DNA of 64,000 bases from positions 25,931,126-25,995,125 of the forward strand of contig OX387195.1 in NCBI GenBank assembly GCA_947561395.2. The letters are read 5' to 3'. Position 1 is the stretch's first letter; each line of letters starts with the position of its first letter. The notes beneath the pieces were generated by a model. That model was not told where the DNA came from. It saw only the letters and a program-made list of their open reading frames with translations, and did no database searches. Positions 1-64,000 of this stretch are shown here, piece by piece. This DNA is from Buxus sempervirens. Its lineage: Eukaryota; Streptophyta; Magnoliopsida; Buxales; Buxaceae. Position numbers and translations under genes: made by a program.

Positions 1-74
1 TCAATGTTGGAGATGTCATCCGTACGTGTTTCTTTCTTTTCTTCCCTTGTTTACTCTACTTTTCGTCTGTTTCC
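1..74 (+). pseudogene. Phytocyanin remnant: end of exon 1 and start of intron
   Basis: Bases 1-74 match 36616-36689 of the intact phytocyanin gene in this window: 21 bases of exon 1 (end of the FNVGDVI codons), the GTACGT donor, then intron sequence. The match stops where the element beginning at 75 starts. The matching later part of the intron resumes at about 3970. Exon 1 proper would lie left of the window. No exon 2 is found before 5.6 kb, so this copy is broken. Confidence 0.75.
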
Positions 75-537
75 ACAGATGAGATCCTGTACAACCTCTA
101 TCTGTAGTCCAAAATAAAGCCTGTACAGGATTGAAACACGTGTCCCATAAGCTCTTTAATCGTTTTCAAGATAACTAACGGAAACCCAAAATAAACTCGA
201 CGTTAGCATTAACGTTGCAATGGAAATTAAATTCCACTGGGAAGAAATAGAAAACATTCCCCCCAAAAATTTCGTCATTTTCCCATTTTCATTTGAAAAT
301 CGAAAAACTCGGAGAACACTTTGAACTAGAAATGAAGGAAAAAGGTTCCGGACGATGGCGGTGCATCTTTGTATCTCTCTTTCTATTAGATAAGGAAATC
401 GATGTTCCTCTTCTCAACTCAGATTTCTGCAAATCTGTTTTCTCCATGTCTGGTCCAAGATGGTATGAACCGTGAGGCTTTTCTCTTCCTTTTTTTTCAG
501 ATCTGCCATCTTTTCTTTAGACCTACCACTCCTTGAA
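75..537 (+). repeat. Left terminal inverted repeat of the MULE-like element
   Basis: Pairs with the reverse complement of 3510-3969 over about 460 bases with few mismatches. It contains an incidental 60-codon ORF that is mirrored in the other arm, so that ORF is not treated as a gene. Confidence 0.85.
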
Positions 538-859
538 AGCAGATCTAAAGAAAGGAAGACAGATCTCTGTCTTAATCCTTTAGGTCAATCTCAAATCCAC
601 ACATTATACGAGTTAAGATACGGATTTGAGAAAGTAGCTTTCCGTCAAGTCATTCACCACAAATGCGCAAACGAAATGAAGATTTCACCAATCTGTGAAC
701 ATGACTAATTGTTCCGCTCAATCTCAAACCCACACATTACGTGGAAAGACTAGAATGTTGTCTTAGAAATTAGATCTTTCGTTTTAATATGCCAAATTTG
801 TTTAGCAATCTGAGAGGTCTTTGTTCATTTTTGATTTATTATTATTTTCCTTTAAACAG

Positions 860-1349
860 ATCCCATCGTTGAGCCACTTGAGCAACCTATGAGTCCGGCG
901 ACCTCGATGTCTTCGCTAGCAACGACTCAATTGAGTGGATTTACAAGGTGGGTTTTAGATTTCGGAGTCTTTATGTTCATGTATAATCTATTATCTTATT
1001 CTCTTTTTAGGTTTTTTTAGCCCGATTTCACAGTTTCGTGGTTTTTGAAGGTTCATCACTATTACAGCTTCATGCCACTAATAGCTTGTTTAGCTATGAA
1101 TTATCTTGATCGATTCACATCAGAGTATCAAATTCCTGTAAGTTAATTTTATACCCAAATTGGGAAATGTTAATTTTTTGTCTTTTATTTTATCTTGTGT
1201 TTTGGTTGTTCATTCATGTTCTAGTTTGTTGTTTATTGCAGGATTTATAGTGTGGAAAGCAATGGATCTTCCCGCTACTGTCTGTTTCTTCCTTTTCTTT
1301 AGCAATGAAAATAGGAGAAACCAAACTTCCATTACCTCTAGATTTGCAG
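860..1349 (+). pseudogene. Captured D-type cyclin gene fragment (three partial exons)
   Basis: Three exon-like blocks with plant splice borders lie inside the MULE-like element. Block 1 (about 860-947) ends NDSIEWIYK before GTGGGT. Block 2 (1039-1137) reads WFLKVHHYYSF, then ACLAMNYLDRF, and ends before GTAAGT. Block 3 (1242-1349) reads LAMKIGETKLPLPLDLQ before GTAAAG. The order and motifs (W-I-L-K-V-H, NYLDRF, LSLAxKxEExxVPLxLDLQ) match the N-terminal cyclin box of plant D-type cyclins. Blocks 1 and 3 have in-frame stops near their 5' ends, and no LxCxE start or C-terminal cyclin fold is present. It is therefore a captured fragment, not a gene. The cyclin D subtype is not determined. Confidence 0.7.
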
Positions 1350-2529
1350 GTAAAGTAGACCCATGTCATAAATATAATAAAAATCCAAAAAAAAAATCTA
1401 TGAAACTGTTAATTTATCTGCAGGTGGTTTAACGCAAGCCAATGTCTGAAGCTTGAACTATTCAAAGAATGGAGCTTCTGCTACTATCAGTACTAAAATG
1501 GAGGATAGGGCGTGAGTTCCATCAATTTGGTCAATCTCACAAGCAGAAACACCAGTCAAGGATTCTATACTACGTATTGTTGTAGTGTCTGTTGTTATAG
1601 GGAATTTTTTTTGGATATAATGTCGATGATATAAAGTGTAATAATGATTATGATGAATTAAAATGTAATTTACAGTATATAACTTGATTGGAACTCTGAC
1701 ATGATTTTGGGGAAATGGCAATATTTTATATTTTAAAGGTTACAAAATTTAAGATGTATTCTAAAATTTTTTCATAGTTGTGTTGTATTGCTATGCTTCC
1801 AATCCAGTTGTATTGCCATGTATATATTGAAAAAGGCAATGCGAACTATGTTTCAACAGTATATGTTAGTTTATTTCTCTATGGATATTGATGGCATGTA
1901 TTTTGTTATTTGTTAAACAAGCAGTCTCATGGATTGAATTCCTTCTTGATTCTCCAACCAAAGTTCGCAATAGGCACACCCATTTGAGGAGACTAGCTTG
2001 GGTTACCAAGAAATTTCATACATGAGGATGAGAGTGGCTGGCATAAGTGGCCATTCTAACACTCGTGCACCAGTACAGGTAATCAATTAAGAAAATTCTT
2101 AACATAATGATTGGCAAGTTCAAGCTCAAGCTTAAGCTTGTACAAAAGATGGTTCAACACCCACAAGTAAATTTGATTATGAACCTTCTTATCAGCTATC
2201 TAAATCACTAGACACAGTGCAAGCTTGGTTAACACTTAATGAAAGAGAAACATCTCAACAAACATTTCATATTTCCAAATACAACCAGCAACCTGAGATA
2301 TAAGAATGGAAGCCAGAACACTGCAAAAAATAAAGATAATATGATGTATAGATCCAAACACTGATTATGCACATTTCTAGACATTGAGTGGATGATTCTT
2401 CTTACAGACCATTCTTCTTGAACAAAATCCTAATACACACTAAGAATAATATTTTTAACTCCATGGGTCTTCAGATGAGTTTCATCAACAACAAAAAATA
2501 ATAGCATAGTTACAACAGTAAGGTCTCTC

Positions 2530-3075
2530 TAGTACTTGGGAAGTACGTGTACCAAGTCTTTAGAGTTCCTTTTACGACCTGTCCGAGTTCTGCTTCTGTT
2601 GTTTCTTCTCCCTCTCAACAAAATGTAAAAAACTTCTAATAAACTCATCTATTTTGCAAAAGCTCCTGTTCTTGGCGTTCCTTTCATCAAAATATGATCA
2701 TACTGCGCAGGAAAGCCTTGAATCAATTGATGCTAGGTAGAGCCAATCAATGGATATTTGCACCAGAAAAACAAAACTTCCTTTTAAGAGCAAATATGTG
2801 GGAAACATCTTCAGAAAACATAATCAGTTAATACAGTTGTGACTATAACTGTAGTCCATTACATACTTGGTTTTACCCACTCTCCCAACCTGCAAAATTG
2901 ATTGTCTTCCATTCCCTAGTGAACAAAAAGATAAATCAGCATATTAAATACTCCTCACCAAAATATACATTAACAAATGGAGATTTGTCTTTGTATCTAC
3001 GGGAGTAATTTGGGTCCACGGGCAATGCCATGTGACCTTCGTTTGGGAACTGCTTTGCAACAATGTGATGATTAT
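2530..3075 (-). other. Coding-like stretches of unknown origin inside the MULE-like element
   Basis: On the minus strand two stretches read like protein without stops. At about 2960-3070 the frame gives QFPNEGHMALPVDPNYSRR, then KSPFVNVYFGEEY. At about 2650-2735 it gives HQLIQGFPAQYDHILMKG, followed by TPRTGAFAK and a stop. I do not recognise either. They may be further captured exons. Confidence 0.3.
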
Positions 3076-3509
3076 ATTACTGAAAAAGACTTCAGCACAT
3101 TAAAATTCAGCCTAATCACTTATCCAGCATACTTTGGTAGGGTTCAAAGAACACAAATTGCTTTATATAGAATAAAAATATTAGGGATACCCATTCACAA
3201 TCCTACCTTTTATTAGACCCTGCATGGACTGATTGTTATTGTGATTCTCAAGTTACTGCTTTTATCGGAAATTTGTGCTAATACAACACCTAATTTTATG
3301 TCACATAGTGAGACATTTGCCCATCTCAAGGCCCACATTCACTTGCTAACCCAGCTAGCTATATAATCTAATGGAAGTCATGACAAAGCTAAACATGAAA
3401 TAAATGCCAAAGTTCTATGAGGGAATCCAAAACCAGTTCTATCATGTTAATTGAAAAAAAGAAAACATTAAATTAAAACATAACAAAATTCGAATATAAA
3501 AAGATAAAT

Positions 3510-3969
3510 AAGGAGTGGTAGGTCTAAAGAAAGGATGGCAGATCTGAAAAAAAAGGAAGAGAAAAGCCTCACGGTTCATACCATCTTGGATCAGATATGG
3601 AGAAAACGGATTTGTAGAAACCTGAGTTGAGAAGAGGAACATCGATTTCCTTATCTAATAGAAAGAGAGATACAAAGATGCACCGCCATCGTCTGGAACC
3701 TTTTTCCTTCATTTCCAATTCAAAGTGTTCTTCGAGCTTTTCGATTTTCAAATGAAAATGGGAAAATGACGAAATTTTTGGAGGGAATGTTTTCTCTTTC
3801 TTCCCGATGGAATTTAATTTCCATTGCGACGTTAATGCTAACGTCGAGTTTCTTTTGGGTTTCCGTTAGTTATCTTGAAAACGATTAAAGAGCTTATGGG
3901 ACACGTGTTTCAATCCTATACAGGCTTTATTTTGGACTGCAGATAAAGGCTGTACAGGATCTCATCTGT
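3510..3969 (-). repeat. Right terminal inverted repeat of the MULE-like element
   Basis: Reverse complement of 75-537. The outer end reads GTACAGGATCTCATCTGT. Confidence 0.85.
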
Positions 3970-4037
3970 ACCCCGACCCCTTAAAATAACAGAAAAACAG
4001 AATGACACATAGACTCTTTCATTCTCCACGTGGCAAT
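3970..4037 (+). pseudogene. Phytocyanin intron remnant, right of the MULE-like element
   Basis: The stretch CTTAAAATAACAGAAAAACA through CACGTGGCAATTATA matches 37380-37441, late in the intron of the intact phytocyanin gene. With bases 1-74 this shows the element sits within a duplicated phytocyanin intron. Similarity ends about 4040, before exon 2. Confidence 0.7.
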
Positions 4038-5437
4038 TATAAACAGTTCTCTCTCTATATGTGAAGTATTGCACATGCAATAATTCGAGCTACTGATCCA
4101 AGGCGAAGTCTCTAAAATTATAAAATAAGAAGTTTTTGAAATGAAAAACAAGAATAAAAAAAAAAACAACAATACCCTTATGACTTCTAAATTCGATCAT
4201 CTAAATAGTATCCTTGTGTTAAAGTCGCAAATCCATGATCTATCCCTACCATTCACCATATATACATAAATTGCATCTAAACACACCACGTGTTTTATAT
4301 GGTAACACTGATTAAAATGTAACTGATTTCTAAAGGGTAATTAAATTAACTTTCAGCGATAATTTTATGGGAGTAAATAAAGTTCAATCAATACATTTTC
4401 AAGAGTTGGCTTTTTGTGTGAGTTTATAATAAATAATTAAAATTTAGTGATATTTCACTATTTCATCTACAAAAAATGCAGCTCTTCCATCGCTTGGCTA
4501 CTCGTCTAATATTTGGTCTACTTCTTCAAAAATGGGGTATAGGGGTTTTGTCCTTATAGAAAGACCCATAATTTTGTCTAATATAAATGTCTGGTCAATG
4601 GATAATATGCTACCCTATACAAATTGCCTTGTGTGGTAGAAGCGTGGAGACAGGGGCTTCGGCGAGTATTTCAACTAGTCCATGGTTAATAATGCTAGCT
4701 TGTGGACAAGTTAATTGACTAGTTGAAAGACAATCTATGTTCTGTAGTTAATAAAGCTAACTTGTAGACCATGCAACTCGAGTCGGCAAATTGAAAGCAT
4801 CTTTTTCTTTGAAAAATTAATGATTATAAGATGAAAAATCATTAAATAATTATGGCAGCATCTCACTCAGGCGACAGCAGTTGCTATACGCACTAATGGA
4901 CAATTTCAAGCCATATAAATTGCCTTGCATGGCACGACTATGGGTAGAACCGTAGAAGGGTTTGGTTAGTCTCTTTGAATGGTTGGGGTTTTCTCAGCTA
5001 CTAAGACAATAAATAGTGATTTTAGGCTCGAATGAGAACACATTTTTGGAGGAGGGTATGTGATAACATTGAAATATGATTAAATTTTAATTATGTTGAT
5101 AAAAAACAAAGTTCCAAAAAAAAAAGTGCTGGCTGGATTTTAATTATTCTCAAAAAGCATAAATCAAAATCAATTTGATTTCCCCATCTAAATGGTCAAC
5201 AATTAGTGGTCCCCACATTATCAGGAAATTAGGACCACTCAAACGAGAATAGAATCTTGATCCCCAATCACACAGCAGTGTGTCAGTACTCCCCACATCA
5301 AAGTTCAAACACTCTGAACTTGATTAATAAACGATAAACCGAGATCAAGATAAAATACCCCTGTTAGGCTGACTAATTACCCTCTTAAGCCGTTCGTTGA
5401 CCGACTAGCCGTCAAGAATATCGCCACCTGTTGCTTT

Positions 5438-5518
5438 CCACGTGGAAGGATCAATGTGGTCCCGATCGCTCTCGGGATCGTGACTAATTACTCCGAGCTT
5501 TGTTTCGTCTATAAAAGG
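5438..5518 (+). promoter_or_regulatory. STP1 core promoter: G-box and TATA box
   Basis: A palindromic G-box core CCACGTGG lies at 5438-5445 and a TATA box (TATAAAAGG) at 5510-5518, 131 bp before the ATG at 5649. The spacing suits a plant core promoter with a leader of about 100 nt. The G-box is kept in unit 2 (19540-19547) but the TATA segment is not. Confidence 0.6.
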
Positions 5519-5648
5519 ATGTAAGCTGGGCGTCCTCAATCAAGCCCGTCCAACTTCGTTCTTTCTTTCTTCGTAAGGACCAACAAACAGCCTTTTCAGA
5601 GAGTCTCGCAGTACTACACGTTCGGAGTTTTTCGGGAGGAAGAACGCC

Positions 5649-8600
5649 ATGGCGGTTGGAGGTATCGCAGCTCCGGGGAGTGGCGGAGTTGAGTTTGAGG
5701 CTCGGATTACGCCGGTCGTCATCATTTCCTGCATAATGGCTGCCGCGGGAGGCCTCACGTTCGGTTATGACATTGGAGTTTCCGGTGAGTTTCTTCAGAT
5801 CTTGAACTTCGAATCCTTCTCTCTTTTGTAAAAACAGAGTTAAAAAATGAATTGGTTGAATTGAAATCTCTATTGAGCTGTTACATATATTTATACAAGA
5901 AAGAATTCTCTAGAATTAGGAAACTATCCCTACAATTAAGCTATATAATTAAGCTATACAAAAAAAACGTTTCCTTAATAAACGGTAATGTTACGTTCCC
6001 ATAGTAGTGGACGTTTCCTTAATCAAAAGTAACGTTCCCATAGCACTTAATTAAAGACGTTTCATTCCTTAACACTGCCCCTCAAGTTGGAGAGTGAATG
6101 TCAAGAACTCCCAACTTGACTAAGATTACTGAGAACATATCCTTTCCCAAAGGCTTTGTGAATATATCAGCTAGTTGACTTGATGAAATTACAAACTTGG
6201 TAGTGATCTAGCCATCTTGGATTTTATCTCTAACAAAGTGACAATCCATCTCTATGTGTCGAGTCCTCTCATAGAATACGGGATTTGCAGCTATGTGTAG
6301 GGATGCTTGATTATCACAATAAAGCAACGCGGCATTGGCTTGGGTGACTTGTAAATCATGTAACAAAATTTTTAACCAAGAGATCTCACAACAAGTTCCC
6401 GCCATAGTTCGATATTCGGCTTCTGCCGAAGATAATGAGACTGTTTTCTGTCGTTTGGTTCTCCAAGAGATTAGGGACTTGCCCAAGAACACACAGTATC
6501 CTATAGTTGATCTTCTAGTGGTTAGGCATCCTCCCCAATCTGCACAGTAGGCCTGTAGTTTCAATTCATTCTCTGCAAGGAAAAATAATCCTTGTCCCGG
6601 AGCAAGTTTGAGGTATCGTAAGATCCTGTGTGCAGCATCCATATGGGGCTTGCATGGCTCATGAATGAATCGGCTTAACACTTGTACAACATAAGTGATG
6701 TCAGGCCTCGTGATAGTGAGATAGATTAAACGGCCCACTAACCTTCTGTATTGAGATGGGTTCTTGAGAAGTTCACCGGAATCAGAAAGTTTGAGGTTTT
6801 GTTCCATGGGAAAAGTGACAGGTTTCACCCCTAATGAACCGCAAGGTCTTTTATCCGAAACTTGGTATGTAAGAAACGCTTGAGGGATTCAATGGCCTTA
6901 TCATCATTGCCTGTGATCAAAATATCGTCCACATAAATCAATAGGGCTGTAAATGATTTTCCTCTTTTGTGGGTGAAGAGGGAGTAATCAACTTTGGATT
7001 GAACAAAACCAACGGCTTGTATGGCTTCAGTAAACTTTGCAAACCACTGTCAAGATGCTTGTTTGAGGCCATACAATGATTTGTTAAGGTGACATACCAA
7101 ATTCTCCCCCTGTCGCTGAAGACCAGGAGGAAGAGACATGTAGATTTCTTCATGGAGATCCCCATGAAGAAACGCATTATGTACATCAAGCTGATTAAGG
7201 GTCCAATGACGTGCAGCGGCAATAGCAAGAAGACAACAAACCGTAAGCATCTTGGCAGTGGGGGAAAAAGTGTTGTGGTAGTCGATGCCTTCAGTTTGAG
7301 TGTAGCCTTTAGCTACAAGGCGAGCTTTGTAACACTCGATGGTCCCGTCGGAATGACGTTTAATCTTATATACCCACTTGCAACCAATGGGGTCTTTGCC
7401 GGGAGGAAGAGATGTGACAGTCCAAGTGTCATTGGATTGTAAGGCAGTTAGCTGAGCCATCATGGCGTTTTGCCAATTAGGATCCCTAGCGGCATCTGAA
7501 AAAGTGGTAGGTTCCACATCCCTACTAATGTTGGAAAGAAAGGAAAAATGTGACGGTGAGCAACGTTTGTAAGAAATAAAATTACAAAGGGGATAACGTG
7601 TACCTTTGGTGTGATCGGACAGCGAAGACGACGAGCGATTGGTAATGGGCATGGTTACTTGAGAGCAGACGAAGTCTTTGAGAAGAATAGAAAGAGTCTT
7701 GTGACGCTGAGAGTGACGAAGCGGGGGTGCAAGGGACTCGATGGGAGGTGAAGGTGCAAGCATAGAAGGAGAGTGTGCATTGGGAGACATGTGGTGAGAT
7801 GAAGGAGAAAGGGTTGGGTCAAGAAATGGGGTGGGTGTTGGATCGTTGGTGGGTGGATTGGATGAGGAAAAAACGGTATCATCAGTGGATGGGATAGGTA
7901 ATACGGGGCCGGTTGGGTGAGAGCTGTAGTCGGGTGTCGAAGAGGGTTGTTGAAAGGGAAAGATGGTTTCATGAAAAGTTACATCTCGAGAAGTAAAAAT
8001 TTTGTGACTGTCAAGGTCATACAGTTTGTAAGCCTTTTGGCCGTTGGGGTAGCCCAAAAAAATACATTTGCGAGCTCGGGGATCGAACTTGGTGGATGGT
8101 TGGACTGAGGTGGCAAAGGTAAGACAACCAAATACTCTTATGTGAGAGTAAGAGGGTAACTTGGAGTATAATTTTTCAAAAGGAGTTTTGTTGGAAAGAA
8201 CTTTAGTTGGAAAACGGTTAATGAGATAGACCGCGGTAAGGACGCATTCACCCCAAAACCGAAGTGGGAGGTGAGCTTGAAATCTCAAAGCATGAGCGGT
8301 ATCAAGAATGTGGCGATGCATTCGTTCTACAACACCATTTTGTTGTGGTGTGTAGACGCAAGCGTGTTGGTAAACTATCCCATTTTCTCAAAAAAAAGGT
8401 TTCATGGATTCAAACTCTTTTCCATTATCCACACGTATTTGTTGCACCCTCTTATTGAATTGTGTTTGGATATAAGTAAAAAAGGTTTTGAGATGATTCT
8501 GGGTTTCATGTTTGTGATGCGTAAAAAAAACCCAAGTATACCGAGTAAAATCGTCAACCACAGTTAAGAAATAACGGGCCCCAGTAAGAGATGGGATTTT

Positions 8601-11600
8601 ATAGGGTCCCCAAATATCAATGTGAAGGAGACAAAAAGGTGTAGTGGTGGATATAGAACTCGTACCAAAAGGTAATCTAGTTTGTTTGGCTAAAGGACAA
8701 ACCTCACAAATATTATTCAAACAAGGAGTAAAGTCTGACAAAGTTTTGGATAAAAAAAATAACCTAGATGAGGATAAGTGACCAAGACGTTGATGCCAAG
8801 TATTGGAGGAAACGGCACAACAGGTTGGTCCAGTACGAGAAGCAGGTTTGTCTAGTGCCACAAGATAATAAAGGCCGCCTCGTTGTTTACCCAAACCAAT
8901 CGTCGTCTTCGTATCCAGATCTTGCAAAAGGCACCAAGAGGGAAAAAAAGTTACAGAACAATTTAAGCCCCGTGTAATTTTACTTACAGACAAAAGATCA
9001 ACTTTAAACGTTGGTACACACAAGACATTTTTCAAATGAAGGTTTGAATGTAATGATAAATTTCCAACAGAAGTAATGGGAGCCTTGTCTCCACTAGGCA
9101 ATAAAATCGGGGGAAGAGATGGTGCAACAGTATTGGGTGTCATTGCTTGAGAAGAAGATGTAATGTGATCCGTTGCTCCACTGTCAATGATCCATTGATG
9201 CTTAAGTCCAAGAGGAGTCAACAAACCTATAGGAAGAGCAGCAGTATTGGCTTGTGAAGTTTCCAATTCAATTTCCTTCTCATTCATGACAGAAAATATT
9301 TGCTGATATTGATCTGGTGATAGGTTGGGCATGGCATTCTGCAGTTCCTGGATAGAAGATACTGTTTGAACGTTGTTGACTGATGATGGGTTCCATTTTC
9401 TGGTATTACCCCCATGCGGTTTATTGGGTTTATGAAGCCGATGTCCTTCCGGGAAACCATTGAGTTTATAACACCTCTCTTTGGTGTGGAAATCTCGATC
9501 ACAATAGCTGCAGTGAAGAGGTTTGCGCAACATCTTAGATGACGTGCGTTGGTGGTGTTGAACGGCCATAGCTGCAATATCAATAGTTCCTCGTGAAGCA
9601 CTTAGTTCATGTTGCTTCTCTTCTTGACAAATCCAAGAATAAGCCTTGCGAAGGTTCGGCAAGGGTTACATGAGAAGAATCTGTCCACGTGCAGCTCCAT
9701 AGGATTCGTTCAAGCCCATGAGAAATTGCATCAATGCATTCCTCTCGTCGCGCTCCGAATGTTTCTTCATAGCACCACATGAACAAGATGGCAAATCATT
9801 ATAGGATGCTAACTCATCCCACAGGCGCTTCATTCTTGTGTAATAGGCTGCAACAGACATCGTTTCTTGGCTAAGGGAAGAGTTGTCACGTTGTAGCTGA
9901 AAAATCCATGGTGCGTTGCTCTGAGAAAAACGTTCCTGAAGGTCCTGCCATGCCTCATAGGCTGTCGATGAATAAATAATACTATCAGCGATTGCCGGCT
10001 CAATAGAGTTAAGAATCCATGAAAGGATCATGTCATTGCAACGCTGCCATAGGGAATGCTCATCTGGTTGTGCACTGGCAGAAGGAGCTTTGATAAAACC
10101 ATCGACAAAACCTAACTTGTTCTTCGCGCTAAGAGAGATCCGCATCGAACGATACCAAGTTGCATAGTTGTCTCCATTAAGAGGCTTGGAAACAAGGACC
10201 ATTCCAGGATGATCCGAATGGTGAATAAAAAAAGGATTAGAAGCATCAATGGAGTTGTCTTTGCTGATATTTTCAGACGAAGTTTCTCCACTGTTACTCA
10301 TGGTGAGGAAAAAAAATTTTGCAGAAAAAAAAAATGACCAAGGATGAAAGATTCAACCTTGCTTTGATACCATGTAAAAACAGAGTTAAAAAATGAATTG
10401 GTTGAATTGAAATCTCTATTGAGCTGTTACATATATTTATCCAAGAAAGAATTCTCTAGAATTAGGAAACTATCCCTACAATTAAGCTATACAAAAAAAC
10501 GTTTCCTTAATAAACGGCAACGTTCCCATAATAGTGGACGTTTCCTTAATCAAAGGTAACATTCCCATAGCACTTAATTAAAGACGTTTCATTCCTTTAA
10601 CATTTCTTTCTTCTTGTTTTGTTTTTGCTCTCTTAGTAGAACTCTATGAGAAATGCTTTTGAAATTTCATCTTCAGAGGATATTTAAACGTTACCTGACT
10701 TTCTGTTGCGTTAATTCATACGTTAAAACCTTATCAACAGCGCCGATCACTTTTAGATACGAAGTTATTTTCTATTTCTGGGTCCTAATTTGTGTGTTTA
10801 TCCTTATTTTGAAACCAGTCATTTTTTTATTTTCGGACAAAACAAATTTGCCGTTCGAATCAGCGGAAAAGATTTTTGTAAGGACTAATGAGCATGAAAA
10901 CCAGAATCTAAAGAAGAATTCTTGAAATATCTTTAATAGATGCATAAAGGAAAAAACAAGAACAAGAAAAGATTTGGATGAGGAACTATTTCTTTGAGAA
11001 AAAGGGAAAATTAAAACTTAATTGTTGACCTGAACAAAGAAATGAGAGATAAGAAAGGCATAAAAAGAGGTTTCTGGATCATAAATGAAAAGGAAAATAA
11101 ATTAATGATGTGGATTAATTTCTTCCTTATGGATAAAGTCAGAAACCTAAGCCGGAAGACCAGGGTTCGTTTTTTTTTTTTTTTTTTTGGATCAAAAAAT
11201 ACCGAAACACCATTATTGTTTTCCTAGACCGGACCGGCGGGTCGAGCCGCCACCGGATTTTGTTCAAACTGCTGGTTCTGTTCTTTTTATTGCTCTTACA
11301 TCCTGTTGTTAATTAACTTAATTTTGTTACAGGGGGTGTTACATCAATGCCTCAATTCTTGCAGAAATTCTTCCCCGTTGTCTACAAAAGGACCCAGTCG
11401 ATTAACAGCAATTATTGCAAATACGATAATCATGGGCTACAGTTATTCACCTCATCTTTATACTTAGCTGGATTGACCGCGACCTTCGCTGCGTCTTACA
11501 CAACCAGAAGGCTTGGTCGGAGGCTCACTATGCTTATTGCTGGTATTTTCTTCATAATTGGAGTTATACTCAATGCGGCAGCCCAAGAGCTTGCGATGCT

Positions 11601-14600
11601 TATTATGGGAAGGATCTTATCAGGTTGTGGAGTGGGTTTCGCTAATCAGGTTCGATTTTTCTCCGCTTGTTTAGAATTCAAAGGTGTTATTATTATTAGG
11701 TAATATGATCAAATCAGTTTATATTATCAATAGGGAAAAGTAGGGAAAAGGGCTACCCACAACTAAAATGTAATGGAAGGTGGGGGCCACTTGTGATTGG
11801 ATGAAAGATGATCTAGATTCAATCAAGGAGAGATACTTTCCTCCTTTCTCTCATTATCCACTACTTTTCCTTTTAGTGAGAGGTTTTTTGGTGTGGTGCA
11901 CCATGGGTAGAAGCCTGGTGTGGCGTGGCTTTTTCATGATGTAACAGAACCCACTTGTTTATATTAGACCGAATGTGTCCACACACAGTCGGTCTAATGG
12001 CAGGAATGTCTAGAAAACCTTCTTCATCTTTACTTTAAAGTTTAAGCTGAGGAGGATAGCCAAAATAAGCTTTCATCGCTTGTGTAACCTTTTCATAGGA
12101 TTCTTTTGCGCAGTAGCTTCTATCTTGTTGCCTTTCTATGAGAAAAGTGTTCATTTTATTTCATCTTTGGAATTCGACGTGAACTGTATTTCTCGTCTGG
12201 TTGGCGTGTCCCAAACCTTTTGGCGTTTTATAACTATTCTCAGTTCTTCCTCGTGCCCATCTCGCAAAAAGGGTTTAATAAATTAAAAGAAGTGGTGGGG
12301 TAGGGACAGGACATTTATTTCTATTCCGAGAACAGCCAGACATTTGCGCAAAGGCTTTTCAAACTTCTACTTTGATTACATCGATCTTTTGGTTCTTTTA
12401 TCCTTTTTAATTTGATGCGGGGAACATGATGTGGGTCATTAGAGCTCTGGGTCCCCGAACTTCACATATAATTTATATTTTCCTTCTAGTTGCAGTGATT
12501 GACTTCAATACTGTTTCTACATGCATCGTAGTTTACGCAATAGACCAGATGTACGAGAACACAAATTTGTTGATTTGGATATCTAAATTCTGAACCGTCT
12601 CTTTGCATGTTGAAAACAACAGGCCGTTCCCCTGTTCCTATCGGAGATAGCACCCACAAGAATACGTGGAGGACTTAACATACTATTCTACCTTAATGTC
12701 ACCATCGGCTTCCTCTTCGCCAACCTTATCAATTACGGAACCGCGAAGTAAGCAATTTTTGTCTAAATTGATAAGTTTGTTTATTGTCCTGTCAAAGTTA
12801 TATTCAGTTTTTTTTTTTTTTTGGTAGAAAAAATTATATTCAGTTAACTTGCGAAACTTTTGTCTACATTGTCCTTTCTTTTGTCGTTTTTCCTTTTGTT
12901 CACTACAAAAATGAAGAGAATTAGCGGCAACTTTTAGCGGCGGTAACCTAATTCCCGCCTCTAAAGGCACTATTACCGGCGGTAAAAGCACTTTCCGCCC
13001 CTAAAAATTCTTTCACAATTTTTTTCGCGCGGAAATTTATGGCGCGCATTTTTTTAGCGCGAAATAGCCTTTAGCGGCGGTACTTACCGCCGCTATAGTA
13101 CATTTTACCGGCGGAAACATATCTACCGCCGGTAACAAGTTGGCGGAAAGGTCCCGCCAATAAAAGTGTTATTACCGGCGGTAGCAGTCCGCCGGTAAAA
13201 ATAAAGAATGAAAGCTACCAATAATTGCAATACGATAGTTGTCAGTTTCTGCCTTGACAAATTAGTTAAGGGAGTATTTAGGCTGCAGATGTCAGATAAG
13301 AATTTTCAGGATTAACTTTTATAGAATATAAATAAGACGGATTTGTCATGAAACTAAGAAAGACAAGATAAAAAATGAAAATATTTGAAAATGATTAGGT
13401 ATAGCATACATTAGAGATAAAATTAACGAAAGTAGATTCAGGTGATTTGGTCATACAAAACGGAGACCTAGAGATGCACCTGTTAGAAGATGTGAGAGTA
13501 TGCAGATTGAAGAATCTAAGTAAGAGAGAGACCTCAAAAGATATGGATGGAGTCTATAAGGCAAGATTTATAAAAATATAAATCAACTCAAGACATGAAT
13601 TTTTATAGAGCGGGATAAAAGAACAAGATTTGTGTCACCAACCCCACTTTGGTGGAACTGGCTTATAATGATGACAACAACCATTACAAAATAGTATAGA
13701 TAGCCATTCAAAGCGTTTGCTTTAAATCATGAGGCTATGTTGGTCATTGAAAACATCCAATCTCTGGCTATAGTAATTGATCTTTCTCCTTTGCTTTTCA
13801 TGTCTAAGACTTTGCTCGAGCTTTCTTGAAATCATTCACCCAAATTAATTAGTGCAACAGCAGAGCTGAAAGCCCACAATTATTTTGGATTTTCCTTGAT
13901 TTACTGGATGAAAATGTCTCTTGAAGACCCTGTTGAAGGGGACACTTCATTTCACTTTGTTTCTTCTAATAAAGATGTTTACTACTTTTTTTTTCTTATA
14001 TGTTTTGGTTCTAACGATCATTGTTGGCGTTGCCTTGCAACCACAGAATCAAGGGAGGGTGGGGTTGGAGGTTATCATTGGGATTGGCTGGGATCCCTGC
14101 ACTTCTCCTCACTGTGGGATCCCTCCGGGTAGTAGACACCCCTAACAGCCTCATAGAGCGTGGTCGCTTGGATGAGGGAAAAGCTGTGTTGAGGAAGATA
14201 AGAGGTACTGACAAGATTGAACCCGAGTTCTTGGAGCTTGTTGAGGCAAGTCGTATCGCTAAAGAGGTGAAGCACCCGTTCAGGAACCTGCTCAAGAGGA
14301 GAAACCGGCCCCAAATAATCATTGCAATACTCTTGCAGGTAACTACTATTCACATTGCTTCCATTTGATGGTTTATGGTTCGGATATAGAGAAACAGTGC
14401 CGCTTCTGGCGCACAATGTCTATATCATAGCAGTTGCAGCCAAACCTGTCATGGTTAAGTTAGCAGTAGTGCAAACATAGAGGGCTTACACATCCTCTAC
14501 ATTGTGAGACATTACAGGACCAGAGACCCCTTCCTAGAACTTACACTCCCTCACCATATTGTGCTTCAAGCCTTGTACTATCTGGATAACACTATGTGTC

Positions 14601-15421
14601 TAAAAAAGCCTAAATGTTTTCTCTTTTATGGGTTTGATAACACAATTGAAACTGGCCCTGATAATTCTAATTTGCATTATGTTCTGATGTGCTATTTGGT
14701 GAAACAGATCTTCCAGCAGTCCACTGGCAACAACGCTATCATGTTCTACGCTCCGGTGCTTTTCAACACACTCGGGTTTCGCAGTAATGCATCCCTTTAC
14801 TCAGCCGTGATCACCGGAGCTGTCAATGTCCTCTCCACCATTGTCTCCATCTACTCTGTTGACAAGGTTGGCCGTCGCATGCTCTTACTAGAAGCTGGCA
14901 TCCAGATGTTTTTCTCTCAGGTGGTGATAGGAATACTGTTAGGCATCAAGTTCACCGATTACTCGGAGCTCAGCCGTGGTTACGCAATCCTGGTAGTGCT
15001 AATGGTGTGCACGTTCGGCTCTGCATTCGCCTGGTCATGGGGTCCATTGGGTTTGCTGATCCCCAGTGAGACCTTCCCCTTGGAGACCCGATCGGCGGGG
15101 CAAAGTGTGACTGTGTGCGTCAACCTGCTCTTCATATTTGTGATCGCGCAAACTTTCCTCTCGATGCTCTGCCACTTCAAGTATGGCATCTTCTTGTTCT
15201 TTTCAGGCTGGGTGTTGATCATGTCTCTTTTTGTATTGTTTCTGCTGCCTGAGACAAAGAACATCCCAATTGAAGAAATGACCGAGAGAGTATGGAAAAA
15301 GCATTGGTTCTGGAAGAGTTACATGGATGATGATGAGCCCAATGGGGGATTAAATGGGATCAATGGAGGCGGAAAGAGGGATGGGAAGATCGATGGCTTT
15401 GATGGTCCTTCTCAGTTGTAG
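5649..15421 (+). CDS. STP-type H+/monosaccharide symporter, copy 1 (STP1)
   Basis: Exons are 5649-5784, 11333-11649, 12623-12747, 14047-14338 and 14708-15421, all with GT-AG borders and consistent phase, giving 527 codons (family about 500-530). It is a 12-TM major facilitator sugar porter of the plant plasma-membrane STP family, importing hexoses with protons. Visible family signatures are [11 protein letters not shown] in TM1 (Asp41), NYCKYDN in the lid, GRR loops, PETRSAGQS, and a [11 protein letters not shown] tail. Oddities: the conserved QQLTGIN is QQSTGNN (293-299), the TM5 Gln is Tyr174, and the sugar-contacting Trp of GPLGWL is Leu406. These positions are near invariant in the family and normal in copy 2. 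Intron 1 holds a copia element antisense to the gene. The ORF is intact, but transport activity is doubtful. Confidence 0.9.
5827..6074 (-). repeat. Copia 3' LTR (left on this strand)
   Basis: 248 bp, bounded by TG and CA. Matches 10373-10602 except for a short duplication (ATTAAGCTATATA) and scattered substitutions. Confidence 0.9.
6208..9662 (-). pseudogene. Copia pol remnant (protease, integrase, RT, RNase H)
   Basis: It continues the gag frame. It has a zinc knuckle ([19 protein letters not shown]), protease motif DSGATDH, pre-integrase motif WHQRLGHLS, an integrase core with DIWGP and VDNGKEF, RT with [11 protein letters not shown], the catalytic YVDD at about 6921-6935, and RNase H ending near 6208. 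In-frame TGA codons lie at 8388-8390 and 7050-7052, the second looking like CGA to TGA decay. Near 6845 the sequence jumps from the KDL block to the PVTFPMEQ block with a frame change, an internal deletion. Non-functional. Confidence 0.88.
9666..10301 (-). pseudogene. Copia gag N-terminal region
   Basis: 211 codons resembling plant copia Gag (UBN2/gag-polypeptide type). Seen motifs are the [16 protein letters not shown] start block, [27 protein letters not shown], and [19 protein letters not shown]. An in-frame TAA at 9666-9668 separates it from the zinc knuckle and pol, which continue in the same frame. Normally Gag-Pol would be one polyprotein, so this is a nonsense mutation. Confidence 0.85.
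10373..10602 (-). repeat. Copia 5' LTR (right on this strand)
   Basis: 230 bp, TG to CA on the plus strand, next to the tRNA-Met primer site. The modest LTR divergence suggests insertion well after the STP duplication. Confidence 0.9.
10603..11332 (+). other. STP1 intron 1, right part
   Basis: AT-rich intron ending in a normal acceptor (GTTACAG). It aligns with STP2 intron 1 at about 25280-25369 and 27332-27956. No gene is seen; the short ORFs here are not conserved between the two copies. Confidence 0.6.
12901..13203 (+). mobile_element. CACTA-like fragment in STP1 intron 3
   Basis: Starts CACTACAAAAA, the typical CACTA terminus, followed by dense subterminal motifs in both orientations (TTAGCGGCGG, ACCGGCGGTA, CCGCCGGTAA). 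It is absent from the same place in STP2 intron 3, so it is an insertion after the duplication. The expected opposite terminus (TTTTTGTAGTG) is not seen; the piece is one-ended. Confidence 0.55.
13265..13680 (+). mobile_element. LINE 3'-end remnant in STP1 intron 3
   Basis: Degraded frames resemble the C-terminal part of plant LINE ORF2: an RWFGH-like block, then RRP and APVRRCE-like codons near 13435-13490, and a terminal ACCCCACTTTGGTGGAACTG followed by GATGATGAC-like repeats. The same remnant is at 30700-31110 in STP2, so it predates the duplication. Confidence 0.5.
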
Positions 15422-16061
15422 ATTCGGAAGCTCTTTCAGAAACACCAGTGCTTCTACTAGAACAGATGTTCATAGACATAAAAGAGCTGCAGAGCTGCAA
15501 GCCTGCAACTGCAACATCTCTTTTATCCTTTGCCCTCGTTCCTAGCTGTGGATTTGCGCGAGCAGCTTCATGAACTCTGAAGAGTGGGCTTTTGTACATT
15601 CAAGGGAAAGGGAAAAACTTGAATTAGTATGCTGTTTTGCTTCAACAATAATAGAGTAGTTAAGTTGTTTACCAAAAAGAAAAAATAGAGTAGCTGTTGT
15701 TTATTATGGGCTGAGGAATGTTCAAAGTCACTAATAGTTAGCTATGGGATACATTTCTATTAGCTGTGTAATCACGAGTTTGGATCATTGCAAAGAAATA
15801 AACAGTATACCTGAAATGAGATGCATGTGATATGATTCATGGCAAAACATGCATCATGTTTCTTGAACACATCTTGTCCGTATTCTTTAGTTTCCGATGC
15901 AATCTGAGTGTTTACATGGGAAATTAAGTGTTTCCATTTTCATTCAAAAAGACTAAAACAAGTGTAGTAAGAAAAAAAAAACTTCATGCTTTTATGATAC
16001 AACAAAATTTACCATTTTTTAAGTTACTGACTCACAAAGATGGCTTTTCATCTTCGGAAAA
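15422..16061 (+). other. STP1 3' flank
   Basis: 3' UTR and downstream sequence, closely matched by 32866-33500 after STP2. No gene seen. Confidence 0.6.
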
Positions 16062-16522
16062 ACTAATTTTTAATGATATTTTTTCAAAATAATTAAGATT
16101 CAGTCAATAAAGTTTTGAGTTTTAACTTTTAGTAAATTTTTATCAAAATGATTAATTTTTAATGGCATTTCAATTTTACGAATAAATTCTTTCAAAAGTA
16201 CCCTTATACAACTCACTTCCAGGACTTGTACAAGCAATAAATTGATTTGTACAAGCCATTTTAGACTTGTACAAGCAATAAAATAACTTGCACAAGTCAA
16301 TAAATTGGCTTGTATGATTTGTACCTTGAGTGAGTGACTTATACAATTTATTTGGATGGGATGAGTGATGTAAGGGCATTCTTGGAATAATTGATTTGTA
16401 ATAGTAAAATATAACTTAAAATTAATTATTTTGATGAAGAATCATGAAAAGTTAAAATTCAAAACTTTGTTTATTGAATCTTAGTTAGTTTGAAAAAGTA
16501 TCACTAAAAATTAATTTTGAGA
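16062..16522. repeat. Fold-back MITE with internal ACTTGTACAAG repeats, copy A
   Basis: The left arm (TTAATGATATTTTTTCAAAA and on) is inverted at the right end (AGTATCACTAAAAATTAATTTT), arms of roughly 100-150 bp. The centre holds several copies of the palindromic word CTTGTACAAG spaced 20-30 bp. Related copies lie at about 17728-18180 and 33500-33835. Confidence 0.6.
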
Positions 16523-17727
16523 ACCTCTTACTCTCGTGGGAAGACCTAATCTCATTTCCATACCCTTTTGGTAGGGTACTATTTTAGAAAGATGTTGCAG
16601 AAGAACAAAAGGCTATAGTGAAACTTGATAGAATTATACCCTTTTTTTTATCTTATCTTATCTTACCTTTAATTCCCTTTTGTGGTAATAGTATTATTTC
16701 CTGATTTGTAATAGTAAAAAAATATAAGTCTCAGATTCATCATTTTTAGTTGTATAGCATAATAAAATATTTACATATATTAATCTCCAAACCTACTCAC
16801 GTAAAAAGTATCCTTACTATAATATCCACATATACAAATAGAAAGACCCAAAAGAACTAGGAAAATAAAAAATTTTATTTGCGTAAGTTTATACTACATT
16901 TAGCGCGATAACGTCCCTTGAGAAGCGTGCCAAGCTCTACGCACGAGTTTTCCAAAAGCCTATACCGTATATTATTAAGGTTTCATTAATATAGGGTTTC
17001 AAAAGTCATAACTCTGTCTCTTTTAAAAAAAAATTCAAATAGTTACAAAAGTGTTCCCTCTCTATATGTGAAGTATTGCACATGCAGTAATTCGAGCTAC
17101 TGATTCAAAGCGAAGTCTCTAAAATTATAAAATAAAAAGTTTTTGAAACGAAAAACAAGAATATAAAAAAAACAATACTCTCATGACTTGTAAATTCGAT
17201 CATCTAAACAGTATCCTCGCGTTAAAGTCGCAAATCCATGATCCATCCCTACCATTCACCATATATACATAAATTGCATCTGAACATACCACGTGTTTTA
17301 TATGGTATCACACGTATTTAACACGTAACACTTGTATTCCCAAGTTGGCAACTTCCCCACAATCCTTACCAATCAAAATCCAATTTTATTTTGAAGTCCG
17401 AACGTTTTTCGGACTTAAAATTCAAGTCAAACCCGAACTGGTCGATAGTTTGAAGGCGCGCAGTGATCAAGCACTTAACTAAGGAATCGGGTTATAGATG
17501 ACCCAAACGTCGACCGTAATGTCACAAATCTCGCACTTTAAGATGTCAGGTGGTTGGACCTCTTGATGGACATTATCGTACGCAAACAATATACCCCAAA
17601 GCCAGAAACCGATTGGTAGGATGAAATCGTCTGTCACAACAACACTGTGCGGTAGATTTTTGCAGCAGCCGTGAGTTGTTGCCGTGTCTTTTCACATTTT
17701 TCATTATGAAAAGGTATTTGGGAAAAT

Positions 17728-18180
17728 TAATTTTTAGTTGTGCTTTATCAAAGTATTTAATATTTAGTCGGCAAAGTTTTGAGTTTTAACCTTTAATGCA
17801 CCTTTATCAACATAATTAATTTTTAGTGCTGTTTCACTATTTCAAATAAATTCTTCCAAAAATACCCTTATACAACTTACTTCCGGGACTTGTACAAGTA
17901 ATAAATTGACTTGTACAAGCCATTTTAGACTTGTACAAGCAATAAAATGACTTGTACAAGTCAATAAATTAATTTGTACAAGTCAATAAAATGATTTGTA
18001 CAAGTCATTTGGATGAATGATATAAGGGCATTCTTGGAATAGTTGATTTGTAATAGTGAAATGACATTAAAAATTAATTATTTTGATAAAGGTGTATTAA
18101 AAGTTAAAACTCAAAACTTTGCCAACTAAATCTTAAATATTTTGATAAAGCACCACTAAAAATTAATTCTCTTAAAGTAT
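17728..18180. repeat. Fold-back MITE with internal ACTTGTACAAG repeats, copy B
   Basis: Same family as 16062-16522, with inverted arms and five or more CTTGTACAAG words in the centre. It lies inside a roughly 1-kb block (17310-18290) absent from the equivalent place in unit 1. Confidence 0.6.
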
Positions 18181-18708
18181 TTTCACATTGAAAACACACA
18201 CCGTGAGATGTTGCACGTGTCTTGCGACAAACAATTTCAACCGTGATTGGCGAGTTGCGTTCCCACGATTCCTTCAACACTTATTATTCTATTATTAAAA
18301 TGTAACTGATTTCTAAAGGGTAATTAAATTAACTTTCAGCGATAATTTTATGGGAATAAATAAAATTCAATAAATACATTTTCAAGATTCGGCTTTTCTG
18401 TGAGTTAATAATAAATAATTAAAATTTAGTGATATTTCAGTATTTCACTATTTCACTATTTCATCTACCAAAAATGCAGCCCTACCCTCGCTTGGCTAGT
18501 CAACTAATATTTGGTCTACTTCTTCAAAAATGGGGTATAGGGGTTTTGTCCTTATAGAAAGACCCATGCGTTATCTAATCGAAATGTCTAATCAATGGAT
18601 GACATGCCACCCTATAAAAATTGCCTTGTGCATGTAGAAGCGTGGAGACGGGGGCTTCTGCGAGTATTTTCTAGTTCATGGCAATCGGTAGGTAAGGCAA
18701 CAAACAAT

Positions 18709-18850
18709 GTTCTGTGGTTAATAAAGCTAGCTTGTGGACAAGTTAATTGACTAGTTGAAAGACAACCAATGTTCTCAATGTTCTGTAGTTAATAAAGCTA
18801 GCTTGTGGACAAGTTAATTGACTAGTTGAAAGACAATCAACTATCCTGTA
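18709..18850 (+). repeat. 71-bp tandem duplication upstream of STP2
   Basis: Two copies starting GTTCTGTGGTTAATAAAGCT at 18709 and 18780; unit 1 has a single copy near 4738. Confidence 0.7.
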
Positions 18851-19399
18851 TTTGATGACATTGTTTGATGCAACTTTTTGTAGTAGACCATGCAACTCGA
18901 GTCGACAAATTGAAAGCACTTTTTTCTTTGAAAAATTACTGACTATTATATGAAAAATCATTAAAAAATTACGACAGCATCTCACTCAAACAGGAGCATT
19001 CATTAGTGGACAATTTCAAGCAATATAAATTGCCTTGCATGGCTTGACTATGGGTAGAAGGATTCGGTTAGTCTCTTTGAACGGTTGGGGTTTTCTCAGG
19101 TACTAAGACAATAATTAGTGATTTTAGGCTCAAATGAGAACACATTTGGTGGAGGGTATGTGATAACATTGAAATATGACTAAATTTTAATTATGTTGAT
19201 AAAAAGCAAAGTTTAGAAAAAAGAAAAGTGCTGACTGGATTTTAATTATTCTCAAACAGCATCAATAAAAATCAATTTGATTTTCCCATCCACATAGTCA
19301 ACAATTAGTGGTCCCCACATTATCAGGAAATTAGGACCATTCAAACGAGAATAGAATCTTTGATCCCCTATCACACAGCAGCGTGTCAGTAGTCCCCAC

Positions 19400-19623
19400 A
19401 TCAAGTTAAAACACTCTGACCTGGATTAATAAACGATAAACCGATATCAAGATAAAATACCCCCGCTAGGCTGGCTAATTACCCTCTAAAGCCGTTCGTT
19501 GACCGACTAGCCGTCAAGAACATCGCCACCTGTTGCTTTCCACGTGGACGGATCCATGTGGTCCCGATCAATCTCGGGATCGTGGCTCGATCGTCTTATG
19601 CTTCTTACTCCGAGTTTTGTTTC
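19400..19623 (+). promoter_or_regulatory. Displaced STP2 upstream region with G-box
   Basis: Matches the STP1 promoter up to TTTGTTTC, including the G-box CCACGTGG at 19540-19547. The TATA box and about 80 bp of leader found in STP1 are missing. The next STP2 sequence resumes at 25058, so this region is now 5.5 kb from the STP2 start codon. Confidence 0.75.
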
Positions 19624-19928
19624 GAACTACGGACTATACAGCCTCTATCTACAGGCTTTTATGGAGGATTCACAGGATGCTGTCACGTTAACAAAAACAT
19701 TTGCAGCCTCAAACGACATCTATTTCCTCAATCCGTTAACGGGCAAATAAAGTTTCCGTCAGCCCATTGGAGGGAAATGAAAATCTTGATTTCCCTCTAT
19801 CCATCTTTTTCTCTCTTTATCTCTCTCTATGCGAAGAACCACATTTTCTCTCTGTTGTTAATGTGCTGAAGGAGAAGGAGAGGGAAGAGAGGGAGAGAAG
19901 ACAGAAATTTGCGGGCTGTTTGTTGAAA

Positions 19929-20143
19929 CACGGTTGTTGAAAGATGGCTGGCCTGAATATTACGATGAAAAGCTGGGTAGATACATTGGGAAGCAGGCTC
20001 ATAAATACCAGACATGGTCAATTGCTGGTTACCTGGTTTCAAAGATGATGCTTGAAGATCCATCTCATTTGGGTATGGTGTCCCTGGAGGAAGACAAACA
20101 GATGAAGCCCCTTATGAAAAGATCTGCTTCATGGACATGTTGA
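19929..20143 (+). pseudogene. Captured 3' end of a neutral/alkaline invertase gene
   Basis: About 70 codons read [20 protein letters not shown], then [20 protein letters not shown], then EEDKQMKPL, ending SASWTC and TGA. This is the C-terminus of plant neutral/alkaline invertases (GH100), which split sucrose into glucose and fructose. The catalytic (alpha/alpha)6 barrel is absent; the sequence starts at a probable exon border. The following 400 bp looks like its captured 3' UTR. It is a fragment on the same strand as STP2, not a functional gene. Confidence 0.85.
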
Positions 20144-22074
20144 CAACCTAATCGTTTTCTTGTAGCCTGTATCCATCTGTATGTCCATGTTTCAGCCTGC
20201 GAGAGAGGAGAGATGTAGCTGAAATGGGTTCATGCCTTTCTTGTCTAGCTCGGGGACAGAAATCTGCAGCTTAGAGTGATACCTTGTGAGCTCCCTCTCT
20301 TTCTTTACATCTATTTGAATGTTTCAATTGATGTGTCTGTTAAGTATCTCTGCAATTCTTTACATCTCCCCCTGTTCCTCTCAACCCATAAGATCATCTT
20401 TTCAGTTAAACTCATAATATGGTATATATTGGGGCGGCTTGCAATTGATGTGTCTGTTAAATTCTAGCCGTTTGTGATGATGATAATTTTCTCTTTCTTT
20501 ACATCTATTTGAATCCGTTTGTGATGATGATAATTTTCTCTTTCTTTACATCTATTTGAATGCTGGTGCAGAATGGAACCTGAAAGCTTTATTTCAATTA
20601 TATTGTGTAGGTTGGCCTTTTGATTGAGTGTTTTTTTTAATAAGTGTTGAGAAAATTTTGCATTATGTTTGGGGGTTGAATTTAATTTTCAGTGCCATCT
20701 TGCTGCCTCTTATTTTTATTTTTATTTTATCTTGCTACCTCAAGAACCTAAGGGGGGAGCAACATTTACTGAATGTTTTTGTTTCTATGAAGCTATAGAG
20801 ACCTCATGTCTGCCTCTTGCAACTCCACAATAATTTTCTTTTTGTGCATAATTAAATATGAAGAAGTCATGGTTTGAATTCTGAAAGATGTGTGCCCTTC
20901 CACCATCAAACCCAATGAAAGACTGACTGTATGCCTGCACTTTGGTGGCAAAGATGGGGTTGTTACTTGTTTGTAGTTGGGTGCAGACGAGGTTGAACCC
21001 AAGTTTTACAAATGGCCTCGTGAGACTTCATGCTAGAAGAAAGGCACTTTCCTTTTTCTAGCCCTCAATTATTTCATCTTTAGAAAGTTGATTGTATGAA
21101 CAAATATAAAATTTTTGTAGATATCTAATTTTAAGCACATAATGGTAATAATAATTCAACTCGTGTTAGGGCAAAAATGAAATTTAATGATCTCATGCTT
21201 ATGCAAATCAATTTAATTCCAGCTACCTGTGCGCACATCTTGTGGTGAATCTACCAGACATTTTTCCTATCTGTCTACCATGTCTAAGGAGCATACCAAG
21301 GATTCAATACCTTGAGAATCATCTCACTCCTAGGATTCTCATTTTGTCAAGGCTCCAAACCTCATCTTGTCTTTGATGTGCTTGACCACAGATACTTATC
21401 CTTAGGGATGTTGGAACTTTGCATTTTGCACTCAACTGCCTAACAAAATTGAGGCATATATAGTTCAAGATGCCTCAGTTTCAGCCCACTCTTTTTCTAG
21501 AAGAGAAAGTCGGACAGGGATATTCTTTCAATTTCATCAAGCCAAAGAATCCCATCTTGGTTTTCTGTGACTTGCATTGTCTTATGAGCCACTTGACTGT
21601 GTTTAGGCTTGGATTATAGTGACCAATATTTAATTCTATATGTGCCTCGCATGTTTTTGTTACATATTTCAATATGGTTAGATTTATGGATGTCATTAGA
21701 CTGCATATCAGTAGCAAGATTTTCCCTTCTAATTACCCGAGAGCCAGTTCATTCCAGATTTCCTTCTTCTGTTTACTTGTCATTTTGATGCTGCCATATA
21801 AAGAAAAATGATCAAGCCTTGCATGTGGCTACCTGATTCCATGGTATGGCAGCAAATATCAACTGATGTAGCCAATTATGGAGCCATTCTAGATCTGGTT
21901 CCCTTAAAGCAACTGTGAATCAATCATTTCCTTTTATTGTTTGTTTGTTTTTTCTTTTATATTCACAAATTTTAAATAGCAACCTTAACATATGGGACTA
22001 TATTGCAAGATGTAATTGATGGGGATCTATGCTAGCAGTTCCCCACTCTCCCGCTAGATTTTCAGAGGAAGATT

Positions 22075-22430
22075 GCTGATGAACTGGATAGGACTCCAGG
22101 GGAGATACTGAAGAAACTTGAAGATATTAGAAATAAGATTATTTAAGAAAGGTTTTGCGTAAACTCTTCAGACAGAGAGCAGATCATGCCAATCCATGGA
22201 TACCTTTGGGGCACAATTTTCTTCAGCAAATGATGCTGCAATTTGGGAAGTATCAATGTCTTATCGTTCCAGTTACTACCAGATCTGTTTGGATAAAGCC
22301 TCGTCTTTGGATTGCATTGGAATTGTGACCCCTGTAGGTGTAATGTTTTTAGCATTCATACTAAGAAGGCAAGAAATTTTCAAGAATCCATTTGAAGTCT
22401 CCATCTCTTGGGTTGTACTAGTCTAACTCT
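22075..22430 (+). other. Unrecognised coding-like stretch inside the Pack-MULE-like element
   Basis: At 22075-22145 the frame KIADELDRTPGEILKKLEDI is followed by a stop. Near 22190-22360 another open stretch occurs. I do not recognise either; they could be captured exons of a third gene. Confidence 0.25.
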
Positions 22431-22945
22431 TCCTATTAATCAAAATGCAGGCTTCTTGTAAATTAGTGCTGCCTTTTTTTTTCCTCATGAAATTTTGCAC
22501 CTTTCGGTTTTTTAAGGGAGCAACCTAAATTGGTTTATGGTTTCACTTCCGAAAGGAGTTTCATTGTTTTGCCCGTGTTTCTAAGACTTGCAGTCTCTGT
22601 TAATGGTGAAGAAACTGATGGAAACTTGTCAGCGCATATAAACGAGGCTGCAATTAACTCAAATCACTTCTTTTTATACACAACATTCCTATAAACAAGG
22701 CTGCCAATACAATACTCCTTGCATACAAAATCTGTGCTCTTGATATCTTCTTTGATGGTACAATTACCGTTCAATACAATGGTTGCCAGTGGAAGCAGGC
22801 AAAAATAGTTGCCAGTGTTCAATGTGGAAAAGTATCCAAAAAACAAAATAACATCACGTAATGAAACAGGATCTCTAACCTACAAATGAAATATGTAACG
22901 AGAGAGAAGGCATGCTCTTCACACCATACAGAGTTGATCATTTTA

Positions 22946-23893
22946 TTAGAGCCCTTTTCCTTCGTCTTCGTTCAAGATGCATTTCTGGAAATCAGTCACC
23001 ATTAGAGGCAACCCTTCCCTCAGAAAGATCTTTGGCTCCCAGTTCAGCAGCTCCTTTGCTTTGCTGATATCTGGTTTCCTTTTATGTGGATCATCAGCGA
23101 TATTTGACTTGAATTCAATGGTTGCACTAGAATCAATTGTTTCTTTGACAACCTGTGTTCAGGGATTTTGTTATGCCAATTAAATTTTCAAATCAGAAAA
23201 AAAATAAAAATTGCAGATAGGTGAACCTGCACAGAGGTGAAGACAGACCTCTGCAAGCTCTAACATGGTGAACTCCCCTGGATTACCCAGGTTGAAAGGC
23301 CTAATGTGTTCATCTTCCATTAATGGCACAAGTCCATCAACCTGAAATGAGAGATACTGAATCCTCTTTCGTATAACTTTGTAAGTTTCAACAAGGATGT
23401 GATTTCCTCTTATCTTATGACACAAAATGAGCAAAATTTATACAATAAATGGAATCATTAAAATTTGAAAACCAGCATTGTCAAAACTTGGCATTTGGAA
23501 ATCCATCTAAGAAGCCGGTTCCTGGTTTTCCTGGTTGATCATCGAGCCAGTCTGGTTCTGAAAAAATTGGTTAGTTCAGAGCTCTGAACTTGATGATGCC
23601 CTTCAAATACTTTGCTCATAGACACAGCTAGAGATAAAAAGCAAGATATACTATCATGCTTGAGGGTACATATCCATAGACTAAATACCAGACTTGATGC
23701 CCTAAAGAGAAAGATACATATATATGGAAAATGCATGACAAAAAAAGCAACTTAACAGTCTCAAAGAATGAGGTGATACACATATAAAATGATGGAAGGT
23801 GGATAATCTGTAAAATACCAAGTCAGAGACATATTGGAAGCTCCGTGTTTGTTTTCCATCACCATATACAGTCAATGGTTGTTTACCGATGGC
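22946..23893 (-). pseudogene. Captured 3' exons of a UDP-glucuronic acid decarboxylase (UXS) gene
   Basis: Three exons with intact splice borders, read on the minus strand. 23819-23893 gives [19 protein letters not shown]. 23249-23341 gives VDGLVPLMEDEHIRPFNLGN, then PGEFTMLELAE. 22946-23152 gives VVKETIDSSATIEF, then DDPHKRKPDISKAKELL, ending before TAA. Together this is about 125 residues of the C-terminal part of UDP-xylose synthase, which makes UDP-xylose for cell walls. The NAD-binding Rossmann half and catalytic YxxxK are absent, so this is a captured fragment. The frame is undamaged, suggesting recent capture. Confidence 0.88.
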
Positions 23894-24892
23894 CTGCAAA
23901 AACAACAGTAAAGCAGTTACAAGATTATCTCCATAACAGAATTTGAAAAATATCATGAGTTACTTCCCATTTTCTGTTTAAATTGATTTTCAGGACAGTT
24001 TTCGAGAGTTACTTCCCATTTACTGTTTAAATTATTTTTATGTTAAGTTGTCTCATGCATGCAAATATATGTTATAGAACAGGATTTCTCAACAAGAAAA
24101 TCAGAGTATGATAAAAGGAAAAGTGAATGTATAACAGTAGTTAGGGCCAAGAAATCTACATATACCACAAACAAAACAAATAATTTCAAACTTAGTATCC
24201 CAAAGGACCTATACTGTGTTCATATATTTGGAGCTAGTTTTCTATTGTTCCAGAAATAATAAGAAATTTCAACTTCAGTCTGTTTCCACTTGGAAGCGAC
24301 CATGAGAATAGGAATCTTCACTTTGCCATCTAAAATGCTCTTGTGAGTAGCACACTCGCATGACCAACAGAACAACATAATTCACATGTAATGATTCGAT
24401 ACCTAGGATCATAAAGTTACATATTGTCAGGAATCATTCTAGCCATAAGATGGATTGATTTTATTTGTAAAATCAAATGACTAAGATTGTAAAGATAATA
24501 ACAACTGGATAATAAATGAAGAGGTCGGCTCAAACATACTAGAAATGCCTATCCACCTAAAAATCTGTATTCACACTTCAGAAACAGGGAAATAGGGAAA
24601 TAGAAACGAAGATTCATTTAGAAACAGGGAAATAGGGAAACAGCAAGAGAAGCACCGGCTCTTCCTCTTGTTCTGAAACGCCGGTTCTTGGGAACCAAGA
24701 GAAGCAAAACGGAATGCACAGCAAAACGGGATGCACGGTAGAGCAGAATGGAGAAAACAAAGTAAAGTAAAAGGAAAGAAGAAGACAAGCAAGTCCGCAG
24801 TTCGTCCAAAAAATGTTCGTTGTTAGGGATTACGACAGTTTTGCAGCTAAAAATTGAAATTTGAAATGGGACGGGTTCGTTTGGTCAAACAA

Positions 24893-25030
24893 TAAAGCAA
24901 GTGGAAGCATCCTGTGGAAGCATCCCGTCCATCCTGCATAAAGCAAGTGGAAGCATCCTGTGGAAGCATCCCTTCCATCCTACATAAAGCAAGTGGAAGC
25001 ATCCTGTCCATCCTGCATAACAACCTGTGT
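24893..25030 (+). repeat. Minisatellite near the right end of the Pack-MULE-like element
   Basis: About 2.5 copies of a roughly 54-bp unit (AAGCAAGTGGAAGCATCCTG plus GGAAGCATCCC and TCCATCCTGCAT blocks). Subterminal tandem repeats are common in such elements. Confidence 0.65.
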
Positions 25031-25108
25031 AGACAGAGGCTGTATAGTCCGCAATTCAGAGAGTCTTGCAGTACTACACGTCCAGAGTTTTTCAGGAGGA
25101 AGAACGCC

Positions 25109-28100
25109 ATGGCGGTTGGAGGTATCTCAGCTCCGGGGAGTGGCAGAGGTGAGTTTGAGGCTCGGATTACGCCGATCGTCATCATTTCCTGCATAATGGC
25201 TGCCACCGGAGGCCTAATGTTCGGTTACGAAGTCGGAGTTTCCGGTAAGTTTCTTCAGATCTTGAACTTCGAATCCTTCTCTCTCTTTCTTTCTTCTTGT
25301 TTTGTTTTTGTTCTCTTACTAGACCTCTGTGAGAAATGCTTTTGAAATTTCATCTTCAGAGGAGATTTAGGCTGCGTTTGGTAACGCTTTTCGGAAGTAC
25401 TTTTTTGCTTTTGAAAGCAAAAAAATGCTTTTAAAAGCAAAAGTACCGTTTGGTAACACACACGAGAAGCAATTTACTAAAAGCAAAGAAACAATTTTAT
25501 TGCTTTTCATCGGAAGCAACAAAACGTTGCTTCTCAATTTTTTTACAAAATTGCTTTATTGCTTTCAAAACCCCTCGATACCTTATTGCTTTATTCCTAT
25601 ATTAAAGATGATGCCTCCATACTCACTTAAGAAGCAACAACGTATTGTTATTGCTAGAGCTGGCAAAATGCCACCCGACCCGACGGGTCAACCCGATTAT
25701 AAACGGGTTGGGTTGACCCGTTTATTAATTGGGTTGGGTGCATGTTGGGGTTTCCCCAACCCGCCAGTAATCGGGTCAACCTGATTATGACCCGCCAACC
25801 CGACGAGTAACCCAATAAATAAAAAAGATGGCAAAAGTATCATGTTTCGACCCAATTAACCCCAAAACCCGACCCGAACCCGGTACAACCCGATCCAATT
25901 AACCCCCAACCCTATTTTAATAATATTTTTTGAAAAATAAAAAATAAAAATAATGGTGATATTAGATACTTGTTTAGTTATTTGAATGTAATTAAATGAC
26001 TATTTTATGAATCTTTTATAATATTGGACTTATATTTTTGAGTATATTTCTAAGTACAATACATAAATTGTGTACAATACTTTTATGGAAGCAAAAAAGA
26101 AATTTCTATGTTACTGCAATTACCAAACATGCTTTTTTGCTTCTTAGAAGCAAAGCAAAAGTTTACCAAACGCATTTGCTTCAAGAAAAGATCTTTCGAA
26201 AAGCATAAAATTGCTTTTTTGCTTTCTTGCTTTTAGAAGCAAAAAAGCAAAAGCGTTACCAAACGCAGCCTAAGGCTGCGTTTGGTAACGCTTTTCGGAA
26301 GTACTTTTTTGCTTTTGAAAGCAAAAAATTGCTTTTAAAAGTAAAAGTACCGTTTGGTAACGCACATGAGAAGCAATTTACTAAAAGCAAAGAAACAATT
26401 TTATTGCTTTTCACCGGAAGCAACAAAACGTTGCTTCTCAATTTTTTTACAAAATTGTTTTATTGCTTTCAAAACCCCTTGATACCCTATTGCTTTATTC
26501 CTATATTAAAGATGATGCCTCCATACTCACTTAAGAAGCAACAACGTATTGTTATTGCTAGAGCCGGCAAAATGCCACCCGACCCGACGGGTCAACCCGA
26601 TTATAAACGGGTTGGGTTGACCCGTTTATTAATTGGGTTGGCCAGTAATCGAGTCAACCCAATTATGACCCGCCAACCCGACAAGTAACCCGATTTTTTT
26701 ATAATAAAAAAAAAAGATGGCAAAAGTATCATGTTTCGACCCGATTAACCCCAAAACCCAACCTGAACCCGGTACAACCGGATCCAATTAACCCCCCAAC
26801 CCTATTTTAATAATATTTTTTGAAAAATAACAATACTCGGGTCAACCCGATTATGACCCGCCCAATAGGTAACTCGATTAAAAAAAAGATGGCAAAAGTA
26901 TCATGTTTCAACCCGATTAACCCAAAAACCCGACTCGAACCCGATACAACCAGATCCAATTAACCCCCCAACCCTATTTTAATAATATTTTTTGAAAAAT
27001 AAAAATTAATAATAATAATAAACGGGTTGGCGGGTTGAACCTGTTTATTGGCGGGTTGGGTTTGGGTTAGGGGTTTTCCAACCCGCCTTAATTTAGTCCA
27101 ACCCGATTAACCCCAACCCGATTATTTGAATGTAATTAAATGACTATTTTATGAATCTTTTATAATATTGGACTTATATTTTTGAGTATATTTCTAAGTA
27201 CAATACATAAATTGTGTACAATACTTTTATGAAAGCAAAAAACAATTTCTATGTTACTGCAATTACTAAACACGCTTTTTTGCTTTCTTGCTTTTAGAAG
27301 CAAAAAAGCAAAAGCGTTACCAAACGCAGCCTTAAACGTTACCTGATTTTCTGTTGCGTTAATTTATACGTTAAAACCTTATCAACAGCGCCGGTCACTT
27401 TCAGATAAGACGATATTTTCTGTTTCTGGTTCCTAATTTGTGTGTTTATCCTTATTTTGAAACCAGTCATTTTTTTCTTTTCGGACAAAACAAATTTGCC
27501 GTTTGAATCAGCGGAAAAGATTTTTGTAAGGACTAATGAGCATGAAAACCAGAATCTAAAGAAGAATTCTTGAAATATCTTTATTAGATGCATAAATTTG
27601 GATGAGGAACTATTTCTTTGAGAAAAAAGGAAAATTAAAACTTAATTGTTGACCTGAACAAAGAAACGAGAGATAAGAAAGGCATAAAAAGAGGTTTCTG
27701 GATAATAAATGAAAAGGAAAATAAATTAATGATGTGGATTAATTTCTTCCTTGTGGATAACGTCAGAAACCTAAGCCGGAAGACCAGGGTTCGTTCTTTT
27801 ATTTTTTTTTGGGGATCAAAAAATACTGAAACACCATTATTGTTTTCCTAGATCGGACCGGCGGGTCGAGCCGCCACCGGATTTTGTTCAAACCGCTGGT
27901 TCTGTTATTTTTATTGCTCTTACATCCTGTTGTTAATTAACTTAATTTTGTTACAGGGGGTGTAACACAAATGACTCAATTCTTGAAGAAATTCTTCCCC
28001 GTTGTCTACAGTCATTACAGAAGAATGGGCCGGTATGAGAGCAATTATTGCAAATACGATAATCAGGGGCTACAGTTATTCACCTCATCTTTATACTTAG

Positions 28101-31100
28101 CTGGATTGACCGCGACCTTCGCTGCGTCTTACACAACCAGAAAGCTTGGTCGGAGGCTTACTATGCATATTGCTGGTATTTTCTTCATAATTGGAGTTAT
28201 ACTCAATGCGGCAGCCCAAGATCTTGCGATGCTTATTATTGGAAGGATCTTACTAGGTTGTGGAGTGGGTTTCGCTAATCAGGTTCGATTTTTCTCCGCT
28301 TGTTTAGAATTCCAAGGTGTTATTATTATTAGGTAATATGATCAAACCAGTTTAAAATGTCGGTTAAAATAGTTGGGATAGCCTTGTCTGTGATGATGCT
28401 ATCTGCTCCTGGACCAAGTCCATGTGTGTGACCGAAGCAATGATTTCACACTTGTTTATATTATTTTCCTCCTTTTTCTCATTATCCAGAGTTCACTTCC
28501 TATGGTACTGGTAGAAGCCTGGTGTGGCGTGTCTTTTTCATGATTTAACAAAACCCACTTGTTTATATACGGTACTGGAACCTATCATGGCAGGAATGTC
28601 TAGAAAACCCTTTTCATCTTTACTTTAAAGTTTAAGCTGGGGAGGAGATAGCCAAAATAAGCTTTCATCGCTTGTGTAATCTATACGTTCATAGGATTCT
28701 ATTGTGCAGCATCTTCTGCCTGGCCTTTCTATAAGAAAAGTGTTCACTTTATTTCATTTTTGGAATTCAACATGAACTATATTTCTCGGCTCGTTGGCGT
28801 GTCCCCAACCTTTTGGCGTTTTATAACTATTCTAGTTGCAGTGATTGACTTCAATACTGTTTCTACATGCATCGTAGTTCACACTATAGACCAGTTGTAC
28901 GAGAAGACAAATTTGTTGATTTGGATATCTAAATTCCCCATATTGAACCGTCTCTTTGCATGTTGAAAACAACAGGCCGTTCCCCTGTTCCTATCGGAGA
29001 TAGCACCCACAAGAATACGTGGAGGACTTAACATACTATTCCAACTTAATGTCACCATCGGCATCCTCTTCGCCAACGTTGTCAATTACGGAACCTCGAA
29101 GTAAGCAATTTTTGTCTACATTGATATTTTGTTTATTGTCCTGTCAAAATTATATTCAGTTAACTTGCGAAACTTTTGTCTACATTGTCCTTTCTTTGTC
29201 ATTTTTCCTTTGTTTTTTTTCTGAAAAACAGGGTTTTGACTCTAACAACACCTAGAGGGGGGTGAATAGGTGTAGCACAGCGGAATAAAATTTTTCTATC
29301 AATTAAAGACAAGTCCTTAATTAATAGGCATGAACAAATCCTTAAGGTAATTCCAGAAAATCAAATAACTAATCAAAAGCAATTAACAAGCCACCCAAAT
29401 TGCAAGCAAATAATTAAAGCATGTAAAGTAAGACAAAACAAGCAATTTGGTGACGAAGGGAAAACTCTATGAGAACTCTCACTAGAGAAAAACCCTCCTG
29501 GCTATGCAGGAGCCACCTAAAAGATCCAATATGAAAAGAAGACTTACAACCTGTAGTTCAGACGACTCAACATCCCTATGCTAGACTCTGCAACTCACAG
29601 ACTTGAAAGTATCTGAGGAACTCCTCAGATTTGCTCCACAGCAACACTTCAGAACTCTAAAGATCTCTTCACACGATCACCCAAACGAACTCGCCTGGTA
29701 TCCGTAGGAACTCCCACGAACAAACTCTCCAACCCGGAACTCCAAGGTAGAAAAGAAAGATGAAGAAAGGCTTTGATGGCTCAACAAAGGAGAAGAAAGA
29801 GGAGAAATAACTCTTGCTCTCACACACGAATTTAGGGTTTCTAAAAACCTCTTCAGTTGCCCTAACAATAGTCTAGACACTCCTTATATAGATTAGGAGA
29901 AGGTAGAATCGGAATAGGAAACAAATCAAAAAAGATCGGAATTCTAAAACTGAAGTTTGTTAATGAACGTTCGAACGCTCAGCAAACGCGGCTCGAACGT
30001 TCAAGACAAAAACTCACTTTTCCTCTTCTCGTTCGAACGGTCAGAGAACGTGAGGCGAACGCTGCTCTCGGGTTTCTCTGAGTGACATCAGCGGTCGAAC
30101 GTTCAGCGAACGTTCAGCCCACGCTGCTCTCGGGTTTCTCTGTGTGTCACCAACGGTCGAACGTTCAGAGAACGTTGGTCGAACGCTAGTCTCTATTTTC
30201 TCTTTGTAGCATGATCGTTCGAACAGCCAGTGAACGTTGATCAAACATTGGGCATAACTTCTTCAATTTGACCCCAATGTTGACGCCGTTTGAACCATAT
30301 CTTCTTGGACTCAAACTAATCATTCTAAACACACTTAAAACACTTTCTCTTTGACACTGAATAAAGCCAAACTAAAATGTTAAACCTAACATTTTCAATT
30401 TCATGTGTCCCACGTTTTTGGAGAAAAAAAAGAATGAATGAAAGCTACCAATAATTGCAACATGATGATTGTCAGTTTCTGCCTTGACAAATTAGTTTTT
30501 AATCCCACATGTAGGGTAGAGCATGGTGTGTATGAGAAACAACATAGATCGGATTCGATTTTAACCTGACTAGTGGACGGCACATGAATATTGCACCTGA
30601 GTGTACATGTGTTGTACTACTGGATTTTGTATCAGGATGTATTTTGGAGTAAGTTACGTGTTCAACTAATTAGAGATAGAAATCAATATGGAAAAAAAGT
30701 TAAGGGAGTATTTAGGCAGCAGATGTCAGTTAAGAATTTTCAGGATTAATCTTTATAGAATAAAATAAGATGGATTTGTCGCAAAACTAAGAAAGACAAA
30801 ATAAAAAATGAAAACATTTGAAAGTTGTTAGGCATAGTACACATTAGAGATAAAATTGAGAAAAGTAGATTAAGGTGGTTTGGTCATACAAAATAGAGAC
30901 CTAGAGATACACCTGTTAGAAGGTGTGAGAGTATGAAGATTGAAGAGTCTAAATAAGAGGGAGACCTAAAAAAATATGGATGGAGTCTATAAAGCAAGAT
31001 TTACAAAAATATAAATCAACTCAAGATATGAATTTTTATAGAGCGGGATGAAAGGACAAGATCTGTGCTACCAACCTCACTTTGGTGGGAACTAGCTTAT

Positions 31101-32865
31101 GATGATGAAGACGACCTTTACAAAATAGCATAGATGGCCATTCAAAGCTTTTGCTTTAGATCATGAGGCTATGCTCATCATTGAAAACATCCAATCTCTG
31201 GCTATAGGAACCGATCTTTGTCCTTTGCTTTTCATGTCTAAGACTTTGCTCGAGCTTTCTTCGAATGATTCACCCAAATTAATTAATTAGTGCAACAGCA
31301 GAGCTGAAAGCCCACAATTATTTGGATGTTTCCTTGATTTACTGGATGAAAATGTCTCTTGAAGACCCTGTTCAAGGGGACACTTCATTTCTCTTTGTTT
31401 CTTCTAATAAAGATGTTTACTTCTTCTTTTTTTCTTATATGTTTTGGTTCTAAAGATCATTGTTGGCGCGTTGCCTTGCAACCACAGAATCAAGGGAGGG
31501 TGGGGTTGGAGGTTATCATTGGGATTGGCTGGGATCCCTGCACTTCTCCTCACTGTGGGCTCCCTCATGGTAGTGGACACCCCTAACAGCCTCATAGAGC
31601 GTGGTCGCTTGGATGAGGGAAAAGCTGTGTTGAGGAAGATAAGAGGTACTGACAAGATTGAACCCGAGTTCTTGGAGATTGTTGAGGCAAGTCGTATCGC
31701 TAAAGAGGTGAAGCACCCGTTCAGGAACCTGCTAAAGAGGAGAAACCGGCCCCAAATAATCATTGCAATACTCTTGCAGGTAACTACTATTCACATTGCT
31801 TCCATCTAATGGTTTAAGGTTCGGATATAGAGAAACAGTGCAGCTTCTGGTGCACAATGTCTATATCATAGCAGTTGCAGCCAAACCTGTCATGGTTAAG
31901 TTAGCAGTAGTGCAAACATAGAGGGCTTACACATCCTCCACATTGTGAGACATTACAGGACCAGAGACCCCTTCCTAGAACTTACACTCCCTCACCATAT
32001 TGAGCTTCAAGCCTTGTACTATCTGGATAACACTCTGTGTCTAAAAAAGCCTAAATGTTTTCTCTTTTATGGGTTTGATAACACAATTGAAACTGGCCCT
32101 GATAATTATAATTTGCATTATTTTCTGATGTGCTATTTGGTGAAACAGATCTTCCAGCAGTTGACTGGCATCAACGCTATCATGTTCTACGCTCCAGTGC
32201 TTTTCGACACACTCGGGTTTCACAGTGATGCAGCCCTTTACTCAGCCGTGATCACCGGAGCTGTCAATGTCCTCTCCACCATTGTCTCCATCTACTCTGT
32301 TGACAAGGTTGGCCGTCGCATGCTCTTACTAGAAGCTGGCATCCAGATGTTTTTCTCTCAGGTGGTGATAGGAATACTGTTAGGCATCAAGGTCACCGAT
32401 CACTCGGACAACCTCAGCCGTGGTTACGCAATCCTGGTAGTGCTAATGGTTTGCACGTTTGTCTCTGCATTCGCCTGGTCATGGGGGCCATTGGGTTGGC
32501 TGATCCCCAGTGAGACCTTCCCCTTGGAGACCCGATCGGCGGGGCAAAGTGTGACTGTGTGCGTCAACCTGCTCTTCATATTTGTGATCGCGCAAGCTTT
32601 CCTCTCGATGCTCTGCCACTTCAAGTATGGCATCTTCTTGTTCTTTTCAGGCTGGGTGTTGATCATGTCTCTTTTTGTATTGTTTCTGCTGCCTGAGACA
32701 AAGAACATCCCAATTGAAGAAATGACCGAGAGAGTATGGAAAAAGCATTGGTTCTGGAAGAGTTACATGGATGATGATGAACCCCATGGGGGATTAAATG
32801 GGATCAATGGAGGCGGAAAGAGGGATGGAAAGATCGATGGCTTTGATGGTCCTTCTCAGTTGTAG
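25109..32865 (+). CDS. STP-type H+/monosaccharide symporter, copy 2 (STP2)
   Basis: Exons are 25109-25244, 27957-28282, 28976-29100, 31488-31779 and 32149-32865, with GT-AG borders and matching phases, giving 531 codons. It is a close tandem paralogue of STP1. The sugar-site motifs are conventional: Gln177 in TM5 ([11 protein letters not shown]), [15 protein letters not shown] in TM7, and Trp410 in [10 protein letters not shown]. The lid Cys (NYCKYDN) and its partner (MLCHFKYG) are present. The unusual residue is Glu41 in GYEVGVSGG, where the family has Asp, the residue that binds the co-transported proton in STP10. The 5' region is disrupted: a 5.4-kb insertion ends 52 bp before the ATG and the ancestral TATA box is gone. 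Plasma-membrane hexose uptake is the family role; whether this copy is expressed is open. Confidence 0.9.
25370..26270. mobile_element. PIF/Harbinger-like MITE in STP2 intron 1, copy 1
   Basis: 901 bp with terminal inverted repeats GGCTGCGTTTGGTAACGCTT and its inverse. The left flank is TTA and the junction with the next copy is TAA, the 3-bp target typical of PIF/Harbinger. The STP1 intron lacks it. The interior holds an ACCCGACCCG-type block (about 25660-25920) that looks like a separate hAT-type repeat nested inside. Confidence 0.65.
26274..27331. mobile_element. PIF/Harbinger-like MITE in STP2 intron 1, copy 2
   Basis: 1058 bp with the same termini, abutting copy 1 across a TAA and followed by TTA at 27332-27334. 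It is a longer relative of copy 1, with additional repeats of the ACCCG-rich interior. Confidence 0.65.
29222..30397 (-). mobile_element. Probable solo LTR in STP2 intron 3
   Basis: A 1.18-kb insertion relative to STP1 intron 3. It is bounded by TGAAAAACAG and CATTTTCA, with flanks TTTTC and ATTTC (4 of 5 bases match, as for an LTR-element target duplication). It contains ACACCTAGAGGGGGGTGAAT near one end, a 62-bp tandem array, and no coding frame. A solo LTR is the best guess. Confidence 0.4.
29968..30245 (+). repeat. 62-bp tandem array of GTTCGAAC-type palindromes
   Basis: Units start at 29968, 30030, 30092, 30154 and 30216, an exact 62-bp period in every step; the last unit is partial. 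Each unit opens CGTTCGAACG or CGGTCGAACG, followed by TCAGNGAACG. Confidence 0.85.
30700..31110 (+). mobile_element. LINE 3'-end remnant in STP2 intron 3
   Basis: Counterpart of 13265-13680, with the same RWFGHTK-like block and terminal CCTCACTTTGGTGGGAACTA. Heavily decayed. Confidence 0.5.
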
Positions 32866-33499
32866 ATTCGGAAGCTCTTTCAGAAACACCAGTGCTTCTA
32901 CTAGAACAGATGTTCATAGACATAAAAGAGCTGCAGAGCTGCAAGCCTGCAACTGCAACTGCAACATCTCTTTTATCCTTTGCCCTCGTTCCTTCTGTGG
33001 ATTTGCGTGAGCAGCTTCATGAACTCTGAAGAGTGGGCTTTTGTACATTCAAGGGAAAGGGAAAAACCTGAATTTGTATGCTGTTTTGCTTCGACAATAA
33101 TAGAGTAGCTAAGTTTGGTATTGTTTATTATGGGCTGAGGAATGTTCAAAGTCACTAATAGTTAGCTATGGGATACATTTCTATTAGCAGTGTAATCACG
33201 AGTTTGGATCATTGCAAAGAAATAAACAGTATACCTAAAATGAGATACATGTGATATGATTCATGGCACAACATGCATCATGTCTCTTGAACACATCTTG
33301 TCCATATTCTTTAGTTTCGGATGCAATCTGAGTGTTTACATGGGAAATTAAGTGTTTCCATTTTCATTCAAAAAGACTAAAACAAGTGTAGCAAAAAAAA
33401 ACTTCATGCTTTTATGATATAACAAAATTTACCATTTTTTAAGTTACTGACTCACAAAGATGCTTTTTCATCTCCCTTTTGAATAAAAATAGGAAGGGA

Positions 33500-33835
33500 A
33501 AATTAACTTTTAGTGATATTTTTCAAAATAATTAAGATTCAGTCAGTAAAGTTTTGATCTTTAGTCAGGCTTTTTTGTACAAGCCATTTTAGACTTATAT
33601 AAGCAATAAAATGACTTGCACAAGTCAATAAAATGATTTGTACCTTGAGTATGTGACTTGTACAAGCCATTTGGATGAGTGATGTAAGGTTATTCTTGGA
33701 ATAATTGATTTGTAATAGTAAAATATCACTAAAAATTAATTATTTTGATAAAAATTCATTAAACGTTAAAATTCAAAACTTTGTTACTGAATCTTAATTA
33801 TTTTGAAAAAGTATCACTAAAAACTAATTTTAGGA
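33500..33835. repeat. Fold-back MITE, copy C, in the STP2 3' flank
   Basis: Shorter version of 16062-16522 at the equivalent place after STP2. Inverted arms are present and the CTTGTACAAG words are fewer. Confidence 0.55.
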
Positions 33836-33969
33836 ACCTTTACTCTCATGGGAAGACCTAATCTCATTTGCATTTGTCGGGGTACTATTTTAGAAAGATG
33901 TTGAAAAGATGTTGCAGAAGAACAAAAGGGTACAGGGAAACTTGATAGAATTATATTTGAATTGGAAGA

Positions 33970-34801
33970 TAGGGTTGCTTATCGGACCAAGCCGGCAGGG
34001 GCCATGCTTTGCCTTGGTTATGGGGCCCACGTCCCGTTAAGGCACGACCTGGCGGACCATGGCCAACCAGGCAAGGGGCGGCTGGGTCGTGCCGCGTGCC
34101 GGCCCAACGGCAAGGCCGGCTTGTCGTGTCGACCTACCAGGCACGAAAAACAGTTAGCTGTTTTTTACCCCCCAAAAGTGGTTTTTACCACTTTTTTTTA
34201 CAATTTTACCCCCAATAGCTATATTAAGGGAGTATGCTTGTAATTAACTGTGAACGACCATTTCCACCCTTCTAATTGCCAAATAACAGTCATATTTGAG
34301 GGTAAAGGTGGTAAAAAACCACTTTTGATTTTCTATAAATAGGCCTAACCCTTACCACTCTAAACCACACTTCTTCTATAATCTCTCTTACTCTCTTCAT
34401 CTCTGTAGCTATCAAGTAATAGCTATTTTTTTTTAAATTGCACAAGCATCAAAGGTGTGAAGTGGACTCTGGAGGTTAAAAACTTCAATTGCAAAGTTCA
34501 AGCTTCATTCTGAAAAGGTATTCTTCTATTTAATTTTTTGTACAAATTTTATCCTAGTATGTATAAGACATTTTTGTGAATAATAAAACATATTTTTCAG
34601 AATTTTTTTATGGTTTTTGTACTATTTTTCCCATTTTCTCTAATTTTTTTGCAAAAAAAAGACCTAGGCCTACAAGCAGCCCGGCACGGCACGGCCCAGC
34701 CCTAGCCTTGCCATGGTTTGGGCCATGCTTGGGTTTTTCCTTGACGGGCCAGGCACGGCACAGCCTATCAAGGAAGCAGGCCAGCCCGTTAAGCAACCCT
34801 A
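33970..34801. mobile_element. hAT-like non-autonomous element
   Basis: Inverted ends TAGGGTTGCTTATCGG and CCGTTAAGCAACCCTA, with GC-rich CGGGCC/GGCACGGC-type subterminal repeats at both sides (33990-34140 and 34670-34795). Flanking octamers ATTGGAAG and AATGGAGG match at 6 of 8, as a decayed hAT target duplication would. No transposase. Confidence 0.5.
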
Positions 34802-36464
34802 AATGGAGGAGGAATGGGCCGGTGGAAAGCCATCTCTTCCTTTTTATACACACGTGGGGTTCGAGCCTTTCTTGTGGGGTTACCTCTGCGTCCCACTTAT
34901 TCTGTTCAAAGAATCGTACAAGGCTGTTGTAGAAGCGAAGAATAATCTATAGATGCACAAGTGTTGGTCGGCCATGAACTTCCTTTACGGTTTCCCTATC
35001 ATTTTTAATCCTTTTAAAGTCTCTTGTCCTCCTTTTGTTTGTCACTTTCAACAACAACCCACTCACGAGTCACTGCTTCAGCCCTAAATTCTATGTCATA
35101 CCAACATTTATAAGATCAATAACATGATCAGAAGGTGACTTTCATTACTGAGGTTCTAACTTCTAACACAGTGCCAATAAACGTCAAAATCCCATAAGAA
35201 AAGTACTCAAGATCATGAAATCCTAGACGGCAGGGAAGTGTCAATACAACAACATCGTACCTTCCCTTCTTAACTTTCACAGCCGAAAGCCACTGCACCA
35301 TCATTAGCCTCACCCTGTTCGGTAATCTTTCAACTGTAATCCTAACCATGATTGTGATTGGCAATCCTAAATTTCAAAACTTGAGACCATACCGAATAAT
35401 TTGATGTGTTGACTCAGCTTAACTCAGAATTACTTGATTAATTAAATTGAATCAAATTTGATGAGTTCACTCAGCTCTAAATTTGGCTTTCTATTTTTCT
35501 CTTCAGTACCCGATTTCTCAACGCAAGCCTAATTTTTTTGAGCTTTTTACATTCATATCCTTACATTATGCTATATTTACATATATATCTTCTTGTTTTT
35601 AATATTTGTATTTATACTTATCTGTTTTGCATAATCGTTGCAGCCATATCCCAACCTTAAAGTTTGTTAACTTTTTTGTTTATTTTTATTCAATGACTAA
35701 AGTAATCTTCTATAAAATATATCTCTTATATTATCTTATATTTTCATTTATGTCCTTGTATTATTATATTTGTTGCATATATGCTATAAGCCATTAATAT
35801 TAACTTGCTCAATTAATAATTTTTCATTGGAATTCCACCTAGCTCCATAGTCATTTAGCTATTTAATATTTTTTTTATTCTTACAAAAGATTAATTTAGT
35901 CATTTAATAAAAATAAACAACAAAACTTAATAAACTTTAACATTATGGTATAACTGCAATAATTATGCTAAAAATAAGAAGATATAAATGCAAATATATC
36001 ATAATACAAGGATATGAATGCAAAAAGCCCAATTTCTTTATCGGGTTATCAAACGGCCAGAATCCGGTCCATAATTTGTGGTCAAACATTTGGACGGTTC
36101 AGATCACTTTTTTTTTTATTTACTGTCCAGATCACTTTTTTTTTTTTTTTTTTTTACTTGTTTCTAATTACCATAGCTTTTGGTTTAGAAACTTCATTTG
36201 CTATTTGATTGCGTTAAGAGGAAACATACACAAATTTTACAGCAATCTTTCCCTGATTGGAAGGCTGTTAGCCTGTTACCTTCCAAAACCTGTAAAGGCC
36301 AAAGGATATATACGGCCGTACATAGAAGGCTTAGAAGCAATTCGATTCGATTCGATTATACGCCTTCATCGTCTCTTCTCTCCCTCCCATCAAAACCCTT
36401 TTCAGTTTTGCATTCTTTCTGGTCTCTGTATCTCCCCTTTCTCTGTTAGAAGAGTTTTAGAGCC
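34802..36464 (+). other. Phytocyanin upstream region
   Basis: AT-rich, with no gene recognised. A TATA-like GATATATAC lies at 36305-36313, about 155 bp before the ATG, and a T-rich and C/T-rich leader follows. A poly-T run is at 36131-36155. Confidence 0.4.
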
Positions 36465-37913
36465 ATGGCTTTGGGTAAGAGAGCCATGGTCTTGTTCTTG
36501 GTCATTTCTGTTGCCTTGCAGGTCTCCTCTGCTACTGTTTACAAGGTTGGGGACTCTGCTGGTTGGACTACCATCGGCAATGTAGACTACAAGAAGTGGG
36601 CCGCCACCAAGAACTTCAATGTTGGAGATGTCATCCGTACGTGTTTCTTTCTTTTCTTCCCTTTTTTGCTCTGCTTTTCGTCTGTTTCCATGGCGTTTTC
36701 TGACTCTGTTTCCAGTCTTTCTTCCTCGTTCTTTGTTCCTTTTCGGAGAAATCTTATGTGGGTTTTCTTTTTTCTTTTTTCATGATATAAATCTTTCAAT
36801 CCTTTGAGAACTCTCGTCTGCATCTTTTCTAGATCTTTATGAGATATCTTTCTAGCTTTTGGATTTCGGGGCTCTCCAATTTGGCTTTTTTTTTCTTTGT
36901 TTTCTTCAAGATCTGTTCTTTCTTTATGAATATTCCTGAACCTTTTCTCTGCTTCATAGAACTGATCTTTATAAAGTTGTTTTGTATATTGTCGTGTGTT
37001 TGCTTTGCTCGTCCCTGTTCTTTCTCGCTTCTGGGTCTGGTTTCTCTTTCAACCTTCGATGCTCCATTTCCTCCTCTCTCTCTCTCTCTCTCTCTCATCT
37101 TTAATCCCCTCACCGGCTAACACGTTTTTTTTTTTTGGTGGGAGGCTCTAACACATGTTTCTGCCCATTTTTCCGATGTCTGTTATTATGAATTTATGAT
37201 CCTTGTCGTTTGGCGTGTTAATGTCCCGTCCGAAACTTATCTTCCACTCTTCGTGCCTCTCATCACTGCTTTTCCAGTAGTCTTTTTGCCGCAGTTTTGC
37301 TTAGAAAAACCGCCATTTCTGGCCTCTTTGTCTAGCGTGCAACAGGCAACCAAGACATGATGTTCCCCTGACACTGAACCCTTAAAATAACAGAAAAACA
37401 GAATGACACATAGACTCTTTCATTCTCCACGTGGCAATTATACACTGCTCTCTTTACACATTGGACACTTCATTTTAGCCATCTGGCACATTTAAGTAAT
37501 GTATATTGGTTATTGTTATTGTTGGTGGTGTTGTGGGTGGTGCAGTTTTCGAGTACAACACGCAGTTCCACAATGTGATGCAAGTGAAGCATCAGGAGTT
37601 CAGATCATGCAACGCGTCGACGCCTATCACCACCTTCAGCTCCGGCAACGACTCGATCACGATCAAGAGGCCCGGCCACTACTACTACTTTTGTGGGGTC
37701 CCCGGTCACTGCCAAGCTGGGCAGAAGGTCGACATCAGGGTTGTTCTTGCTTCTTCTGCTCCAGCCATGGCTCCAAGTCCTTCCTCAATTTCGTCGCCGC
37801 CGACCAGTGATGCTCCGACCACTGGTACGCCCTCCGACGGGGGTGGCACCGGCGCCTGCTCTCAACGGCGCTTCAGCCCATTTCACTTCTTCAATTGGCT
37901 TGCTTGTTGCTAA
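36465..37913 (+). CDS. Phytocyanin, mavicyanin/stellacyanin type, with a disrupted C-terminus
   Basis: Exons 36465-36636 and 37546-37913 (GT-AG), 179 codons. It is a secreted blue copper protein of the apoplast or cell surface. A signal peptide covers residues 1-23 ([20 protein letters not shown] and on). The plastocyanin-like domain (about 24-124) has copper ligands His66, Cys107, His112 and axial Gln117, and the usual disulfide pair Cys79-Cys113. Gln rather than Met as axial ligand points to the stellacyanin/mavicyanin type. A Pro/Ser/Thr-rich stalk follows, as in early-nodulin-like proteins. The frame ends in HFFNWLACC. The +1 frame from about 37850 encodes [12 protein letters not shown], then [20 protein letters not shown], a typical GPI-anchor signal. 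A small indel near 37850 therefore appears to have removed it. Confidence 0.88.
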
Positions 37914-38833
37914 GCTTGGTTTGGGAATGGCAGTTTCTGCCGCTTTTGTTTCTGGTTTTTTTTAATAGATAGAAAAAAAGGTGTCTCAAGAGTCTTCTAA
38001 GGTGTTTTCAGTTGGAAATTTTCATAGGCGTTACTGGACATGGCTGAGGATAGTTTGGTTAATTTTGAATAACGAAGTTCTTGGTTTTTTCTGTTTAATG
38101 TTAGGTTGTTGACTTAAACATTAAATTTTTTATTTTTGGTTTTTTTTTTTAATAATGTGATTCTTGGTTTTTTTTCTGTGGAATGGTAGGTGGAGTCAAA
38201 TTTCAAACTGCCACAATTGTCATTCAACTCCATCTTTGGATTCAAATCATTTGTTATCCTTTTTGTTGAAGAAAAAGCAACATATAGACTATTTCATAAA
38301 TGTGAGCGTTCTACCTTACACGATAAGTGCATTTCCATTTAAACCTAGTATTTACTAAGATTTCACCTAATTATGCCATTAGGTGAATGGAGATGCTCTA
38401 CGTTGCACAAAGAGAGCCGTCTGGTATACTCACATCTTGTTTTAGCAAACACACGTGTATACTCACATCTTGTTTTTGCAAACACACGTGTTGAGTAGTA
38501 AATATATAACATCACACAGAATACTAATAACAAATTGATATGCCCATCTAACACCTAATAAAAGAAAAATATTGATAATAACATATAGACATGTTAAATT
38601 GACACATATCAAGCACTAGCATGATTTATTAATTAAAAAAAAAATCTTAGTTCTATAAACTTTAATCTTCTTTCTCTTCATAGGAGGAATGACTCCTTAT
38701 GGGAAGGATAATAGATGATTTGATTCACTACTCACTAAGAGGAAGGCAAAAAAAAGGGGTTTATAACCAGCTCCCATAACACAGATTTAATCCAACTACT
38801 AACATAAATAAATTTCCGGCGTAGAAATGATTT
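37914..38833 (+). other. Intergenic region between convergent phytocyanin and STP3
   Basis: 3' flanks of both genes. It includes the out-of-frame GPI-signal sequence to 37965 and a 33-bp tandem repeat at 38424-38489. Nothing else recognised. Confidence 0.5.
38424..38489 (+). repeat. 33-bp tandem duplication
   Basis: Two near-identical units beginning GTATACTCACATCTTGTTTT and ending AAACACACGT, at 38424 and 38457. Confidence 0.75.
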
Positions 38834-39350
38834 TTATATGATACTGTTCCTCTTCGGTTTGTTCTTGTCATCACCATCCTCGTCCATGAATCTCTTCCAC
38901 ACTGGGTGTTGCTTCCACACCTTCTCAACCATGGTGTCGACGTGAACGCCTTTAGTCTCCGGCAGAAGGTAATACACAAAGAGCCCCATTACAAAGATCC
39001 AGCCAGCAAAGAAGAAAAATATTGCTGCACGCATATGGCACAGCATCGACAAGAATTCCTGTGCTATCAAGAAGGTGAAGAGCATGTTAGAGCTAACTGC
39101 AAATGCAAACCCTACTGTTCTTGTTTCAAGTGGGAAGGTTTCACTAGGAATCAACCAACCCATAGGTCCCCACGACCATGCAAAACCCATCACAAACCCA
39201 CACACCAGCATCACCACAACAATTGCTTCCCCACGTCCAAGTGAATTTGTAGCTTTCAAATGTGCTTGTAGGATTCCTCTTATTATACTCCGCAATATCA
39301 CAAGGAGTACTGTTCAACCTGTTAAACAACCATTGCACTTGAAAACTTAA

Positions 39351-39809
39351 TAAGTAAAGGTGTAACTATGCTCTAGCAGGGGTGCACATGTAGTACTGCA
39401 CATAGAGAGAGGGAGCAATTTAGTAATTGCTTAGGTTTTGAACAGCGAGACGGAGTTATGACTATTTAAACCCTGTATTAAAGAAACCTCAACACCATAT
39501 GGTATTGGCTTTTTGGAGAACTCGTGCATAGAGCTTGGCACGCTTCCCAACGGGCCTTCTCATGTTAAATATAATATAGATATAAGAGGGCTCGAATACA
39601 ATATCTCAACACTCTCCTGCACATGTAACTTTGCCCAAGAATATATATATAGAGAGGACAAACACAGCGGACATACACCCTGATTACAAATAAATGCCAA
39701 GGCAACTCACCTGCTGCAAGGAGTCAAACATAAGACCTACCGCTCTAATACCATGTTAAGTGAAGGTGTAACTATGTATAGAAGGGAGCTCGAACACAAT
39801 ATCTCAACA
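39351..39809 (-). mobile_element. TRIM-like element in STP3 intron 3, interrupted by another repeat
   Basis: The right terminal repeat (39754-39809, 56 bp) starts TGTTAAGTGAAGGTGTAACT and ends ATCTCAACA. Just inside it lies the inverse of a tRNA-Met primer site (GCTCTAATACCA). The left repeat is split: its start is at about 39351-39370 and its end (CGAATACAATATCTCAACA) at 39593-39611. About 210 bp of a different dispersed repeat (GGGTGCACATGTAGTACTGC and on) lies between. Confidence 0.5.
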
Positions 39810-41084
39810 TAGCCATTTAATCAAATCCCAATGAAATAAAAATTTGGTCAAAAAGTATTACCTTCGTTATGAACATCTGCACACAGGCTTCAAGAAGCAG
39901 CTTCCTCCTCCCAACCTTATCGACGAGGATAATTGACACCCAAGTGCTCAACACATTTACAAGCCCAGTAATGACTGATGACAACAAGGAAGAATCGTTC
40001 TTGAATCCCAGAGTCTGAAACAATACTGGTGCATAGAACATTATAGCATTGATCCCTGTGAACTGCTGAAACACTTGCAACATGATTGCAATCACAAGTG
40101 GGGGTCGGCTCGATCGTTTCATCAGTTTTCTGAATGGATGCTTGACTTGCCGAGCCATTTCACAAGCAGACACAATTTGGTCGAACTCCGCATCGACATT
40201 AGATACACCTCTGACCTTCCCCAATGTTGCTTTGCCTTGCTCAAACTTCCCTCACTCTACCAAGCTTGTTGGGGTTTCTGTCACTATTAAGGAACCCAAA
40301 CATAGAATGGAAGCTGGAACACCTGCAAGCCCTAGAGACATTCTCCATCCCCAAGCATGCTTCTGTGATGTAAAGTAGTTAACAATGTTTGCAAAGAGAA
40401 TCCCTACTGTTACTAATAGTTGGAAGAGGATGTTCACTGCACCCCTCATCTTTACAGGCGCTATCTCAGACAAGAACAGAGGCACAGCCTGCAATTTTAT
40501 ACCCATTTTGATGTTAATTTTAACATGGCACATAAAGCACTTTATGGCTTGCCCAAGGTCTGGCCTTAAAATAAATATAGAAGCCTGAGCCCCAGCCTCT
40601 GAATCGTATAACGCAAATAGTAAAATAGAGAAGAACAAGAACAAGAATACGCAGATTTCAACTATTTCGGCAATGTGCCTATGTCCATTGTGTATGGCAA
40701 AAATTCCACTAAAAAAATTTAATTAGGGTTACGATATGACAAATATATCAACCCTAAACCTGATATTTTGAAATTCCAAAAATACCCCTGTAACGTACCG
40801 CAAGGGGCTTCGCCCTCCGCACCTCTTAGACCCAGAATATGAACCACTGTTTCCAACACCAGCTAAGCCCAATTTTTGTATTTTTTTTTTTTTCTAAATT
40901 TCAATGTTATTAGAAAAACAATTGAAATATTCGCACTTACATATGCTTAAAGGTTTCTTCTACTTACATTTCAATAAATTAAGCAAAAAACTACCATAAT
41001 AAAATGAATTAATAATATGACAAAACTAATTTCGGATATGCATGGAAACATTAAACAAGTTCTACTCGTGCAATGACATTCAAA

Positions 41085-41236
41085 ATCGAGTCAAGTCGGG
41101 CCTAAACGAACCTAGCACAAGCCCGGCCCTCATAATTTTCGGCTTCTAAAAACCTCTCCAAGTAAGCCCATGGACCCCAAAATTCAAGCCCAAGCCTGGT
41201 TTGAACAGGGCCGGGGGCCTAGAATTGTCATCCCTA
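41085..41236. repeat. hAT-type repeat fragment in STP3 intron 2
   Basis: GGGCC/GCCCGG-rich stretch ending ATTGTCATCCCTA, like one terminus of hAT elements (compare 48271-48803). A matching left end was not found. Confidence 0.35.
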
Positions 41237-42369
41237 GGTGGAAGTAGTATACCTCATTGCCAAATCCAACTCCAAAGCCCAGAAGAACCCTTCCAAAGAT
41301 TAGCATGGCTATGTTCACTGCTGTTGCACTCAAGATAGCTCCTGACAAGAAGAAGACAGAAGCGACTCGCATGGTGAGCCTTCGACCATAGGCGGTGCAG
41401 ACCTTTGATGCGGCGAAGCTTGACACAAGAGCGGCGAGATACAATGAAGAGGTGAAAAGCTGAAGGAGTTGGTTGTCATACTAGCAGTAATTGTTTTCTT
41501 TAGCATGGATTTTTCTTCTGTAAACTGCAGGAAAGAACATTTTCGAGAAGTCGTCCATGGCGGTCACCCCACCTAAAACCAGGATACCATGGTCGAGAAA
41601 TTATCTCAAAAATGAATCTCGTTTATTTGTAAAGGTGATCTGGGTACGTAGCAATGGACTTGGTCGAAGCATGTTGATTAGTAAACCATTTCAGTTAAAA
41701 CTTGAAAGCAAGGGAAAGATCAAGTTGATCAATTAGGGCACGTTAATTAGTAAACCATTGCAGTGAAAACATGAAAGCCAAAGATATTTCAAAAGATTTG
41801 CAGAATGAGTTATATTACTTGATCCCACCTTGTGCTCATGTCCACCGGATAGAAGCGCGCCAACAAACTATGCACGATTTCCCCAAAGAGGGTTTACCGT
41901 TTATTTGTTTTTTTTTTTTTTTTCTCTTTAAAACTCATGGTATCCAGCCCGCATACTCAACCAACTAATCCTAAGGGCTCATAAAACCCTACAACCCACA
42001 TGACCCAAGTAAGTCTAAGATCCATAGACCTTATGCAGGTGGCCTCAAAAGGTTGTGCCTTTACCGTTTGTTGTTAAAACATAATTAATATACGATTAAA
42101 ATAGTCAAAACTCTGTCTATTCATTTAAAATTTAGACAGTTGCAAAATTGTTCTTTCTCTCTACGTGCTGTGCTACACGTGTACCCTGCTAGTATCCATT
42201 ACCCAATTACAACTCTAACCTAGTACATTATAAAAAATTTCTAATATATCCCAACTATAATATTGTCTGCTTTGGACCTGATAAAAAACTCAGTTGATAC
42301 CATTACCAAGGGGTCCCCAACACCGGATTAAATCATCTACAGATGAGCTCATCCATAAAATGTACTTGT

Positions 42370-42600
42370 TTGTGGGATGAAATCGTCTGTAGCATGGTTG
42401 CTACAACAGATCCTGCAGCTTGTAGTATCCAACGGTGGCTGTTATTTGAATGTCAAATGTCATTAAAGTGACATTTGACATTAAAAAATATGAAAGAGCA
42501 GCCACCCTTGGATGCTACAAGTGGCAACCACGATGCTACAAGTGGCAGCATCCAGGGTGGCTGCAGTGTCTACCGCAGTAACCCTACAGTAGACAATATC
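42370..42600. repeat. Palindromic MITE-like element in STP3 intron 1
   Basis: Nested inverted repeats: outer arms 42419-42441 and 42499-42521 (23 bp, 2 mismatches) and inner perfect 14-bp arms 42449-42462 and 42469-42482 around a 6-base loop. AAATCGTCTGTAGCATGGTT at the left and CTACAGTAGAC at the right resemble termini of the 57575-57747 element. Confidence 0.55.
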
Positions 42601-43961
42601 AACCCCTTGTTTGTAGCTTATTGGTGATTGTCAAGTCAGCAATCGTCTACAGTAAATGAACGAGCCAAAACATATTGCATGTTTACATCCATAGCTGATT
42701 TAAATCATTCCAACACTAAGAAATTGACCCAATGGTTAACTCAACTTGACCGATACAGTTCATATTGCCCTGCTTTAACTTTACTAGCAGTTACGTCCTG
42801 ATGAATTAATACCGATAAGTTCGTATTTCAAGCATAACACATGGTGATGGTGATTGAATCTAAATTAAAAGTAGTTGTGGATGGGTAATCTAATATATAT
42901 ATAGATGAAATGGTCATGGTGATTGAATCATACTGGTTTTCATGGCGTATTTGATCTCTTTTAGTGAGACCCACTAAGACTTCTGAACATTTGGAAGCAA
43001 ACAAAACCGAAGAAAACACCATGGAAGTGGTACAGACAAGCAGAGGCAAAGAAAACCATACCTGAAATGCCAATATCATAACCAAACATTAGGCCTCCAC
43101 AGGCCGCAATCACATAACAGACTACCACATAAAAAGTAGTTTTGGATTTGAAGCCTTCTGCGTCAGTCATTTTTGCCTCTGCAAAACTCAAAACTGAGAA
43201 ACTCTATCTCTACTACAGAAGAAAGTAAGCAAGGAAGAAAAGCTGAGAGAAGAAGAGTGGATTAATAGATAAGAGAGAGACGAGAACTTAAATGAATACC
43301 TCGTCCACATAAGGAAATTAGAAGCTCTTCTTATGGTAAGTCTTATATTAGTTTCCATTTACAGTCTTCAATATAAATAAGATTCCTTCAAATCTTTAAG
43401 CAAGCAAAACTAGATTTTTTTTTTATTTGGGTATAAAATGTGAAAAATCCACAGATCGAAACAGGCTTTATGGGTACGGGTCGGATTTGGGATCCTACAG
43501 GAACAAAGTCAGCCCAATCTTGATCTTGTTGGGTTTGAGTTGACCAAGTGCCTTGAATTTTCCTTTTTAAATAAGGTTCTTTGACTGTGTTCAGATACAA
43601 AATTTACTGGATAAATATCAGAAATACACTTTTGTATTTAGAAGATATAGTTTCCTCTCAAAGGGAGTAAATCTTATTTACACCAGCTGCATATCAAATC
43701 TCTTCCTTGAAGGTCCATCCATAAGATCAAATTATAAAATGGCAATGTCAAGAAAGAGCAACTCATTCCATTTAGGTGAAGCCCCTTGAACATGGGGAGA
43801 TGTATTCAATTGAAAAAAAAAATTGCAAACCTCAAATGGGAATTACAAAAAGGTGAGAGATTACATTCAAAAGAGCATGAAGTTACAAGATAACTCAATG
43901 TTAAGCAGCAGCTTATCATTCTATGTAACATTTCCCTCAAATTATTTGTTCTGATTCCCAT

Positions 43962-46168
43962 TTAATGGGATGAGCCAATTTCAAGATTCTTGGGCTTTTC
44001 GTCGTCATCAACTTCATCTGTCATGTATCTCTTCCAGTACCAGTGTTGTTTCCAGACTCTCTCCGCCATTGCATCTACTGGTACATTCTTCGTCTCGGGC
44101 AAGAGGAACAAGGCAAACAATCCCATGACCAAGATCCATGCGGCAAAGAAGAAGAAGATCCCAGCTCGCATGTGGCACAACATGGACAAGAAAGCTTGTG
44201 CAATTATAAATGTACAAAGCATGTTTGAGCTAACTGCAAATGCAAAACCCGCAGTCCTTGTCTCAAGAGGGAAGGTCTCACTTGGAATCAACCAACCAAG
44301 GGGTCCCCATGACCATGCAAAGCTCATGACATACAGACACACAAGTAGCACCACAACAATGGCTTCTTTTTGTCCAAGACTGCTTGTTGGCTTCAAATCA
44401 GCCATGAGAATTGCTCCAATTATACCCTGTACCACATTAAAATGAATCTCAATTTGATGATAATACAAAAAGGGGTTGCATACAGAATTTGTATGTGTAA
44501 TGTAGTAAATTATATATAATTACCTGGGTGATGAACATTTGAACACAAGCTTCAAGAAGCAGAACCCTCCTTCCAGCCCTATCAACTACATAGAGTGAAA
44601 CTAAGGTGCTAAACACATTCACAAGCCCTGTGATGACAGCTGATAGCAGTGACCCTTCGCTCTTGAATCCAACAGTTTGGAAGAGAACTGGTGCATAGAA
44701 CATTATGGCATTGATCCCTGTGAATTGCTGGAACACCTGCAATAAGATGGCAATGACCAGTGGGGGCCTACTTGAACGCTTCATTAGCTTCCTGAATGGA
44801 TCCTTTACTCGTCTTGCTATCTCACAAGCAGCTACTATTTGATTAAACTCTGCATCAATACTTTCAGTACCCCTGATCTTCTTGAGTGTTGCTCTTCCCT
44901 GTTCTAACTTTTGTCGCTCAACAAGGCTTGTGGGAGTCTCAGTGATAATAAAGGAGCCGATGGCCAGGAGTGCGGCCGGCACACCCGCCAACCCTAGTGC
45001 AATTCTCCATCCATTGGGATGGATGTTTGCCACAAAGTAGTTTACCATGTTGGCAGCAAAGATCCCAACTGTAATAAGAAGCTGAAATGTAATGTTAAGC
45101 GCTCCTCGGATTTTGGAAGGAGCGATTTCGGAGAGGAATAGAGGAACTGCCTGCAATTGAGGTTCAACATAGAATAACAAATTATCAAACAAAAGGGAAA
45201 GCAAGAGCTTTTAAAAGTTCCAATCAGTGTTTACAGTTTTGACGGCATGTCGCATTTTTTCTTTTTTACTTTTCTTTTCAAGTTATGATGTGTTTTAAGG
45301 CTGGAAAATTGCAATAGGGGAAATGCAAATTTTTTTACAATTTTTCGGTAAAATGGGGGATATGCCGGCAAAATGTGGCGAAAGCTCAAAGAAAAACTCC
45401 CATTTTTTGTCTTTGTTGATTTTTCCTGTGCTTGGCGCAGAAATTTCGTTTCATGCCCTAGGCCGTCCATGGGCAATGAAACGGTAAACCTTGGTTCCAA
45501 TCACTTAAAGATGACCAACAACTTGGGAGAGGATACATACCTGATTAGCAAATCCGACTCCTACCCCCAGACAAATCCTTCCAATGATCAACATTTCGAT
45601 ATTCATTGCCGCGGCATTCAAAATAACACCTACGATAAAGAAGAGTGATGCTATTTGCATTGTGGGCTTTCTACCAAGCTTTGAACACACCCTTGATGCT
45701 ACAAAGCTTGCAACAAGAGCAGCAAGGTACAAGGAAGAGGTAAACAATTGGAGGTATTGGTTATCATATTTGCAATAGTTGTTCTCATGAGCCCTTTTTT
45801 TCCTTGCATAAACAGCAGGGAAGAATTTCTCCAAGAAATCATCCATGGCTGTCACCCCACCTGAAACCCATATAAACAAGATCAGATTGATCTTAATCCT
45901 TGTATTAAATCAAATAAAAAATACATTTAAAAACAATAACAATTCCTTAATTTGTAGCTCTTATACCACTGTCTAGATCATTTGAAAGAAACAACATAAA
46001 ATAATAATAAACAAGGGAATTGAAACCCATGCCTGAAATTCCAATGTCATAACCAAACATTAGGCCTCCACATGCTGCAATGATGGTGCATAAAATGACA
46101 TAAAATGTTATCTTCCCTTCAAACTCCGGATTATCCCCATCTGACTTGATTACTACGGCAGCCGGCAT
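43962..46168 (-). CDS. STP-type H+/hexose symporter (STP4), intact
   Basis: Exons, 5' to 3': 46033-46168, 45541-45860, 44524-45150 and 43962-44426, giving 515 codons, the usual STP size. It takes up monosaccharides with protons across the plasma membrane. Conserved residues are all present: Asp41 in [13 protein letters not shown], lid motif NYCKYDNQ, Gln175 in [27 protein letters not shown], Trp406 in [10 protein letters not shown], the PLETRTAG loop, and a [11 protein letters not shown] tail. Intron 1 is odd: the expected donor reads GC (TCAG followed by GCATGG), whereas STP3 has GT. Either a GC-AG intron is used, or a GT six bases downstream, which would add Gly-Met in frame. It is the tandem partner of STP3 and the only conventional STP protein in the cluster. 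Confidence 0.92.
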
Positions 46169-46281
46169 CTTTGCTTCTCAAATTTAAAAAAAAAACCCCA
46201 AATTAAATATCAAAAATCAAAAAGAAAATCTAATGTTCTGTCGTCCAAGAGGAAGAGCTTCACCATGTACTGGGGAAAATT

Positions 46282-46337
46282 TTTCCTTCTTGTTTGAGAT
46301 CTCTCACAGGAAAGAAAGATCTCAAACAAGAAAGAAA
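46282..46337 (-). promoter_or_regulatory. Stem-loop in the presumed STP4 leader
   Basis: Arms 46282-46302 and 46317-46337 pair at 20 of 21 positions (core CTTGTTTGAGATCT with AGATCTCAAACAAG) around a 14-base loop. It lies 114-169 bp before the STP4 start codon, likely in the 5' leader or proximal promoter. Role unknown. Confidence 0.5.
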
Positions 46338-46794
46338 AATGAAAAAAAAAACAAAAGAGAAAGGCTTGAAGAATGGCTATGTGAAGGTACCTTAATATAT
46401 AAGATAAATTGGTTTAAGATAGAAAAGAAATTTTGGAAAACATAAACAACTTAACAGGAAGGAACGTGGATATCATAGACCTACAATCTGTCCAATTACA
46501 ACGTACTTCCTTATTTGTAGGGCTAAATCCGTTGCAATTTTTATTTTTGGCATTTGACCCGGGAAATATTGTGTGGTGGAAATCCACTCTGAAACAACAA
46601 AATCTATTTATCATGAGTTGGCCGATTACCCGTATTTTCTTGTTATTTTTCAGATATATTAGGAAGTGGCCAATAGAGAAATAATGCCTTTTGCCACCTG
46701 GCAAATATCTCACAAGCAAAGGTCTTATCCCTATCCGTCTACATATATCTATACCTATCTGTACATACATTTATCTTCCAATTTCTCTAAAAAA

Positions 46795-46874
46795 GATTTT
46801 TAAATATCTTGAATAACAGAAAGTCTCCATGCATGATTTTTAAATATCTTGAATAACAGAACGCCTCCATGCAT
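46795..46874 (+). repeat. 40-bp tandem duplication
   Basis: Two units starting GATTTTTAAATATCTTGAAT and ending CTCCATGCAT. Confidence 0.8.
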
Positions 46875-47024
46875 GATGCAACTATCTCCCAATAATATTG
46901 GTTAGTTGATTTTAACCTTTTCGGGCCCGGGGAAAACAACTCACAGAATTTAGAGAATGATTTTCATGTATCTATGAAAATTTTGTACAAGTAATGGTTG
47001 AGATATTTCATTTTTCATTTTTAC

Positions 47025-47335
47025 AGATTTAAGTTCGGTGGGTTTGCTGATAAGAGATCAATTGGGGCAGCTTATTACAACATTATCTTTCAGGATTTAT
47101 AGACCATGCACATCAGGTCATAACAAACCTTAGTTAGCCGCATTAGGTCTTCATTTTGATAGAGATCTACAATTCCTCGGATTAAGTTGGAGGAAGATTT
47201 TAATTCCTAGACCCCACGCACCAGCAATGATATATTATCCGTTTTAGCCCACTGGGTCTCACAATTTTGCATTAGCTTTGGCCCATTGGGTCAGATGGTT
47301 TTGTTCTTGGATTTTATTTCAAAAAGCCTTATTAC
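47025..47335 (+). mobile_element. LINE RNase H-like remnant
   Basis: Degraded frame with GLLIRDQLGQLITTLSFRI, then LGLHFDRDLQFLGLS and SHNFALALAHWVRW, resembling the RNase H-like C-terminus of plant LINE reverse transcriptases. Stops interrupt it. Confidence 0.4.
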
Positions 47336-47339
47336 TGCA

Positions 47340-47835
47340 TGTTAAGGAATATATTAAAATATATAAAGTTCACCCCCCAACTATCAGCTTGGGATTTTAG
47401 TAGGAACGGTGTTCTATACAGTATCAAAGCCAGGTATTGGATTCAAACCTCCACTCCACCCGTTGAAACAAAAATATTCCACGTGTAGGACCTCCCTAAA
47501 AATGGGTTTGAGTCAGGCCCACACGTGAGGAGGAGTATTAAGGAGTATATTAAATATATAAAGTTCACCCCAACTATTAGCTTGAACTTTAGTAGAAACG
47601 GTGTTCTACATGGTATCAGAGCCTTAAGTAAACGCCAGGTCTTGGGTCAAACTTCCACTCCGGCCGTTGAGAAAAAAATATTCCACATGTAGGGCCTCCC
47701 TAAAAATGGGTCCCCTAAAAAAATGGATTTGAGTCCGGCACACACGTGAGGGGGAATATTAAGGAATATATTAAAATATATAAAATTCACTCCCCAACTA
47801 TCAGCTTAAGCTTTTAGTAGGAACGGTGTTCTACA
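47340..47835 (+). mobile_element. TRIM-like array with three short LTRs
   Basis: Three direct repeats of about 80 bp (47340-47420, 47536-47610, 47757-47835), each with TTAAGGAATATATTAAA-type starts and GGTGTTCTACA-type ends. The middle one is followed by TGGTATCAGAGCC, a tRNA-Met primer site, and the internal regions end in GTGAGGGGG-like purine tracts. This is an LTR-internal-LTR-internal-LTR arrangement with no coding, as in terminal-repeat retrotransposons in miniature. Confidence 0.6.
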
Positions 47836-48270
47836 ATTACTTGGGGGTCATAAGCTTACACGTTTATTTTCTCCTCCTTGTGGGATTCCAAGATATCACA
47901 AAGATACTCTTTTTCTCTCACTATTTCTTTATTGGGTCAATTTGATGATAATGAGGGTTCATACTTTCTCTAATTTTATTGATCTTTTAATCATGGTTAT
48001 TGAGATTCTCAAAGATAATCGAAAATATGGTTGGGACTTCTCTAAATTCAATTTTCTACCATTGAACTATACATATTATTACATATATATTAATTAATTA
48101 CATTCTTTCTTTTTGTTCTTACCTGATAAAAAGGGTATTTCAGTCCCCTAGCATCTAAATCTTTGGCTAGCATTAGCGACTTCAACGACTCTGGCTGGCC
48201 ATACAACTTGAAGGACTCGTTTAGACGTACGTATTATGGCTACAACAAAGCAGGGTGGCAGCGTCTGCGG

Positions 48271-48803
48271 TAGGGGTGGCAATAGGCCAGGCATTGGCAT
48301 AACACAACTTATGTATTTCCAAGCCCGGCCTGGCCCTACATCAAGCCTAGGATTGCTTGTCCAAGCCCGGCCCTATAAATTCTTCTTAAACCCGAGCCCA
48401 ACCCTTCTTTACTTCTTTTTAATAACAAACATATATGTTGCTTAATAATAATTGTTTATTTTTTTTAATAAATCATGTGAATATATATACTCACTAATTT
48501 AATAAATTGTAAACAGTACAAACTACACTTAGTATTACATTAACCTTACTATACAATCATAAAAAATATTAAAACATTATTGTAACAACCTTTTATATTA
48601 AATATATATATGCAAAAATCTATATAAAAAGTGTAAAAATATTCATAAATGTCTCAACCCAAGTCCGTCCTATAATTTATATGACCCTTAAATATGAGGC
48701 CCGGCCTGACCTTATGGGCTCAAAAACCTTGCCCAAACCCCGTCACATATCAGGCTGGCCCATGAGGGCCGGGCAGGTCACCCGGCCCATTGCCACCCCT
48801 AAA
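48271..48803. mobile_element. hAT-like non-autonomous element
   Basis: Inverted ends TAGGGGTGGCAATAGGCC and GGCCCATTGCCACCCCTA, with CCCGGCC-type subterminal repeats. Flanking octamers GTCTGCGG (48263-48270) and TTCTGCGG (48804-48811) match at 7 of 8, the hAT 8-bp target duplication. The interior is AT-rich with no transposase. Confidence 0.65.
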
Positions 48804-49110
48804 TTCTGCGGGGGCCACACTGTAATTTGGCAAACCCCAAAGGTGACTTTAATTTATCAGCGAAATATCAGGAGGTCAAGCTGTACTTTATCGAAGAGAA
48901 AAAATTAAATAAAAAAAGGGAAAATTTCATGCGCCGAGCCGGTCAACAAGCCGAGTCGTCAGAGAATCTGTCAGCTAAACCGGCGCAGGAGTACACGTGT
49001 ACGTACACGTGTCTCCGTCTCTAAGTAAAAGAGACTGTGAAAACCAAAAAAGAAGGAAATCGAAGATAAAAAATCACTGAAATGTGAGGCGAAAGGCGAT
49101 GGGAATCGCG

Positions 49111-49117
49111 TATATAA
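49111..49117 (+). promoter_or_regulatory. TATA box of the patatin-like gene
   Basis: TATATAA at 49111-49117, about 300 bp before the ATG. The transcribed leader then contains a (GA)n run at about 49180-49198 and is C/T-rich up to the start codon. Confidence 0.5.
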
Positions 49118-49412
49118 TGACCCCAGCGCCCTCTCACACAGTCACACTTGTTTCGTCTTTATTACGATTTACGAATCGCGAGAGAGAGAGAGAGAGAGTG
49201 AACGACCACAGAGCGGACTCGCGTTGTCAGAGACAGAGTGATGAGAGCAAGGAAGGAGCAGCAGTTTTTCGCTCTTAATACTTCTCAGTAAGAAAGCGTG
49301 ATCTTTGCTTTTTCACAGCCTTTTCGTCTCAGAAACTGCGACGCTCGAAAGCTTCAAAGGAGCTCTCGTCTCATTTGTCATCGCTCTTCTAGTCAGTAAG
49401 CGGTAAGGAGAT

Positions 49413-50673
49413 ATGGAGCTCAGTAAGTTGACACTAGAGATCTTTTCGAGCCTTGAGCACAAGTGGCTTTCGCATTGCGAAGGCAAGAAAACCAGAATTC
49501 TCAGCATTGACGGTGGCGGAACCAGAGGCTTCATTGCCGGAGCAGCCTTGATCCATCTCGAAGACCAGATCCAAGCCAAAACCGGTGATTCCAGCTCTCG
49601 CATCGCCGATTTCTTTGACGTCCTCGCCGGTACTGGAATCGGTGCTTTGCTTGCTGCAATGCTGTCGGCCGACGACGGTAACGGCCGCCCGCTGTTCACA
49701 GCTAGAGAAGCGGTCAGATTCTTGACGGAGAAACACTCGGAAATGTTCACGATGAAGCACATTGGAATTCTCCGTCGTCGGCGGAGATTTTCCGGTAAGA
49801 GCATCGATAAGGTCTTGAAGGAGGCGTTTAGCCGAGAGGACGGTAAGGTCTTAACGTTAAAAGACACTTGTAAGCCTCTTCTTGTTCCTTGCTATGATCT
49901 GAACAGCTCTGCGCCCTTCGTTTTCTCCCGAGCCGACGCTTCGGAGTCTCCGAGCTTCGATTTCGAGCTCTGGAAGGTTTGCCGCGCCACGTCGGCGACT
50001 CCGAGCCTGTTCAAACCGTTTCACTTAACGTCCGCTGACGGCAAGACGTCGTGTCTGGCCATCGACGGAGGTCTCGTCATGAACAACCCGACGGCCGCCG
50101 CCGTCACTCACGTCTTGCATAACAAACGAGACTTCCCCTCAGTTAACGGCGTCGAAGACTTGCTCGTTCTTTCACTCGGAAATGGATCGCGGATTCATCC
50201 TTCCAGCCGGCAATCTGGCCGTAACGCCGTCCACTCAACGCCGTCCGTCGTTGACATCGTTCTTGACGGCGTTTCGGAGACCGTGGACCAGATGCTTGGT
50301 AACGCGTTCTCTTGGAACCGTACTGACTATGTCAGAATCCAGGTAACCATTTTTTTTTTTTTTTTTTTTTTTTGTTTTTCATTAACGCTAAAATCTGCTC
50401 GGATTACGTTAATGGCGGAGCTAATGAGGATCAATGACGGCGTTAATAACGCAGGCAAACGGTTTTATGACGGGCAAAACGGAGTCGTCAACGGAGCACC
50501 TGCTGATGGAGAGAGACGTGGAGTCGCTGCCCTTTGGCGGGAAGCGGTTATTAACGGAGACAAACGGACTGAGAATAGAGAGCTTCGCGCGACGGCTGGT
50601 TGCGTCGGGGAAAAGTTCACCACCTAGCCCGTGCAAGGATTCCGCCGTTAACACTGTCGCTAACGGCCGTTAG
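49413..50673 (+). CDS. Patatin-like protein, class III (pPLAIII type)
   Basis: Exons 49413-50342 and 50455-50673 (GT-AG, with a poly-T tract in the intron), 382 codons, the size of plant class III patatin-related proteins. These act on membrane lipids; Arabidopsis members influence cell elongation and cell-wall composition. The anion-hole motif DGGGTRG is at 33-39. The position of the usual GxSxG nucleophile reads GTGIG (73-77), with Gly75 for Ser, a known trait of class III. The catalytic-dyad motif DGG is at 218-220 in CLAIDGGLVMNN. A basic run (RRRRR, 121-125) follows the KHIGIL segment. The start is the first ATG after a C/T-rich leader. Membrane or cytosolic location is not shown by the sequence. 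Confidence 0.92.
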
Positions 50674-53339
50674 TTTTGTCCTCTGTGGAAGGTTTATTCC
50701 CTTGTCTTCTTAGTTATAACCAATCTTGGTTTTCTTAACCGCTCTATTTCCGAGGTAAATGTATAATAATATTCTCTTTAATTGATCTCCCCTCTTACTC
50801 CGTTGTGTTTATACAGTTAATTTAATAAAATATCTACTAATGGTGGTCACGTTCACTTCACACTTGGTGATACTACACTAACAAGTGTAATTATTAGTAG
50901 AAATTTATTACAGTGTAGCTCATATTTGTAGAGTTCTCTTATCTTTTCTTTCTTTTCTTTTTTATTTTATTTTATTTTCCTTGTGATCCGTGGTTTTATA
51001 TTCAATAGGTTAACGATTAATGTATCAAAGGGTTTGAGGAGTCTGAATTAAAGAAGAATCCATAACTTGGCTTTTATGGTTTGTGGGGGATGCCATGAAG
51101 TAACAAACATAAGAAAGGATGAATGGAAGTTTGTTGTTAGGTGAGAAGATTCGAACTATTGTTGTCGTAATTAGATCATCCTTTTTGATAGACATTTATA
51201 GTATGATATTTTGTGAAATGGTTTTTTTTTTTTTTTTTTTTGGGTAGGGATTTTGTGAAATGGTTGCAAAATTTTTCTTGGGAGGTAGGTGAGTTTTTCT
51301 TTTTTTTGGTAAACAGGGAGGTAGGTGAGTTGGGTTTATAAAAGATTGTACCTGTTCGTTGGTGCTGGCATCACATGCATGCAATGCTTTCTTCCCTTCT
51401 TCGCATTCAATTCTTCTTTCTTTTCTATGTTTCCCTTCTTGATTTACCAAAACTAGGGCTCAAAAAAAAAAAAAGGGATTCCACATTTGGTTGAGTATTT
51501 TATACCTTGCAAATATAGAGATTCTATCACATTGAGCATATGATAGTTACAATTTTTTCTCATGTTCTTAACATTCATAGTAAGAAAAAATCTCTAATCC
51601 TCAAATGCTTGATGTGACAATATCTCTCTCAAGGTGCACGCTAGAATGTAAGAGAAGAGTTACTTATCTATACTCTATAGCATCATCCTTTTGTGTAGAG
51701 ATTCTAGAATGAAGCCCAACGGATTTTTGTCTTTTATAAAGAAATTTAATATAGGTCTCATCAAAGTAATGTCTCGAGAGAGATGCTTAGCTATAGACAT
51801 AACATTTATCATTTATATGCAAAATGATCAATATGCTTAATTATACTCAAAAATTGAATAAATAAATTGGATAATTTTACAAGAACAAATATTTCCAAAC
51901 CCAACCTTATATGTCCTGGCCTTTTTTTTTTTTTTTCCATTAAATGCCTTCCTGCAGTACTGCACGTGACACTGGATAGTCCTCTTAATCACAACATGAC
52001 TAGATTTGGTTATTATGGCTAGTTAGGAGGCATGGACCTATATCACTATTATTTGACTTATCACTGCGGAGCCACACTGTATATCCTCACTATGTGGGTT
52101 TGAACCCTGCCTACCTAACAAAAAAAGGGAATCCTATGTTTCTCATATAATTGTCTTCTAAAATTAGAGACAAAAAGATCCTGATCACGAGCCTCATTTC
52201 AATAATTTAACCAATCTTGTTATTTTATATTTTTATGTTACCGAATGAGATCCTATGCTTTGTCAAAGTTAAAACCATAATTCCGACGTGACCCCACAAG
52301 TGGAATTGGTTTTCTTGAGAATATATATGTTCTTAAAACGGGTGTTGAGAAATTTCCCTCTATTTGAGAGAAATGTGGTAAGATGCACAGTAACATACAT
52401 GAAAGATGAAACAAATTCAAAAAAATTTTTGAAAATAATAAAATAAAAGATACTAACAGATACCAACAAATTCAAAAGAATCAAAAATCATCCATTTCTT
52501 CCGCAGATAAGTCCTGAAACTCAATTTAATTTTATTCTAGATTCATGCATGTGATATTGATTGAAACTAACAGTGTTATCATATAAATTCAATTGGATTT
52601 TATGCAATCCTTTCTTCTTCACCTACCATGGCCAGAAGGGTAAAAAGGTCTTTTAAAAGAAGAAGGGACATATTGAAAATCAAACTTAAATTTGCGAGGT
52701 CTAATAGAAACTAAGAGGCCATAGTACATGGTACAATATATAATCCAAAGTTATAAGTGTCTTTTATGATTAACTAAAAAATTCTTTCAGGCTTGCCGGT
52801 AGTACAGCGTCGGCTATTTTAAGTGGGCATTAAATAAGACACGTGGGATGTTTGTATAGTACGTCGCCAACTGGTGAAGTCAGGGTGATCCCAGAAGAGT
52901 AGGGTTGGGCCCACAATCAATCAAAAAACCCGTTCATGGGACCCACCCAGTACTCCTCCTGACTCGTTCATTTCATCATGCGCATAAGGATAACGGAATC
53001 CCTGCACAGGTGCAGTTTCCATGAAAGGTTCAAAAGAGACAGTTGAAAGACAGCTTTTCTAAAATGCATCAAGTTGGTAACAATCCTAAAATCACAGCCC
53101 CGTTACAGTAAACATCTAGATCCTACCCTACACAAGCTCCAAATAAAGGTTCCCCCCCCCCCCCCCCCCCCCCCCAAAAATGTTCCCCTTTTTTTTTTTT
53201 TTTAAGAAAAAATAATATTTGTATTAACTCAAAATCAATACTTTCTTATGGGGTCCACTTGATACATTTATAACATATGAAAAAACAATGGTCATAAACT
53301 GGTCCACATAACAACATTCCAACAATGGTCATGAGCTAG
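50674..53339 (+). other. Gene-poor region downstream of the patatin-like gene
   Basis: 3' UTR (a TAATAATATTC-like AT-rich stretch by 50770), then AT-rich DNA with poly-T runs (51223-51241, 51922-51937). A run of 24 C (53152-53175) is followed by a T run. No gene recognised on either strand. Confidence 0.5.
53152..53175 (+). repeat. Homopolymer C24
   Basis: 24 uninterrupted C, then AAAAATG and a T run. The length is uncertain if from sequencing. Confidence 0.9.
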
Positions 53340-53620
53340 TACACATAACAACATTCCACGGCCACATCAAGGAGCACTTCAAGAAAACATGGCAGAAGAT
53401 TTCATTCCAAATGAAAGAGGCATTCGAATCCGATAGAAGCCTAAGCAAGAAGGGAGGAGAAGAAATCCAAACACACGAATAAAAATCCAAAGCAACATTA
53501 GCAAAAGAATCTGCAGCTACATTTCCTTCCCTGTAACTATGCTGAAAAACAATCTACAAGCACCGCTAGAGCTTCCGCTTGCATTGCTTCTTCCCCTTCT
53601 TTGTATTTGTTTAGATATTA
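53340..53620 (-). mobile_element. LINE RNase H-like C-terminal remnant
   Basis: On the minus strand: EAMQAEALAVLVDCFS, a frame change, then YREGNVAADSFANVALDF, and a tail with WNEIFCHVFLK. YREGN-AD-AN is typical of the RNase H-like domain closing plant LINE ORF2. Broken and short. Confidence 0.45.
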
Positions 53621-55527
53621 TAAATTAGTGAGGAAAGCCATAAAGCTAAGAAGCCATGAGGATCTTTTTTTAAGTTCTAGGCTTTTTGTCATTTATAGGA
53701 GCAGTTTCTAGGTTTATTTTAGAGAGTGGATTCGTACTACTTCAGGGAAAGCAGATTCGGAGCTCCCTCTTACGCCATGCTAGAATGGATGGAGCATTTT
53801 TTTTTTATTCTAAGTAGGATTAGAATAATTTCAGGAAGGGATAGTGACACTGGCTGATTAGGGGCCCAATTATGGAGACTTTTTTAACACAAAAGGAGTT
53901 AAAGAGTGATTGAGAAGAGAGAGAGAGAGATGGAGTGGTTGGTCTGCCACTCAAAACCCATTTGATTAAAGTCCTTTACGTTTACCAAAGTTTTTTTTTT
54001 TCCTTTTTACAAGTGATGAAATTTCATTAGAAGAGTCAAGTATAAACCCAAAAAATAGAACAAGGGAAAGTTCTTTGCCTTACCAAACAATAAAAAGGGC
54101 AAAAGCATTTAAGAGAATGCATTTCTTTTGGTGGCAAATGGGGTGGTTTGAAATGGGGCATCAGTCCATCCATTCCATGTTGGTACCATTGAGGGGCACC
54201 AAAGGAAACGATCCCATTTAAGAGATAGTGTATGTGTGTCGTTTGCTGTGCGCGTTGTGGTAAAAAATGCTTAATTAATATATACTAGCTGGGTGCACGT
54301 GCAGTACTACTCGTATAAAGAAAGAGGTTGAAGGAGAGGAACAATTTTGCAATTGATTATTAAGTTTTTTTAAAAAATTGATATAGTTTTGACTACTGTA
54401 CCCTTTTATTAATGAATTTTCATAATGATGTGTAAGGGCTGTTTTGGAAACTTGCATATTTTCATTGATGCGATTCCCAGGGGCACCTTCGATAACATAT
54501 ATATATATATATATATTGGTTAATTAATAAGTCCTCCAAGTCTATTGGATTAGATTCCTCAATCCAAAAGTATATATAGAGTGTGAGTACAAGTGGTTCG
54601 TCGGCAACCATATCCATTTGATGTCTTACACGAAATCGTATAAGCCATTTAATAACAATGGAGACACCAAATAAAAGTACAGTGAGAGAGAGTAGGACCC
54701 GAAAGTGTTATGGTGGGCAATGGTGGGGCCAATTAAGAACCCATTGATTAAGACCCACTAAACGTTAGAATCCATTTGATTAAGAGCCACGCTTTCCTCC
54801 AAGAATTAATCATCTCTATTTGTACTACCAACTACCAACCCATACCTTTTAATTCTTTATTTTGATCATCTTCAAATAATCCTTCTCATCCCCACCATCA
54901 TGTTTCCTTAAGCTTTTGGGTATCCAAATTCAAACCTAGGTAATTGAAAACGCATGGATCTTTCAATAATATTTAAACAAGCAAACCCCATTAAATGACA
55001 AAAAAGCAGTACAAAGATATTAATAAAGAAACAAATCGTCCATTGATCATGTCTGAATCTTTCCTATTCTTTTGGTCTTTTTATGGTTGCAAATGCAAGT
55101 GCGCAACCAGTTGCTTTTCGCATCCCTTCCTTTAGGCTGAAGCTTCTATGTACTCAGCAGCAGATCGGTTTAACAAGTCGATCCACTCCTTAATTAATTG
55201 CTTCTTACCAAACCAGTTCTATATTCAACCTGCAATAAGTTGTTGTAACTTGGTGCTGATGACCACTCAAACTGTTCTGCCACATGCGTATCAGAATATG
55301 GGCACAATATATGTGATTTATAAGGGTTCGATATAGTCCACATTTTTATTTTTAATCCTTTTCATAGAATTCTATATGTATTATTCTTATTCTATAAACA
55401 GAATCCTGTAGTAGATTTTTTTACTTACATTTAATGTCCAAACAACCTCTTCCTTTTGTTCATATTAACTTCTATCTATTAATTATATCAGAACATGTAA
55501 CTTATAACTATGTACCTACAATATCAA

Positions 55528-55713
55528 GGTATTGTTTGTAAGAGCTTCTGGATTCTAAATTCTAGTAGAATCCAAATCCAGAGTCCACTTAAGTTGTTTT
55601 GTAGGGTTTTCGAACACAATGCTATAAAAAAGCTAAAATCCAAAATATCTAAAACAAGATTCTGGAAAATCCAAACTATAATCCACAATCCAGAAGCCCA
55701 ACCAAACAACCCC
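55528..55713. repeat. MITE-like inverted repeat
   Basis: Left GGTATTGTTTGTAAGAGCTT with TCTGGATTCTAAATTC, right ATCCACAATCCAGAAGCCCA then ACCAAACAACCCC. Inverted ends of about 35 bp with mismatches, 186 bp in all. Confidence 0.45.
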
Positions 55714-57574
55714 AAGTATAACTTATGTATACCCACATGAATACTCCACATGCCACCCACTAGTGAAATGTAAATCCGGCCTCCAGTTTTATTCATCTCC
55801 CTCTCTCTCTCTACATGAGCTTGGTCATCAATAATGGAGGACTAGATGAAACAGTTGCTGGACTGGTGGGTTTGGAAGAACAAAGATTCCAATTTGCTTT
55901 AGTTCCCCCTTCTGAAGGGCTCAAAACCATCTTTCCCAGATGGTTCCCTGCCTCCCCCACATAATATCGTACTTTGTAAAAGACCTGTTACCAAAAAAAA
56001 TGTAAAAACTCCACTCCCGAGTCTCCTTGAGTCAACAGTTTTATTGGATTTTATATGTAGAAGAGCAATAATAATAGACTACAAGTACATAAACCTGTAC
56101 ATCTATCTGACTAACTTGGCCCCACTGCAACAAGCACAAATCCACCCACCGCTCCTTGTCTCAGGATCATCCACACGTGTAGCTCATGCTCTGCCACTCT
56201 CTCTCTCTCTCTCTCTAAATGTGCTTTGTTTTGTGTATAGCACAGATTATGATAAGATCCTGTACCCTTCATCCATTTCATCTCTCTTGTCTTCTTTCTC
56301 CTAAACGATAACGACGAATCTGTCTTTGTCTCTCTCTCTCTCAACATTCACTTCATGGTCTCCTCTCATCTCCCATCTTTGCTTTTGTATTAGAATCTAG
56401 GAAACCTGCTTTGCATTTCATTTTTCACCAGTACGTACAGACAGAACCTTTCTACAGAACAATAATGCTCTTGATATCCACTAAAGTGGGCCACACGCAC
56501 ATCAATCAACCTGAAATTATTCGCACCCATTAACCTATGACCCACATTCTTCAAGCTGGTTGGTAATCAGGAACACCATGACATACATCTCATCAACTTG
56601 ATGAGGTAGAGAAAGAACTTTGTCACCAAAAGATAAATAATAGATGTGTTTGGGATCCTCCTCTTCAGACCAATAAACAAGTAGTAAGGGTTTTGTTTGT
56701 TTCTGAGAACTGAGACAGAAGAAGTGGGTTCTTAAAAAGCTAGTGGGGGTTCATCCATACAATCAATCTCTTGTAAATTGTAATATCACCAGATCCCTTT
56801 TGTACTGTTTTCACAGAAAACTCAACTGAAACCCATGATTTTTTTTCTGTCGGTGTTCCCTTTCTTTATGGGTTTATCTTATTTAAGGCAGGTTATTCTG
56901 TATGCTCAGATTGAGTTGTTAAACCGACAAGTTGTGGCTGGGTCTCTTGCATTAAATTTTGCTCATGTCAGTAAAGATCTGTTTGGGGATGGATTTTCAA
57001 GGGGGAGTATATATGTGAGCTTTGTTGAATGCGATGACTTGGTGATTCATAGAATGACCATCAGGTACAAGATCTTACATGTCACACTTCAACTTCATTA
57101 CCCAAGGAAACTGGTTTCTAAGTGATACTTCTAAAAAATCATTCAGATTCAGTCGCACCATTGTTGGTAATTGTGAATTAATGTTATTTTTTTTAAAATA
57201 ATTGAGTGTCATTATCCATTTCATAAAGAGTTTCTTTTGAAAAATGTACTTTGAAAACCTTTCACTTACACTTGTAAGTCTTTTTGAGACCATTTTTGAA
57301 AGAAATTCTTTGTGGACAGTAAAATGAAACTGATACTCAATTATTTTAAAAAAGCTTCATTAGTTCTCAATTGCCAATTCCCTACTTTATTTGTACCGTA
57401 CATCCGTTGGGTACACCTCGTGAAGTTTGTAAATTGGGAACTTAGAATTTAAAGATAAACACCTGGCTACACTAGATGTGTTAGACCCACTTTAACATTT
57501 ATTGAATCACAGAGAGAACAGTAGAGATAGATTTACGTGAAGGAGAGATTTAAACATGGGTGATGAACGGGTAG

Positions 57575-57747
57575 AAATTGTCCGCCGCCCGGTTGGTGTG
57601 GAAGACGATGCAGCACCGTCATCGAATGGCAGATGCTCATTCAATGTGAAAAAAGTTGTGATGTGAGCAGCTGCCGTTGGATGCTACACGTGGCAGCATC
57701 CAACGGTGCTACATCATCTTCCACACCAACCCGGCGGCAGACGATTT
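57575..57747. repeat. MITE-like element with 45-bp inverted ends
   Basis: AAATTGTCCGCCGCCCGGTT through CAGCACCGT at the left is inverted at the right (ACGGTGCTACATCATC to GGCGGCAGACGATTT), 45 bp with few mismatches. The centre has a perfect 12-bp hairpin (57674-57685 with 57695-57706). Related to 42370-42600. Confidence 0.6.
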
Positions 57748-58871
57748 TTTTTCATCCCGTGATGAACAGCTAAGGTCTGTCCTATCAAAAAGAACAGATA
57801 AAATGGCCGCAAATGAAGGAAAAAAAGCTTCTTCGGCCAAATTGCTTGCACTAGCATTTTGAGAAAAAGACTACCATAACTTGTTATTGACAGGAAGGCC
57901 AAAGGAAGCTTCTCCCCAATTGCCTGCAAAAACAGTTAAAACTACTATCACTTGTTTCTCCTTGTATGCACCCGTGGCTTTATTCCCGTGAGACCTGAAG
58001 AGCCATACCAACACAAATATGGAGCTGACTCCGTAGCTGGGTTAAACTAAACCGTTTTTGACTCAAATCGACCAAACGAACATGATCTGTGGACCCTGGT
58101 CGGATGCGAAGAAACAAGAAACATGTACGATTCTTGTCTTGCAAGAGAGTTACATAACACCCCTTAACATGGTTATAGGTGTTTTTTTCCTTTTCTGAAT
58201 AAGAAAACTGAATGAACCTTACATTCTTTTCAGTCAATCCAAATGGCCAAAAGATGCAAGAAATATACAATCTCCTATATTCTCCCAAATTTTCTCAGTA
58301 TCGAATGGCAGCCTTACGGACTCTCTGTCGAGGATTTGACCCTCCTTCGATAGAAAGCCGCATTTACGAATTCTTGCTCATAAATCTAATTTCTATCATG
58401 TATTTCTTCTTTATCCTTTTCTTCTTCCTTTTTCCCCTTTTTCTAATAATCTTCCCAGCTGGTTTTAGTTTATATTTGCGCAGTCTGCATACATTACAAT
58501 ATTATCCTTCTTGAGAAACCATGCTGACATTAGTATTCTGCAGTTACATATACCCACAGCAATTGAATCAAAATTGGTCATATGAAACCCAAGAGCAAGC
58601 ATCACTATAATAAACATAGCCTAACAGGAGCTTGTTTTCATAAAAATTTCTCATATTACATTCTAGTTTGGAAGTTGGAACAGTGGTACAAGATAAAACA
58701 TAGGGAAAGTTCAACTGGAGGAGCATGAGAAGCAATAAATTGCAAATACTGGTGATATAAAAGAATTAATTATTAAGGTTGGCCTGAGGCCTACCACTAA
58801 CCTTTTCTGGATATTAATATCAAATCTTGAGGCCACCGAACCTCGTGTAAGACAAATCACAATATGATTCT

Positions 58872-61800
58872 CTACAATGTTGATATCATTTTCTGGGGTG
58901 ATGGATCAGAAGTAGCAAGCTCTGCATACATGTCTGATATTGCCTTGGCGAAGTATGCCTTTGCTTGAGGTCTTTTGACCTGGAAGATAAAATGCAGGTA
59001 AACACTATGAGACCCTTTTGTGTACTCACTTCCTCAGATTCTAGACAGAAACAGACACTTGCCTTCAATGTTGGAGTGAGAAGGCCGTTTTCCACTGTGA
59101 ACGGCTCCATCACCAGAGTAACAGCTTTGACAAATTCAAAACCCCTCAGCTGCAAGCATGGTGTAATGAATAAGAAAGAACAATAAAGAAAAAGATCTGA
59201 AAGACGGGATTAAAATATGAGTTAACAAAGAATACCTCAGCTGCCCTTCCAACAGCATCCATATCAGCTAGGACAGCTGCCCTTGCCCTTGGATCACTGC
59301 ACAGTTGTCCTAAATCTTCATGCTGCATATACACATTCCAGGGCGATCACATGAGCAAGTTTAAGATAACTAATTCAGCTCAAAATGCACGCATGCACAA
59401 AAAAGCACAAATGTACTTATGCATGCTCACACACAACCTGCATAACAAGAGGATGCACATACACAATACTTAATTCGCTGTAAATTTGTCCTTAATGTTG
59501 ATAAATGAAATACAATGCAGCCTCAAAGCAACACGGGCAAATGCTTTCGCTTCTGTTATAAATTGAAATTTCAAAAAATGTGGTAATATTCCTTTTATTA
59601 AAGACAAGATAGAGCGTATATCTAAGTGATCTTTCAAATGCAACATGAGGGAAAAGCTGATTTTTTAAACTTCAACAAGTTCATTTATGTGCCTAATATT
59701 GTGCTCCTGTAATAAGATCAAAATATTTGGGCACAAAATATACCTGGATGCCTTCAGAAACAGCCCAAGCCTTCAACACATCTTGATCCACTGAAACAAC
59801 AGCTACTAAGAAGGCATTGAGGCTATCACCTAAGAACAAAACTAGGCAGTCAGCAAGAGAAGATAAAATGGCATCCACATATCAAATTTAAAAAACCCAT
59901 TTTGTTACCATATACAAAACACTGGGCAATAAATTTGCACTTGGCATATACATTCTCTATCTTCTCTGGCGCTATGTATTCACCTTGTGCCAACTTAAAA
60001 ATGTTCTTTTTCCTGTCATAGATGAGAAGACCCTTAGATAACCATGGCAATTTACAAAGCAATAAAGTTACATGATCCAGGAATGGGCTAAGCAGACAGT
60101 AAATAAATGTGATTAACAGTTTATCCACTACAAGAGAAAACCTCTAAATACAGAGTATAGTTTCTGTACAAATTTTCCTAAGAGCACTCTGTAGCTATGT
60201 ATTTGTTACCTTATTGGTGAGAACCAGCCTTCTATTAAAGCCCACTAACACTTCACAATATATCACCATGCCATAGATGTAGCAATTTAAAATTATGATA
60301 AAGAAGTGCTAGTCCCTTAGAAGACAACATCCTGTTATTGATGTTGATTAAACTGACAAATATAGAAAATCCCAGATTCATTACACCAAAAGAGAAATGA
60401 AGATGGATTACACAATATTTTTCCTGATTGAATATCAGTGAGACTGGTTTAGCTTTAAACATCAGAAGAGGGATGTTGAGAAAGCTCTCAGTTCACTAGA
60501 GATGATGAAGATGGATAACTCAAGACCTTTCGGGATAAATATAACTTATTATTAGAAGGGCCGCACAATAGTGGAACAATGGGAATTGCAGCATACACAT
60601 ATCAAAATCTCGAAGCTTCTGGTTATTATGAAGCAAGCAGATTTTTTACTTCATGACAACTTCCCTTGGTAATTTTTTAACAAGAGGATGAAGATGAACT
60701 CAATTCGTAGATAATTATGCAGGATGGGGTGCTTAAGGAAATATATGAAAATCTCTAATGCAAAGAAGCCAGCTATATGAACTCAATCTAAGACAAGTTT
60801 GAACCAAAGCATTTAAAGAATATTAATTGAAATTGGCAAAAGCGAAACCTAATAATCATTGGTTAAATAACCATAGGATAAATTACAAGACCAAAGGATT
60901 TGACTTCTACCTGGAAAGAAGGGTCCTGAAAATAATCCACAGTTGGAATGGTAACCAAGCATCAATGAAAGGCATTCGGTTAGAGGATTTTCTAAATTGT
61001 ATTCAGTTTGCTGATTTGTAGAATGGGTTTTTTAGAGTAGGGTGGGGTGTCTTAGTACACTATTTGTGTACTTGTACCTCTTTACTTCTACTCCTATTTA
61101 ATATAAGCATTATTACTTATCAAAAAAAAAAGGATTTGACTTTTACCATGATAACAGCCCGTTTGTTCAAACATGTAAACAATAAATTTACATTTCCATT
61201 AACGTAGGCACCCATACTTTTGGCTTGGCCCAGTCCATACAACTAGCTCACTCACTCCCGAATGCACATGCACACATATGCATATAGACCACACCAACAC
61301 ACACATGTATATACATAAGAGGTGTGTGTGTGTGTGTGTGTGTCTGATCATATATTTATTTTTGGGAAGGTCTAGGGCCCAAGACTTAGGAATGCAAATA
61401 ACAGTTCTTAAGCCATATAATTTGACAATTTCACACATGTATGAGAGGATTGAAACCATTGAATGGACCCACTTATGAGAAACTACATACAAAATATTAG
61501 ATTAATTGGACAAATTCCAACTATTTTATTCTCATATTCTATATCAGAACTTGGAATAGAGTTTTTCAAAATATTTATTTTTCTCAAAATCATTCAATAC
61601 TTTTCCATCATCCAAGAGAACGCAATGAAATCAAATGGCTAAAATCTTCTGATCACAATCAAAGTTTGGCCTCTGTTTTTTTTTTTTTTTTTTTTTTTTT
61701 TTCTTTTAGAAGGTCAAGCAAGTATTTTATATATATAAGAAAAGAGATCATTTACAAGTACAGTCAGCCATAGAAGCTACATTACAACACATTTCCCAAA

Positions 61801-63979
61801 GGAATCCCTGCAATCTTGGAATTAAATTACATTGAAAATGTAGGATGTAAACCCCAATTTCTGCAAATATCCCTATGCAAGCCGTGTCTTTAGTTGGCCT
61901 ACTTGATCTTTTCAATTGGACCCAACATATCATGGATCCCCAATCCTTTAAGAAAGAAAGACTGCCAAAACTTGGTACCAATACCCTTTCATAAGCCCTA
62001 GATAATATATTTTGTATTTATTTCATTCTATTAACTACAAAGGACTTGTTTATTACAATTTAAAAACAAAAAAGCGGGAAAAGATAACTAGTTTGCTTAG
62101 ATTTTTTCTGGTTTGAATTATTTATTCCATATTGTTTAAATTTTATTCCAAACCTCTCTTTTTTTAGGTGTTAATAAAATTTCAGTAAAAACATTCTTTC
62201 TCTCCAGTTGTCATTTTAATTAACATGTCCAAAAAAAAGGAAAATGTAACTAGTCAACCGATCATATTTAATTGAAACGCATTTCCCCAAATGTTATTAT
62301 GTTCTTTCCAATATCCATTTCCCAAATTTTTTCTCAAGAAACACCTAAAAATTGGGAAGCAAGTTTCCTAATATCCAATCATACATCAATTTCACTTAAT
62401 AGATCCTAGGTAGTGGGGGACTATCTGAGGTCTATCACAAGAGAGTGTCTGTACCCACCTGTCAATAATCTTAAGCCGACCTCCTGGTAGCCACAAGCCA
62501 ATGTCACCTGTATGCAGCCAACTGTCTTCATCTATTACTTCTCTCCTGTATAACGATTGCATTCTTAGATAAATTCAAGTTAGATAAATTCATTGTAACT
62601 AGAATAAAGTGTAGCATGTACACTACGTTTGCACTTCATCTTTATGGTAGCCCTGGAACACAATGGGACCCCTGACACAAATTTCGCCACGAGGATAAGG
62701 TTGATCCTCCGAGGTGTAGTTCATTTCAGGAACATCCACAAGCTTTATTTCTGAAACAAGGATCAAAAAATGAAAAAGAAAAAAGAAAACTTAGCTGAGA
62801 GATACAAATCACAATTGCAACAACTATAAATGCCAGCAGCATAAACTATTTTAATTCCACCTTAACAAATGAAATTTCACCATATGCACTGGAATGACCA
62901 TTGAAAAGTGCCATGGATGAGGACCATAAAGTTGGGTACTGTGAGGTCAACATTGTAAGTGTTCAATCATGCATGTTGTAAGTTCCTCTGGGACATCCAA
63001 TTCTAACAATTCATAAGTTTAACAGCTTACCACAAGCAGGAGTAGGACATCCAACTTGACCAGATAAGTTGTCACTCAAATCCATGGAGCTTATAACACA
63101 AGAAGTCTCAGTCATTCCATATCCCTCAACTACTTTTGCCCCAAAGCATCTGTAAATTACATCATATTCTTATCATTGGGAGTGAAAAATTGATCTCATT
63201 TAGAATAGAAACCACAAACTTTATAATAAGCAATCATGTTTCATGCTCAAAAAAGAATAACTTACACCCTTAAAAAATCCATGACATCAGGAGCCAAAGG
63301 TGAGGCACCTGAGACCATTAAACGGACGCGTCCTCCAAGCTTTTCCTTTATTTTGTTAAATACCAATCTATCCCATATTTGTGATGGATTCCTACCTGAA
63401 AAAATCAACTTAGCACAATGAATACCAAAAGCAACATGCATCATAAATAACAGAGAAATGAAGAATTCACGAGAATCACTTCAGTAAGAGAGATAATATA
63501 GATACAAATTGAGATATAATCAAGGAACAGTATCTGATTTAAATACCGATGCATGCATTATCAGGTATTACAATATTTAGATTACATTTAGATGCATATG
63601 TCAGTTTGTGATTTGTAATATGCTGCATCATGTTCTGTAGAAATCAGTATAAATTAACTCCAAAATGGAAAATAATGCCTACAGAGATGGACAAACCTGC
63701 ACTACTAGTAACATATAAAAATTTTAAGGAGGGCAAAAACAATTAGTGCTAAATGATGGAGACTGAAATTGTTTAGGTTTACAAGATCCTAACCATAGAT
63801 ATCATGATCATATGATTCATATTAGCAAGGAAATCAAAGGAAAGATTCATGTTTTCATTCAAAACACTTGCAGTAGTTAATACTATTTACCATTCATTAA
63901 AGCCTGCTTCTTGGCATTGTAGGCAGCATTAAAAAGCCTTTCCCTTAGCATACCAGATGTCTTTACAGCATTAGTAATA
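58872..63979 (-). CDS. Long-chain acyl-CoA synthetase, LACS6/LACS7-like (3' ten exons, 5' end outside window)
   Basis: Exons, 5' to 3': 63891-63979, 63266-63395, 63031-63149, 62627-62750, 62459-62545, 59909-60012, 59744-59829, 59236-59322, 59063-59149 and 58872-58979; phases join correctly. It activates long-chain fatty acids to acyl-CoA with ATP. Motifs are [15 protein letters not shown], the nucleotide-binding [26 protein letters not shown], and the hinge block [20 protein letters not shown]. The adjacent [15 protein letters not shown] and the C-terminal [13 protein letters not shown] and ENGLLTP blocks resemble Arabidopsis LACS6/LACS7, the peroxisomal enzymes for beta-oxidation. The protein ends QKMISTL, not a canonical SKL signal, so targeting would depend on an N-terminal signal outside the window, as in LACS6. 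The last intron has a GC donor (AAG then GCAAGT). Confidence 0.92.
60130..62400 (-). other. Large LACS intron
   Basis: The 2.4-kb intron (60013-62458) between the TGDIG exon and the NIFKLAQGE exon. It is AT-rich with a poly-T run at about 61677-61702 and no recognised gene. Short ORFs within it lack coding character. Confidence 0.6.
61322..61343 (+). repeat. (GT)11 microsatellite in a LACS intron
   Basis: GTGTGT run with (CA)-rich words just before it (61265-61310). Confidence 0.9.
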
Positions 63980-64000
63980 CTACATTGATGAAAGAAACAG

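Follow-up and report, generated by a model that had tools for sequence, protein, structure and literature searches.

Probable loss of the STP2 core promoter

Insertion of a gene-capturing Mutator-like element, together with a deletion directly beside it, has very probably taken the core promoter of the sugar-transporter gene STP2 of Buxus sempervirens, leaving a gene that is most likely silent or weakly transcribed. The sugar-transporter gene is tandemly repeated, and of its three copies (STP0, STP1, and STP2), STP0 lies upstream of the window, i.e., the 64,000-nucleotide stretch of contig OX387195.1 that was analyzed. STP1 (positions 5649 to 15421, plus strand; gene model of 527 amino acids) has an intact core promoter, with a G-box (CACGTG) at 5439 to 5444, TATAAAAGG at 5510 to 5518, and the ATG at 5649. 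The distance from G-box to ATG is 210 bp, and these coordinates agree with the arrangement given for this unit in the original prediction. STP0, the third tandem copy, likewise retains its native promoter. The TATA-containing 93-bp segment of STP1 (5506 to 5598, plus strand), which includes TATAAAAGG, is identical in STP0; exactly these 93 host bases are gone from STP2 only, and the edges of the gap coincide with the ends of an inserted element.

The former upstream promoter region of STP2 is still present (19400 to 19622, plus strand), and the 400 bp ending at 19622 share 92% identity with STP1 and 91% with STP0. Its G-box (CACGTG, 19541 to 19546) now lies 5.57 kb from the ATG at 25109. Homology to STP1 ends at 19622, or at 19624 if a CG that is part of the element end is counted, and restarts at 25059, or at 25055 if an ambiguous TTCA is counted, which is 50 to 54 bp before the ATG. 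What remains there is a residual leader (25059 to 25108, plus strand; 92% identity to STP1, 94% to STP0). Between the G-box region and this leader sits an element of 5,436 bp. The break at 19623 and the resumption at 25058 originally predicted are right within a base or two in the alignment to STP1, and the 5.4-kb element with a deleted TATA segment corresponds to the 5,436 bp between the edges and the 93 absent host bases. The central claim that a gene-capturing DNA transposon cuts STP2 off from its old upstream region and replaces the TATA-containing segment was borne out.

A heuristic genome-wide search with the STP1 promoter (5301 to 5660) as the query scored four candidates, all of which matched: STP1 and STP0 were each recovered over the full length, whereas STP2 appeared as two segments, corresponding to query positions 1 to 185 and 295 to 360. 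No outgroup promoter for the STP genes was found in the genome by this search. Tandem arrays are places where assemblers err, and the element at STP2 might in principle be an assembly artifact. We consider this extremely improbable, as the window is free of any N, both junctions lie within one 33-Mb contig, and the other genomic matches are partial only, with at most 98% identity over short stretches. Since those matches cover only parts of the element, it is unlikely that a stray copy was joined in error.

Identity of the inserted element

Judged by its ends and its relatives, the element (19623 to 25058) is a Pack-MULE, i.e., a nonautonomous Mutator-like element. Its ends are CGAACTACGGACTATACAG and TGAATTGCGGACTATACAG, and it belongs to a family with 9-bp target-site duplications (TSDs) and an autonomous-type relative. 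The outer 60 bp of the left terminal inverted repeat (19623 to 19682, plus strand) are 83% identical to the reverse complement of positions 24998 to 25057, and these terminal inverted repeats are common to other copies in the genome. The outermost base of the right repeat (24998 to 25058, minus strand) is a T where the other family ends carry C; the first base is C in 27 of 28 other family end rows (25 of 26 distinct ends). A 21-base pattern built from the ends of this element and of a second one (75 to 3969) matched these four ends and nothing else in the window, compared with 0.02 matches expected in shuffled sequences. An 18.4-kb relative with the same ends (C9:18466159-18484539) encodes a MULE/FAR1 transposase in a 781-residue frame (PF10551, MULE, E 6.9e-27; PF03101, FAR1, E 6.7e-18), and no frame of transposase length is present within 19623 to 25058. 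Other transposon superfamilies were rejected on account of the 9-bp duplications and the MULE transposase found among the relatives. The sequence now directly upstream of STP2 (23969 to 25058) belongs to the MULE itself and comprises its right end with the adjoining subterminal region; 23969 to 24728 shows 94% identity to the right-hand portion of the C9 relative.

The interior of the element contains fragments of host genes whose parents lie elsewhere, as in Pack-MULEs. The first was captured from an alkaline/neutral invertase gene of family GH100 and represents its 3′ end (19920 to 20258, plus strand; PF12899, E 5e-18), with its parent at C12:40487507-40487845 (96% identity). Other internal pieces (20281 to 21187) match the genome at C9 and C3: 20281 to 20443 corresponds to C9:45548492-45548652 (95%) and 20568 to 21187 to C3:56061106-56061770 (91%), and 20804 to 21019 is also present in the autonomous-type C9 relative (95%). 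They are followed by a captured 2.8-kb block (21190 to 23965, minus strand) derived from one contiguous stretch, C3:56525363-56528134 (94% and 95%); this block was not found in another copy of the family. Inside it lie three 3′ exons of a UDP-glucuronate decarboxylase (UXS) gene together with introns (22946 to 23959, minus strand), recognized from their reading frames; the joined exon pieces match PDB entry 4gll (E 7.2e-34). A Pfam scan of 5 of the 72 listed frames (E 0.001 or better) returned only the GH100 invertase and an epimerase piece, the latter below its curated cutoff, and gave no name for the frame at 22163 to 22426.

Flanking sites and the probable 93-bp deletion

The left 9-bp flank of the element, GTTTTGTTT (19614 to 19622, plus strand), is host sequence that is not repeated at the right end, where positions 25059 to 25067 read GAGAGTCTT; with 3 of 9 positions matching, the STP2 copy has no TSD. 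Of 11 relatives with both ends readable, six have a perfect 9/9 match, two each match at 8/9 and at 7/9, and the remaining one matches at 5/9. The family therefore shows the 9- to 11-bp TSD of MULEs, which the STP2 copy lacks. Loss or decay of the duplication is not unique to this copy, as the relative with the 5/9 match, on C12, shows. Decay was ruled out at STP2, however, because each of the two 9-bp flanks aligns to a distinct host site in STP1 and STP0. The flanks thus represent two separate host sites, which in STP1 lie 93 bp from each other, and insertion with a flanking deletion is therefore the likely event. The original prediction had recognized the gene-capturing insertion but overlooked both the absent TSD, which suggests a flanking deletion, and the third copy, STP0.

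A later gain of the 93 bp in STP1 was rejected, as STP0 has the same segment and loss at the transposon edges is simpler. Parsimony alone does not polarize the difference, since among the three copies STP0 and STP1 are most similar to each other. The same anatomy, in which the TSD is absent, host bases are missing, and the gap is bounded by the element ends, would also arise if two related elements had inserted at sites 93 bp apart and then recombined into one element with mismatched flanks. We regard this as very unlikely, given that it requires two insertions followed by recombination, where a single insertion with a single deletion would suffice.

From the absent bases, the missing TSD, and the edges at the element ends, all of them seen directly, we infer the order and mechanism of an insertion with an adjacent deletion. 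Tandem multiplication of the STP genes would have come first, followed by insertion of the Pack-MULE in the transcription-start region of STP2. By then, the element would already have carried the invertase fragment and, acquired in its own lineage, the UXS-derived block of 2.8 kb. A deletion starting at one end of the element and extending outward, either during the insertion or shortly afterward, would have removed the new target-site copy and 93 host bases, which held most of the leader as well as the TATA box; the missing TSD would then be explained by the loss of one copy along with these bases. In the simplest reading of the right junction, the element end meets host TTCAGAGAG with three bases (TTC) shared between the two, an overlap that would account for the odd last base of that end. 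Insertion and deletion of the TATA-box bases together would have left STP2 without a native core promoter. Maize Mu elements preferentially insert at or just above transcription starts, according to a passage of PMC2774946, which devotes one sentence to Mu adjacent deletions.

Transcription and coding capacity of STP2

No exact TATAWAW motif is present on the plus strand in the 809 bp above the STP2 ATG (24300 to 25108), compared with one in STP1, and TATA-like sites in the right element end are one-mismatch matches only. The proposal that STP2 now needs transposon sequence as its promoter or else is silent is plausible, and most likely the gene is silent or weakly transcribed. Because many promoters lack a TATA box, the absence of this motif does not prove silence. 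Any expression would most probably be initiated outward from the right end of the MULE. Active expression from such a promoter, with a new expression pattern, is doubtful. It would fit the open frame and canonical splice sites of STP2, and Pack-MULEs possibly contribute to 5′ untranslated regions of host genes, as stated in a passage of PMC8277862. Against it stand the missing exact TATA motif and the lack of detectable purifying selection on STP2, and a passage of PMC3310237 describes MULE-end promoters as serving internal genes and regions. Decidedly unlikely is a start either at the old G-box region, with the element spliced out as a 5′ untranslated intron, or without a TATA box in the 50-bp leader. 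The G-box upstream region is indeed retained at 91 to 92% identity, as are the final 50 bp of the leader, but the TATA box has gone together with most of the leader, and splicing would require a 5.4-kb intron containing captured gene ends.

STP2 itself (25109 to 32865, plus strand) was modeled as five exons encoding 531 amino acids, with an open frame, canonical splice sites throughout, and STP6 (PDB 9g11, E 5e-197) as the best PDB match. STP2-specific changes comprise 36 nonsynonymous and 13 synonymous substitutions (ratio of about 0.86; P = 0.37 versus neutral proportions), and purifying selection on STP2 is not detectable in these counts. The corresponding numbers are 10 and 6 for STP0 (about 0.52) and 19 and 5 for STP1 (about 1.18). 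In exons 4 and 5 of STP2 there are 8 nonsynonymous and 7 synonymous changes, a hint of possible constraint or gene conversion there. In a simple simulation, the chance of the frame still being open after 49 random substitutions was 0.15, so the open frame is weak evidence for residual function.

All transport residues checked are kept in STP0. STP1 differs at two positions that contact sugar in STP10, both of which are kept in STP2, and STP2 has Glu at the position of Asp42 of STP10, altering a proton-site residue. It is rather unlikely that the MULE end is a working core promoter of STP2, so that one transposition would have swapped the core promoter and placed a Glu-bearing transporter under new control. 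The array nevertheless amounts to a three-copy natural experiment, with promoter and checked residues intact in STP0, the promoter intact but the two sugar-contact positions changed in STP1, and in STP2 those two positions kept and the core promoter apparently lost to a transposon. It offers a test of whether the end of a MULE can fully take the place of a plant core promoter.

Comparison with known systems

The STP2 case is a clear but fairly ordinary example of a known process. The gene hcf106 is adjoined by a Mutator-type element whose end may drive it. STP2 resembles it in having such an element, with an end that may drive the gene, beside it; unlike hcf106, it appears to have lost the host core promoter as well. 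As in the maize Mu adjacent deletions mentioned in PMC2774946, host DNA immediately adjacent to the element has been lost, although at STP2 the loss is deduced from paralogues and was not observed happening. OsMULE/JSS, a MULE-like region of about 2.7 kb located 0.4 kb upstream of rice PsbS1, occurs in japonica but is missing from most indica cultivars, according to a passage of PMC4178011. It shares with the STP2 element a position upstream of a gene; in contrast to the STP2 copy, it has a possible 9-bp TSD (CTTTTCCAG), and that passage makes no mention of a lost core promoter. Like the Pack-MULEs of rice, maize, tomato, and Arabidopsis, the STP2 element has MULE ends around host gene fragments with parents elsewhere and introns kept, and related copies share one fragment; unlike them, it has no TSD. 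Its largest captured block, at 2.8 kb, is long compared with the 305 bp quoted for Pack-MULEs in a passage of PMC8277862, which gives 224 bp as the median for animal Pack-TIRs.

Replacement of the STP2 promoter segment

The searched genome comprised 676.5 Mb, in which the window corresponds to G000:C22:25931126-25995125. Two of the tandem sugar-transporter copies lie on its plus strand, both with an open frame and GT-AG introns: STP1 (exons within 5649-15421; 527 aa) and STP2 (25109-32865; 531 aa). The third copy, STP0 (530 codons, open), lies outside the window on its upstream side (promoter, C22:25921322-25921681), and additional STP-like exons are found within the window on the minus strand at 38834-45909. 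Comparison of the copies confirmed the claimed break in the STP2 promoter. The 400 bp ending at position 19622 are 92% identical to STP1 and 91% identical to STP0, and the remaining 50 bp of the STP2 leader are 92% and 94% identical, respectively. Between these two regions of homology, STP1 and STP0 share the same 93-bp stretch with TATAAAAGG; exactly these 93 bp are absent from STP2, where 5,436 bp of foreign DNA are present instead. When the whole genome was searched for the STP1 promoter, four matches resulted: STP1 itself (100%), STP0 over its full length (99%), and STP2 in its two separate pieces.

Family and cargo of the inserted element

The ends of the foreign DNA, a Pack-MULE (19623-25058), were found repeatedly across the genome (CGAACTACGGACTATACAGCC and, in reverse, TGAATTGCGGACTATACAGCC). 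At least 47 matches were obtained for the left query (19624-20100, taking in invertase sequence) and at least 40 for the right one (24560-25109, taking in STP leader), the window's own being counted in each. Target-site duplications (TSDs) were counted in 11 relatives with two readable ends, from a fetched subset of matching loci. The 9-bp flanks were alike at 9/9 positions in six (C9, C4:37377k, C6, L012, L031, and L032), 8/9 in two (L033 and L015), 7/9 in two (C8 and L010), and 5/9 in one (C12), with the pairs of C6 and L015 compared by eye; for the window Pack-MULE, the value was 3/9. The count left out L009 (rearranged right end), L027, L028, and L016 (one end each), L013 and L014 (ends identical to those already counted as C12 and C8), and an internal 337-bp pairing within L012. 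In the C9 relative (18.4 kb), a frame of 781 residues carries MULE and FAR1 domains. Given this frame and the 9-bp duplications of the relatives, the family is Mutator-like, and the window copy is a non-autonomous member. Further two-ended relatives of 18-21 kb lie at C4:37377435-37396348, C8:43171254-43189826, and C12:239442-260360; judged from frame starts only, the long frames of the first are presumably LINE-like.

That the transposon captures genes was borne out by two pieces with parents on C12 and C3. The left part of the element contains a 3'-terminal fragment of a GH100 alkaline/neutral invertase gene (parent C12:40487507-40487845, 96%). Since two related copies, L009 and L010, also carry this fragment in whole or in part, its capture probably preceded formation of the window copy. 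Further internal sequence (20281-21187) is followed by a 2.8-kb block (21190-23965) that is 94-95% identical to one contiguous C3 stretch and includes three 3' exons of UDP-glucuronate decarboxylase (UXS) with introns kept. The joined exon pieces matched UXS1 structures with an E value of 7.2e-34; NCBIfam returned nothing for them except matches far under its cut-offs. As the block was absent from every family copy in two genome searches, it was probably captured later than the invertase piece; the remaining matches within it (73-91% identity) look like paralogous loci. Positions 23969-24728 are 94% identical to the C9 relative and represent the MULE's own subterminal region, with the element end next; thus, the DNA adjoining STP2 is transposon and not a captured promoter.

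Origin of the structure lacking a TSD

Ordinary insertion leaves identical 9 bp at both sides. The two flanks of the window Pack-MULE are distinct host sites, separated by 93 bp in STP1 and STP0. Most simply, the element would have inserted once, and a single deletion beginning at one of its ends would have removed host DNA; a rival explanation for the same structure is recombination between two neighboring elements. For one insertion and one deletion, insertion at either 19622 or 25059 is possible. Insertion at 19622 with rightward deletion would give a right junction with a 3-base overlap (TTC) of the expected element end and host, and the odd terminal base of the right end would be host-derived, with no mutation needed. 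Read inward, this end starts with T; the first base is C in 27 of the 28 other end rows (25 of 26 distinct ends) and G in L028. In the mirror variant, insertion at 25059 would involve a 2-base overlap (CG) and require mutation of the right-end base. A passage in PMC2774946 places maize Mu insertion sites at or slightly above transcription starts, and one sentence there mentions Mu adjacent deletions. The missing TSD is informative, and the intact sister copy is useful.

Consequences for STP2

Upstream of its ATG, STP2 now has 50 bp of its own leader and then the MULE right end, and no exact TATA motif was found on the plus strand of 24300-25108. Of the original interpretation, the adjoining transposon DNA and the loss of the 93-bp segment stood; the assertion that STP2 must use a transposon promoter or be silent is plausible, and the coding data do not discriminate between a transcribed and a silent STP2. 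Copy-specific nonsynonymous/synonymous changes were 36/13 in STP2, 19/5 in STP1, and 10/6 in STP0, none departing significantly from neutral proportions (one-sided binomial, p = 0.37, 0.70, and 0.16, respectively), the STP2 count spanning pre-insertion time too and, without an outgroup, being inseparable from changes on the STP0/STP1 ancestor. By exon, the STP2 changes were 28/6 in exons 1-3 and 8/7 in exons 4-5. In a simple simulation, the frame stayed open after 49 random substitutions with a probability of 0.15.

STP10-numbered positions were compared by alignment and motif. STP0 keeps Asp, Gln, and Trp at the Asp42, Gln177, and Trp410 positions; in STP1, Gln177 is replaced by Tyr and Trp410 by Leu (exons 3 and 5), and STP2 has Glu at Asp42 (exon 1). 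Substitution of Asp42 by Ala is reported to abolish transport. In STP1, Asn also replaces Ile immediately before Asn301.

Other mobile DNA in the window

A second, different element (75-3969) has 460-bp inverted repeats (95%) and, close to its ends, a 17-bp stretch resembling the Pack-MULE ends. It lies in a gene copy that resembles a phytocyanin; by eye, no 9-bp duplication was seen around it (TCTGTTTCC / ACCCCGACC). The insertion site of this element lacks approximately 685 bp relative to the gene copy at 36616-37453. The missing stretch of about 690 bp (36682-37372) occurs inverted at C22:25930238-25930903 (89%), directly upstream of the gene copy that carries the second element; it could be mobile in its own right or reflect an inversion. 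Paired matches to the element end occur elsewhere in the genome, e.g., at C3:16347873-16352381. STP1 intron 1 contains an LTR retrotransposon (5827-10602; LTRs 5827-6074 and 10373-10602, 90%), presumably copia-like going by its frames. STP2 intron 1 holds nested repeats (25369-27332) absent from STP1 and STP0; these start with GGCTGCGTTTGGTAACGC, have TTA flanks by eye, and are presumably PIF/Harbinger-type MITEs.
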